From positions 193,817 through 257,816 of the forward strand of contig WFMF01000234.1 in NCBI GenBank assembly GCA_011033025.1: DNA of 64,000 nucleotides, written 5' to 3'. Shown piece by piece: positions 1 through 64,000 of this stretch (position 1 is its first letter; each line of letters opens with the position of its first letter). The stretch is from Beroe forskalii. Taxonomy: Eukaryota; Ctenophora; Nuda; Beroida; Beroidae. The position numbers were made by a program, and so were the translations under genes. A model generated the notes under the pieces. The model was not told the origin of the DNA, searched no databases, and was given only the letters and a program-made list of their open reading frames with translations.

Positions 1-47
1 TCATCGTATAGCCCATCATCATATTATGATGATGGGCTAAACGATGA
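1..47. repeat. Near-perfect palindrome at the window edge
   Basis: The first 47 bases fold back on themselves: TAGCCCATCATCATA faces TATGATGATGGGCTA across a one-base centre, with TCATCGT and ACGATGA outside. It may be the end of a foldback element that continues left of the window. No coding potential. Confidence 0.7.
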
Positions 48-282
48 TAAAAAAACCAGAATTTGGGTTTTAGTGGTTATTTTAGGGCAAAAATCCCCGA
101 TCGGGCAACTGCTTGAAATATTTATGTCCAAAGGGCCGGTTAAAAAAGGCCGGCTAAAAGGAAAGAAGAAAAAATCTATATTTTTTACCAAAGTGGGGTG
201 TGGCTTATTTGGCCTGTGAAAAATCAAACTTGGAGCGGATTCTGTCAGGTGCATTGTGAAATTTAAAAACCTTACACTGAAC

Positions 283-437
283 CCACGTGAAACCACCCAA
301 AACGAGCGGAACCACCCACACCCATCCAAAATATAAATTTTGGGTGGTTTCGGATCGGTTCGGGAGGTTTTAGGTGGGTCCGATGGTTACTTGAGACCAA
401 ATCCGGTGGGTTCGGGGTGGGTTGGGTGGTTTCGAAT
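283..437. repeat. GGTTTCGGGT-type satellite, short array
   Basis: Degenerate repeats of GGGTGGTTTCGG and its complement AACCACCCAAAA turn orientation around an AT-rich centre (CCAAAATATAAATTTTGG). The array ends just before CTTTTAGTATCGACGA. The same satellite and almost the same end sequence (CTTTTAGTATCAACGA) recur at 36.72-37.43 kb, so these are two members of one family with a shared boundary. Confidence 0.75.
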
Positions 438-2054
438 CATTACTGCTTTTAGTATCGACGAGAGGAGCTTTTGCCCATGAAGCCAGGCGGTGTAATATGA
501 CAAGACCCGGCCACTTAATACTATGGTATAACTCTTTTACCCTGAACCGGCTATTACTCACGCGCAGTCTACACCTAACCTCATATTATACAAATTAACC
601 GTTAGTTACTATCAGCTGAATAATTGAACACTATGATAGGGGTGCTATTTGAATAGCGTTCACTTACTAAATGTATCACGTATTTCTTACATCACGACAA
701 TTAGGAGTCTAAACGACCAGCACACAGTTACCCGGATAAAATAGGCGGTGTCACCATGAATATGATTATGGCGCAAAGTGGGGTGTTCGTTTGAGCTGAC
801 TATTTCCGGCGACAACCTCTCCTAATTTAACCAGGGTGCAGGTAACTGGTAAGCATGTTAACGAACACAGCACTAAATTACCTTTAATTTCAACTTTCAA
901 GGACTGTTCTTACGATACACCTATTCTGGGCACGATAAATAAACGGCTTGTTACATCATGTAAAACCACCGTAATTAAATGTTATGAATGCGCATAATTA
1001 TATTATCCGGGAACGATTATCCGATAATTGCGCTAAACTGTCATGATGGTAACACTTCATAACATAATCTAGTGCCGTGTTTTTACTTTTTATTAAAGAT
1101 CAAATTATAACACGCGTGTGGATCAAAGTAAAAATAATTACATGAAACTATCAATAATTACAGGCTCAGTTTAGGCAGACCTCGATCATCATCATTTTAT
1201 ATCATAAGAATTCTAAACATTAAAGCTTGGTAACAACATATTTTATTATACAGCTTTTACACTAGATCATAATGTATTTATATATTTGCAAAACAATGCG
1301 TTGTTCATTTCATCAGTGTACACCGAGTGTCCAAAGTACATAAACAATGTAGTGTGAATGTATTCAATAATGAACATGCTGTGTATAAACCTCAACTCAA
1401 ACTCACTTTCCTTAAAATTCCCTGTGAATTGTAAACACAGCTAAACATGCGTATTCATTACATCACCCGAATATCAGCTCACTCACAGTGTTCGAAGGTA
1501 AGACCAATCAAATCGCATGATCTGTCTGGTACTGCACGCTCATTGGTCGATCCTTGGAGTGGGTAAACCGCTTAATATAGAAGTACACATGAAAGATTTC
1601 AAGACTAAATGAACTTCGCATACTTTAATAGAAAGAGTATTCGTTAAAAATCGTGACAATACAAAACACTGTCATGATGGAATTTAAACGAAACACTGCA
1701 GAGATACACACACGCGTATACATACATATATAGTTCATATTAATATCTACCCCGACACTCTAGGGTTCACATAACCTAGAGGGATAACAAGGCTCATGTT
1801 GCGAAAAGCGTCGTCGTAGTGAAATCTATATTATGAGCTTCACTGAAAAGATCATGATGAAAGCACAATGCACGATGTACTTCCTTAATAGGGGACATGA
1901 TGGACTAAAATCCGATATTTCTAAAAAAAACTTTAAATTTTCAAAATAAACCGTCATCATTATTATCGTTATCATCACGCATACAAGTTTATATCACTAT
2001 AATATAATCGAAAGAGGTTTTTATAGTAGGAGCCAGAATGTTTTTTAATCAAAA

Positions 2055-2093
2055 GTTCGGTGCCCATCTATGGTGAATAGATGGGCACCGAAC
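2055..2093. repeat. Perfect 17-bp-arm hairpin
   Basis: GTTCGGTGCCCATCTAT and its exact reverse complement ATAGATGGGCACCGAAC are separated by five bases (GGTGA). Flanks are AT-rich and there is no T-run typical of a Pol III or bacterial terminator. Possibly a template-switch product or the core of a small foldback element. Confidence 0.85.
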
Positions 2094-2808
2094 AAATTTG
2101 AATCCTAGCTCATTGAAATTAAAATTGTCCGAATATATTTTTTTAATCGTTTATAGTAGTCTCACGACAGGTACAGAGCGATTTGAACTGTCAATCTATT
2201 TGTATAAATGCGTGTAGTTGGCGCGGTTTATAACAGGTGTTTGTTATGACAAACATTGCAATTTGATACCCATTTAAAAGCAAAACAATGCATCCTTTTG
2301 ATTTGCGTTACAAAAATGCGAATATCTCCGAGTTTTATCGAGCAAACTTGATGAAACTTTCAGGATATCTAGAGCTTGATAAAAGTTTATTATTATTAAA
2401 AGCATGATCCCAGTGAAGTTTAGATTATTGTTGAGTCCCAGAAGTAGAGTTATGAGCGAAAAACCAGTTTTAGGGGATGAATTTAAAAGCTCGAAGATCA
2501 AATATTTTCTCGTTCAGTTCGACGATTATCTTAGGAAAACCCCTTTTTTCTACCACCCAGCAAACAATCGCGGGTTCCTAGTGAGTCAGTTATTGTGGGA
2601 GAGCAAAGGCTCCTACTTATAAGTACCTCTTTCGATTACATTAATAGATATTTTATTAAATCATTTTCCTTAATTCCAGCGCATTAATCTTCGGAGAGGT
2701 AAAATAGTACATGCTCTGCTAAAATTGTGTAAACTATACAAACACACATAGCATGGGCCAATCCACACGTCACTGCGTAATGGGGAGTCACACACAGGAA
2801 TAGGGGCT

Positions 2809-3060
2809 CAGTGACGTCACTGTCAAAGCTGATAATAGTGAGTTGACAACGCCAGACTGCTAATTCATTGTGTGCAACCAATACTGCATCGCATTGTGAG
2901 CAATTCCCGTCCTCCATCGACGAATATTGATTAATATATATCACTTGGAACCCTGATCATCTTTATGTAATTAAAGTCGTAACCAAAAAGGGCTAAAAAC
3001 TGTGATCTGTCTTGCGAAGTGTATATAATATCTTGTTCTCTGTAATAAACAGGCAGCAAG
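2809..3060 (+). promoter_or_regulatory. Promoter-like patch (CRE palindrome, TATA, AATAAA)
   Basis: A 14-bp palindrome CAGTGACGTCACTG at 2809-2822 contains a consensus CREB/ATF site. About 200 bases on come GTATATAATA and then GTAATAAACAGG. TATA followed closely by AATAAA resembles an LTR promoter/R region, but I see no paired LTR, primer site or target duplication, so a solo LTR remains a guess. No gene starts nearby on the plus strand. Confidence 0.25.
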
Positions 3061-3119
3061 AATTCAGTACTTGCAGTTAACTTGCAGCTATAAAATCAAG
3101 TTCTACAACAGTTTCCAGC

Positions 3120-4035
3120 AGCAAAGGGGATACATGGAATGTAGTGTCACGACAGGAGGTGATGCATGGAATGTGGTGTCATGACAGGAGGTGATGCATG
3201 GAATGTGGTGTCAAGACAGGAAATGAAGCATGGAATGTGGTGTCATGACAAGAGGTGATGCATGGAATGTGGTGTCATGACAGGAGGTGATGCATGGAAT
3301 GTGGTGTCATGACAGGAAGTGATGCATGGAATGTGGTGTCATGACAAGAGGTGATGCATGGAATGTGGTGTCATGACAAGAGGTGATGCATGGAATGTGG
3401 TGACACGACAGAAAGTGATGCATGGAATGTGGTGTCACGACAGGAAGTGATGCATGGAATGTGGTGTCATGACAGGAAGTGATGCATGGAATGTGGTGTC
3501 ATGACAGGAGGTGATGCATGGAATGTGGTGTCATGACAGGAAGTGATGCATGGAATGTGGTGTCATGACAGGAAGTGATACATGGAATGTAATGTGACGG
3601 CAGAAGTGATGCATGGAATGTGGTGTCATGACAGGAAGTGATGCATGGAATGTGGTGTCAAGACAGGAAGTGATGCATGGAATGTGGTGTCATGACCGGA
3701 AGTGATGCATGGAATCCATGCGGTGTCATGACACGAGGTGATGCATGGATGTGGTGTCACGACAGGAAGTGATGCATGGAATTTGGTGTCACGACACTTG
3801 ACACGAGGTGATGCATGGAATTTGGTGTCACGACAGGAAGTGATTCATGGAATGTGGTGTCATGACAGGAGGTGATGCATGGAATGCGGTGTCATGACAG
3901 GAGGTGATGCATGGAATGTGGTGTCATGACAGGAAGTGATGCATGGAATGTGGTGTCATGACAGGAGGTGATGCATGGAATGTGGTGTCATGACAGGAAG
4001 TGATGCATGGAATGTGGTGTCACGACAGGAGGGCT
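3120..4035. repeat. 32-bp minisatellite, about 28 copies
   Basis: Tandem units of GATGCATGGAATGTGGTGTC followed by ATGACAGGAAGT. Units differ by point changes (ATGACAGG/ACGACAGG, GGAGG/GGAAG) and a few indels near 3.6 and 3.7-3.8 kb. It lies downstream of the CSNK1G exons seen in this window. Short frames through it are by-products. Confidence 0.95.
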
Positions 4036-4489
4036 TGCATGCAGGGAGCGGTCGCACTGTTGCAGCAACATTTCTGTAATTGAAGCAGGTGGATCGTTGA
4101 GTTATACTATATTTGTTGGGATGTGCTTTTCTTTTTCTTCTTTTTCTTCTTCACAAAACAGCAGAACCTGAAATTAAAGCACAATAATAATATTTTCAAA
4201 TTTTAGTTCGAATAATATTTCCATTTTTCATCGAGAAGTTTCTCAACCTAAAGACTAAATATTATGCTTGAGTACCTGTTACATTATATAATACTGTTAC
4301 ATGCATAAGGAACATATTTTTGTATCACAGATAAAAGTGTAAATTTTACGATGATAAGTCCAATGTTATATGAATTCGCTCAACAAAAGCAACAGAGAAG
4401 ACAAGACCCAAGTGAGAGAGGCCACCAAACCTGCAAACCACTTCTAAGTGAAGATTCGCACAATAAAGCAAATAACGTGGTCAGACCTT

Positions 4490-4590
4490 GTTCTATTACC
4501 TATTCTATTTCCTCACCTCGTTCTATTTCCTCGCCTCGTTCTATTTCCTCACCTTGTTCTATATTTCCTCACCTCGTTCTATTTTCGCTG
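4490..4590. repeat. 18-bp tandem repeat, about 5 copies
   Basis: Repeats of CTCGTTCTATTTCCTCAC, pyrimidine-rich on the plus strand. Overlapping open frames on the plus strand through it are repeat artefacts. Confidence 0.85.
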
Positions 4591-4975
4591 GAGGAGTCTG
4601 CTTGGGCGGGGGCAGCCCCGGGGGTGCCCCGGGCCTGGACGGCAGGAGAGAGCTGCATCGTCTCGCGTATCTCCCCGTTTGGCGTAGCGTTGTGGGGGGT
4701 GTGGTGTCGTGAGTCGGTAGGGTTGCCCCATTCACTCTCCCGCGTGAGGAGATGCTGTAATGAAAAGTTGTGCTTAATTAAGAGTGTTTTAAAAACTGCA
4801 CTGAAAGAAACTAAACACTCTAAATAGTTTCGGGGCAAGCTACACTGTGGACAATGGACATCATGGTTACTGTTAAGATGATGTTTACAACACTGCACAC
4901 GGGGTTCGGTCACATATCACAACTCTCGGGGACTTTTAGAGGAATTACAATCACTAGATGGGTACATAGCAACGG

Positions 4976-5377
4976 ATTAAGAAGTTGAAGGAGGAGAATG
5001 ACAAGCTGTCAGCCAAACTGATCTAAGATCACGAGGAAGTGATTGAACTCCACCGAAAGATTAAAACGATATGGGAGCAGGATATAAAGGGACTGAAGAC
5101 AGAAGTGGAGACAGCAACTTTGACACCGCAGTCAAAATGTCGTGAGGCAGCATCATCGCCGTGGGAAGTGGGTTTACAAACAAAATCTGTGTCTATATCA
5201 AAAGTGTGTACTGCGTGTGCTACCCACCACTTTTCCAGACCAGTCGAATTTGCCGTCGAGAGGGAATCCGCTTCGTTCGTAAAGGTCTTGGAAGAGTCTT
5301 CGCAGGTACGCGTAGTCCGGAACTTCGAAGAAGTCAAGGTTCCTAACATAGTGGAGGTAGGTGCAGAATTCCGCTGA
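4976..5377 (+). pseudogene. Coiled-coil ORF remnant, copy A
   Basis: The frame reads RIKKLKEENDKLSAKLI, meets a stop, then continues DHEEVIELHRKIKTIWEQD and on to a C-terminus ending [12 protein letters not shown]. Leucines and isoleucines at heptad spacing suggest a short coiled coil. The downstream 112-residue frame is open from 5039 to 5377. A paralogue at 37432-37832 keeps the last 60 or so residues in frame with mostly conservative changes, so this was probably once a real coding end, of a host gene or of a repeat family. I do not recognise the protein. It sits at the left border of the segment duplicated at 37.4 kb. Alternative: chance open frame in a duplicated non-coding segment. Confidence 0.4.
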
Positions 5378-5760
5378 ACAGAAGAATTAATCAGGATTAA
5401 ATAGGAATAAGGATAGGTAATCTAAGATATACCTATCATCAATCACATTCTTTGTCGCATTCAAGTTTCAATGTATCATGTTGAGTGAGTCTGCTTTGCA
5501 CGAATTAATGCAAAGCAAGGTTTAGAGTGTATAATTACACAAAGCAATTGGGAATCGTTTGATAGTAATTTCAAGTTTTAGCTAAAATTATACTACTGAC
5601 AGGGGAAGTTTGCACATAACTCCTCTATCTCTGTTCTTCGTTTAGTTTCTCCAATCTTCTGATATCGCTCTTTCAATGTATCCGCCTGAAGCATAGGGAT
5701 TGTCTTGTGCGTGTGCATTTTTGGACCACATAAAGAAAGGACTACATAAAGAAAGGTCCT

Positions 5761-5795
5761 GTGAGCACGACTACGGAACGCGTAGTCGTGCTCAC
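5761..5795. repeat. Perfect 15-bp-arm hairpin, private to copy A
   Basis: GTGAGCACGACTACG faces CGTAGTCGTGCTCAC across GAACG. The homologous place in copy B (about 38.2-38.4 kb) has different, non-palindromic sequence, so the hairpin arose or was lost after the duplication. Confidence 0.85.
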
Positions 5796-6284
5796 TTTAA
5801 TTATTGTGCGATTTTAGCTTTTTAAGTGTTCAAGATCAATTTCATCGAGTATCATTTAAATCAGTGAACTGCCATATTATAGGGCAGTCGATCTGGTTTG
5901 CACATAAGGTATTTCGACCCCACTGATAATTAGGTTGTGTAGAGTAGCCTGAAAAACTCAATGGATATCCTAGGTGAAGAGAATTAGAACGGTGAGGTTC
6001 AGTAGACAAATCTATTGTGACAGATTATAAACTAGACTAACATCATGTTGAATAGATAAGCTTGTGTCACGTGCACGACAAGTGAGATGCTTGACGTGCA
6101 AACTAACAATTTCTAATACATCGAGTTCAATACAATGGTTTTAACACCTATAAAAGGCTCGGCAACGTCAATACGATTATCTCATCTTAGAGTAACCACC
6201 CATACTACAAACTACTGATTCATTTAGTTCAAATTACCTTAGTACAGTATATTCTACAGGTAACTCGGTAATCTGCCGATGCAC

Positions 6285-6475
6285 ACCTAAAGTGCAACCT
6301 AGGCCTAGGCACACCTCGGGCACAAGACGTATCTGGGCACAAGACATATCTGGGCACTAGACATATCTGGGCACAACCACCTGGGGCACACTTAGGACAC
6401 AAAATATACCTGGGGCACAGTTCTCGGGCACCCTGGGGCACAGATCTCGGGCACACCTAGGGTTCACTAAGGACA
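6285..6475. repeat. Degenerate GGGCAC repeat
   Basis: Short imperfect repeats such as ATCTGGGCACAAGACAT and CTGGGGCACA. The homologous stretch in copy B (38840-39020) is present with fewer units, so the array has changed length since the duplication. Confidence 0.75.
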
Positions 6476-7123
6476 TAAATAATATTTGGTCTTAACCACA
6501 GGGGCCACATCTTGGTTGAATTCATCATGAAACTCAGACAATGATAGATGCGCGATTTTTTGTACCAGTATTAGGTAGTCCAGCGAGTACCGACAAGTTC
6601 TGAGCTAATCTATAAATAAATACATAACGTTGACTCAAAAACTATTTCATCCATCGTTAAATCATCGTTATCTTTCCGGAAAACTAGTGGTTAACATTAA
6701 AAGATTTCGGCCAATTATCCTGATCATGTGTTTCGTAAGAGCCTGTGTATTTACTCAAGTCTCAATTATAATTGTACTACAAAACCACCAATCTACACAA
6801 TTCACTAAAAATGTAGGAGAACACTGTACATTACAAGATGAGTACTAGTAGCTTATAATTGCATTTACAACTCAACAGAAGTTTTTAGATATATTTCATG
6901 ATAGATGCTCAAATTATAGTTTTACTCGACCTGAACTTATTATAGGCTGATAATTAAATTTAATTTAACAGTGAGTGAGAAGATGCAAAATAGTTTGAAA
7001 ATCTCATCGAATCTCAAAAGGCCAGCACAACAACTAGTACCACTACTACTGTGATAGGAGACAGGTTAATTAAATAGTCATGAAATGGCAGTTCACTACC
7101 AGCAATATCAGCGTCTCGCTAAC

Positions 7124-10100
7124 CTTGAGTCCCTGCCACGGCAGACCGCCTCGAAGGAAATACATGAACATGTAGCCCAGCGCTTCCAGATCGTCCCTTC
7201 TGCTCTGCTCTGAAAAAAAAACACGATTTAAACCACTACACTTATAAAGAAACACCAGAATTAAGCTTCTAATAGCCAGGTATGTCACATGTTACTGCAG
7301 TAGAATTATCATACTTTGCAGATTGCACATTTAATTTTACTGTGCAAATGGTCCGTTTATTAAAATCTGCGTTTAATTCTACTCATCTTATCTTACTATA
7401 TATAATGCGTGTTGTTAATATATATATGTGGTTGGCAGGCGTTAGCAAATTCAAGTAGGCAACGAAATTATTTTTTAGTCGTGTTGCAAAAACTTTATAA
7501 TAAATCAGAAAAATAATGAGAAATTTTTTCGGCCACCCTGAGGGGCGTGGGAGGCCACGCCCTTTTTTTCGCAAAAGTTAAACTTTCGAATTTTTTCAAA
7601 ATTCCTTCGCCATCGAGTTGCTTATGATGAATAAAAATTTTGAGAATTTTGTCTGAATTATTGGGTCACCCTGAGGGGCGTGGTAGGCCACGCCCTTTTT
7701 TTCGCAATAATTAAACTTTCGAATTTTTTCAGAATTCCTTCGCCATCGAGTTCCTTATGATGAATACTAATTTTGAGAATTTTGTCCGAATTATTGGGTC
7801 ACCCTGAGGGGCGTGGAGGCCACGCCCTTTTTTCGCAAAATCAAAGTTTCGAATTTTTTCAAAATTCCTTCTATGGAGTTGCTTATGATGAGTAAAGGTT
7901 TTGAGAATATTGTCGGCAATATTGGTTACCGTTGGGGGCGTGGGAAGCTTTTTTTCACAGAAATTTAAGTTTCGAATTTCCCCTCCAAACTCGCACGGTC
8001 AAATCACTGTAAGGGACATGTGGCCATTAGCTCATGCGGCTGCCATCATTCGCCGTCCGTAGGACGGGAACCGACTAGTACACATAATCCTTGCTGCAAG
8101 TTTAATTTGCTAATTACTCATGTAATGAGTATTAATGAAGGGGATATATCCCCTGAATATTCTGTTCTTGCGTTTATAATTCTAATTTATTATACAAATC
8201 ATGATCTTCTGTTATAAACAACTATAGAAACATAGAATCCATCACGATCTTCTGATGTAGAATTACAATATTATATACGGTATATAATGCGTGTGTTCGT
8301 GTGCAGCATGTTAGCGTGTGACGATATATTCGAATATAATATAATTCAAATGAAACTCTACAGCATGATCTACATTATACCGCAATAGGGCATTACGTTT
8401 TAGAGCTGTTCCTCAGATCTCACTCGATTTTATGGTATTATTAGCAGGCCCAGTGGGAAGGCTAAAACTTTAATACATTATAGCGGTGCTACGCGCCGCC
8501 TCATTTGCAAAATCCTACCAAAAGCCCGCAAAATGACGCAATTTAAAAGAGGAACTGATGGTGTCGTTGTCAGAAGGCGCAAAGGTAACACTTACTGTTC
8601 AGGTTCAAATAGACGGGGTCGGACGATTGCAGTTTTTGGATTTTTAGAACAGTGGGGGACAGTTATTTAACACCTTGCCCGTAAAAAGAAACTTGAAAAT
8701 TTTGAAAATATCTAAATCATAATCAAATGAAAATTCATTTATTTTGTTCTAATTCTACAGCAATCAAGCAGAAATCTGAAAGCTTTGCCGACTGTTTTCT
8801 GTAAGCTGAATGAACTGTATCCCGTGTGACTGTTTAGGTTTGAGATATCATTCACTCGCGTCTCGCAGCACATTGGAAATAGCACGGGATTCGAGTCGGG
8901 ACCTGTCGATCACATGCCAAGCACATAACTATTAAATCACGCCTTAGAAATTTATCCTCCGCTAACGGGCTGTTACTCACCCCTCCCTAGATGGGTTGAT
9001 ATGCTCATGTAGCGAGCAGTGCCCGTCAAGGACTTGTGCTCTCTGTACGGGATGTGTTTCTTGGTGTCCGGGTCGATGTACTCCTTGGCTAGACCGAAGT
9101 CGATGATGTGGATGATGTCTTGGTTCTTCATACCCAGACGACCGATAAGGAAGTTCTCTGGCTTTATGTCACGGTAAATGAGCTTCCTGCTGTGTACCAC
9201 CTCGATTCGTTGCAGCTGAAACAAAACGGTTTATAGTTAGCTTATCATATTACCTTGAATTACGAAGACATACAGCATTGGAATTAGCTGAATAAAAGTA
9301 TATTTTATTCGGGTGTTTTCGCACGGCACTCGGCAGTGCGTTGTGAATTCCACATTGCGATGTACAGTTCGTCACATGTGTTAACACGTAGTTATTTATT
9401 TCATTAACTTGTGAAATACACAGAGGACAGTATAATATACGGACTCTTAGTATGTATTTTGTGTGTAAAGCATGCTCAGATTTCACAAAGACACACACAC
9501 ACAAACACACACAGTACACACACCTCAAGTCTCAGGACCTGCGAATGATTTAAACACTTGAAAACCGGTTAATTTAATAAACCGAGATAACATGTACATG
9601 GCTGAAAAAAGTGTCCAATTGGGTGTGCGCCAATGAAAGTTCACCCATATGTGTGATTCCGATGAGGGGATTGATGAAGACGGGCATTTTACAGTGCGTG
9701 AATTTATTTTTATTGAATTTCTGTCAAAAATCCGAAGTACAATATATTTACGAACATTAATACCTGCCACAGCTTACTCTATTTCAATGAATAACGGACG
9801 CTTAGCTTACCAATTCCATGTGTGTGTTACCAATACCATGTGTGTGTTACCAATACCATATGTGTGTGTTATCAAAACCATGTGTGTGTTACCAATACCA
9901 TATGTGTGTGTTATCAAAACCATGTGTGTGTTACCAATTCCATGTGTGTGTTACCTATATCCATGTGTGTGTTACCAATACCATGTACATGTGTGTTACC
10001 TATATCCATGTGTGTGTTATCAATACCATGTACATGTGTGTTACCTATATCCATGTGTGTGTTACCAATACCATGTACATGTGTGTTACCTATAATATCC

Positions 10101-12588
10101 ATGTGTGTGTTACCAATACCATGTATGTGTGTGTTACCTATATCCATGTGTGTGTTACCAATTCCATGTGTGTGTTACCTATATCCATGTGTGTGTTACC
10201 AATACCATATGTGTGTGTTATCAAAACCATGTGTGTGTTACCAATACCGTATATGTGTGTTACCTATATCCATGTGTGTGTTACCAATACCATATGTGTG
10301 TGTTATCAAAACCATGTGTGTGTTACCAATACCATATATGTGTGTTACCTATATCCATGTGTGTGTTACCAATACCATGTACATGTGTGTTACCTATATC
10401 CATGTGTGTGTTACCAATTCCATGTGTGTGTTACCTATATCCATGTGTGTGTTACCAATACCATGTACATGTGTGTTACCTATATCCATGTGTGTGTTAC
10501 CAATACCATGTACATGTGTGTTACCTATATCCATGTGTGTGTTACCAATTCCATGTGTGTGTTACCTATATCCATGTGTGTGTTACCAATACCATGTACA
10601 TGTGTGTTACCTATATCCATGTGTGTGTTACCAATACCATGTACATGTGTGTTACCTATATCCATGTGTGTGTTACCAATTCCATGTGTGTGTTACCTAT
10701 ATCCATGTGTGTGTTACCAATTCCATGTGTGTGTTACCTATATCCATGTGTGTGTTACCAATACCAAATGTGTGTGTTACCACGCAACGTTCCATTGACC
10801 CCTCCCACAAATTGGAAGGTAACTTTTATCTTTTAATGCTTTATCGTCAGCTGCATCATGTCAGTAAATAAGACGAACAACGGTCGACGATCAAATGACG
10901 GCGTGTTTTAATACCAGCCCCGGGGAACAGCACAAGAAATGTGCCGGCAGGCGCAATTCTTGTTGCCAGAGTGTCCGAGTATTCCGGTCCTCAAAGCTTA
11001 TCTGACGTCACACGGACGTAATGCGGTATACATTTACAGGGAATAAACGCATGCACACACCCAGTACACAGTACACACTACGTAAAACGTTGCACATTGT
11101 TTGTAATGATTACAGCGATGTCAATACTAGGAAGTTGGTAAGTAAGTCATACGATCTTTATACCATGTACTTCTGTACACTTGTAAAAGAATAGTGTAAT
11201 TTCCACGAGATAAGGAGATAGTATCCTTTAGTATATTACTCAATTGTAACACACGGGAATGTATCATGTAACCATGGAATATTCATAATTGGTGTGTAAA
11301 CGGCAAAATATAATAAACACATAAATACCACAACCAAATAGAGCAGATGGATCGTGTATCTGGGATTATGGGCGATTATGTATCCTACTATACTTGGAAG
11401 TAAGAAAATATTCTACAAACGTACGCCATCTCCAATGTTTCCCTAATCCCTATACCCAGCTATACCCAATAATATGGACATTCGGTATTCGTGGCACCAT
11501 CCGACTCCTCATCAGTTGCAGAGCAACCATGCATAATGGATATGTACTGATGAAGTTGCTTACCAGTTGCATGGCAACCATGAGTACGCATTTAAGTGAG
11601 AAGGTTCGCTCGCAGAGGTCGAATAAGTCCTCTAGAGAAGGGCCAAGAAGTTCCATAACCAGGGCATTGTACTTTCCACAGGGGCCGTAGTAGTAAACAG
11701 CTGGGACTCCAACTGAACGGTAATTCATTTTAGTTGACAAAAAGTGTTAGAAATGCGAGTTTTTGTCCACTAAAATGAATGCAAATATGCATTATTAGTT
11801 GGGTTGAGCTCAAACTAGATATACCTTTAAATCATTATTTTCAATTTGAGAACCTTTCATCAGGGAATTTACATTTGTGTACATTGTTGATTGTATATGG
11901 ATTTTACAGTTAATTTGGACTAATTTCTAGATAATAATGCATGACTGCCTACTAAAGCATTGTTAAACTCACGATGTGGTCCAAGAGACTTGTAATATCG
12001 GTATTCCAAACTAAGCTGTGGTGTTCTCGACTTCATTAGCTCCAGTTTTATTGCCACATGCTCGTTGTTGTAGAGGTTCTTGCCTACTCGAAGCTCTCCG
12101 AAGTTTCCAGAACCTATCTTTTTGCCAACTCTGAAGTTGGGCCCAACCATAAGGGCTCCCGCTGAAGTTAGAAGTAGTTTACTGTGACACTGAATGGTTA
12201 TTTCAATGGAAATATTCATTTGAGAAGTTTCCTGAAACTGTTTAGTTTCCTAACTGATTTGAATTGTATTCAACTGTGCGATATCAAAAAATAAATTAAG
12301 TGGAGAAAGCATCAAAAGAAATCAATTAAAAATCAACTAATAAAAGCATTGAAATAAGGGCTCGTTTTATGGACACATTGGCATTGGCACAATTTGAAAT
12401 TGAATATAATTGAATTATAGAAAGTCACCACAGGTCATCACATAAATTTAAGGTTCACAGCCTATAAAAATACTTTGCTGTGAGTTAGAAGCACTCCTGC
12501 CACCGGGGCCGGCCCTACCACTTTGTGCACTGGTCCTTCCACCTCTCTGTTTGTCATGCTTGTCGTCACGGCGCTCTCCTCTCTGCAT
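7124..12588 (-). CDS. CSNK1G: Casein kinase 1 gamma, five N-terminal coding exons (3' part outside window)
   Basis: Ser/Thr kinase of the CK1-gamma family, a membrane-attached kinase of Wnt and other signalling. Exons on the minus strand: 12474-12588 ([14 protein letters not shown]...), 11973-12161 ([20 protein letters not shown], with AIKLE lysine), 11564-11712 ([20 protein letters not shown]), 8981-9215 ([34 protein letters not shown]) and 7124-7209 ([20 protein letters not shown]). All joins have GT donors and AG acceptors and the phases agree throughout (1, 1, 0, 1, 0), giving 258 codons. The first exon's donor (GTATTT) is the weakest. The exons that should follow (DTLKERYQ onward, lipidated C-terminus) are not visible and must lie left of the window. 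The 11564/9215 intron holds a 1-kb minisatellite; the 8981/7209 intron holds a 134-bp tandem repeat. A second copy of two exons lies at 40.7 and 50.1 kb. Identification is firm; exon 1 is inferred. Confidence 0.93.
7530..7980. repeat. 134-bp tandem repeat in a CSNK1G intron
   Basis: Three full units and one decayed unit start near 7531, 7665, 7798 and 7926. Each begins with CACCCTGAGGGGCGTGG followed by AGGCCACGCCC, a small hairpin (GGGCGTGG against CCACGCCC), then TTTTTTCGCA and AATTTTTTCAAAATTCCTTC. It is not seen in the corresponding intron of copy B, where the region before 49.38 kb is shorter. Confidence 0.85.
9488..9525. repeat. CA microsatellite
   Basis: Interrupted run of CA dinucleotides inside the CSNK1G intron between the exons at 8981-9215 and 11564-11712. 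Confidence 0.85.
9809..10790. repeat. About 20-bp TG-rich minisatellite in a CSNK1G intron, nearly 50 units
   Basis: Units alternate among a few types: CCATGTGTGTGTTACCAATA, CCATGTGTGTGTTACCTATAT, CCATGTACATGTGTGTTACC, and CATATGTGTGTGTTATCAAAA near the start and middle. Types follow each other in recurring order (AATACCATGTACATG then CTATATCC), so there is a higher-order repeat. Open frames of up to 349 codons in all three plus frames (MCVLPIP, HVCVTYI, CYQYHV) and one on the minus strand come from the lack of stop triplets in the unit; they are not genes. Confidence 0.95.
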
Positions 12589-13750
12589 TATAAAGCTCTG
12601 ATGCACTCTACACTACAACGCTAGATGAACCCCCTGAGAATGTAAACGGTATTATGATACTCTCTGAGTGTTATATCTGATGATAACAGTAGAACTTTCA
12701 ACCAAATTTCTCGAGCTGTTCTTACCTTCAACTATAATCAGCACACACAATCATATCTTATCACTTATGTGGCAATTACCATTGACTATTCAATGGCAAT
12801 AACCTAGTCATAAATAAGTGAGGGATACATGTAAAACAAAAAACGTGGATGAATGAAGGATTTATCAGACTTACTTTGTGAGTGAGTCATTCACTCATAA
12901 CTGGGTTTTCGATTCTACATCCTAGGTACCAGAGTTGAATAATATTTCTGAAAAATCATAAACATTGAATTTTTTTTATTCATTCCCGTAATTATGAAAC
13001 TTGCATAATTCTATGAGCATGTTATGAGAATGATATTAAATTGTTCCTCTATTAAATTTATTTTTTGCCTACTAACAATGAAGACATGAATTGATAAGAT
13101 TTCAGCACTTCTATACTGTGTTTTGCAGGTAAAAATACCTATTTGGCCTTTATTTAACCCTTATTAAGGACAAAAATAACTTTGAGATCTTTGTCCAAAG
13201 CACAGGTTTATCAAAAAGGCTGTGACAGTCCTTGATGACGTCACATGTCTGATTCCAATAGTCAAGATTCTGTGATTTTCTGTCACAAAAACGTTTAAAT
13301 TTCATAATTAAATTAACTTCAGAGATCTAGGGGCAGCTGAGAAATGCAGTTTCATCATCCAAAATTTCTGAAAACGGGCATCTTTTGACAAATGGGGAAA
13401 CAAATCGAGTATTATTGAATTTTCCCTTAAATTCACACTATTCACAGTCTGCCACTATCTGGTCACAGGTTCGAATGACCCACCCACCCCCAAAGTGTGA
13501 TGCCATTCATGCCAATTACTGCTGAACCTCATGTGGAAGTTTCAAATTCAAAAGGTGTGAACTGTGATTCATGAATGGAAATATGAATTTTTGTGCATTG
13601 ATCTACATTTTAATTTCATACAGAGAATCAGAACCAATAAATGACCTTCAAAGTTTGTGCATGTAAAAAGCATGTAAAAAGCAATTGATTTTTTGTATAT
13701 TCAATGAATTAATTGAATCATTCTGAAATTTAAAAAATGATAATTTCAAT
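12589..13750. other. Spacer between NFX1 and CSNK1G
   Basis: 1.16 kb between the NFX1 stop codon and the inferred CSNK1G start, both on the minus strand. It should hold the NFX1 3' UTR and the CSNK1G promoter and 5' UTR. AATAAA occurs on the minus strand around 12.97 kb and 13.15 kb and could serve NFX1. No other gene seen. Confidence 0.55.
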
Positions 13751-16690
13751 TCAGTCATGAATATCTTCCCAATTATCAAATACAATATCATTCTTGGGTA
13801 AACTATTTAAATCTAATGCTTGAAGATTAGGGATATTATCTGATTTAACAGCTGGTTTTGGTTGCACCTTCGAACCTGAACTAATCCCAACACCACCAAT
13901 CACCCTCTTTTGAAAGAATTGAGAAAGTTTCAAGGTAGGTTCAGAGGAGTTGTAAGCAATCCTAATTTGAACATTTCGTTGAGGTTCACTATCCAAACTC
14001 TGTGTTTCTATCTTGTAAAAGGATGCAAGTTCATGAATGACCTTCCTTTTCTCTTTATTCATTGTTTTGAAGTCATGGTAAATAAATTTTACTTTATTCA
14101 AAGGATCAAGAGATTCATTTCTTTTCTTGTATCTTGATATCAAATCAGTAAATGTGTTCTCTATCTCTGTTATGAAATCTTTGTTATCTTTCACAGCCTT
14201 TTTCAATGACTCTGTATAAAGTGGAGTTACTACATTGTCAATAGGTACATCTTTCAAACCCAGACCTTCAGCTAGTTTTTGGTTCCTTATCTCAACTTTG
14301 CACTTTTCATCGCATTGAATAGAGCCCCCTAAGAGATAATCTAAGAGGTCAGTTTGTGTCACAGCTAAGCCAGAACTTTTCAATTTGACATAGAAGTTAC
14401 TCAGATCATTGTTTCCTGATATTTTTGGAGATCCTTCAAAGCACAATAGATCAACATTTCTCCTCTTACAGTCACACAATACTTTTATTGGAAAAAAACA
14501 TATACTCATTGGGCATGGTTGATCAGGGTGACAAATATTATTACATGGATGTGAACATGTCATTCTGGGCTCTAAACATGATAATTCACAAATGCTGTTC
14601 TCAGCAAGGCATTCTCCTTTGTGACACCATTTATTACATTTGTGTCTTTTACATGGTAATTGTTTTTGGCACATTTCTCCACATGAAACATCACTCATAT
14701 GACATGGGATGTTATATCGAACTTTATGACCACCCATGCACACCTTGTTAGCTAAATGCGGGCAAGGAGGGCATCTGTCATCATAATGGCATTTGTGAGT
14801 TACTGGATGGGAACATGAATGTTCACGACTACACAACTCATGACAGGTAGGAGGAGGTGTTCCACAGGCAACAGGAGGGTCTAGTTTTGTTTTACCACAG
14901 GTACAGAAGACTTCATCAAAATTGGACATTAAACATGGCATACAGTGTCCTCTATGGCACAACTCTTCACATTTGTGACTCTTACATGATAGCAATTTGC
15001 CACAGGGGATCATACATATATGATTGTCTTCAAGGCAGCACTTTGTATTACATCGATGCCTACCACAACTCTTTTTCTTATAACATATATTTTCACAAGT
15101 TAAAGACTTATCAGATAATTCTGCACATAGAACTAAGTCTGATGATGATCCACAAGCACAGGCTATAAGAGTTTTGTCAGAACAAGGGGGACAAGAGCCA
15201 ATATGACATAATGAGTGGCAGATGTGTTTTTGATGAGTTGTTCCACAATTCAATACTTTTTTACATATCTTCATGCATGTGGGGATTATATCAAGACAAG
15301 ATTCTCGCTTTACCTGTGAAACTTTGTCTAACTTGGTTTTTCCACAAGGACAGCTATTTATAATTGATGCATCTGTTTTGCAAGGTGGGCATGGGCCAGA
15401 GTGGCATCTTTCTTCACATGTATGATTACCACATGGCAGAGAATTAGCACAGATCTCAGTGCATGACCAAAAACCTCTATGATCAAGGACATAACTCTCA
15501 ACTTCTGACCCACATTTTATTTCTTTGGATGACTTTCCACAGTAACAAACTAAGTCATTTGTTTTGTGACAATCTTTACAAGGTCCTTCGTGACAGATGA
15601 CTTGACAAGTATGTTTCCTACAGTTCAACAACTTTTGACAAGAATTTTCACATGTGAAAGATGATGAACTCATGTTGCATTTTACTCTTTTTGATTCCTT
15701 ACCACATAAACAATAGCTCACAACTGACATTAAACATGGAGGGCATTTTCCTGGATGGCAAAGTTCTGGGCAAGAATGGGTACAGAGCTTTCTTGATCTA
15801 CTGCATTTTTCACCACAACTATGAGGCAGAATGAATGGCTTATACACAGGGTTAATTATAGCATTACAAAAACAGGTGTATCTTGTTGGCAATAAAGTTG
15901 AGGTAACTTGACAAGCAGGGCATGTCCAACCATTCACAGTATCATCTGATGAATTGCCATCATCTAGCTTGGATGAGGCCCATTGCCGAATGCAGACAAG
16001 GTGGAATATGTTGAAACACTGGAAGCATGAATAAGTTGCACAGAATGCATTTATTGTTTCATAACACACCATACATTCATATGTATTTGATTCAATTTGA
16101 TGCCTTAAAGATTCTGCCTGATTGCCCTGATCAATAACATTTGAAGTTATTGGTGTTTTAGGTCCAATTGTCTTTGGTTTATTTTTGCATGTAGAATTTT
16201 TCTGAAACTTTTTTGTTGATTGACTGACAGAAGCATGTCCCCTGTTATTGGATGATTGATTTTCTTCAAACATATCAACATTGGAGTATGCTTGTGAATG
16301 ATATCCAGAGTCAGGATTATGCCTAGATGAATTATTATAACTCCTGTGATGGGAATTATAATGAGTTCTACTACTTCCATTTCTAGAACTATTCTGTTGC
16401 CCATGATGGATCCTGTAATCTCGGGGTCTACCATAGGATTGATATTCATGAAGATGTCTTCCATGGTTATCTCCACTGTGGTGATGTCTGTATGAGTAAC
16501 CATTATCAGTGAACTGTCTGAAAAAGCCACTTGATCCATTCATTTGTTCTGTGTCTATATTGCTTTCAAATTCTCCATCATTTTCATGTCTTTGTGATTG
16601 ACCATTCTGCCATGCCACATTGCGACGATAGGAGTGGTTTACTGCAGATCTTCTTTCATATTGACCATTCCCACCACTTTGTTCAGACAT
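13751..16690 (-). CDS. NFX1: NFX1-type zinc-finger protein (RING-like + NF-X1 repeats + R3H)
   Basis: 979-residue protein matching NFX1 of vertebrates and shuttle craft of flies, nuclear or RNA-binding regulators with a RING-like ubiquitin-ligase domain. Residues 1-200 are polar and rich in Ser, Asn, His and Arg. Residues 206-260 form the RING-type finger (CMVCYE ... CFQC ... HLVC ... WTCPAC). From about 275 to 800 come repeated NF-X1 fingers of the form CxxxCxxxxxCGxHxCxxxCHxGxCPPC. At roughly 860-945 lies an R3H domain with the R-K-V-I-H signature, and the tail ends VFDNWEDIHD. The R3H domain separates it from NFXL1. Length is close to the 1,100 residues usual for the family; the shorter N-terminus accounts for the difference. 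The whole coding region is one exon with no visible poly(A) tract behind it, so I cannot say whether it is a retrocopy or intron-poor by descent. Frames on the other strand here are shadows. Confidence 0.95.
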   Translation of the reverse strand: MSEQSGGNGQYERRSAVNHSYRRNVAWQNGQSQRHENDGEFESNIDTEQMNGSSGFFRQFTDNGYSYRHHHSGDNHGRHLHEYQSYGRPRDYRIHHGQQNSSRNGSSRTHYNSHHRSYNNSSRHNPDSGYHSQAYSNVDMFEENQSSNNRGHASVSQSTKKFQKNSTCKNKPKTIGPKTPITSNVIDQGNQAESLRHQIESNTYECMVCYETINAFCATYSCFQCFNIFHLVCIRQWASSKLDDGNSSDDTVNGWTCPACQVTSTLLPTRYTCFCNAIINPVYKPFILPHSCGEKCSRSRKLCTHSCPELCHPGKCPPCLMSVVSYCLCGKESKRVKCNMSSSSFTCENSCQKLLNCRKHTCQVICHEGPCKDCHKTNDLVCYCGKSSKEIKCGSEVESYVLDHRGFWSCTEICANSLPCGNHTCEERCHSGPCPPCKTDASIINSCPCGKTKLDKVSQVKRESCLDIIPTCMKICKKVLNCGTTHQKHICHSLCHIGSCPPCSDKTLIACACGSSSDLVLCAELSDKSLTCENICYKKKSCGRHRCNTKCCLEDNHICMIPCGKLLSCKSHKCEELCHRGHCMPCLMSNFDEVFCTCGKTKLDPPVACGTPPPTCHELCSREHSCSHPVTHKCHYDDRCPPCPHLANKVCMGGHKVRYNIPCHMSDVSCGEMCQKQLPCKRHKCNKWCHKGECLAENSICELSCLEPRMTCSHPCNNICHPDQPCPMSICFFPIKVLCDCKRRNVDLLCFEGSPKISGNNDLSNFYVKLKSSGLAVTQTDLLDYLLGGSIQCDEKCKVEIRNQKLAEGLGLKDVPIDNVVTPLYTESLKKAVKDNKDFITEIENTFTDLISRYKKRNESLDPLNKVKFIYHDFKTMNKEKRKVIHELASFYKIETQSLDSEPQRNVQIRIAYNSSEPTLKLSQFFQKRVIGGVGISSGSKVQPKPAVKSDNIPNLQALDLNSLPKNDIVFDNWEDIHD

Positions 16691-17022
16691 TTAATAACTA
16701 TTTTCTCAAATATTTTTGGTATTGAGTTTAATTCAATAGAAATTTTTGTTAGTTAAAACCACTTCACTTAATATTACAGATATATCAATAGTTGGAAAGC
16801 AATAAAACTGGTAATATGGGAATGAAATTCCCACTCTGGCACTCCCAAAGGCTGAAACTAGCTCAATTTTCTTAAATGAGGCCATTATAAGAAATGATTG
16901 AAACTTACAACGCAACACTAAGATTGACTAAGTGCTGTCCCTCAGCACAACCAAGACATCCCTTCATATAGATTATTGAAAAAATATTTATTGTAATTGT
17001 GCTGTAAAAAATTATATTCATA

Positions 17023-17118
17023 CCGTGGTGTTTCCACATAAAAGACGGCGCGCACTCAGTGCGCGCCACTGAGTGCGCGCCATTCCCACCTTATTTTTAT
17101 CATGTGGAAACACCACGG
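17023..17118. mobile_element. 96-bp MITE with 17-bp TIRs and 9-bp target duplication
   Basis: CCGTGGTGTTTCCACAT at the left end is exactly inverted at the right end. Both sides are flanked by the direct repeat ATATTCATA. Inside, GGCGCGCACTCAG faces CTGAGTGCGCGCC, so the whole element folds into a long stem. A 9-bp duplication points to a Mutator-like (MULE) source, by analogy with that superfamily. Confidence 0.88.
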
Positions 17119-17144
17119 ATATTCATATTATTGATATTCAACAC

Positions 17145-18310
17145 ATTAAGGGGGGGGAGGGGGGTACTAAGACTAAGACTACTAACATAAGTATATTACT
17201 TTCAAAGCAGTTCTGAAATTTCTAAAGGCCACGGTCCGTTTAATCAACCTGGCTGGTGGCAGCCATGCTGAGCATAGAGACTATCCCTGGAAAGTTAGGC
17301 TAAGGGTTTGAACTCCTAGGTGGTTTTTAGGCCAGCTGACTGCCGGGGATATTCTGGCCTGAGAGCAGCCTACCAGTCCAGGACCTCACTGGACCAGTAG
17401 GCTACCAACATGACACCCAGTGGCTTCAAACAGACAGAGGTGGCTTTGTACCACCTCCCTTTGTCTGACTTTGCCACAGGGAGGTCTGACTCAACCAGAA
17501 TGTGTAAATAATATTCCCGTTGATTGGAGTTTTGCTGGGCTCAATGGGCAAAGCCCAGCTGTAGGGTACTGCCTGGAAAAGAAGGGGAACAGATTTTTAG
17601 TGTGTGTTTGTGCATGTGTTTATCTTCTCAGTGAGATTTGTTCCATAAATTGTTCCGTAAGGTGGGTCCCAGTAGAGGTGCAGGGGCAGAACACCACCCA
17701 GTCAAAATTCCACCTTGATATAACACCACCTTAGAGCACAAATTGCACAGAATGAATGGTCGTGCATAATCCTATGACACAAATTCACAGTTAGGGATCA
17801 TTCACATATTATGTAAACAATAATCATATTACGTAATCAATTAACTGACAATTAATCATCAACATCATGGACCTGAAGATGGCATTCAAAGCTCCTTTAG
17901 TCTAAGGAAAACCCCCTACAACAGCTCCTCTGACAATGAGATGGACACCTCTTCCTCTTCCTCCAACAAATCTTCTTCATCCTCCTCTACCTCCAGCTCA
18001 TCATTCTCCTCCTCCTCTTCTACACCAGTGACTCCCAGTTCCACTAAAGAGCTGGAAATCCATGTCTTGGTCCCACCTCAACCTCCTTCAAAACTGACTG
18101 AACCAAAGATCCAAATCAGAGTCCCTATCCCCTAAGTGCCAGATCAGAGTCTGACGACAGACACTTCACAGACAACTGCAGCTTCCTACACCTTCATCAT
18201 CAAAAATTGAGTAATGGATAATGAAGCTGCAGACGTATGCCAAGACCTGCTGTGGCATCAACTCCAGAGAGAAAAGAAAGGCCTCACTGAACCAGTGAAC
18301 CTCTGATCAA
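17145..18310. other. Unclassified segment between NFX1 and the LINE
   Basis: Opens with a G-run (17150-17164). It contains a 64-codon plus-strand frame at 17941-18135 that starts MDTSSSSSNKSSSSSSTSSS and continues with a Pro-rich stretch, which is low-complexity sequence and probably not a gene. A 104-codon frame at 17420-17734 has no family I know. Phrases such as TGGGCAAAGCCCAGCT are short inverted repeats. It could be an old non-coding retroelement. Confidence 0.4.
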
Positions 18311-18694
18311 GCACAGAACATTATTATTATTATTATTAAATCTAACAATAGCACATATAAGCATATACATACTATCATACCTCTTCACGTAGGCATAATA
18401 TACACTTCTGATAATTCTATTAACTTCAGATCACTGAATCAATAACTTGATAAACTAGTTAAGTCCTTGAAAGTAGACATAAATCATTTCGCAGGACGCA
18501 GTTTATACAGAGGTGCCCGACTCTGGTCACTACTTCACTATGCAATAACAAAATTTGATAAATACCAAAATTTAGTTCAATAAAAATATAAATATATATT
18601 TTACACATTAAGGATAGCAATCACGAGTTTATCAGTTCTAAAGTAATGATGGCAAAGTCTCTCTTAACTTTAGAGTCCATGATTATATTTTAAC

Positions 18695-18812
18695 ATCCTG
18701 GAAGTCTTTGAAAGTCTTTGAAAGTCTTTGAAAGTCTTTGAAAGTCTCTGAAAGTCTTTGGAAGTCTTTTACTCCTTTAGAGTCCTTTGAAGTCCTTGAA
18801 AGTCTTTGAAAA
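18695..18812. repeat. 11-bp GAAAGTCTTTG repeat in the LINE 3' UTR
   Basis: About ten units of GAAAGTCTTTG, some changed to GAAGTCTTTTA or GAGTCCTTTGA. It lies between the ORF2 end and the TAA tail of the LINE, so it is probably part of the element and read on the minus strand as CAAAGACTTTC. Confidence 0.85.
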
Positions 18813-19058
18813 ACTTCAGTGGCAGTTTTTTTTTCTAACAGCTTTTGTCAATCCTAAGAAGTTATTATTGAGTTCTTCACAGTTTCCCAACAGCCTTCAG
18901 ATTATGTAAGGATCTTGATAATTTGTAAATAAAGCTTATAGCTTCCAGGTTGAGGTTAAAGGGTTAGGGATGACAATGTACATTTGTTGTTATCTTTTCA
19001 AATCATGTGCCTATTGGTGGCAATCTAGCAATTTATAACGACTTCATCGCATTTTCAG

Positions 19059-22000
19059 TCAGGATCCAGATAGCAAGGGTGTCTTTTCAAGAAAATCGTG
19101 CTGTGTCACGATGAACTTGGTTCTATTGATAAACATTTGTTGCAGTTTAGTGTTATCTGGCATCAAGATTTTTGAGACATAGTTGCTGTGATCATAGGCA
19201 TTTCTATCAGAGGTCTGGTCCAGTATTTCTATTAGTTGTTGGAAGGTTGAGTCTCTAAGTTCATTACATTCCAATAATTGGTGGTAGGCTGTGTCTTTTG
19301 ATTCGCTGCAAAAGGGACAAGAGTCTTCTCTTGGATCGTTGGTGACTGCTGCTCTTGAGTGGCCAAAGAGGAGGGAGTTGCCATGGATAAAGTCAAGCAT
19401 ATAGCTATCCTCCTTTTTTGTGGTAGAATGATTGAATAGGAGTGTTTGGTTGTCCATGGTTTTACCCCTTCTGAGGAGGTACAATGCTGTGTCAAGACAT
19501 GTAGCACTAGTGTCTGAAATTGTCCCAAAGTTACTATATTTTCTGCATATTTCTTCTAGCCAGATTTTCTGCTGGTAGGAATTGATTTCACATGTCTTGT
19601 ACATTATATCTGGATTTTCTAAAGAAGTAAAATCAATCAAGTTTACTGACCTATAGCTGTTTGATTGTGTGACATAACCATTATGTGATTTCTGATGTTT
19701 TGCTCTTTGGTATTTAAGGTATTTTTTGATAGCTAAGAGTTGGGAAAAGAACTCTTTATATAGGGAACCATCAACCTGCACCAGTGTAGAGGTTATGAAG
19801 TCCTTCTCAGACATTGCCCTACAAAAGAACTTAAGTACTTAACTGTCCGCACTTCTATTTGTACATTTAGGGATGGGATTTTTAGACTCATTTCTACCAT
19901 GTCTCTGTTCGGGTTTAGAGCAGCCCCCGAAATCTTCATTATTATCTTGTTCCAGAAACTTCTGGATGTTTCAAGGCTGTCACAGAGCCAAAGTGGGGAT
20001 CAGAATTAAGGCTTTGAGCAACAAAGACAGACTTCTCACATTTGACCACGGTTTCTATTCTAGTAGATTTTGAAATCAACCACCATTTTTTGTTGCAATC
20101 TTTAAGCTTTTGATTGGCATGTTCCTTAAAACTAAGGTTTTCATCGAGAATGACTCCTAGGACTTTGGTTGATTTGACATACTTTATGGTTTTCTGGTTG
20201 ATTTTTAGCTCTGGGATTCTATTCTCATTCGAGGGCGATTTGGTTTTGAGAATGATAGCTTCTGTCTTGTCTTTGTCACAATTGATTACCAATTTGTTCT
20301 TTATACACCATTTCGTGAGATGGTCACATACCATTTGAGCTAGCTTATAGCATTCATCCAGACTGGTGTGTGAGATGAGTATAGTACCATCATCAGCAAA
20401 CTTAAAGCAGCTCATCCAGGATTGAATGGAGTGTGGAATGTCCTTTTTCATGTCTGTGATGTATATGAGGAATAGGATTGGTGAAAGAGCTGAGCCTTGG
20501 GGCAGCCCAAATAGTGCACAAATATGATCTAAGCCAGTGAAGTTGTTGACAGACAGGCTAATCCTTCTATTGCTGAGGTAATTATTCAGCAGTCTTAGCA
20601 TTTTTCCTGATACCCCAATTTTCCTAAGCTTGACTATGAGCCCTGGTATATAGACCGAATCAAAGGCTTTTTCAAAGTCTATGAAGAGTATAATGCCATT
20701 CAATTTTTGACGTTTTATCTCAGACAAATTGGCCAGGAGTCTGAATAGGTATCTGGTTGTTGATTTACCACATGCAAAGCCTTCTTGGTCCTCATCCTCT
20801 ACATCATCTGTGACTGACATGTATTGCCTAAGGCGGCTATCAAGTATCCTCTCCAGAATTTTACCTATGTATGAGGTGATGCTTATTGGTCTGTAGGACC
20901 CTGGCTTTAAGTATGTTGGTTTGCCTGCTTTTCTTATAAATCGTACATTTGATTTGTGCCAAATCCAATTACCAGTCTCAAATGACCAGTTGAACATTTG
21001 ATGTAGTGCTTGAAGAGCGTTTGTCCCCAGATTTTTTAATATACATGGATGTAGGCTATCTGGGTCCATTGACTTGTCAGTAGTTTCCTGTCTTTTGATA
21101 GCTGATTTAATTTCCTCCAACGATATATGTTCATTTATTGGTGAGGCATGTGACAGTAAATTGTCTTTATGAAAATTTGCAATGATGGCTTTATGATTGG
21201 TGTTGGTTTCCTCATCATGGGAATGATTTACTTGTTGACCTTTCAAATGGTTACCAGTAAAGAAAGCCTTATGTAACAGCTGTTCTTTTTCACTATCTGA
21301 TGTCAGTAAACTTTTTCCATCAAGCAAGTTACCAATGTACTTGTCATGGTTTGCACCAAATATCCTTTTATACTTTCTCCAGAATAGCGTTGTATCTTTG
21401 ATGTTTAGAGATTCTGTTCTTTTCTTTATCCAGTCGTTTTTTTGTTTTGTCAGTTCTTCTTTGAGTTTCAATTTACTCTGGTCAAAGATTTCTTTATTGT
21501 ATGGAGTGGATCTTTTGTTGTAAACTGACCTTGATGCGATGAGATCCTTGGCCATAATAGTTAGGGCATCAGTCCAAAATGGTTTTGAGTGGATAGAAAT
21601 AGTTTTTAGGGGGATGAATGACTCATTAGCTTTTTGGATAATTCCAAGGAATTGATCCCACAATTGCTTTCCATTATCAATCTGACTTATTTGACCATTT
21701 TGAAAGTAACTGAGGGAAGTTTCGATCTCCTGTGACCACCCCTCCCAGTTTGCTGCTTTCCAATTTGGAACTTTCGTGGAAACTTGTTTTTCTGGGCTTT
21801 TTACCAGAATTCTTTGAATAATTGGGAGATGGCCACGTATTGGGGCACCAGTGAATAGCTCAACTTCTTTGTCAATCCATTGAGGTCCTAATTTCGACAA
21901 TATTGGGCCTTCTGCTAATACAAGATCAATGACACTCCCACCCCCCTCACAAACAAATGTCAGGTCAAATGGTGAACAAACTGATAGTTCCTCCTCTTCT

Positions 22001-22506
22001 AAGAATTTTGCCATTAGTTTGCCCCTTTCATTCAGTGTGTGATCTCCCCAGTCTTGATTTCTGGCATTGAAGTCACCATATACTATGATAGAATCAAAAT
22101 GGTATTTCTTTCTATATTCCCTGACTGCCCTGATGTGATTCAATAGCTTTAGCAGTCCATCTGTTTTATTGGATGTTGGAGCTGTATAGACTGACCCAAT
22201 GATTATTCTTTTGCCCTTAAGTTTGATTTGGCACCAAACTGCATCAAGGGATTGGTCTTCTAGTGTGTCTATTTTTTCCGGCAGGAGGTTTTGGTTAAGC
22301 ACCAATGCTACTCCTTTTAATGATGAAGGGGTACATGACATGTCATTTTGAAATATCTTCATTTCTGTGAAGAGGTTAGGAGTAGGAATCCAGGTTCCTG
22401 ATTCTTGAATGGCTACACCTGATAGGTCATTATCATGGACAAATTTGTTGAGAGCAATTTCTGAATGTGATGACATTTTAGAAATATTTATTTGTGCAAT
22501 ATTCAT
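19059..22506 (-). CDS. LINE ORF2: AP endonuclease and reverse transcriptase
   Basis: The first good start (MNIAQINISKMSSHSEIALN) is at 22506, 40 bases after the ORF1 stop; the open frame itself extends further up to 22692, overlapping ORF1. The endonuclease domain includes QESG and YGDFNARNQDWGDH. The RT domain includes DFEKAFDSV, GLPQGSALSPILFLIY and FKFADDGTILI with the catalytic Asp pair. After about residue 916 of the long frame the reading shifts (19.82-20.05 kb), passing through WNKIIMKISGAALNPN in another frame, then enters a 251-codon frame at 19814-19059 with the C-terminal cysteine motif CPFCSESKDTAYHQLLEC, typical of Jockey-group ORF2. No RNase H domain seen. It copies the element's RNA into DNA at the nicked target; this copy should not make a full protein. 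Confidence 0.92.
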
Positions 22507-22546
22507 GAAACGTGGAAGTATGTTGGGCAAGCTATTTTTATTGCAC

Positions 22547-25500
22547 TTATGATGTTCTCCTTGCCAGGAGAGCTTCTTTGATCTTTTTGTAAGTACTGCA
22601 GTCACGACTTGTTGCATAGTGTTGATTTGAGTTGCAGTTGGAGCACTTTGTAGTTTGCATGTGGCACTCGTCTGGACTGTGGCTCTCAGCACACATTTGG
22701 CATGTTGGGTGTCCTTGGCTACAGAGTTTTGCTACATGACCAAATTTAAAGCAATTGTAGCATTGTATCACTCTCTGTCGTGGTTTGAACTTCTCTATTC
22801 TGTTCAGTTTTCTGTTATTTAGCATGATTCCTTGACTTATACAGATATCAACATCCTTGGAGTCTTTGAGATCTATCTTAACAGTAGTTAAGCGTGTTCC
22901 ATCTCTCTTCACAAATCGTGTAGTTTTAATGTCAGTGTTACTGACCCCCTCTGGCAACGCATTTTCGATCTCACTGACTGAGATTTCGGTTGGGACATCC
23001 TTAACTAATATAGATTTATTCAGTTCGTTTAATATCTCACATTTTGTCATATTTTCAGGCTTGTTAGGAGAGGTGAAGAAAGCTTTTTTCCAGTTTGTAG
23101 TAACATGTCTTGCAGTTTCTTCTGATTCAAGCTCAATGAATACTGATCCTCCTTTTGATAGAAATGCAGTCTTTATTGCAGTATCTTTAAAGTGTTTATT
23201 GAAATTAGAGCGGATACTGCTGCTGTTATGAACCATGCTCCTGTCTATGTCCTTAGTTATTATGATAGTATTTTTTGGATCTACATTTGTTTTCATTGGC
23301 TGGTATCTAACTGTTGATCCCTCATAATTTTTTGATCTTGCTAAGTCACTGTAAAGCATGTTGGTTGTCCCCAATCTGGAAGAGTGGTTATTTTGTGGCT
23401 TGAGTGCCTCTATGTTATCTGTTAGTCCTGTTGTGGTTGCTTCGATGTTTAGCAAAAGAACATTATTATCTGTTATCATTCTACTGGCTTCCTTCAAAGT
23501 GCAGTTCATATCATTAACCAATCCCATTTCATGATGATTTGGGCTCTGATTCTTTTCTGAATTTATGGCTTTTTCAATTTTGGACATCTGTCTGTCAAAT
23601 ATTTGCAAGTTGTTGCTTAGTTGCTTTGTGATTTTGGCGACATTTTCCTGGAGAGCTTTGTTCTGTTGTTCTAAGCAACAGATTTTTTTAGCAGAGGCTT
23701 CTGTAGTTTTGGTTATTTCATTGATTAGTGGAATGATATGTTCAGCAGGTTTCAATAATGATTTAGTCACCGAGACTGTAGCCTGGCTATCATAATTAAT
23801 TACCAGATCTTTGTTATTCCTGTCCTCTTCATGCTTTTCCAATTCTACATAATTGACGTCAGTTTTGGAATCTGAGTTTTGGTTAGAAGTGGTGGTTCTT
23901 TCAGAATGCATAAGATCAATTGATGAGCTGCTGAGTAGGTGTGGTTTGTCTTGGGTCTGGGCTCCAGTGTGGTCTTGTGGGATAGACTCTGTATTTAGAG
24001 ATTTTGCCATTTTCTGGATGAGTGCACCAAGAGATAGGTCAACACACTCATTGCAGAACCACTTATGGTTGACTAATTTATCAGAAGCAATTGAGTAGTA
24101 TGAAGGGGGAATGGCTTTTCCAGTTTCTTTTTGTATGTAGCATGTTTGGTGGACAGTAATACTGCAGACAAAGCATTGGAGTGATTTCTCAGAAAGATAA
24201 GGAAGTTTGCATGTTGAGCAGTAGTTTTCTGAAGACACTGAAACATTTTCATCAAAATGTTTGTGGATTGTCATATTTTTGAAGGGTGTTGAAGAGCCTA
24301 GTGGTTTTGGAGTGTGGCTGGTTTGACCTAGCATTATGGAATTGTTGGTTGTATTTGGAAAGATTTCATGATCATCTCCTGTATTAGTAAGGAGAGATAT
24401 TTCTGTAGTTCCAATGCTATGAGTGGAGTTGTTCTCTAGTGCACCATTGCCTGTTGATATGTCACCTTGTCCTTCATGAATAGAACATTCTTCATTGTTG
24501 CTTAGTGTGTGGTCACTAGTCCTGTTATCTGTCTCACTGCTTTTGCTATCATGAGTCTCTGCTTTCAATTTCATATTCTGATACCCTTGTCCAGACGGTT
24601 CTTTGGGTTCAATATCTCTTGTTCGTTCAGAATCTTCAATTTGACTCAAGTTATTGGTAACTTCATCTTTGGTTATAGCAACACTACTGACAGCTACATA
24701 AACTTCATTAACACCAGTTTCTTGATGTTGTTCATTATCTGTGGATGTTGATTTGACTGGTTCATTGATATTATGTAGTATGTCTGATTTCTCCTCCTGT
24801 TCTACTATATTGCCATTTACTGCTAGACAGTCCTCATCTGAAATTATTATGGAAACTTTTGATATTTCAGGTTCATTGCTTCTAGCAGCTAGTTCTTCAT
24901 TGAAAAGTCTTGGTAGAGTATTATTTTGATCCATTATGGTTTCATCTTTCTCAGTTTCAGATCCACGATTCTCACTGTGTGCAGCAGCTACTTCATTTGC
25001 TGGAATAGTTGAATTTACTTTTGAGCAAGTCTTATCTTCTTTCTTGTTGGGGAGTAGTGTTTCTCTTGTTACTCTTTTTGAGTTGAAGATGGTTTTATAT
25101 GAGGATATCATCTTTTTTTCTTCAATGTCTTCTGTGACACTCCAATCACAAAATTCTAATGGGTCATCTATGGAAAAGCCAAAAGTAAGGTTAGATTCGA
25201 AGAGGGATGCATTTTTGAAGTGATTTTTATATTCACTGGACTTTTTGATTATAGCAGATAAATAGCCTGGAATGTTTGGATTTACAGAGACTTTACTTAG
25301 GTTTAGATTGGGGCATTTATCTTTAGCAATTGATATCATTTGTGACTGCGTGAGGGCAGACCAGGGTAATCCCAGTATGTGGTTCTTTTTGCTTAGATAT
25401 GACTGGAACAAAATCTTCTTCCTATCTTCAAAGCTAAGCATTGAATGAATGTTTACAGCATAGAGTTCTTTTTGCTTATTTGTAATACAAAGTTCATGTT

Positions 25501-26584
25501 CTTGTTCAGAAACCTCAGCAAGCATACAGATGAAATTTGATTGGGCATCAAAACAGTATATGTTTTCATTCAGAGGGGTCAGTAGAAGTTGTTGCTGGTA
25601 GTGGCTAGATGTAAAGAGCTTGCTTCGGGCAATTTTTATATTTCTCTTTAGTGCAAAGGGTAGTTCTAGATCAAAGTAAGCAATAATACTATTCAGTTGC
25701 TTTGCACTAACACTGTTTATTGACTCCATTGTCACCAGTTTGACTTTTCTTTGTTCAGTGGTATCACTGAAATCTTGAGTTGTAGCCTGTACATCTATTA
25801 TAGTTGAGTTTTCAGGCAATTCACCATCCATTACACATAATTTATCAAAACTAATCCCTGGAGGGTTGGAGCTTTTGTGCCCATGTATATAAATAGAAGA
25901 ATTTTCTGCTGATAAGAATAGTGTACATTCAAAAATATTAGTCAGCAAGAATGAGAACATCATATCCTCAAATTTAACCTCCTTTTTCTCTACTTGAATT
26001 TCTTGGAAAGTTTTAGAAGCTATGCATAGAGGTTTGAGGTAGGATGGTAGTGAATTTCCTTGCCTCAGAACTTGAGTTGAAGATATGCTCACATCAAACA
26101 TTGCAATAGCAACATTCAAAAGCTGTATGTTGCTTAGCTTTTGCCATGGTACAAGCAGGTAATTATCAACATCATTGATAGCTGAAATTTGGGTGAGCAA
26201 TTTGATTGAGTCTCGAAATGTGATGGCACTTTTGAGACACTTCACTTGTTGTGAAACAATTAAAGGCAACACAATCAAGTGAGCAGTAGGAGACAAATTA
26301 TTGTCTAGACATACGAAGTTATTTGAGCTATCAAAGCAAAACCTGATGAGTTGCTCTGTTTCTGTACTATCTGTTGCTTTCCCTCCAACTTCTTTAGTTG
26401 CATTTATCTTTTCTTTATACTCCTCAATAATATCAGGGTCTTTTTGAAGCACTAAAGAGGGGTAAATGTTAGAGGTTATTAGAGAGAGTTCATTACATAT
26501 GGAAAACAATTGTTCAACAGATAGCAGTTTAAGAGATACTATGAGATGTATCTCTGTTTTTGACTTGACAATGGCATTCACCAT
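22547..26584 (-). CDS. LINE ORF1: long nucleic-acid-binding protein with PHD finger and zinc knuckles
   Basis: 1,345 residues, two to three times the usual LINE ORF1 length. The N-terminal half holds two diverged copies of one module: CFDSSNNFVC at 83 and PWQKL at 146 correspond to CFDAQSNFIC at 344 and PWSAL at 407, an identical offset of 261; SLPSYLKPL (179) matches NIPGYLSAI (438). Residues 500-780 are acidic and polar. A PHD-like finger begins at C789 (CSTCKLPYL ... CFVC ... HQTC ... WFCNEC). A coiled-coil stretch (CCLEQQNKALQENVAKITKQ) follows near 970. The C-terminus has three CCHC-like knuckles (CYNCFKFGHVAKLC, CQMCAESHSPDEC, CSNCNSNQHYATSRDC). Families of this type bind the element RNA and form the RNP; PHD fingers are known in some CR1-group ORF1 proteins. 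The frame is unbroken. Confidence 0.92.
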   Translation of the reverse strand: MVNAIVKSKTEIHLIVSLKLLSVEQLFSICNELSLITSNIYPSLVLQKDPDIIEEYKEKINATKEVGGKATDSTETEQLIRFCFDSSNNFVCLDNNLSPTAHLIVLPLIVSQQVKCLKSAITFRDSIKLLTQISAINDVDNYLLVPWQKLSNIQLLNVAIAMFDVSISSTQVLRQGNSLPSYLKPLCIASKTFQEIQVEKKEVKFEDMMFSFLLTNIFECTLFLSAENSSIYIHGHKSSNPPGISFDKLCVMDGELPENSTIIDVQATTQDFSDTTEQRKVKLVTMESINSVSAKQLNSIIAYFDLELPFALKRNIKIARSKLFTSSHYQQQLLLTPLNENIYCFDAQSNFICMLAEVSEQEHELCITNKQKELYAVNIHSMLSFEDRKKILFQSYLSKKNHILGLPWSALTQSQMISIAKDKCPNLNLSKVSVNPNIPGYLSAIIKKSSEYKNHFKNASLFESNLTFGFSIDDPLEFCDWSVTEDIEEKKMISSYKTIFNSKRVTRETLLPNKKEDKTCSKVNSTIPANEVAAAHSENRGSETEKDETIMDQNNTLPRLFNEELAARSNEPEISKVSIIISDEDCLAVNGNIVEQEEKSDILHNINEPVKSTSTDNEQHQETGVNEVYVAVSSVAITKDEVTNNLSQIEDSERTRDIEPKEPSGQGYQNMKLKAETHDSKSSETDNRTSDHTLSNNEECSIHEGQGDISTGNGALENNSTHSIGTTEISLLTNTGDDHEIFPNTTNNSIMLGQTSHTPKPLGSSTPFKNMTIHKHFDENVSVSSENYCSTCKLPYLSEKSLQCFVCSITVHQTCYIQKETGKAIPPSYYSIASDKLVNHKWFCNECVDLSLGALIQKMAKSLNTESIPQDHTGAQTQDKPHLLSSSSIDLMHSERTTTSNQNSDSKTDVNYVELEKHEEDRNNKDLVINYDSQATVSVTKSLLKPAEHIIPLINEITKTTEASAKKICCLEQQNKALQENVAKITKQLSNNLQIFDRQMSKIEKAINSEKNQSPNHHEMGLVNDMNCTLKEASRMITDNNVLLLNIEATTTGLTDNIEALKPQNNHSSRLGTTNMLYSDLARSKNYEGSTVRYQPMKTNVDPKNTIIITKDIDRSMVHNSSSIRSNFNKHFKDTAIKTAFLSKGGSVFIELESEETARHVTTNWKKAFFTSPNKPENMTKCEILNELNKSILVKDVPTEISVSEIENALPEGVSNTDIKTTRFVKRDGTRLTTVKIDLKDSKDVDICISQGIMLNNRKLNRIEKFKPRQRVIQCYNCFKFGHVAKLCSQGHPTCQMCAESHSPDECHMQTTKCSNCNSNQHYATSRDCSTYKKIKEALLARRTS

Positions 26585-26769
26585 TATTTTCCCTGAGAAA
26601 TACTATAAAAATTTCTTCAATACTGGAGTAATGTAGATCCTAAGTTACTTCAGATAAAAGTTCTGGACCACTGTACTTCAATTACTCCGCCAATTACTAT
26701 TTCGTAAATCAAGGTTACCTCAGGAGTTCCCACTTAGGGGAGGGATCTTCCCACAAGCACTAGGGCTGC

Positions 26770-26880
26770 CAAGAGCCTGGCAGCAAGATGGTGTGAGGAT
26801 GAGGGCGAGGATGAGGTTGAAGTAGGGTAGGAAGTGAGGGTGAAGTAGGGTAGGAGGTGAGGGTGAGGAGCGGTTGTTTT
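26770..26880. repeat. Purine-rich GAGGGTGAAGTAGGGTAGGA repeat
   Basis: Short imperfect tandem repeats of GATGAGG and GTGAAGTAGGGTAGGA just upstream of the LINE 5' end on its strand. Possibly flanking genome, possibly the variable start of the LINE 5' UTR. Confidence 0.6.
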
Positions 26881-26974
26881 CAAGGTTATTGTGAGCTACT
26901 TTGTGTCATTGTCTCTGCACCGTTTGTCATTGCACATACCTCAAATTTGATTGTAATTAGTAGTGTTGTTAAGT

Positions 26975-27272
26975 TTAAAACACAATGGATCCAATGAACA
27001 AAAATACCAGTCTGATGTCCATCTACCAAACCATGTTTGGTGATTGTGTCCATTGGATCCACTCAGATGGATCCATTGAACATCCATTGGATCCATTGAA
27101 CATGTCCATTGAACATCAAAAATGGATCCAATGGATCCATTGGATCCATTGAACACCATTGAACATTTTTACCGATGGACATCATGTTCAATGGATGTCC
27201 AATGGATGTCCAATGGACGTCCATTGAACATGTCCATTGGACATGATGGATCCAATGGATCCATTGGACAAA
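26975..27272. repeat. ATCCATTGAACATG minisatellite with palindromic core
   Basis: Blocks of GGATCCATTGGATCC, CATTGAACATGTCC and ATGGATGTCC in changing order, unit lengths 12 to 24 bases. The GGATCC core is self-complementary, so the array can form small hairpins. It replaces the remainder of a LINE: the endonuclease frame at 27.3-28.3 kb runs straight into it. Confidence 0.85.
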
Positions 27273-27274
27273 AA

Positions 27275-28960
27275 TCACAACTCTTGTGACACTTTTACCC
27301 AAAGTTCCTTGTAATTTATATAGTCAGAAAGTCTATCATGCTTTTTCCATACTTTTTCAGCATATCTACTTTTGGATCTCAGTGCTCTGTACTCTTTGTC
27401 AAACCAAGGTGCATTATCCATGACTGCTATAGTTTTTGTTTGAATAGGTGCATGGTTATCAGTGACAGTGCCAAGGTTGGATTTCAACTTATTGTAGCAG
27501 TACCCAAAGCTCCCAAACAGTTCAAATTCTGACAAAACATGATTAAGGTCTTTAGTAAAGGCACCTTGATCAACAGAGGAAATTTTTCTATATGTCAGTT
27601 TTTTAAAATATTTCATATCTAGAGTCATTGTTATGTTACAGTAAATTGGAAAGTGGTCTGATCCAAAAGTGTCCTTTGAATCTACCTCCTGTACTGAACA
27701 TGACATTTTCCTATCAAGTGAAAATGTAAGTAATTGATCAATGGTCCCACCACTTTTATGAGTTGGTTGATTAATGTGTTGTTTGAGACCATAAGACACA
27801 AACAAGTCAGAGTACCCCTTGACTTTCTTGTCCTTCTTATTTTCAAAGTGTATATTGAAATCACCAGCCAAAACCACATCATCAAATTGTGAACAAATAT
27901 TAGATAAGAGGTCATCAAATTCCTGGAAAAATACTTTGGTCAAGGCTCCTGTTCTATATAAGACTGCAAATAAAATATTTTTTGAACCTGTTGTTTTGAA
28001 TGAAACACATGTACATTCAAAGGAAGTGAATTCAGAAAATGAACTGTGCTTCAACTCTCTGGCTTTAAAACAAGCTTTGTATATGACAGCAGTTCCCCCA
28101 CCTCTTTGGTTATTCCTGTGATTGTGGATGATTGCATACCCAAAAGATTGAATAGTGGATGTGATAGGACAATTTTGTGAATATAGCCATGTTTCACTCA
28201 AGCAAGAAAAGTCAATGTTTCTATCTTGAATACAATGCATGATATCATAGATCTTGTTGTTAACAGATCTAGCATTATGTATCATAACATTAAAACCTGA
28301 TTCACATTGATCAGTTTTTCTGACTATTTCTTCTGGTAAAAGGAATACTTTTCTTTAGTTTTTTTCTTGCTCAGCTTTGAATATAGGACAGTCAACTGAG
28401 TATGCAGGGTGCTTGAAGTTATTGGCATAATCACTATTTTCAGAATTTTTTGCAATTTGAACAACATGATTCTGTCAGATTAGTTGAACTCTTAGTTGGG
28501 CAGTTCCGTGTCTCATGAGATTTTGAACAGAAACCACAAGATAATGCGCTTTCACATTTTTCACTGATATGACCAAATTTCTGGCACTTAAAGCAGCGTT
28601 TCACATGGAAGGCATCATATACCTTACAAGTACCATTACCTAGGAATATTCTGTCATTGCAGCTATTTGCTATGTAGTCTCTGATAGTGTTACTGACAGA
28701 TACTGTGGCCCTACTAAGTTCATCATTGTTTTTCAGCTTTGCCAATGCTAAGATAGTGAATTTTCCTTCACCTTGATTAGCAAAGTCAGAATTTAGTTTC
28801 CTAAGAGTAGGGTTCTGTAGAAATATCTCTTCTTTCAAATCTTCTTTTGTTATGTTGTTGGGTACACCAACAACATTGACAGTGGGGGTCCTAGATGGAA
28901 GGTCATGAACTTTGTGGTTTTGCTGTGACTGTCAAGCACAGAAAATAGTAAAATATTAAT
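27275..28960 (-). mobile_element. CR1/L2-like LINE fragment: ORF1 end plus endonuclease
   Basis: ORF1 part (28838-28440) carries two zinc knuckles, CFKCQKFGHISEKC and CGFCSKSHETRNC. One extra base in an A-run moves its tail into the next frame, where it goes on to HPAYSVDCPIFKAEQEKN. The ORF2 part (28285-27275, 336 codons) is an apurinic endonuclease: NARSVNNK at the start, SETWL, GGGTAVIYK, LAGDFNIHF and SDHFPIYC, then the linker with WFDKEYRALRSKSRYAEKVW. Reverse transcriptase is missing because the copy stops at the minisatellite at 27.27 kb. Loss of the 3' half is unusual, since LINE copies usually lose the 5' end, so later deletion or rearrangement is likely. Confidence 0.9.
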
Positions 28961-29540
28961 TCCATTAGCTACAGCAAATATAGTCCTGATGATCCTGAAT
29001 CTTATGCTGAGATAGTAATTAATTAATTAATTACTTCTAAATATACAAACATGCTGAGATAGATAAAATGGTTAAAAATCCCCAAAGAGAGTCAAATATT
29101 ATAAAATACAGGTTGAGGAAGCACCCAACATATCCAATGTCTTATCTATAGAGGTGTATGGGTATACTACAAACATAACAAAATACTGTATTCTATTTTC
29201 TAATTCAAGGATTGACATAAGAGGCGGAAGAGACTAAACTGTGAATCATCAGCGGTTACCCTACAGTTGTAAAGTCTCCCTGCCATCTGCAATGTAGGTG
29301 TACCATCAGCAGGTGACAAAGCAAGATCTGCAATTTTCAAGCCAAGAAAGGTCTTTATTGAGCCCTTTCTACATACCTTTTCAACCCACTTTTCAACCTG
29401 TTGTTTTCAACCTATGAGCACACATATCAGTTAGGGTAGAGCAGACATTCTGGGCAAAGCAGATACTTTTGTTTGGCAATGAGATGCGAAATGATTATTA
29501 AAATTCTCAAACATCTTTTATTCAGCTCAATCTAAGCACT
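28961..29540. other. Non-coding stretch with a short dispersed repeat
   Basis: Nothing gene-like. Bases 29139-29193 (CCAATGTCTTATCTATAGAG ... CATAACAAAATACT) recur at 32498-32552 with few changes, marking a small dispersed repeat. Confidence 0.6.
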
Positions 29541-29597
29541 AAGGCACCCATAACGTTTGTCAGTCAATTGAATGGAATTGGTCGATCAATCAACTCC
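29541..29597. mobile_element. Solo terminal repeat, CpG-decayed
   Basis: AAGGCACCCATAACGTTTGT and the bases after it match the left TIR of the element at 33821. The seven clear differences are all CG to CA or TG changes (GGCGCCCG to GGCACCCA, TTCG to TTTG, CGGTCGATCG to CAGTCAATTG, ATCGATC to ATCAATC). No second TIR is visible within 400 bases. Confidence 0.8.
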
Positions 29598-29930
29598 ATG
29601 TAATGTCATAATGAGAGGTGTATCACATTTACAATGATTAAGAAACGATAATATTATCTGAAGTCAAAATATTTCTAACTTTAAAAAAGTCCAGATCATT
29701 ACAAACTAACCAATTATTGTTTAAAAACACTCCCTGGCATGAAAATGTTTAAAAAAAAAGGTCAGATTCAATAGATAAAATTAAAAGTGCTCTAAGCAAT
29801 TGTAAACTTATGTCTTACAAAGCAATGAACACCCAAAATTTTGGCTTTGATAGAAGACCTTTGGCTGGTTTTTCAAATAATATTATTGATGGAATGTCAC
29901 AAAATTTTGACACCTTACTCTCAAAGCGAC
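29598..29930. other. AT-rich non-coding sequence
   Basis: No gene, repeat or signal that I can support. Confidence 0.5.
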
Positions 29931-30240
29931 AAAGCGCGCGGCGCGTACACACATGTTGCCTTCACTTAACCAGGTGTTTACGCGCGCGCGGCCTGAGGAG
30001 AAACTACGGCGCGCGCAGAACAGGGCGGTGGTTTGCCAGACGTTGTCTGCCCCATATTTTTCTACGAGTCGGAGCCGCGCGCAGGGGGCCGGGGCCAGGC
30101 AACGTCTGGCAACGCTGGTTAGGGCATGAATATGTTGCCCTTGCCCTAACCAGCGCCCTGGTTTCGCGCACGGAGTGTCGGAGTGCGCGGCGCGGCAAGC
30201 GATGCGATGCCCCTGGTTAGGAGAAACACCTGCCTATGCG
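29931..30240. other. CpG-rich island-like block
   Basis: Sharply richer in CpG than its surroundings (CGCGCGCGGCC, GGCGCGCGCAG, GCGCGGCGCGG). It contains a foldback MITE (30033-30112) and a 14-bp-arm hairpin (30113-30155: CGCTGGTTAGGGCA against TGCCCTAACCAGCG). Frames on both strands here are GC-driven and not genes. Confidence 0.6.
30033..30112 (-). mobile_element. Foldback MITE, family TTGCCAGACGTTG, copy A
   Basis: Begins TTGCCAGACGTTGTCTGCCC and ends with the inverted CAGGCAACGTCTGGCAA. Its interior (CGAGTCGGAGCCGCGCGC) is the reverse complement of the copy at 31037-31121, so the two lie in opposite orientation about 0.9 kb apart. Target duplication is not clear for this copy. Confidence 0.75.
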
Positions 30241-30484
30241 GGCTTCCCAGCGAACACTGTGCACTCGTTGGGGCGATTTTTGCGCTACTCGGCGCCAAAC
30301 CAACATATGGCAAATTATATACCGTTGGAAAGGTCTTGTTCCCCCTAACACAGCGCAACTATTTTCGCGAATCCGATGTTTCTATCAGAAGTTATGGCCG
30401 ATTTGCTGATTTTCTCAAAAAATCGCGCCGCGCACGACCTAAATATATTGTGTCGAGCTGAAATAACTTTGCAAACCTTATTTT

Positions 30485-30580
30485 ACGGAACGCTCTGATT
30501 GGTCAGAACGATGTGTCACGTGACTATCACGTGATGTTGACTAAGATGGCCTTCTGCGGATCACGTGATCAGAACACCGC
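30485..30580. promoter_or_regulatory. Promoter-like cluster: CCAAT, three CACGTG boxes, AAGATGGCC
   Basis: Within 90 bases are CTGATTGGTCAG (CCAAT box on minus), TGTCACGTGAC, TATCACGTGATG, AAGATGGCC (like the YY1 site AAGATGGC) and GGATCACGTGATC. CACGTG is the E-box bound by bHLH-zip proteins such as USF, MYC and MITF/TFE. No transcript is recognised next to it on either strand. Confidence 0.4.
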
Positions 30581-31036
30581 AGCATTTTGGAGTTTCAATT
30601 TTTGGAAAGGAATGAGCTTAGGCTCATTATTGATCGGCGTGACAAACTGGCATTAATATAGCTGCTGTCTGTATTTATGGAGGAAAATCCAAAGCATTGA
30701 AATTTTGATTGAATTGACAAGAATCAAACTCTGATGTTAAAAATATTATTCATTACTTTCGTGACAACAAAATGATCAATAACTGATCCCCTTTAAACGC
30801 AACAAGGTGAAATTTTGCTTAACGGCTAGCCAAAAAATAATATTGAAATAAAATAGATGTTTTCATGGCTTTTTCAAAAAAAACATGCAAAACGCCCACA
30901 TTTTCATTGAATCATTGTCCCATGTTATCGAGAAAAACATTGAATATTTGAATAAAAAGAACACGCCCGGTAAGTGTCGGTCGAGGTCGGCCAACTTTAA
31001 CCGTTTAACAAACCAGCCGCATGTGGCTGGTTTTTG

Positions 31037-31121
31037 TTGCCAGGCGTTGCCTGGCCCCCTCGCGCGCGCGAAGCGCGCGCGCCCCGACTCGAAAAAATGT
31101 GGGGCAGGCAACGTCTGGCAA
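31037..31121 (+). mobile_element. Foldback MITE, 85 bp, copy B with perfect 8-bp target duplication
   Basis: TTGCCAGGCGTTGCCTG at the left faces CAGGCAACGTCTGGCAA at the right. GGTTTTTG precedes (31029-31036) and follows (31122-31129) the element exactly. The interior has a GCGCGCGC palindrome. An 8-bp duplication fits hAT-type transposition, by analogy. Confidence 0.87.
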
Positions 31122-31168
31122 GGTTTTTGTATGGATGTTCAAATAGTCAAATCTGTTGCTAATTTCAG

Positions 31169-31788
31169 TGACTCGGCAGTGGTGTCAGGCACATCAGCCT
31201 GGCGTCATGGAGTTGGCAGTGGTGTCAGGCACATCAGCCTGGCGTCATGGAGTTGGCAGTGGTGTCAGGCACATCAGCCTAGCGTCATGGAGTTTGCAGT
31301 GGTGTCAGGCACATCAGCCTGGCGTCATGGAGTTGGCAGTGGTGTCAGGCACATCAGCCTGGCGTCATGGACTTGGCAGTGGTGTCAGGCACATCAGCCT
31401 GGCGTCATGGAGTTGGCAGTGGTGTCAGGCACATCAGCCTGGCGTCATGGAGTTGGTAGTGGTGTCAGGCACATCAGCCTGGCGTCATGGAGTTGGCAGT
31501 GGTGTCAGGCACATCAGCCTGGCGTCATGGAGTTGGCAGTGGTGTCAGGCACATCAGCCTGGCGTCATGGACTCGGCAGTGGTGTCAGGCACATCAGCCT
31601 GGCGTCATGGAGTTGGCAGTGGTGTCAGGCACATCAGCCTGGCGTCATGGACTTGGCAGTGGTGTCAGGCACATCAGCCTGGCGTCATGGAGTTGGCAGT
31701 GGTGTCAGGCACATCAGCCTGGCGTCATGGACTTGGAAGTGGTGTCAGGCACATCAGCCTGGCGTCATGGACTCGGCAGTGGTGACAG
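31169..31788. repeat. 40-bp minisatellite, about 15.5 highly uniform copies
   Basis: Unit GGCGTCATGGAGTTGGCAGT then GGTGTCAGGCACATCAGCCT. Variants are few (GAGTT/GACTT/GACTC, one GGTAGT, one CTAGCG). The uniformity suggests recent expansion or gene conversion. As 40 is not a multiple of 3, all three plus frames stay open (up to 307 codons); these are not genes. Confidence 0.95.
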
Positions 31789-31799
31789 GGACTCCACAC

Positions 31800-32904
31800 G
31801 GGCATTAACGGCCCTCAGACCTGGAACATACCACACCGTTATCACTTGAATTCGGATTTGAGGTGTTAAGTTTAAGAATAATGTCTTTACTACTTTAGCA
31901 AGAAATAACTGGATGACGTATTGGATAGGGAATCGGGGTAGAACGCATTGAAATTATAGTTCCTTATGATGACTTATTAGCTACTTATGCAATGAAGGAG
32001 GATCAAGGTAAAAAGGATAAAATAAAATGGCCTGAAAAGTATTCGTTTAAGCGCGCTGTGATTCGCGATTTCGAAATATTTAGCCGAGGACTTAATATCA
32101 AATCATCATTGCATAACGCTCACGTAAAATGACCAAAAAGTCAGATGAGAATGTTTAGTTCCACCTTTCTACACATCCTAACAATTTAATGTAGGTACCT
32201 ACCTCTAATATCATGCGTTTGTCATAATCAGCAGGAGATCCAGGCTGCAGCATCATCTGCAATGGGGATCAGCGTCGGACAGTCAGATCATGGTGCCAGA
32301 CTCGGTTTCCTGAAATTGTTCAAACACGTTTTATTTTACCACGATGCTTAGCTTCCGTGAGATATTCAAAACAGTATAAATTATCTTTATATTGATCAGC
32401 AACCCCAGTCAGCAACCCCAGTTACGAAGGCAACATTTGTAAGTCATTTTAGTTTCATGAAATGATTCCTGTAAAACGAGTGGGTACATGTAGTCCAATG
32501 TCTTATCTACAAAGGTGTATGGGTATACTACAAACATAACAAAATACTACATATCGTATATATCGTACTTCTGCTCTTATGTACCTGGGTACCTACCAAC
32601 GTTGTAGGTATATCGTTTGGTTGGGTACTGATCCCATTAAAACCGGTCAGCGGAGTGAAAAATCGCCGGTAGGTAGAGATCTCCATCTTCACGAGATTAA
32701 CGTAGAGGTTCATAACTACTCCTGAACAATTCAACAAATCATTTATAGTCTCATCATTGCTATTGCGACGATGCTAGGAAAATATACGAGAAAATAGAGA
32801 TAATTGTAGAACGGTTGAACCTGGCCGAGATCGTGCTGAAAATCACACCAATGTGAACCAGGCCCTTCATGACACAAACTATAATCAAATGATAATGTGT
32901 ATGA
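31800..32904. other. Non-coding stretch
   Basis: No gene recognised. Holds the second copy of the short dispersed repeat (32498-32552) and many TAGGTACCTA-like palindromes, which continue to 36.6 kb. Confidence 0.5.
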
Positions 32905-33003
32905 GTTTACTGAAATGCCGCTGCATCTGAGCAGCTGCATCTGAGCAGCGTTTTGGCGGGAATGCAGCTGCATTCCCGCCATTCATGCAATTTTTCAGTA
33001 AAC
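32905..33003. mobile_element. 99-bp foldback element with 26-bp perfect palindrome
   Basis: GTTTACTGAAA and TTTCAGTAAAC form the ends. Inside are a direct duplication of GCTGCATCTGAGCA and the palindrome GGCGGGAATGCAG/CTGCATTCCCGCC (32955-32980). No matching target duplication is seen, so MITE status is likely but not proven. Confidence 0.65.
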
Positions 33004-33820
33004 GACCATTAAAAGGTCAATTAGCTATTTGGTCACTCGCAAGAATTCTATCTTGGTCTACCTATATTAAGAAAAAGTTCTGGTTTTGGCCAAAAGTGGC
33101 AATTTTATGTGGAATCATTGTTGTTCCCGTATACCCACCAACGTAATTTTTGCACTGTGGCTTGCAAAGTTATTTACGTAAGAAATAACGACATATGATG
33201 CGTAATGCGCGGCGTTCCCATGAGCCCGCATTGCGTGTTTTGCTCGACAGCAAAATGAGCCTTAATAATTTCGAACTTTTTCGTGACGTTATTTTGTTTA
33301 ACTCATTGAGCTGGTCATTTTGGTACCAAATTTATGGTAATTTGTTAACTTTTTTTAATTTCGCGACGCCGGTCTTTGCTCCTTACTTGATCACGATGAG
33401 CGAGGTGCCCTTTGCGTAGCACAATTATGGCCAGGACAAATTTTTATATGAGTGGACCAGTGAACTATCTTATTCTATTCAACAAGAATTGCGCCTGCAC
33501 CGACACAATTGTTGTTGTTCCCGTAGGCCGTATGCAGGCGCTTAATTTCCCTCCCCCGCGATGCTTGATGTAACCTTAGCATCATAATACAAAAACCCAG
33601 TCGTAGTAAGACTATAAATACTGTTCCGATGCACGTGCTGCGCGCAACCACCGAGAACACGAATTGGCACGTGCCATTTCTTCTAAAATTCTTGCGCGCG
33701 CGTTCGTTGTTGCACTCAGTTCGTTGTAGATTTCGCGCCATTTTGTTGAATTGGTTTACGTTTCGCATCAAATTGTGTCAGCGTTTATTCACGCAATGTA
33801 TTTTCTTGAATGTTTATACT
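33004..33820. other. Non-coding stretch
   Basis: Short frames at 33195-33419 (plus) and 33475-33771 (minus) have no recognisable family and no paired splice sites. Nothing else seen. Confidence 0.45.
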
Positions 33821-34058
33821 AAGGCGCCCGTAACGTTCGTCGGTCGATCGAATGGAATTGGTCGATCGATCAACTTTATTTGATCGACTGATGTGTTCTA
33901 AATAGAAAATCTTTGAGCTAGTAGGGAAACAACTAAATATTGCCCATTTAAACACGATTTAAGTCATTAGGGACCAGTAAAACTCATTATTCATTCAAAT
34001 GGAGTTGATCGATCGACCAATTCCATTCGATCGACCGACGAACGTTACGGGCGCTTAA
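33821..34058. mobile_element. 238-bp TIR element (MITE) with about 54-bp inverted ends
   Basis: Left end AAGGCGCCCGTAACGTTCGT and onward is inverted at the right end with one extra G. The ends are rich in TCGATCGA. Flanks CTAA (left) and TTAA (right) would fit a TTAA target duplication with one change, as in piggyBac or Kolobok, but this is weak. The interior has no coding capacity. A CpG-decayed single end lies at 29541. Confidence 0.82.
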
Positions 34059-34456
34059 GTTGATATCACTTTTTATCTGACTTTCAAATTTCGTGCGTGT
34101 GTTTTCTGTTTCAATGCTGTCTCTTGTTCCAAAAAGCAATATTTGTCTTTCACAGCGAAAAGTATTTCTCAAACTTAGTCGAATCCAGCAGAAACTATAA
34201 AGGTTATGCATTTGGTACTAATTCTTGAACAAAACCGAAGCCTTTTCCTCAAATCTACCGCCCAACTCACACCTAAGATTTTAACTTTTTAAGACACGAA
34301 TTCTTCAACAGCCTAATCAAATTTAGAAATTTTTACAATTTAATTTTGGAGTTCGAGCATGCGGCACGGATGGGCCAGATCAACCTACAAGATTTATACT
34401 TTTGACAACTGACAGCTCCATGAATTAAGAAATTCGTTATTTTGAAGATTTAAGTG

Positions 34457-34493
34457 ACATGGGGACGGAGGGACGGAGGGAGGGAGGGAGGGA
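34457..34493 (+). repeat. GGGACGGAGGGA G-rich microsatellite
   Basis: Seven or more GGG runs with short loops (GGGGACGGAGGGACGGAGGG and so on) on the plus strand; a candidate G-quadruplex. Confidence 0.7.
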
Positions 34494-34596
34494 CATTTTC
34501 GCGACTGATATTATAAAGGAGCAATCCGGGCACTTTCCAGAAATTACAGTAGTTGTATTGCAAAACTGGACCTGATATACACATATCCTATTTCTC

Positions 34597-35191
34597 GGCT
34601 AAAAAATGGGTGGACTTAACTCCGCGGCGGACCCGCTGCGGACCCGGTGGACCCGCTGCGGGTCCGCCGCGGACTCAACTAAAGTCCACCAGAAAATTTT
34701 TGGTGGACTTTGGTGGACCCGCAGCGGACTTTTTCGAAACTCCCTTAGCGGAGTGGTGGCTCCGCTTCTTGGTCCTTTCGGGCTCCGCCAGCGCACTGGT
34801 GGACAGTCCACGAAAAAGTCCACCAAAAAAGTCCACCGTGGACTAAAATAATTGTGGAGGTAAGTCCGCCGCGGAGTCAGTGCACTCCACCGGGCGGAGT
34901 CCATTAGCGGAGTCGAGTCCACTGGCGGACTCCACCAGTGGAGTCCACTGGTGGACTCCACAGTCCACTCCGCCAGTGGACTCGACTCAGCCAGTGGATT
35001 CGACTCCGCCAGCGGAGTCGACTCCGCCAGTGGACTCGACTCCGCCAGTGGACTCCGCCGGTAAGTGGTCCACCAAAGTCCACCAAAAAAATTTTCTGGT
35101 GGACTTTAGTTGAGTCCGCGGCAGACCCGCAGCGGGTCCACCGGGTCCGCAGCGGGTCCGCCGCGGAGTTGAGTCCACCCATTTTTTAGCC
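34597..35191. mobile_element. 595-bp foldback element with about 125-bp inverted arms, GGTGGACTCC family
   Basis: Left arm GGCTAAAAAATGGGTGGACT ... AACTAAAGTCCACCAGAAAA is matched inverted by the right arm ending CCACCCATTTTTTAGCC. Weaker inversion extends outward to TCCTATTT (34586) and AAATAGGA (about 35213). The centre is a GC-rich degenerate minisatellite of GTGGACTC/CGCCAGTGGACTCGA units. Another member lies at 57206-57668. Frames through it on both strands are repeat artefacts. Confidence 0.87.
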
Positions 35192-35213
35192 AAGCAGACC
35201 AACGAAAAATAGG

Positions 35214-36717
35214 AGCAATTTTTTGCTTCACACTTTCATGCTTCCATGGCATCAATGCATGTTTAACATATTCTTTACAATTTAGACTTTTATAGAGTTG
35301 TAATTTGACTTAAAAGCTTTAAGTTTAGCATTCTAATTCTCATTCAGATGAGGCTGAATTACTCACTGAGTATGAAGGCCTAAACTGTGTCCAAGGGTAA
35401 ATCACCTAGAGCAGCAAAATCTTCCATTTGAAGTTCCAATGTAGCAATTTTTCATCTCCATTTATATTATTCAACTTGATAGGGACACAAAGGCCTTTAG
35501 GTACATGCGGGAATGTAATTACGCATGTAATTCTTTAGCTCCTAATAAACCATAGATTTCAGACTTTTTCATAACTTCATAAGATTTTTAGTTTTCATTT
35601 TACAGTGGGTTTTTAATCTGTATAAGTATTCCAAAACTGAGTGACCGAGAGTCATAGGTACATTTTGATTTTTTGGTACCTATATAAGCTCTCCGCTTTC
35701 AACACTGGCTTTTTATACCTAAGTAGTAATAGAGTAATAGTACCTAGTTGAGTCATGTGTATATGGAGCGAAAACTCAATGAAAGCTCCCTGGCATGAGA
35801 CACAAGTGGTTATATTTTGCTAGTTTGCCGCATTTCATCTTGAAAATAAAACAAAAAGTACCTTTAAATGTTTGCAGTTGTTTGCTTTTATAGTAACGTA
35901 GGTAGTAGGTACCCTATTTATTTGACCAACTCATTTAGGTACCATACTACCATATACCTATTTATTTTCCGTGTTCATTTACCCTGTTCAGTTTTATAAC
36001 CAAGCTTTTACCTTACTCCCAAAGAACTGTATTATGTATGATGTACCTAATATTTACGCACAAACACAATAACCAACACCCTTGAATCATCATACTTTTT
36101 ACATTTGCAAAAACCTATAATTACCTACAGCTGTACAATGTATACGGATTACAGTGTAAGTGTACTCCATGAGTGAGTTATTTAGTTCTTCATTTTGTAC
36201 TTTTTGCTTGGTTTGTCCTTCAGTGTTCTACGGAGTGTACATTTTATGGACTTTTTTTGTTGCTGCTAGTGCCTACATACTATTTTGCTTGATTTTCAAT
36301 GTTAGATTATGATGCATCGGTGAATAGAGTATCGAATCGACTTAATGTGAGTGATAACTGAAGCGAACCCGCCCGGCGCTTCCGGATGTATTAATTTTAG
36401 ATGTGGGTTGTTGATTTCAGATGTACTATTTGCAGAGCTTTATGCCACTACTTCCATGCAATTGTGCTCGTAAACGTAATCCATGCACATTGCACGTGGA
36501 ATATGATCAGTTCATGATTCATCATTGCATGTGATCATTAAATTTCGGAAAGTTACCAAATTTCCTCATTTTATTTGGTAACAGAGCTATACATCATATA
36601 ATGAAGATTGGAGTAATGGTACCTACACACTAAGTTAACGTAAAATCGACAGAGTATCAAAATGTACATATCGGAGGAGAATGATTGATATGATCACAAT
36701 TGCCAGTTTAGAAACCG
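35214..36717. other. Non-coding stretch rich in GTACC/TAGGTA motifs
   Basis: No gene recognised in 1.5 kb. TAGGTACC, GGTACCTA and similar palindromic words occur far more often than in neighbouring sequence of similar composition. Confidence 0.45.
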
Positions 36718-37430
36718 TCAGTCCACCATAACCCAAAATTCATCGTTTGGGTGGTTTCGGATTGTTGTGGGTTGTTTTGGGTTGTTTCGGGCTGTTTCGA
36801 AACCATACGAAACAGCACAAAGTGCATAATTCATATTTTGTGTGGAATCGGCTGGTTTCAGGTGGTTTGAATACCCCAGAATATGGATTTTGGATAGTTT
36901 CAGGTGGGTTGGGTCGTTTTGGGTCATTTTGGTGGTTAGGATTCCCCAATTTATGCAAAAATTTGAAACAGGCAAAATTTTACCTTTGTTTGGAACTACC
37001 CGAAACGACCCAACCCACCGACCAACCCAAAATATGAATTTTGGGTGGTTTCAGGTGGTTTTGGGTGGTTTCGGGTGGTTTCAGGTGGTTTCGGTGGTTT
37101 CGGTGTTTTAAGTTCCCCAATTTATGCTAAAATTTCGAAACCATCCCGAAACCAGCCAAGCACGACCCAAAATTTTACTTAAATGTGGTGACCCGAAACC
37201 ACCGAAACCACCGAAACCAACCCACCGTTGGCTGGATTGGGTGGGTTGAATGGTTTCAAAATAATTGGTGGTTTCGGATGGTTTCGGCTGGTTTCGGCTG
37301 GTTTCGGGTGGTTTCGGGTGGTTTCGGGTGGTTTCGGAGTTATGTTGGGTGGTTTCGGGGGTGGTTTCGGGTGGGTTGGGTGGTTTCGGCTGGTTTCGGG
37401 TGGTTTCGGGTGGTTCCACCTTTTAGTATC
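36718..37430. repeat. GGTTTCGGGT satellite, long array
   Basis: Runs of GGTTTCGGGTG (10 bp, plus orientation) alternate with CGAAACCACC (minus orientation), separated by AT-rich spacers such as CCCCAATTTATGC that recur three times. The densest part is 37262-37420. It ends with CTTTTAGTATCAACGA, the same boundary as the 283-437 array, directly abutting duplicate copy B. Confidence 0.88.
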
Positions 37431-37431
37431 A

Positions 37432-37832
37432 ACGACACCGAGAGATTAAGACGATATGGGAGCAGGATATAGAGGGACTGAAGGCAGTTGTGGAGACAGT
37501 AGACTTAGAGGCACTGAAGACAGTAGTGAACACAGTAGTGGAGACTGAAGACAGTAGTGGAGACAGAAACTTTGACACCGCAGTCAAGATGTCGCACTGT
37601 GAGGAAGCAGCATCATCATTGGATGTGGGTTTACAAACAAACTTTGTGAGTGCTTCTACTGTGTACTGTGTGTGCTACCCACCACTTTTCCAGACCAGTC
37701 GAATTTGCCGTCGAGAGGGAATCCGCTTCGTTCGTAGAGGTCTTGGAAAAGTCGTCGCAGGTACGCGTAGTCTGGAACTTCGAAGAAATCAAGGTTCCTA
37801 ACATAGTGAAGGTAGGTGCAGAATTCCGCTGA
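37432..37832 (+). pseudogene. Coiled-coil ORF remnant, copy B
   Basis: Homologue of the frame at 4976-5377: HREIKTIWEQDIEGLKAVVE at the start and [12 protein letters not shown] at the end. Between them an ACTGAAGACAGTAGTGGAGA repeat has expanded, and the frame changes near 37.65 kb. The C-terminal 60 codons differ from copy A mainly by conservative replacements (FVKVLEE/FVEVLEK, NFEEVKV/NFEEIKV). Function unknown. Confidence 0.4.
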
Positions 37833-39659
37833 ACAGAAGAATCAATCAGGATGAAATAGGAATAAGGATAGGTCATTGTTGTAAGTTAAGATATATCTAT
37901 CATCATTCACACAATCACATTCTTTGTCACATTCAAGTTTCAATTATATAATATGTTGAGTAAGTCTGCCACGAAGGATTGCAAAGCAGGGTTAAGAGTG
38001 TATAACTACACAGAACAATTGGGAATCGTTTGAAAGTAATTTCAAGTTTTAGCTAATATAATACTACTGACAGGGGAAGTTTGCACATAACTCCTCTATC
38101 TCTGTTCTTCGTTTAGTTTCTCCTATCTTCTGATATCGCTCTTTCAATGTATCCGCCTGAAGCATAGGGAAGGTCTTGTGCGTGTGCATTTTTTGGACCA
38201 CATAAAAGGAATGATGCAGACTATGAATTAGAAGTAGAAGCAGTTGAGGATATTGTTGTCATAGACGAATGAATTACTGATGCCTTAATTTTGAGTCAAG
38301 AAATTTTTTTTTGATCCTTCAGCTCCTCAAGTATCAAAGAGCTAAAATAAGTACGCTCTTTGAATACGCATCACTTTAATTTTACGCACTAAATTTTTGC
38401 GATTTCGACGAAAATTGCACAATTGAGTCTCTCACAAATTTCTAGCCTTATAACTTAATTTAAGGTATTTCGACCCCACTGATAATTAGGTTGTGTAGAG
38501 TAGCCTGAAAAACTCAATGGATATCCTCGGTGAAGAGAATTAGAACTGTGAGGTTCAGTAGACAAATCTATTGTGACAGATTATAGACTAGAATAACATC
38601 ATGTTGAATAGATAAGCTTGTGTCACGTGCACGACAAGTGAGATGCTTGACGTGCAAACTAACAATTTCTAATACATCGAGTTCAATACAATGGTTTTAA
38701 CACCTATAAAAGGCTCGGCAACGTCAATACGATTATCTCATCTTAGAGTAACCACCCATACTACAAACTACAGATTCATTTAGTCCAAATTACCTTAGTA
38801 CAGTATATTCTACAGGTAACTCGGTAATCTGCCGATGCACACCTAAGGTACAACCTAGGCCTAGACACACCTCAGGCACAAGAAATATCTGGGCACAACC
38901 ACCTGGGACACACTAAGGACACAAAACAGATCTCGGGCACCCTGGGGCACAGATCTCGGGCACACCTAGGGTACACTAAGTAGACAAAAATATCTGGGCT
39001 CAACCACCTCGGGCACATCTCGGTTGAATTCATCATGAAACTAAGACAATGATAGATTTTTATAGGTACGTCACAAAATTTATATGAATGAGCCGAATCG
39101 TACGAATTTGATGATTTACAAATGTTGTGTTGTACTAAGGTAACCAGATGAGTGAATTTTTTAACCGGTATTAGTCCAGCGAGTACCGACAAGTTCTGAG
39201 CCAATCTATAAATAAATACATAACATTTATTCAAAAAACTATTTCATTCCATCGTTAAATCATCGTTATCTTTCCGGAAAACGTGTGATTAACATTAAAA
39301 GATTTCGGCCAATTATCCTGATCATGTGTTTCACAAGAGCCTGTGTATTTACTCAAGTCTCAATTATAATTGTACTCAGTACTACAAAACCACCAATCTA
39401 CACAATTCACTAAAAATGTAGAAGAACACTGTACAATTGTACATTACAAGATGAGTAGCTTATAATGGCATTTACAACTCAACAGAAGGTTTTAGATATA
39501 TTTCATGATAGATGCTCAAATTATAGTTTTACTCGACCTGAACTTATTACTTTATTATAGGCTGATAATTAAATTTCAATTTAACAGTGAGTGAGAAGAT
39601 GCAAAATAGTTTGAAAATCTCACCGAATCTCAAAGGGCCAGCACTACTACTACTAGTAC

Positions 39660-40596
39660 TAGGGCGTTCGGAAATGATTGTCACTACATGCATAAAATGA
39701 CAAATATGACCAAATATGTCAAAATTTCAACATATTCGAGTACAAGGGTCTCTACCCGACTGAATTGCAAATTTTCAGTGCTAACGAAGATTTTTGAGTG
39801 GGTCATCTAGCTTGTTTTTTGATTGTTTTCAGGTGCTCCGCTGTATGGCGAATTCTACATCATCTAAGTCATGTTTTTATGGTCCGATTTCACTATTCAG
39901 GACATGTTCAGGGCGTTCAGGTCCAAAACTAAAGAATAGGATGATTGGTTGACATCCGGGGCAAATTTCTGTACAATTTTACCCTGCATGATTGATAATG
40001 AGTAGAGCTAAAAAGTGGCAAATTTAACAGTTCAGTAACCGATAATGCAGTACACAGCTAGCATACACGTTTCTGAAGTTAAGAAAATTAGTCAAAATCT
40101 TAAAAATGGTTGTCTCGTATACAAAAGGTTCTGAACTAATAGCCTAACACCATAACCGAAGGTTTCAAATTATTTAAATGTTGTATTTCTGGACAATTGC
40201 CAGAGCAAAAGTTGCAACTGCCCTATCTGGAGCATATCCTTTTTGAGGTCAAAGCACCCCTTAGGATTATTTCATCTCGACGAAAAACAATCCATTTGTT
40301 CCGATTAGCATCCACGTGTACTGCAACATCCTCATTTTGATTATCTCACACTTCCTGGGTCCGTTGATAGCGCGTTTTCTTTGACAACGAAATTTGTGGT
40401 CAGTTTCGTACAGCGGAGCAAATAATTAGAAATTAAGATCCGCTGTAGAATGGGCTAAGAAAACTTACTAATGGGTAAAACCCGATTATCTAAATCCAAA
40501 AATGCCTGAAAAAAACGAATATCATATCAAAAAGTGATTCCCGGTAGCCGTTTCTCCAGAAAATCGCAAGTGACAATCTTTTCCGAACGCACTATT
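39660..40596. mobile_element. 0.94-kb non-autonomous hAT-like DNA transposon
   Basis: Left end TAGGGCGTTCGGAAATGATT and right end ...AATCTTTTCCGAACGCACTA form TIRs of about 25 bp with few mismatches. The flanks ACTAGTAC (39652-39659) and ACTAATAC (40597-40604) look like an 8-bp target duplication with one change. Copy A carries the empty site with a single ACTAGTAC near 7030. The interior has no transposase frame. Confidence 0.85.
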
Positions 40597-40668
40597 ACTA
40601 ATACTGGGACAGCGGACAGATAGTCATGAAATGACAGTTCACTACCAGCAATCACACATCTCGCTAAC

Positions 40669-40754
40669 CTTGAGTCCCTGCCACGGCAGACCGCCTCGAA
40701 GGAAATACATGAACATGTAGCCCAGCGCTTCCAGATCGTCCCTTCTGCTCTGCT
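40669..40754 (-). CDS. CSNK1G: Second copy of a CSNK1G exon, 86/86 identical
   Basis: This is the exon found at 7124-7209 ([20 protein letters not shown]...GLPWQGLK), with its AG acceptor, GT donor (GTTAGC) and full 86-bp length kept. All 86 bases agree while the flanking intron has changed by substitutions and indels. It should be exon 5 of a second CSNK1G copy whose exon 4 remains at about 50095-50282 and whose exons 1-3 would fall in the gap. The intron between exons 4 and 5 has grown from 1.8 to about 9.3 kb. Whether it is a real paralogue or the other haplotype cannot be decided from the sequence. Confidence 0.85.
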
Positions 40755-40864
40755 CTGAAAAAAACACGATTTAAACCACTACACTTATAAAGGCCCCAAG
40801 TAACGTCGGACACCGGGATTTTTAAACAAATTATCTCAAAAAAGCGCATGTGTCTCGAAATAAA

Positions 40865-41290
40865 AAGTGACAACTAGGAAAAAACCCGTGCTGAACTCGT
40901 AATAAACCGCAATAACCCGCAATAACCCGAAAAAACCGTCATACCCCGCAAAAACCGCATTAGCTCGTTAAAACCCGAGAAAACCCGCAATAACTCGCGA
41001 AAAACCTGCAAAAACCCGCAATAGCTCGTCAAAACCCGTAAAAACCCGCAATAGCTCGTGAAAACCCGTAAAAACCCGCAATAGCTCGTCAAAACCCGTG
41101 AAAACCCGCATTAGCTCGTAAAAACCCGTAAAAAATCCGCAAGAACTTGTTAAAATCTGCGAAAAACCGCAAGAGCTCGCAAAGACCGTAAGAACACGTG
41201 AAAATTCATAAAAATCCACGAAAACCCGCAAAAAAACCCGTGAAGGCCCGTTCAAACCCATAAAAAACGGTGGAAACCCGTATGACGTCA
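40865..41290. repeat. AAAACCCGCAATAGCTCGT repeat
   Basis: Tandem units of about 18-20 bases (AAAACCCGTAAAAACCCGCA, AATAGCTCGTC). A degraded stretch of the same style (AAAACCCGAAAAACCCC) lies at the other end of the 8.45-kb insertion in the same orientation. Minus-strand frames through it (ELLRVFTGFD) are artefacts. Confidence 0.85.
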
Positions 41291-41820
41291 TCAATTATCA
41301 AATTATACACTTAAATTAATTATAAGCTACACCGTACACACAAGTAACATTGTAAACAAAATGATCTACTTTCAAGTTTCTGGTCATTCGGAAGAAAATG
41401 CCGATCATTATTTTTCTTGAATTTCAAAATTTCAACTAATATTTAATGAATTATACAGTAAGAACTTCCTACTTATCTCTGCAACACATAACTTGAGTAT
41501 CCAACACGGCTAAAACCACAATTATATAACGGGTTTTTAAGTTTTTACGGGCAAAAATGGAGATCAATTGAAATGCCCTGGATAATAAGCCCAATTATAT
41601 TGGGGGGGGGGCAACCCCCAAAAATTTAACCCCTATTTGTCTTTTCCGATATCCACTTGGGGGTTTATGGGGGGTTAATTTTTCCAGGTGCCATTTCCAA
41701 AACGATCAAAATTTCAAACAAAAATGGCTTACAGTAATTGTGGTAAAAATTTGCAATTCTTGCAATCCTTGCTCAACTTTAAAGGCGTTTTTCAACTTAA
41801 AAGCGAAGAAAGGAAGAAAA
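41291..41820. other. Non-coding sequence inside the 8.45-kb insertion
   Basis: AT-rich; GGGGGGGGGCAACCCCC at about 41603 is a small inverted repeat (GGGGG against CCCCC). No frame of interest. Confidence 0.5.
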
Positions 41821-42371
41821 GTTATGCCAAAAATCTCTTAAAAATGGTACCATTCTAGAAAAGGGTCAAAAAATCATCAAAAAATGTTACCATTTCAGAA
41901 AAGGGCCAAAAAAGGTGCCATTTCAGAAAAAGGTTCGAAAATCCGCAACAAAAATGGTACCATTTCAGAAAACTGTCAAAAGCCCTCAACAAAAAATGGT
42001 ACCATTTCAAAAAAGGTAGAAAATCATCAACGAAAAATGGTACCAATTCAAAGAAGGGCCAAAAATAGTCAATAAAAAATGGTACCAATTCAGAAACGGG
42101 TCGAGAAGCATCAACGAAAAATAGTAGCATTTCGCAAAAGGGCCAAAAATGGTACAATTTCAGAAAAGGTTCGAAAATACGCAACAAAAATGGTACCATT
42201 TCAGCAAAGTGCCAAAAATCTTCAACAAAAGAAGGTACCATTTCACAAAAGGGTTTAAAATCGCCAAGAAAAAATGGTACCATTTCAAAAAAGGGTCGAA
42301 AATCCTTAACAAAATGGTACCATTTCAAAAAAAGGCAAAATATTGTCAACAAAAATGGTACCATTTCAGAA
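41821..42371. repeat. About 40-bp satellite with AATGGTACCATT core
   Basis: Around 13 units of AAAAATGGTACCATTTCAGA then AAAGGGTCGAAAATC..CAAC. The GGTACC core is palindromic. The 169-codon minus-strand frame (FLKWYHF, FEMVPFF) reflects repeat translation, not a protein. Confidence 0.9.
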
Positions 42372-42575
42372 TACCTTAGGAGGTGTATTTATGTGGGATA
42401 AAATTTCGGTGTTTCAAATTTTGGTAAGTTGAAAAGATGGGGATTTTTCAAGTTATTACTCTCGTTAACATATTATGATAATGACGTCATTTCGAAATGT
42501 CATGGTGGGTGATAAATGGGGATTTTTCTGAAAAATCCCCAAATTACAACCTTTATAAATAAACCTCCTAAGGTA
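42372..42575. mobile_element. About 200-bp mariner-like MITE inserted in the satellite
   Basis: TACCTTAGGAGGTGTATTTA at the left is inverted at the right (AAATAAACCTCCTAAGGTA). The satellite unit is cut between CATTTCAGAA and GGTTCGAAAA, and flanking TA on both sides fits a TA target duplication. The interior holds GGGATTTTTCTGAAAAATCCC, a 10-bp-arm hairpin. Confidence 0.8.
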
Positions 42576-43190
42576 GGTTCGAAAATAAGCACTAATATCA
42601 CCTTTCCACAACTAATATTACCTTCTCCAAGACCAGTGCTTCAGTTTCACCTCCAGCTTCAGTTTCACCTCCTGCCTCCACCGTCCTCCTTTCCAGTACA
42701 GCCTTCTTTGCCCCAATTATGCTCTGAAAGTGCCCCTGCCCATCTAGTCTCCCTGCCTCAGTGTCTTACACTATAGTACTATGGATTCCTCAGCCCTGTC
42801 TCGCCATAGTACCTTGGCCTTCTCCTCAAATTCCTCAGCCTGCACAGTGCACATCCTGGATTTGATATCTGGTTCCAGATATCATAAAGCACAAGGGCAA
42901 ATTTCGAATAGAGCTTGGGCCTTCTTTAATTAACCACATGGGCAAATTTCGCATGTTTGAACGACCTTGATTGACTCCCCCACCAATTAAATAAGCAGGA
43001 AAATGTTAGTTATAGAAATTTCAACTATAATGCTTCTGGCCGAAATTAAACCAAGGATAGGTCTTTTATGCTACATACCAAGCTCCTGTGGATCTACGGC
43101 CACATAGTAGACATAATAAAACAATCGATTTTTAACCTAAAAATCGTTTGGAAAGATGCTAGAAATTACTAAAATGTAACCCAAAAAGGT
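42576..43190. other. Non-coding sequence inside the 8.45-kb insertion
   Basis: Pyrimidine-rich 42600-42850 (CAGTTTCACCTCC repeated twice), then unremarkable sequence. No gene recognised. Confidence 0.45.
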
Positions 43191-43734
43191 GATGCGAATT
43201 TTTACCCCCCCGACTTTTTATCCCCCGACCTTTTACCACCCTAGGGTACAGGTGCGACCTTTTACCCCCTGCTTTGCCTTTGATCTGTACTGTATTCTAC
43301 CATAGACTGCGACTTTTAATCCCCCATTGAAAATGAGCTCGGTATCAAGCAGAGAAGCAGGGGGATAAAAGGTCGCATTTGTAGTTCTTGATATGCTCAA
43401 CATAATATGTTTCAAACGAGGATTATATGCAACCATAGTTGAACAAGTTATGGAAATTTTTCTGTCCTTGGGTTATAAAGCTACGCAAATTTGCCGACCT
43501 CAGTCTTCGAAAAGTTGCGATAGTCGTTTTTCAGTTTCGTTATTCTGGCAGGCATTTATTGCTTACATGCAAATCATTATGGAACGCACTAATATTAGAG
43601 ATGGTTGAACTTAACAAAACACTTTCCATTTCTATACCAATGGTGATAAAAAGACGGGGGGTAAAAAGTCGCACATGATACTTAGGGTGGTAAAAGGTCG
43701 GGGGATAAAAAGTCGGGGGGTAAAAAGTCGCATA
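43191..43734. mobile_element. 0.54-kb TIR element with TTTTACCCCCCGAC ends
   Basis: Left end ATGCGAATTTTTACCCCCCC and the following CGACTTTTTATCCCCCGACC are inverted at the right end (GGTCGGGGGATAAAAAGTCG, GGGGGGTAAAAAGTCGCAT), about 50 bp per end. An inner pair, GTGCGACCTTTTACCCCCTG and CAGGGGGATAAAAGGTCGCA, lies at 43251 and about 43360. The C-run style matches the MULE remnant at 44.6 kb, so they may be related. Confidence 0.82.
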
Positions 43735-43999
43735 CTCCCAAAAAAAAACAAAAAACCTATCCCAATAATGGTAAAAGTAGGGTTAGGTAGGACTTTGTTT
43801 TTTGGGCTTCAACACCCTCCCATCCACTTGTAGTCTAATAGAACCCCTTACCGGTAACCAGTGCAGGCTGTACTGCCATTTCGAGCAAAAATCACGGACA
43901 AGCTGTCCCTAACGCTGTTCTTGATTGTGTGCAGAGGGGATTGACTGCTATTCAAGGACCCCAATTGATTGCTTTACTAGCAATTAATTATGACAAAAA

Positions 44000-44610
44000 T
44001 TATGAAGTGAGAAGGGACGGGAATCATGAGCATGAGTAGATGAATCAGAGGTGACAAGATTCATAAGTTTTCATAAGCGAAATTTGGATTTAAAGGTGAG
44101 TTGACTGCGAAGTGACTGGATCAGAAGAGACTGAACTCAAAGGTGACTATAGTCAAACATGTGACTGGGCTTATGAACTTAGAAATGATTGGAGTGGAGT
44201 TTGTACTCAGAGGTGAGAAGTTCAGCAGATACGAGATTATGAGGTGAAGAGAGTTAGAGATGACTTGACTCAGAGTTAACAAGAGTCAAAAGTGACTGGG
44301 CACAAAAGTCAGAGGTGACAAGTCAGAAGTCAACTGAACTCGGATCAGAGGTTATAAAGTTATACGAGACAAGCTGACAAGTTGACAAAATAAAAGGAGT
44401 CAAAAGTTATTGGACTCAGAGATGGCAAAAGTCAGGATTAACTGAGTAACTGGACCAGACTAAATTGCTGGCTTCAGAAATCAGAAGTGGAAAGTGGAAT
44501 CAAAAGTTACGAATGCCAATGATGAAAAGGCTCAGAGGTGACTGAAGTCAAAGGTTACCAAGTGACAGTAATCAGATATGACTGGGCTCAGGTATGACTG
44601 GAGGTTAAGG
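44000..44610. repeat. GTGACTGGACTCAGAG degenerate satellite, left part
   Basis: Loose repeats of AGAGGTGACTGGACTCAGA and AAGTCAGAGGTGACAAGAGT, unit near 20 bases. The same satellite resumes at 45605-45870, so the MULE remnant was inserted into it. Confidence 0.8.
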
Positions 44611-45604
44611 GACACTTGACCCCCCCGACATTACATCCCCCGACATTACATCCCCCGACACTACATCCCCCGACACTACACCCCCTACTGTAAATCTAAA
44701 GAGGAAAGCGGGGGGTCAAACGTCGCAGTTCGACGATTGTTGCGAAATTTGACCCCCCAGACAATACATCCCCCGATGAATAAACATAGATCAAACGCAC
44801 TGATCCGCGGCTTGACCAAGGTGTCTAAGTGCTACATTTGACCCCCCGACATCACATCCCCTCTATGTCTCTATAGGCACAGTAAACTCCCATGCAACTG
44901 TGCTTGGGAACGGGGGTTCAGGTGTCGCACCATCGACTGAGCAACATGAACCCTATAAGTAACGAACGCCGGATAAGACACCAGGTTAAGGAGCATGGTC
45001 TGATGAGGAAGTACCAGAGGACGACGACTAATTCAAGCTCAGAGTGAAGAAGCTGGCAGCACCGGCCTTCCTTCCTGTTGCGGATGTCGTGGCTAGAGGA
45101 CCTAGATCGGACTTCCAGCTGGAGGACGACGACTTCCCCCAATCTTCCCTCTCCACATGTGGAACGTCCGTGACAGAGCTTCGGCTGGATCTGCCCGCAC
45201 CACCAACGCCCTGGAGTCCTTTCACCACTCCTTCAACTCCCTGCTGTCCGGCCACCACCTCTCCATCTGGACCCTTCTAAAGATACTCCAGACGCAGCAG
45301 AACCTCTCAAGAGCCAAGATGTTCCGTGTTACCAGAGGAGACGTGTTCAAGTCATCTGCCCTGGAGAGAAGGAGGAACGACAGGGTCCAGAACCTCCTCC
45401 GGAACTACTCCAGACCTTCTGCTGAAACCTTCCTGACTGGAATTGCTTACAACTACATGTCTTAGAGTGTTTTTTCCCGATATTTTGTGTGAAAAATTTG
45501 TGATATACAATTATTCTATACACTATAACATTATTGCAATATCCAAATCCTGTCTATCACATTTTCAGTAACTACAGAGGGTCAAGTGTCGGGGGTCAAA
45601 TGTC
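44611..45604. mobile_element. MULE-like element remnant with GACACTTGACCCCCC ends
   Basis: Left end GACACTTGACCCCCCCGACA and right end inverted as TGTCGGGGGTCAAATGTC. The motif TTTGACCCCCCGACATCACA recurs internally (44700-44860), suggesting truncated ends stacked inside. It contains a transposase C-terminal fragment (see next). No target duplication found because both sides are satellite. Confidence 0.75.
45130..45465 (+). pseudogene. MULE transposase C-terminal fragment
   Basis: The frame PPIFPLHMWNVRDRASAGSA and then RTTNALESFHHSFNSLL, SGHHLSIWTLLKILQTQQ resembles the C-terminal part of MULE/FLYWCH-associated transposases, where a W at the start is followed by RTNNAVEGFHNALQ-like sequence and a stretch on relative size of a helper helix. 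The upstream acidic residues (DDDF, EDDDFPQ) are in another frame, so the fragment is at least once frameshifted. The catalytic core with its DDE residues is missing. It ends with a TAG after YNYMS at 45465. Plausible autonomous ancestor of the GACCCCCC-ended elements around it. Confidence 0.7.
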
Positions 45605-46020
45605 ACACTTTCTGACTGGATTCAGAGGTGACAAGAGTCAGTGCTTCAGTGCCCAAGTTGAACTCAGGGGTAAGTAGAGTCAGACGGCATTCAGCATTGG
45701 ACATAGAATTGACTGGACTAAGGACTCAGATATAACGGGTGTCAGCGTTACATGGGTTAGATGTCACTGGACAAAGAGAAACGTCAGAGTGACTGGACAC
45801 AGAAGTCAGAAGAAAAAAGAGTCACTGCACTCAAAACATCAGAAGTCACTGGATCCAGAGGCTAAAAAGCTAAGAGATGGGCAGTGTCCAAGCAGGCCAG
45901 CCATGTCTCTGAAACGTCTCCGAGACTTCTCTGAGACTTTTTCGAGACTCTCCAGATACTTCTCCAAGACGTCTCTGAGACTCTCCGAGACTTTTCCGAG
46001 ACTTTCTGAGACTCATTAGG
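45605..46020. repeat. Satellite, right part, and CTCCGAGACTTTTC minisatellite
   Basis: 45605-45870 continues the GTGACTGGACTCAGA satellite. 45908-46015 is a second array of about ten units of CTCCGAGACTTYTCYGAGAC, 9-12 bases each. Confidence 0.8.
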
Positions 46021-46069
46021 CTAATCAGATCTGATATAATTCCATGATTGCTTGTTAGGTGCCATAGTC

Positions 46070-46083
46070 ATGATGGTATATAA
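46070..46083 (+). promoter_or_regulatory. TATA box before the small ORF
   Basis: ATGGTATATAAACC is a good TATAWAW match. An initiator would fall around 46105 and the ATG is at 46121, a tight but plausible eukaryotic spacing. Confidence 0.5.
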
Positions 46084-46120
46084 ACCTAGCCAAGCACTAC
46101 ATCACTATCGCAATTCAATC

Positions 46121-46416
46121 ATGGCTACTACAGCTCCTCTCCATCCTGTGAGACGGAAGAAGATGAAAGTGCGGGACGAGATTCATCAGAAGTATCGTCT
46201 GATCCTGCAGAAGGTGAACAGTGGGGACTTGGTCTTGAGTGCTGTGAAAGCGGTGGGACTCTCCAAACCCAACTTCTACAAATAGAAGGCAGTCGCAGAA
46301 TTGAAGATTGTGGATGAGGAGCAGTTCAAGGTGATTGAAGAAACTCATGGGGATGACGTGCTGAAGCTTCAGACTGCCTGCAACGAGACAGGTAGGATCA
46401 GGAGACACCAGCTATA
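46121..46416 (+). pseudogene. Helix-turn-helix-like small ORF, interrupted once
   Basis: Starts MATTAPLHPVRRKKMKVRDE, then IHQKYRLILQKVNSGDLVLS AVKAVGLSKPNFYK in form, which looks like a basic N-terminus and a helix-turn-helix (Q-K-V-N-S-G as first helix end, AVGLSKPNFYK as recognition helix), similar in layout to transposon-derived or psq-like DNA-binding domains. A stop interrupts at 46283, after which the frame stays open for about 44 codons (KAVAELKIVDEEQFKVIEET, LKLQTACNE) and runs into a minisatellite. I do not know the family. It sits in the 8.45-kb insertion behind a TATA box. Confidence 0.45.
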
Positions 46417-47480
46417 GGTCAGGTAGGATCAGGAGACACCAGCTATAGATCAGGTAGGAACCGGAGACGCCAGTAGATCGGGAAGAATAGCAGACACCAG
46501 TAGGTCAGGTAGGATCAGGAGACGCCAGTAGCCAGTAGGTCAGGTAGGATCAGGAGATGCCAGTTATAGGTCAGGTAGGATCAGGAGACGCCAGTTTTAG
46601 ATCAGGTAGGAACCGGAGACACCAGTAGATCAGGAAGAATAGCAGACACCAGTAGGTAAGGTAGGATCAGGAGACGCCAGTAGCCAGTAGGTCAGGTAGG
46701 ATCAGGAGATGCCAGTTATAGGTCAGGTGGACTAGGAGACACCAGCTATAGGTCAGGTAGGATCAGGAGACGCCAGTTTTAGGTCAGGTAGGAACCGGAG
46801 ACGCCAGTAGATCAGGAAGAATAGTAGACACCAGTAGGTAAGGTAGGATCAGGAGACGCCAGTAGGTCAGGTAGGATCAGGAGATGCCAGTTATAGCCTA
46901 TAGGTCAGATAGGATCAGGAGACGTCAGTTTTAGGTCAGGTAGGAACCGGAGACGCCAGTAGATCAGGTAGGGAAAAGACCCCAAGTAGGTCAAATAGGA
47001 TCAGGAGATGCCAGTAGGTCAGGTAGGATCAGGGAGACGCCAGTAGGTCAGGAGGATAGGCCCAGTAGGTCAGGGGGATCAGGGCGCCATGAATAGGGGA
47101 GGATCAGGAGAGCCAAGGAGGTCAGGTAGGATCGAGACCCCGTTTTAGGTCAGGGGGAAAAAAAAGTAGTCAGGTAAAAAGACAGGGGGTAGGATGCAGA
47201 CCCAGTAGGTGGTAGGGTCAAAAAGAGCCATTTGGTCAGGGGATCGATGCTCAGGTAGGATCAGGAGACACCAGTAGGTCAGTAGGATTGGAGGTCAGGT
47301 AGGACCGGAACCCCGTTCAATGGCAGGGAGGTCGGTCCAAACCCAGTGGGTAGGTCGGTGGGGTCAGAGGTGCCAGTGGGGCAGGTAGGATCGGGCAAAT
47401 TTGGTCAGGGGGACGGAGGCCAGTTATGGGGGCAGGAGGATCAGGAAACCAACCCAATGGTCAGGTAATCAAAAATCGCT
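46385..47480. repeat. About 30-bp minisatellite GGTCAGGTAGGATCAGGAGA
   Basis: Units GGTCAGGTAGGATCAGGAGACGCCAGTA-like, alternating with shorter AGATCAGGAAGAATAGCAGA forms. Higher-order period of about 180 bases from 46.39 to 46.98 kb. Past 46.97 kb the units look corrupted (GGGGGATCAGGGCG, homopolymers), consistent with poor consensus. Confidence 0.88.
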
Positions 47481-48690
47481 GTCGGTGTCAAAGGAAACGT
47501 ACACGGTGTCAAAAAACACTGGCCTGATGTAAGGCATACGTGAACTTAAAAGGTTTGACACGAGTAAGGACGTGACATGGGTAAAAAATTTTTATGTCAA
47601 ATCAGACACGATGTCAAGGCTGTGACCAGTGCAAAACCGAACGGTGTGAAGGTGCCGACACTGAGTCAAGGCATAGTGCACAGTGTCGGGGTCGAACGGT
47701 TCCAAGGTCAGTGACCGATGCAAAGGCATTCGGACACCCTGGTGTAGGTCGGGAAAGAGAAGGCATTGGACAGGGTTTTAAAATACCTTTGTCGGTGTCA
47801 AGGCATATAGCAGGTGTCAGGAATATTTAAAAAGGTGGAAAAAACGCAGTGACATGATGGCCACCATTAAATAGTCAGGATGCTAACGGTGTCAAAACGT
47901 CACTAAGTCAAAAGGCAAACACCACTTGGTGTAGGATAGGGGGCATATGTCAAAGGCAACGCTGAAATTGAGTCGGATACCGACACTGGGGTCAATGCCT
48001 TCATAGTAAGCAAACCAGAAACGTGTCCAGGTACCCTGAAAAACGATTGGGCATGGAAATGGTGTCCCAAAGGCCCTAGTGACCAGTCAAAGGTTGCTGA
48101 CATGGCAAGGGCCTAGCTGAATGAGTAAGGCATAACCTGAAACTGATTAGGCGCGCTGGCCTGTCAATGCATACGTGACACTAGTGTCACAGCATTCCTG
48201 AACACTGGTGTCAAGGCCTACACTGACACTGATGTCCAAGGCATACGCTGACACTGGTGTCAAGGCAAAAACTAACATGATGTCAAGGCATACGCTGATA
48301 CTGGTGTCCAAGGCATACTGACACTGATGTCAAGGATACGCTGACACTGGTGTCAAGGCAGCAAACCCATGTCAAAGGGTCCGAAATGTGTCAAAGGGAC
48401 CACATAGTGTCACAGCATCTGTGACATGGTGTCAAGGCCTACGCTGACACTGATGTCAAACTTCCTGACACTATGTCCCAAGGGTAGACACTGGTTTAAA
48501 GGCTTCCTGACACTGGTGTCAAAGGACACCTTGTCAAGGCCTACGCTGACACGTGTCAAGGCATTCGCTGACACTGGTGTCAAGGCATACGTTGACACTG
48601 GTGTCAAGTCTATTTTAAACTGGTGTCAATGTTTATACTGACGAAGGTGTCAAGGTATATACTAAAGGTCTTGGCATACGCTGATGCGGG
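47481..48690. repeat. About 24-bp minisatellite TGACACTGGTGTCAAGGCAT
   Basis: Units TACGCTGACACTGGTGTCAAGGCA; ACACTGGTGT is self-complementary. Best preserved at 48180-48660; degraded by apparent sequencing errors to the left. Frames on both strands are artefacts. Confidence 0.85.
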
Positions 48691-48859
48691 TGTTTAGCTG
48701 TTTTGACATGAAATTATCTTCATATTTATTATTCCCCTTTTTGATATAAATTTTGCTTTTGGGAAATTATATAAACTTTTGATTTTATAAAAGATTCAGT
48801 CAAGTTTTTTTAGTTTGTATTTCATAACTCAGTATCATGAATCATGAAAGATAAAATTT

Positions 48860-49240
48860 AACCCCCCCAAAACCCGTCCTGAAAGTCGGAAAAAATCCGA
48901 AAAAAGCCGAATAAACCAAAAAACCGAGAAAAAAAACCCGAAAGTCGAAAAAACCCCGTTAAAAACCTGGGTAAAACCCGCAAAACCCCAGAACCCTAAA
49001 AAACCCGAAAAACCCCTTTAAAAACCCCCAAAACCCCTTTAAAAACCCAAACCCCGTTAAAAAAACCCCTTTAAAAACCCCCAAAAAACCCCTTATAACC
49101 CGAAAAAAAGTCGTAATCCCGGGAAGCGTAATCCCCGGGGAAAGCCCGTAAAACCGTAAAACCCCCGCAAAACCCGTAAAACGCGAAAAGCCCGAAGCCC
49201 GAAAAACGGGGAAAACACCGAGAGCTCCGACGTTGGGGGG
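48860..49240. repeat. AAAACCCG-type repeat, right end of the insertion
   Basis: Corrupted runs of AAAAACCCC, AAACCCGAAAA and GTAAAACCCGC, akin to 40865-41290 and in the same orientation. Homopolymer lengths are suspicious. Confidence 0.7.
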
Positions 49241-50094
49241 GCCTTTATAAAAAACACCAAATTAAGCTTCTAACCAGGTATGTCACATGTTACTGCAAAA
49301 TTATCCTTTGCAGATTGCACATTTTAAATTTTTACGGGAAATGGTCCGTTTATTAAAATCGGTTTAATTTATCACAAATTTGCTGGTTAATTAATTTCTC
49401 ATGTAAGAGTAAATGAAGGATTCCCCCGAATATTCTGTTCTTGTTTTTAATTTTAAATTTTTTATCGAAACAATCTTCTTTAAACAACTATAAAACAAAA
49501 AACCATCCCGATCTTCTGATGTAAATTACAAATTTTATATACGGTATATAATGCGTGCATGTTGGGGTGGCGATATATTGAATAATATAATTCAAATAAA
49601 CTCACATGATCTACATTATACCGCAATGGGCATTACGTTTTTTAGAGCTTTCCCCAGATTCCTCGATTTTATGGTATTATTAGCAGGCCCAGTGGGAAGG
49701 CTAAAACTTTAATACATAGCTTACTTGGCGGTGCTACGCGCCACCTCATATGCAAAGATGCAAATTCCTACCAAACGCCCGGAAAAAAAGCTGAAAAGAA
49801 ATTATTTTTTCCGAAAGGGAAAGGAAATACTTTCAGTTTAAAATTTTCGGGGGCGGACGGTGGGCTTTTTAACATTTGCTGAAAATACATTTTTTTTTAA
49901 AAAAAGAAAAACTTTTAAACTGGGACTGTTTTCAAAGTGAATGAACTTTTACGTGGGTCGGTTTAAAGTTTAGGTTTAGATATCACTCACTTGGGCCGCA
50001 CATTGGGAAAAGCCACGGTATTAGCGGGCCCAATCACATACCAAGCAAACTATCACCTTTTGACTTGAAAATTTCCCCCCACTGACGGGTTTAA

Positions 50095-50282
50095 CCACCC
50101 CTTGATGGGTTGATATGCTCATGTAGGGGCAGTGCCCCCGGGCGTTCCCCTTTCGGGATTGTTTTTCGGGCGTGTATTTTGGCTAACGAATGATATTGGA
50201 TGATGTCTTGGTTCTTCATACCCAGACGACCCAAAAGTTTCTGGCTTTTTGTCACGGAAAGAGCCCCGTACCACCTCGATTC
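50095..50282 (-). pseudogene. CSNK1G: Damaged second copy of CSNK1G catalytic exon
   Basis: Matches exon 8981-9215 over its 3' four-fifths (GATGGGTTGATATGCTCATGTA, GATGATGTCTTGGTTCTTCA shared with no change, then CCCAGACGACC, TTTGTCACGG, ACCACCTCGATTC). Between these are many small losses and changed homopolymers, so no kinase frame remains. Since the sister exon at 40669 is unchanged, sequencing or consensus error is more likely than decay. It is cut by the N gap. Confidence 0.75.
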
Positions 50283-50382
50283 NNNNNNNNNNNNNNNNNN
50301 NNNNNNNNNNNNNNNNNNNNNNNNNNNNNNNNNNNNNNNNNNNNNNNNNNNNNNNNNNNNNNNNNNNNNNNNNNNNNNNNNN
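50283..50382. other. Assembly gap, exactly 100 N
   Basis: Round-number gap of unknown true size. It interrupts the CSNK1G exon copy. The open frames that cross it are meaningless. Confidence 0.98.
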
Positions 50383-50582
50383 GCAATTTCATTTCCACTT
50401 TGATACCATAAAAGTTCTTATGCAAACTGGAGTAGTTTAACAAGTTAACCCCCGAATTAATGGTTCAGGTTCACTTAATGCAGATCTAAGGCCTAAAACA
50501 ATTAGCAATAAATTAATTTTACAACCTCAGTTGCATTTTTTAGTTTTGCATAAGGGCATCGAGGAAATGCTGGCTAAAATAA

Positions 50583-50627
50583 TTTCAGATTTAACTATAC
50601 TTTATTCAAGTATAGTTAAATCTGAAA
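50583..50627. repeat. Perfect 19-bp-arm hairpin
   Basis: TTTCAGATTTAACTATACT faces AGTATAGTTAAATCTGAAA across a TTATTCA-like loop of seven bases. Confidence 0.88.
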
Positions 50628-51018
50628 CAATTCCTGAATTACTGGTGTGATGTTATCAAATTTGGTTATCATTCAGTCAGTGAGCACTGAGTGGTTAGCA
50701 ATTGTTGTTTGGTGCACCTTTTGCAACTGCTCCATTATTATATCTCAAAGATCAAGATTGCTTGTCTAAGTGGCATCATGTACTCATGAACAGCTGTCAT
50801 AAAGGTTACTTGGATTCAATGCTTTTTGGGACAATTGGGACAATTGGGACAATTGGAACAACTGGGACACACTGGGACAATTGGGACAAACAAAAAGTTG
50901 AAAAAATCAGTCATTTATCATTTTTACATTGATCCAAGTTTTTGAAATGAAAGTTATATTTATACTAATATACTAAATACATATTTTGGTTGTGTTTGTT
51001 TGCAGCGGTTATTAATAA
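50628..51018. other. Non-coding, with GGGACAATT repeat
   Basis: 50827-50890 is a short array of GGGACAATT (nine bases, about seven units). Units of the complementary type (TTGTCCCA, TGTCCCATTTG) lie on the far side of the foldback element at 55230-55350. No gene seen. Confidence 0.6.
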
Positions 51019-52156
51019 GCCCCCTGCCAGATTAGAACAACGCCACACTAGGTATTGAATTCGCCACACTATAAAAATGATCGCATTGTTAAGATGATAT
51101 TCATACAGGCCACCCTATGCATTAACTTTCTAAGAATGCGTGTAAAGTGCAGGGTAATATTCGCCACACTAGCATTATATTCGCCAAAGTGGTCGCATGT
51201 TTGTAAACACACGCAATGCTAAGCAATTATTCGCCTGTTTTATAAACAATCTTCGTAGACTCTATTTCGCCATGTTAGGAAAATATTCGCCTACTGGGTA
51301 ACACATTCATTCTTAGAGAATAATTCGCCGTGTTTGGAAAGTATTCGCCGACTGGGTTTCATATTTATTCTTAGCGAATATTTCGCCGTGTTCGGAAAAT
51401 ATTCGCCTTAGAAAATATTTCGCCGTGTTAATAAAATATTCGCCGTATGTTATGATAACATGTACTCTAAACTAATTAAGTTACATAGCAGCCCCACCCT
51501 GACCTTGATTCATCTGTACAAAATGTGTTCTAACTGGACTCCTGAAAATTTTCTATTTCATATTTTGAACAGATGATGTGTTGATGTACACAAAGTTGCA
51601 CTTAGCAATACAAACCTACTGTGTATGTAAATTTAAGCATTCATATTTTTCAGATTAAACACAATATCATAATATCATATCAGCTCGTTATAGCCTCATA
51701 CGGAGAGTCGAGTACTCGACGGTTTTTCCTTGGTAACATGCCGCATCATCCCGATCCAGGACTGGGGAATGAAGTTACCGTTTTTCATCTTTTCGGACCG
51801 TTCTAATGCAAAGTGGGAGAATACCAGTTATAATAACTGGCATTTTCTGCTGCATTACACTGTGACTTACCAGAATTACAAGTACAGCTTATCACCGCTT
51901 TTTCGGACCCATCCTCTCACACCTGTCAGTTCCGTGTCGGCAGCCAAAATAACCTTTTACAATGCTTATCAGGTCCATTGTTTCGCATCCTTCAATTTCA
52001 AATTCAAGTCCAAGGACGAGCATAATCCCCTGCCCTTTCATCAATGCTTATCTCCGCTTTATCAGGTCCATTGTTTCGAATCCTCCAATTTCAAATACAA
52101 GTCCACAGTGAAGATTACCGGTAATGGCAGTATCCAAGTAGGTCAGTATCAAAGTA

Positions 52157-53320
52157 GCCCGACTCGACTCAACTCGACGACTCAACGACTCGACGACTCG
52201 ACTCGGCGACTCGACTTGACGACTCGACGACTCGACTCAACTCGACGACTCGACGACTCGACTCGACTCGACTCGACGACTCGACTCGACTCGACTCGAC
52301 TCGACTCGACGACTCGACTCGACTCGACGACTCGACTCGACTCGACGACTCGACTCGACTCGACTCGACGACTCGACGACTCGACTCAACGACTCGACTC
52401 GACGACTCGACTCGACGACTCGACTCGACGACTCGACTCGACGACTCGACTCGACGACTCGACGACTCGACTCGACGACTCGACTCGACGACTCGACTCG
52501 ACGACTCGACTCGACGACTCGACTCGACGACTCGACTCGACGACTCGACTCGACGACTCGACTCGACGACTCGACTCGACGACTCGACTCGACGACTCGA
52601 CTCGACGACTCGACTCGACGACTCGACTCGACGACTCGACTCGACTCGACGACTCGACTCGACGACTCGACTCAACTCGACTCGACGACTCGACGACTCG
52701 ACTCGACTCGACGACTCGACTCGACGACTCGACGACTCGACGACTCGACTCGACGACTCGACTCGACGACTCGACGACTCGACGACTCGACTCGACGACT
52801 CGACTCGACGACTCGACTCGACGACTCGACTCGACTCGACGACTCGACGACTCGACTCGACGACTCGACTGGGCAGCTCGACTCGACGACTCGACTCGAC
52901 GACTCGACTCGACGACTCGACTCGACTCGACTCGACGACTCGACTCGACTCGACGACTCGACGACTCGACTCGACTCGACTCGACTCGACGACTCGACTC
53001 GACTCGACTCGACGACTCGACTCGACGACTTGACTCGACTTGACTCGACTTGACTCGACTCGACGACTCGACGACTCGACTCGACGACTCGACGACTCGA
53101 CGACTCGACGACTCGACGACTCGACTCGACTCGACTCGACTCGACTCGACTCGACGACTCGACTCGACGACTCGACTCGACGACTCGACTCGACTCGACG
53201 ACTCGGGACTCGACGACTCGACTCGACGACTCGACGACTCGACGACTCGACGACTCGACTCGACGACTCGACGAATCGACGAATCGACTAGACTCGACGA
53301 CTCGACTCGACGACTAAACT
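52157..53320. repeat. 1.16-kb satellite built from GACTC and GAC words
   Basis: The sequence is almost only 5-mer GACTC and 3-mer GAC joined in varying order; the commonest period is 13 (GACGACTCGACTC) at 52.37-52.68 kb, with runs of GACTC (5) and GACGACTC (8) elsewhere. Interruptions are few (GACTGGGCAGCTC at 52868; TTGACTCGACTTGAC at about 53030). CpG is very dense. Open frames of up to 437 codons (STRRLDDST) and 168 codons on minus (SSRVVES) follow from the lack of stops. Confidence 0.95.
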
Positions 53321-53859
53321 TCGCTCCGTCGTACTATCTTGATGCCCCTGATGATCGGCTCATGAAAACAGGCTCTCTGTTTAGGCTATAACAGACCAAA
53401 ATGACATAACATGACATTGTGTTTTATCCGAAAAGTATAATTGATGCTTAAATTTACATAATACACAGTAGCTCTGGATTGCTTAGTGCAACTTCCTGTA
53501 CATTAATACATCATCTGTTCAAAATATGAAATAGAATTTCAGGAGTCAAGTTAGAACACATTTTGTACAGATGCGAATCAAGGTGAGGGTGGAGTTGAAT
53601 GTTGATGTGTGTAACTTAGAGTGTACATATTGTAATCATAACATACGACAATATTTTATCTAACACGGCGAAATGTTTTCCAAAAAGAAATTTGATACCC
53701 AGCAAGCGAATATTTTCCAAACATGGCGAAAATTTCTTTAAGAATGAATGTGTTGCCCAATAGGCGAATATTTTCCTAACACGGCGAAATATTCTGTATT
53801 AATAAATGTGTTACCCAGTAGGCGAATATTTTCCTAACGCAGCGAATTAAAGTCTACGA

Positions 53860-54370
53860 TTAAGTGTCGTATCCAGAGATAAAATATCGTAGTCTGAGAT
53901 TTTAAGTGTCGTAACCAGAGATGAAGTGTCGTACCCTGAGATGAAGTGTCGCAGTCTGAGATATTTTTTTACCCTGAGATGAAGTGTCATACTTTGAGAT
54001 GAAGTGTCGTACCCAGAGATGAAATGTCGCAGTCTGAGATAAAGTGACGTACCCTGATATCAAGTGTTTTTCCCTGATAAGAGGTGCCATACCCAGAGAT
54101 GAAGTGTCGTAGCCTTGGATATGAAATGTCGTACTTTCGAGGTCAAATTTCGTACTTCACAGTACAATCAAGTTGCAGTAAGAGATGGAGTGCCGTACCC
54201 TTGAGATCATGAAACTTCGCACCCTGGAGATCAAAGTCGTACTTTATAGCACAATCAAATTACAGTAGGAGATGAAGTGTCGTACTTTGAGATGAAGTGT
54301 CAGGGACGAAATGTCGCGAGATGAAATGTCGTGATATAACGTGTCGCGAGATGAAATGTCCGTTCCCCAA
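53860..54370. repeat. GATGAAGTGTCGTACCCTGA repeat
   Basis: About 20 degenerate units of 21-23 bases (GAGATGAAGTGTCGTACCCT), with insertions such as CACAGTACAATCAA at 54.16 and 54.24 kb. Lies between the internal arm copy and the right arm of the 4.06-kb element. Confidence 0.85.
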
Positions 54371-55087
54371 TCTCACTCTGTCGTACTATTTGATGCCCTC
54401 ATGATATAAAAACGGGCCATTATGATATGTTTAATCTGAAAAATATGAATGCTTAAATTTACATACACAGTAGGTATGTATTGCTAAGTGCAACTTTGTG
54501 TACATCAACACATCATCTGTTCAAAATATGAAATAGAAAATTTTCAGGAGTCCAGTTAGAACACATTTTGTACAGATGTGAATCAAGGTCAGGGTGGGGC
54601 TGCTATGTGTAACTTAATTAGTTTAGAGTGTACATGTTATCATAACATACGGCGAATATTCTATTAACACGGCGAAATATTTTCTAAGGCGAATATTTTC
54701 CGAACACGGCGAAATATTCGCTAAGAATAAATATGTAACCCAGTAGGCGAATACTTTCCAAACACGGCGAATTATTCTCTAAGAATGAATGTGTTACCCA
54801 GTAGGCGAATATTTTCCTAACATGGCGAAATAGAGTCTACGAAGATTGTTTATAAAACAGGCGAATAATTGCTTAGCATTGCGTGTGTTTACAAACATGC
54901 GACCACTTTGGCGAATATAATGCTAGTGTGGCGAATATTACCTTGCACTTTACACGCATTCTTAGAAAGTTAACGCATAGGGTGTGGCCTGTGGCGAATA
55001 TCATTTTAACAATGCGATCATTTTTATAGTGTGGCGAATTCAATACCTAGTGTGGCGTTGTTCTAATCTGGCAGGGGGCTTTAATAA

Positions 55088-57024
55088 GTGTTCCCACTTC
55101 CTTATCCCAAAACCTATGATAGTAAAAAGGCAGTGGCAGCTGCAACACAGCAAATGCTGCTATGTAACAGGCTGTAAGACAAAAACACTAAACTGCCGCT
55201 CAAAATAACAATCATTTGAGCCCCAGTTGTCTCTGTCAATTTTGTACCAATTGTCCCAAATGTCCCTTTGTCCCTGTTTCAATTCAATTTTAGAGTCCCA
55301 TTTTTCTCTGTCCCATTTGTTCCATTTTCTCTGTCCCATTTGTCACAATTGTCCCATTTGTGAAAAATCATACCTACACAAAATAGTACATTTACGGTAC
55401 CTCAATTATAAGAGTACATATGTCTTTAAGCACTTCTAGGGTATCAGGCAATTCTGATTTTTTCATTGTGTCATAACACCTGGAGAAAAAATCACAAATA
55501 TGAAATCACATAAATATTAAAACTTGATAATTATTTCAAGTCATATTCAAGTCACAAAGAAAAGTTTCTTTAAGACCTCTATCTGCAAAACTTTTTTCCG
55601 ACCCCCTACTTCAAACTAACATGATGCCTTTAGGTAATGCGATGTGGAGAGCAGTGGCATTTAAGTGAGTCACACCAAAGATGACTCACTTAATTTATAA
55701 AAAAAAGGATTTTCTACCAATAATGACATGTTAGATATTCAACTCTTAAAAAACTTTTTAGATGGTTCTAAAAGGTCATCTCTTATTCTTTTCCTACTGT
55801 TAAAGGAAGTGTACTTTAACCTAAATATACATAAATCTTGTGAAATGATGCTAGATATCTTCCAGTTTGGAATGTAGCCTAGTTCTCATGTGGAGTGTGC
55901 ATTTTCTTGGCAAATTTCATTTAGTATCATTGCAGATTGATGTCTTGAAGAAAGATTTCTTTTTAATTCAAATATCTCAGTAAATTGGTACCATAATTTT
56001 GGGGTTCCTTTGAGGTTAATGGTCATGTCTGTGAAGTGTCAATATCATGTTTAAAAGTCTTGGATAAATTAGTAGTTTCCTAGGAGAATTACCAGGCTTC
56101 TTCCTTGCTATTGACAGACCAGTAAGAACACAAAGAGTGAGTCATGATTCATTTCATTGATTATTATCATTATTCATTTTATTGAGTTATGATAATTAAG
56201 GTGGCCATCTAGTTACAGGATCAATTAGTATCTAGTCTAGTTTTTCCCTAAAAAAGCTCTCATCCATGTGGTCATCTAAGCATATCAAGATTATGCCAGT
56301 TAACAGGCAAATTTGACAAGTAAAAGTAGTATAGTTAAGTATAATGCCATAAACATAATGTAGTGAACCATCACACTTCACTACACTGATAAACATAAAG
56401 TAATGGTTCCTGTTGGTACAACAACATTGGGAACATTCTTTTTGACTTTCGACCCAACTGAATTTGAACTTGTTCTTTACTATGTCCTGAATGTTCTACT
56501 GAATTGTGAGAAACTTGGAAATGGGTTATGATGATAGCAGCCATATCTGCAATTGGAGGATTAGAGAGGGACTAGTACAATCACAGCCAGAGTCTCCCAT
56601 CAACTGATGGCTTCCACAGAGCGACCTGGTCACAGTACTCTGCACCCATGGTGAGCAGCAGGCCTCAAAAATTACACACAGTGCTAAAGATTTTGCCAAA
56701 CAAATAAATAGGGTAAAATCCTTCTAAAGCTTTTCAGCTTATTATTATGGACTTGTGTTTGGGCTTGTCAGATTCTAAATTTCTATTCAAAAATAATGAA
56801 ACAATAAAATTTAAATTTTACAGCAATTGAACCGAAACATATCATAAGGAGTTTGTTATAATATTTCATGATGATGTGTTGGTAACAGCATGATCAAGAT
56901 TATAACTTTTAAGTGGTAATATTAAAAATATGGAGACTGGACTACAGTAGATAACAATAAATAGTATAAATAACTAAATAATGTCACCTATTTTATATGG
57001 CCAAGAGTAATAATGTTCAGATAA
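55088..57024. other. Non-coding stretch
   Basis: Nearly 2 kb without a recognisable gene. It includes TGTCCCATTTG repeats (55230-55350) and a 12-bp-arm hairpin with AP-1-like halves TTAAGTGAGTCA / TGACTCACTTAA (55661-55693). A stretch near 56.57-56.69 kb is richer in GC but shows no frame. Confidence 0.5.
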
Positions 57025-57105
57025 TTATTATTATTTATTATTAAATCTAGACAGCATAAATAAATATACCATCGAGCCTCTTCACGTAAACCCTTTCTAA
57101 AACTA
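57025..57105 (-). mobile_element. LINE 3' end only (same family as 18.3-26.6 kb)
   Basis: TTATTATTAAATCTAGACAG through ACCATCGAGCCTCTTCACGT matches the 3' terminus of the large LINE (ATTATTAAATCTAACAATAG ... ATACCTCTTCACGTAGGC). The rest of the element is absent, as expected from extreme 5' truncation. Confidence 0.75.
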
Positions 57106-57205
57106 GAATAGATGAAAAAAAGAATGAGGAACTGTAGGAACCTTACTACACTTCAGACAAGTAATGTACTGTGCAAAATAATTGTGCTTTGAATTATCAT
57201 AATTT

Positions 57206-57668
57206 GGCTAAAAAATGGGTGAACTTAACTCCGCAGCGGACCCGTTGCGGACCTGGTGGACCCACTGCGGACCCGGTGGACCCGCTGTGGGTCCACCGCG
57301 GACTCCACTAAAGTCCACCATAAAATTTTTTTGGTGGACTTTGGTGGACCCGCAGCGGACTTTTTAAAACTCCGCCGCGGAGTGGTGGATCCGGTGCGGG
57401 TCCGCTTGGGCTCTGCCGCGCACTGGTGGACAGTCCACCAGAAAAGTCCACCAAAAAAGTCCACCAGGGAAAAAAGTGCGCCGCGGATTGGAGTCCACCA
57501 CGGAGTTTTTGTCCACAGGTGGACTCCGCAGGTGGACTCCACCAGCGGACTTTGGTCCACCAGCGGAGTCCACCGGCGGAGTCCACCGGTGGAGTCCACC
57601 GGCGGAGTCCAACTCCATCGGCGGTGGACCACGCAGGCGGAGTCCACCTGCAGAGCTCACTGGCGCAC
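57206..57668. mobile_element. One-ended copy of the GGTGGACTCC foldback family
   Basis: Opens GGCTAAAAAATGGGTGAACT as in the left arm at 34597, with the same CGGACCC/GGTGGACC core and GTCCACCAGAAAAGTCCACC. The right arm is missing: it ends in GTCCACCGGCGGAGTCC units and passes into ATGTATGTTAATGTATG. Frames on both strands here are artefacts. Confidence 0.82.
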
Positions 57669-58484
57669 TAGGTATGTATGTTAATGTATGTTTTGGAAAT
57701 GATGAGGTACTGATGAGGTAGTATGTATGTAGGTTTGCAAAATGATGAGCTCATCACTTACGGGCGAAATTTTGACATCTACCACTCCTTGTAAAATAAG
57801 TGCATTCACTTATTTGGAGAGGATTTGGAAATGGAAAGGTGGTGGAAAGGATGAGAACCAAATGAGAACGGGGATTTTGAAGGGTTTAAAGGTGGTAAAT
57901 GACTCCAAATGCCAAAACTTGTTCAGGGTTGTGGAGGGCATTAAGGAGATAACTTTTGCAAAGTTTTTGCGACTTTCTGACTTTGGACTTTGGGGATTGC
58001 GGGGCCAAGCCCATTTTGTCACAAAAATTTAAAATTGAGTAAAATGACTCAAAATCAGTTGGAACGTGTTTATATAGTCCCTAGGAGTGTCCATACAAAT
58101 TTTTCGCCCAGCAGGCAATTTATAACAGCCACAATGGGCCTTTCCTGCTTTGCATAGTAAATTTTCATAGTGAAAAGAATGAGAACCAAATGAGAACAGG
58201 GAGAACTCAATTTACTTGCGTTATAATCAGTAAGAACACATATTAAGATAAAGGATAGAAGAGGACTCTTTAATTCAAAATTAACAACATCTAAGTTAGA
58301 TAATTGAACTTGAATTGCAGTAGTGACGTCACTCCAGCCCTTCATATTGAATGAGTGACGTAACATAAATCTTTAAATGATGAGATGAGGTTGGGATATT
58401 TATATATCTTTTCTAAATGATGAGGTAGTGATGAGGTTGTATGTATGTATGTTCAAAAAAGGCCGATTTTTGATGAGCTCCTTT
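57669..58484. other. Segment bounded by GATGAGGTAGT...GTATGTATGT repeats
   Basis: TGATGAGGTAGTATGTATGTA (57710) and TGATGAGGTTGTATGTATGTA-like sequence (58420) bracket this stretch. AGAACCAAATGAGAAC occurs twice inside (57852, 58183). A 96-codon frame (57742-58032) has no known relatives. Possibly an unclassified non-autonomous element. Confidence 0.4.
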
Positions 58485-58489
58485 CTAGA

Positions 58490-58692
58490 TGGCCCCCAGG
58501 ACTCCTGGGTACTCCCGTAGGACTCCTGGGTACTCCCGTAGGACTCCTGGGTACTCCCATAGAATTCCTGGGGTACTACCGTAGGACTCCCAGGGTACTC
58601 ACGTCGGACTCCTGGGGCACACCCGTGGTACTCCCGTAGGACTCCTGGGGTACTCCCGGGGTACTCTCGCAGTACTCCCCAGGAGTCTCCCG
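58490..58692. repeat. About 22-bp minisatellite GTACTCCCGTAGGACTCCTG
   Basis: Nine imperfect units, with GGGGTACTCCC variants to the right. Confidence 0.88.
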
Positions 58693-59099
58693 CAGTATTA
58701 TTCGCTGGTATGACCCTAGTTCTAATTGTATTGTTAGCCATCCAGTCAGAAGAAATAGACAGGCAACGTCCGTCCATTTTATTCTTAAACACAAATGGTT
58801 TTAAACGCATATGCTCATTACTCCCGAGTTGGTTTTTTAAATATCGACCGAATCTGAGACAGCTTTGTGTACACATGGCACTCCTTTCCAAAAACCAAAA
58901 ATAAAAGCATAACTTATAATATTCATAATAATAGAGTCAAATCTGGCCCAGAATAGCTCAAAATCGGAACAAATTCTACACCAAGCGGTTTTGACTGTTT
59001 TCCACAGTTTTTTGCCCAAAAAATCGATCTAGCAACTTTCCGGGACTTTCCGGAGTGGGGAAAGTGCCGAAAAATCGATTTTTAGTTGAGGCGCAGCCG

Positions 59100-59725
59100 A
59101 CTGACCTGTGAAAAATCGTAACTTGGCTCAGGAAGGTCGTAGAGACTTCATTTTGGGCTTAAAAGAAGCGCAATGGCCATGTTTATGTACGACTTGTTAA
59201 TAAACATATGCCCTAAAATGATCAGGAACAGAGTTATGGGCGAAAAACTGATTTTTTGGGCAACCACGATACATAGCGGAGGCGATTTTTGTATCTCAGC
59301 TCAGGAGGGTCGTAGAGACTTCAATTTGGGCTTAAAAGAAGCGCAATGACCATGTTTATATGCGACTCGTAATAAACATATGCCCTAAAATGCTCAGAAA
59401 CAGAGTTATGGGCGAAAAACGAATTTTTGGGCACCCACGATACATAGTGGAGGCGATTTTTTGTATCTCAGCTCAGGATGGTCGTAGAGACTTCAATTCT
59501 GGCTTAAAAGAAGCGCAATGACCATGTTTACATACGACTTGTTCATAAACATATGCCCTAAAATGCTCAGAAACAGAGTTATGGGCGAAAAACTGATTTT
59601 TTTAATGCCCTAAAATGCTCAAGAACAGAGTTATGGGTGAAAAACTGATTTTTGGGCACCTGAGATACATAGTGGAGGTGATTTTTGTATCTCAGCTCAG
59701 GAAGGTCGTTGACACTAAAAATAAC
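59100..59725. repeat. 172-bp tandem repeat, about 3.5 units
   Basis: The phrase GGTCGTAGAGACTTCA recurs at 59135, 59308 and 59480 with decayed traces at 59703. Units carry CTTAAAAGAAGCGCAATG, ACATATGCCCTAAAATG and GAGTTATGGGCGAAAAAC. A reverse-complement copy, with corrupted sequence, lies at 63230-63420. Confidence 0.9.
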
Positions 59726-60147
59726 GCAGTGGCCATGTTGATAATTTAATATATGACTTATATCTTGGTCTCCCTAAGGACATGACAGATGCGACTTTCG
59801 AATCTCTGCTTGGCCCAATGGCCCATGAGGGCTTAAACTTTAAAACTTAAAAGAACCACAATTACCAGTTCTTACCATGTTCTTGTTAATGATTATTTTT
59901 GCCCTGGAGTTAAGTTTTCCTGAGAATCTTTACATCTGGAGATTTTCATATCTTATTTCGCTTAAAGGGTCACCACGGAATTGCCAAGCAAAATATTGAT
60001 TAATGAACTTAAACCAAATCTGATTTGATGAAGTAGGTCTCAAAAATCTTTACATAGGTGATTGAATGATGAATACAGACGAAGATTTTCTGACCCGAGT
60101 AAGAGGAAATAATCTAGAGTCTTGTTTGGTCAGGGTATCCGTATTTC
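59726..60147. other. Non-coding spacer
   Basis: No gene or clear repeat between the 172-bp array and the next tandem duplication. Confidence 0.5.
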
Positions 60148-60669
60148 CGTCCTGGCAAGGACGGCAACCCCCTCACAGTAAGAAAAAAAAAACAGAAAAA
60201 AAACAAAAAAAACAAAAAAACTTGCGTTTGAAAATGGTGAAGGAAGCATCTGAGAGCTTTGAGACCTATCTTAAACGATTCCTCGTCAAATTTTACGTAG
60301 GAGTCGACCCCTCTCGAGTGAATGCGTATACCAAAATCTCGAGATATCCTCGAACGTAACCTTGCCAGGACTATATAGTAATGTATCGATGTCACAGGAC
60401 GAATATATACCCATGTATATACGTCCTGGCAAGGACGGCAACCCCCTCACAGTAAGAAAAAAAAGAAGAAAAAAAAAACTTGCGTTTGAAAATGGAGAAG
60501 GAAGCATCTAAGGGCTTTGAAACCTATCTTAAACGATTCCTCGTCAAATTTTACGTAGGTGTCGACCCCTCTCGAGTGAATGCGTATACCAAAATCTAGA
60601 GATATCCTCGAACGTAACCTTGCCAGGACTATATAGTAATGTATCGATGTCACAGGACGAATATATACC
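60148..60669. repeat. Tandem duplication of about 270 bp with inverted CCTGGCAAGG
   Basis: Copies 60148-60421 and 60422-60669 both run from CGTCCTGGCAAGGACGGCAA, through an A-rich tract, to CCTTGCCAGGACTATATAGT and GACGAATATATACC. CCTGGCAAGG at the start and CCTTGCCAGG near the end are inverted, so each unit may be a MITE. Both carry GCAACCCCCTCACAG. Confidence 0.88.
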
Positions 60670-60689
60670 TCTATATACAGTGTATATAG

Positions 60690-62620
60690 AGTTATATATA
60701 GACGTGATAATTTTAGGACCCAATTTTCGACGGGGTAAACTCGAAAACCATAAAAGATACAGACATGATCGAGGGCGGGTTTTTTAAAGCTAAGATGGGA
60801 AAATGTTATAGGCTATCCAGGAAGTCTCACTGGATCGATTTTATTGGTGTGATGACGTCATCAAAATCGATAAAATCACGATTTTAGCGAAAAAACGTAA
60901 TTTTGGACCACTTTGAGGCACTGTAACTGAAAAGTTTTCTACCGCATCATGATTTCCCGACTTATGTAGCATCTAGACCTCGAGATTTAGCCACAAAAGA
61001 AGTTTCATGGTAATTGGTGAAAAAATGATGTCGTAGGGGGCCTCCAAAAATCGAGGATCCTTACTAGGCCAAAATATGGTGACTTTGAGCATCTATATCT
61101 CAGCTCACGAAAGTTGCTCCATCTTGTCCAGACGTATTAATGTTCTTTCGCAATCAAATATTAAGGCTTAAAAGTTTCAAGTCGTCCTGATTTAAGGGAA
61201 AGGTGTGGTGGCCCCTCAAAAACGTAAATTTGAGCCGCGCGAAAAAGTCGAAAATTTGGCTAAGTCCAATTTCAGGCCGAATTCCAAAAGTGCAGGGCTG
61301 TTGTGCTATACGATAGTGACTGAATCAACATTTTGATTTACTTGGTACTTGAATAGAACAAGAAATGGCACATGGAAATGAAGTGCACGTGAGTTCACGT
61401 GGACGTTTTGTAGAAATTAGGGAAATCACTATTTCAAGGATTTTAAAGAATTATTTCCAAGTTTGAATGTTAATAACGTATGTTTAGATCATAATAACCT
61501 CTTACAATCAAAAAGCGGCGTCCCTGTGACTCTGTGAGGGGGTTGCTATGACAGCCGCTTGCGGTTTTGTCTGTGGTATACTTAGTTACTTATATATAGA
61601 CGTGATAATTTTAGGACCCAATTTTCGACAGGGTAAACTCAAAAACCATAAAAGATACAGACATGATCGAGGGCGGGTTTTTTTCAGCTAAGATGGGAGA
61701 ATGTTATAGGCTATCCAGGAAGTCTCACTGGATCGATTTTATTGGTGTGATGACGTCATCAAAATCGATAAAATCACGATTTTAGCGAAAAAACGTAATT
61801 TTGGACCACTTTGAAGCACTGTATCTGAAAAGTTTTCTACCGCGTCATGATTTCCCGACTCATGTAGCATCTAAACCTCGAGATTTAGCCACAAAAAAAG
61901 TTTCATGGTGATTGGTGAAAAAATGAGGTCGTGGGGGGCCTCCAAAAATCGAGGCTCCTTACTACGCCAAAATATGGTCACTTTGAGCATCTATATATCA
62001 GCTTGCGAACATTGCTCCATCTTTTCCAGACGTTTTAATGTTCTTTCGCAATCAAATGTTAAGGCTTAAAAGTTTCAAGTCGCCCAGATTTATGGGAAGG
62101 GTGTGGTGGCCCCTCAAAAACGTAAATTTGAGCCGCGCGAAAAAGTCGAAAATTTGGCTAAGTCCAATTTCAGGCCGAATTCCAAAAGTGCAGGGCTGTT
62201 GTGCTATACGATAGTGACTGAATCAACATTTTGATTTACTTGGTACTCGAATAGAACAAGAAATGGCCCATGGAAATGAAGTGCACGTGAGTTCACGTGG
62301 ACGTTTTGTAGAAATTAGGCAAATTTGAAATTTGAGTCTTAAGACCGAATTTTCGACTTGATTTGTTTGAAACAAGTCACAATGCAATAGAGAAACATGA
62401 TTCCAGGTCCATATAATGAATTTTGCACGTGAGTTCACGCGGACGTTTTGTAGAAATTAGGGAAATTACTATTTCAACGATTTTGACGAATGATTTCTAT
62501 TTCGAACACCTAATAACGTATGTTTAGATCGTAATAACCTCAAACAATTAAAAAGCGGCGCCCCTGTGACTCTGTGAGGGGGTTGCTATGACGACCGCTT
62601 GCGGTTTTGTCTGTGGTATA
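60690..62620. repeat. Tandem duplication of about 900 bp
   Basis: Copy 1 is 60692 to about 61580; copy 2 is 61590 to about 62620, which carries about 130 extra bases around 62330-62460 through a local repeat of GTGAGTTCACGTGGACG and ATTAGGGAAAT. Both start TATATATAGACGTGATAATT and end CTGTGAGGGGGTTGCTATGA ... TTTTGTCTGTGGTATA. GATGACGTCATC (a CRE) lies within an inverted ATCGATTTT/AAAATCGAT. No long frame is conserved between the copies, so it is probably non-coding. Confidence 0.92.
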
Positions 62621-63229
62621 AATTATATAATAGGTCAGATCCATGGTCTCGTCTGTGACTTAATTGTATGCAGTACCTTCCATAATCCATATCTATGGAG
62701 TCAACACGTCTATTCCATATCTATGAAGTTAGGTTCAATTCCCGGTCCTGGTAAGCTGGTGGTCCAGTTCCTGGCCCTGCTTATCGTGCTAAGGGTGAAG
62801 ATTCTTTCCTTCAAAACACCTACGCAGCCACTCGGTTCACTCAGCCGAATGTACGGGAAACTGTGCACTGGGCAGGAAGGTTAAATGATGAGCTGAACAT
62901 ATGAATATTTTGGATTGTATGCCATAAATATTGGCAACATCTATTTGATTTTGATATAAGTTCTGGTTCTGGAGTGATCAAACACTTTGAGCCCTGTGGT
63001 AAATTATTTAGTATACTTTTGCTGAGCTTGGCAGTCATATAGCCCATCAGAGCATGCTTATGAAAACATAATGATCCATCAATGACACCTAGGTCCTAGC
63101 TCTGCGACCTGCATTATATGGAGATTTATCCAAAAAAAAAGACCATTGCACTGCTTTCTGGCCTGGGATATTTATAAAAGTGCCTCAGCACTGCCTCATG
63201 GCCCATGAGTGAATCAGGTTGTCGCCCAA
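62621..63229. other. Non-coding stretch
   Basis: A 98-codon frame (62588-62884) has no recognised family. CCATATCTATGGAGT and CCATATCTATGAAGT are a short direct repeat. Nothing else supported. Confidence 0.45.
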
Positions 63230-64000
63230 GATTTTTTTAAGGTTTATATTTATTAACAAGGAGTATGTAAACATGGCCATTGTGCTTCTTTTAAGCCCAA
63301 AACGAAGTCTCACATTCTTTGGAAAATAAAAATCGTCTCCTTCTTCCTTTCGTGCCCAAAAATCGTTTTCCCCAACTCTGTTCCCGACATTTTTGGGCAT
63401 ATGTTTTCCAAGTAATTGGGATTTTTTTTAAGCCCCAAAAAAATCTCCCAAAAATTCCTGGCTTTTGGCCCCAAAAAACGCCTTCCCCTATGTATGGTAA
63501 CCGGTTTTCCTTTTTGGGCCCCTTTTTTCAATTTTGGGTTTTTTAAAACGGGGCCGCGGGGGGGAAAAAGGGAAGGGACTTTGGAACTGGCCCCAGGCAG
63601 GCCAGCCTTTTCCCCCTTTACTTTTTGGGAGGAGGTCAGCCCCAGAGGAACGATGGGAGCCGGGGCAACTGGGGGTTTTGCTAAGGCCCCAAACGCGAAA
63701 AACCCATCCCAAAAAACGTAACTTGCGTCCTTGCCAAAATTTTAGGCCTTTTTCCAAAATTTTAACAAATGGTTTGGGAAAAAACACAACAAAAAATTTT
63801 TTTCCAAAGGGGGTCACCGGGCCCCTCGGCCCGTGGCCGGTGGGAAGGGGGTTGGGGGGCCCAAAGCCTTTTATTTTAAAAGGGAAAATTCTTTTTTGGC
63901 GGCCCAGCTTTCAATTTTGAAAACCAAAAGGGGAAAAAATGCCTTTTTGTTGGGCATCTCCGGGTAAGGGTTTTTGAGGGTGAATATTTTTTTGGGAAGG
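63230..64000. repeat. Reverse copy of the 172-bp repeat, then low-quality sequence
   Basis: 63235-63310 (TTATTAACAAGGAGTATGTA ... CATTGTGCTTCTTTTAAGCC) is the reverse complement of the units at 59.1-59.6 kb. From about 63.42 kb the bases are dominated by stretched A, C, G and T runs (CCAAAAAAATCTCCC, GGGGCCGCGGGGGGG) with no relation I can see. Frames in it are unreliable. Confidence 0.75.

Follow-up and report, generated by a model that had tools for sequence, protein, structure and literature searches.

A second, incomplete CSNK1G copy in the Beroe forskalii assembly: probably the other haplotype in false tandem or a transposon-mediated duplication

Introduction

Transposon-mediated tandem gene duplication by unequal crossing-over is a known process. 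The gene considered here is a casein kinase 1 gamma (CK1 gamma; CSNK1G1-3 and Drosophila gilgamesh), a family whose C-terminal tail is cysteine-rich and basic. Our search for literature on CK1 gamma gene duplication in invertebrates gave no match, and the accessible part of one paper (PMC9794997) makes no mention of CK1 gamma tandem copies. A duplicated gene in an assembly can also be a false heterotype (haplotype) duplication; according to the accessible part of PMC9516828, false duplications are most often, that is, usually and not universally, separated by a gap.

The window analyzed here, that is, the whole stretch of 64,000 nucleotides (C286:193817-257816) from a genome of 216 Mb in 1134 contigs, contains two copies of a CSNK1G locus, copy A and copy B, on one contig without any N in the interval. 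Like the false haplotype duplications described in the accessible part of PMC9516828, the window has one gene in two diverged copies on a single scaffold, with the second copy at a contig end that has erroneous sequence and a missing continuation; unlike those duplications, no N gap lies between the copies. Like the products of transposon-mediated tandem duplication, the copies are in direct orientation and are joined at a transposon with mismatched flanks; unlike those products, the second unit is incomplete and the junction is known from the assembly alone. Either outcome is an already known kind of event.

Results

Copy A is encoded on the minus strand. A tblastn search with a CK1-gamma probe located its N-lobe coding exon (11980-12165; ends approximate), in which 62 aa align at 82% identity; the other exons are exon 3 (11558-11710), an intact exon 4 (8981-9215; ends taken from splice signals), exon 5 (7124-7209), exon 6 (5597-5685; ends approximate), and exon 7 (5231-5373; 3' end approximate). 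When exons 4-5 are translated, the best structure matches are CK1 gamma proteins (gamma-3, gamma-1, gamma-2, and gilgamesh; E 9.3e-60 to 9.9e-58), and those to other CK1 subfamilies are weaker (YCK2, E 6.3e-50; delta/epsilon, E 1.6e-42); this part of the kinase domain is, therefore, nearer to gamma than to the other subfamilies. For the C-terminal exon, tblastn with CK1 gamma tail probes gave no convincing match in copy A or copy B. Beside copy A, also on the minus strand (13751-16690), is an NFX1-like gene, a 979-aa frame that runs without interruption and includes NF-X1 zinc fingers and an R3H domain; several other kinases of the genome (GSK3-like and MEK-like by eye) are likewise single open frames.

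Copy B (37435-50282; minus strand) is homologous to window positions ~5050-9208 in the same orientation, as the preliminary description had reported, with a similarity far above chance (BLAST E down to 0.0), and it ends at the assembly gap (50283-50382; 100 N), the sole N run within the window. It contains an intact exon 7 (37686-37828, ends approximate; 6 synonymous differences from copy A), an intact exon 6 (38068-38156, ends approximate; 1 synonymous difference), exon 5 (40669-40754; 86/86 bases identical), and a partial, noisy exon 4 (50096-50282) at the contig end. The preliminary description was correct that exon 5 is intact; it had overlooked exons 6 and 7. Exons 5-7 have two close copies in the genome, both within the window.

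Many larger insertions/deletions distinguish the two copies. Most of the extra length of copy B is accounted for by a repeat element of ~8.5 kb inserted in intron 4 (40791-49244) that recurs elsewhere (among the best 40 of 2695 candidates, on C317, C283, C298, C404, C1069, and others). Its left edge falls near 40789-40791 in several matches and its right edge near 49244-49251 in those on C1069 and C283; by eye, it has inverted ends and a target duplication of ~9 bases. Its identification as a Mutator-like element is unsupported; Pfam finds nothing in its 119-aa frame.

The sequence at the contig end of copy B is noisy over ~1 kb. Small indels between copies A and B number 3-12 per kb in four clean blocks and 72-122 per kb in the three blocks nearest the gap, which begin at 49.2 kb; excess sequence error beside the duplicate, a trait of false haplotype duplication, is thus present. 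Copy B is the side without bases in 88 of the 98 small indels of the noisy blocks, and runs of at least three identical bases make up 0.39 of its sequence there, against 0.20 for copy A. In the last block, with the exon edge placed at the splice site at 8981, gap events occur at 144 per kb in exon 4 and at 149 per kb in the neighboring intron. Because the adjoining intron is equally noisy, the damage to exon 4 of copy B would most simply be contig-end error, not decay; a decaying exon was rejected on the similar error rates of exon and intron and the surge of indels toward the gap. Accordingly, the differences from copy A in exon 4 that had been described as damage are present, but they do not appear to be genuine damage.

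Run-rich sequence similar to the end of copy B is also found to the right of the scaffold's other gap and at the scaffold end; to the left of that other gap, only one of the first two 500-base steps is run-rich, and there is no such sequence to the right of the present gap. The sequence from 63500 to the scaffold end is homopolymer-rich (in many steps of 500 bases, runs of at least three take up 0.4-0.6 of the sequence), partly as simple repeats and partly, perhaps, as contig-end error.

Over the 103 codons of exons 5-7, copies A and B have 7 synonymous and 0 amino-acid differences (dS 0.10, dN 0), and in the clean part of the noncoding alignment 91/1609 aligned bases differ (5.7%). The earlier claim of unchanged exon bases and diverged introns therefore holds for exon 5 and for the noncoding sequence but fails for exons 6 and 7, which contain the synonymous differences. 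The probability of the synonymous-only pattern is 3e-5 by Fisher's test and 0.001 if copy B was free to evolve and copy A was under full constraint; the value is 0.09 if copy B accepted amino-acid changes at a quarter of the neutral rate, which makes the pattern compatible with strong but incomplete constraint on copy B as well. In exons 5-7, copy B retains the frame, every amino acid, and the displayed flanking splice-site letters.

As judged by sequence, then, copy B is coding-constrained, as an allele would be too. Exon conservation is no proof of a working second gene because two alleles are expected to look the same; the selection on a working second gene that had been proposed does not follow from a pattern that is equally expected of two alleles. 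Exon 5 alone is a weak argument for selection on a working paralogue: the probability of its full identity by chance is 0.007 over all bases and 0.31 over synonymous sites. With the latter value, gene conversion over the exon, which had been offered as an alternative, is superfluous.

The left edge of copy B is the right terminus of a ~1 kb high-copy transposon (36428-37434) with a GGTGGTTTCG-type satellite inside. Homology to copy A begins within a few bases of the transposon end at 37434, and the terminal letters that end there are common to two relatives on the same scaffold. With 35200-37560 as the query, the best 40 of 461 candidates include at least 31 other copies, 30 of which start at 36428 and the remaining one at 36430. 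The decamer array is part of this high-copy transposon, and the idea of a break within an older minisatellite was therefore dropped. The left flank of the transposon (35200-36424) is an unrelated repeat, with several of its listed copies on C569 and others on C314 and C346, and no target duplication was seen by eye around the transposon. The two flanks come from different places and imply an exchange between two insertions, which may have happened in the germline or been made by the assembler. At 36876-36879, the junction transposon is without some 80-90 bases that are apparently present in 29 of the 31 other copies listed; this deficit might mark the point of exchange.

Sequence to the left of copy A (4900-5050) occurs once in the genome (2/2 candidates scored), and the 105 kb left flank of copy A, compared with 9209-37434, gave only short repeat-like matches (12 at E 1e-5); the longest of these is inverted, with 73% identity over 544 columns, and the set includes the transposon's own relatives. 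Non-LTR retroelements also lie between the copies, on the minus strand. At 19945-26602, one frame encodes a reverse transcriptase and an endonuclease, and the frame next to it has a PHD match below threshold; at 27278-28354, a further endonuclease frame stands apart.

No second copy of exons 1-3 turned up in searches of the flank past the gap and of the other contigs. The N-lobe exon has no second close copy in the assembly (next match 48% identity over 41 aa; 3/3 candidates scored), nor does exon 3 (other matches 59% and 52% identity; 5/5 candidates scored), and for exon 4 copy A is the sole close match (43/43 candidates scored). Apart from exon 5 of both copies, the remaining matches in the kinase exon searches are to more distant kinases. 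The DNA at 8830-12600 matches only itself and a short repeat (best 40 of 642 candidates), the NFX1-like gene has no second copy (best 40 of 1471 candidates), and the contig after the gap has in common with 9209-37434 only a repeat around 34.6-35.2 kb. The exon set of copy B is, therefore, incomplete; exons 1-3, which lack another close copy within the 216 Mb assembly, may exist in duplicate outside it. This agrees with the preliminary description, in which copy B is cut at the gap and its exons 1-3 are missing from the assembly.

Among the matches listed for four DNA stretches compared with the assembly, none is a long and nearly identical second copy (for three of these stretches, the best 40 of a longer candidate list were scored); this small sample suggests an assembly in which the haplotypes may be collapsed.

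Discussion

We favor the reading in which copy B is the CSNK1G locus of the other haplotype, joined in false tandem by the assembler, over a genuine transposon-mediated tandem duplication, and we give it an even chance of being correct. The other haplotype would have the 1 kb high-copy transposon just past exon 7 and the 8.5 kb element in intron 4. The assembler would have kept this arm separate from copy A and joined it to the right flank of copy A via the transposon, yielding a false tandem; the arm would end at exon 4, in sequence that was poorly polished, near the point at which it rejoins collapsed sequence. We infer that the assembler made the join from several observations: the edge of copy B is a transposon terminus, and neither flank of that transposon is with its partner; the left flank of copy A is not found to the left of copy B; the searches described above did not find the continuation of copy B in the assembly; none of the 7 coding differences changes an amino acid; the consensus of copy B turns noisy as it ends at the gap; and three further stretches are without a long near-identical second copy among the matches listed, as in a collapsed assembly. 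The preliminary description had listed the other haplotype placed in tandem as an alternative to a working gene; with the transposon terminus at the edge of copy B and another repeat on its far flank, it is about as well supported as the working gene, or better. Several points argue against the false tandem. Copies A and B are in one contig; a transposon of only 1 kb should be spanned by long reads; its missing 80-90 bases are not predicted by a simple graph join; and a noncoding difference of 5.7% seems high for two alleles. In an otherwise collapsed assembly, retained haplotype copies may be rare. The left flanks of the copies also do not match, that is, the common flank that is a trait of false haplotype duplication is absent on the left, and on the right it is lost in the gap.

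Somewhat less probable, in our judgment, is a genuine tandem duplication, in which a transposon next to one CSNK1G allele and one ~28 kb upstream of copy A underwent unequal crossing-over, which placed a diverged second CSNK1G behind the first, with its 5' part lost in the gap. The head-to-tail arrangement in one orientation on an unbroken contig is as such an event would leave it, mismatched transposon flanks are the expected trace of unequal exchange, and the coding constraint on copy B has a probability of ~0.001 if the copy has been neutral since the split; however, the synonymous-only pattern requires no second functional gene. The assembly would have to lack the rest of the second unit: exons 1-4 gave no further close copy (for 8830-12600, among the best 40 candidates), the NFX1-like gene, expected to be doubled in a longer unit, is single among the candidates scored, and the contig after the gap has only repeat-like stretches in common with 9209-37434. 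If the duplication arose from two diverged haplotypes, the divergence would predate it. In a more specific version, which we regard as unlikely, a recent germline unequal exchange between satellite-bearing 1 kb transposons on two strongly diverged haplotypes would have fixed both CSNK1G alleles head to tail, giving a permanent heterozygote of an otherwise single kinase. A false join and a genuine unequal exchange yield the same junction, and the two are indistinguishable from the sequence at hand. Two further readings are far less probable. A decaying, truncated CSNK1G pseudogene from an older duplication would agree with the presence of exons 4-7 only and with an exon 4 that is broken as printed; it is very improbable given that exons 5-7 keep the frame, all amino acids, and the displayed splice-site letters and that the damage to exon 4 is at the noise level of the adjacent intron. 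Gene conversion from copy A that homogenized exon 5 in an otherwise free copy would explain the identity of this exon beside the noncoding difference; we consider it slightly less probable still, as the identity is expected at synonymous sites (P = 0.31) and the synonymous-only differences in exons 6 and 7 are unexplained by conversion.

If the tandem is false, the locus illustrates how exon conservation can seem to prove a gene gain that does not exist: noise at a contig end passes for a pseudogene exon, and the constraint on an allele passes for selection on a paralogue. If it is real, the locus is a small case of transposon-driven duplication of a signaling kinase.

To the right of the gap, the window contains two further pairs of repeats. 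An inverted repeat (51009-51673 and 54419-55087), 96.6% identical over 674 columns, surrounds a CGACT-type satellite at 52160-53315; a direct repeat of 735 bases (60692-61426 and 61590-62324) has 95.6% identity.
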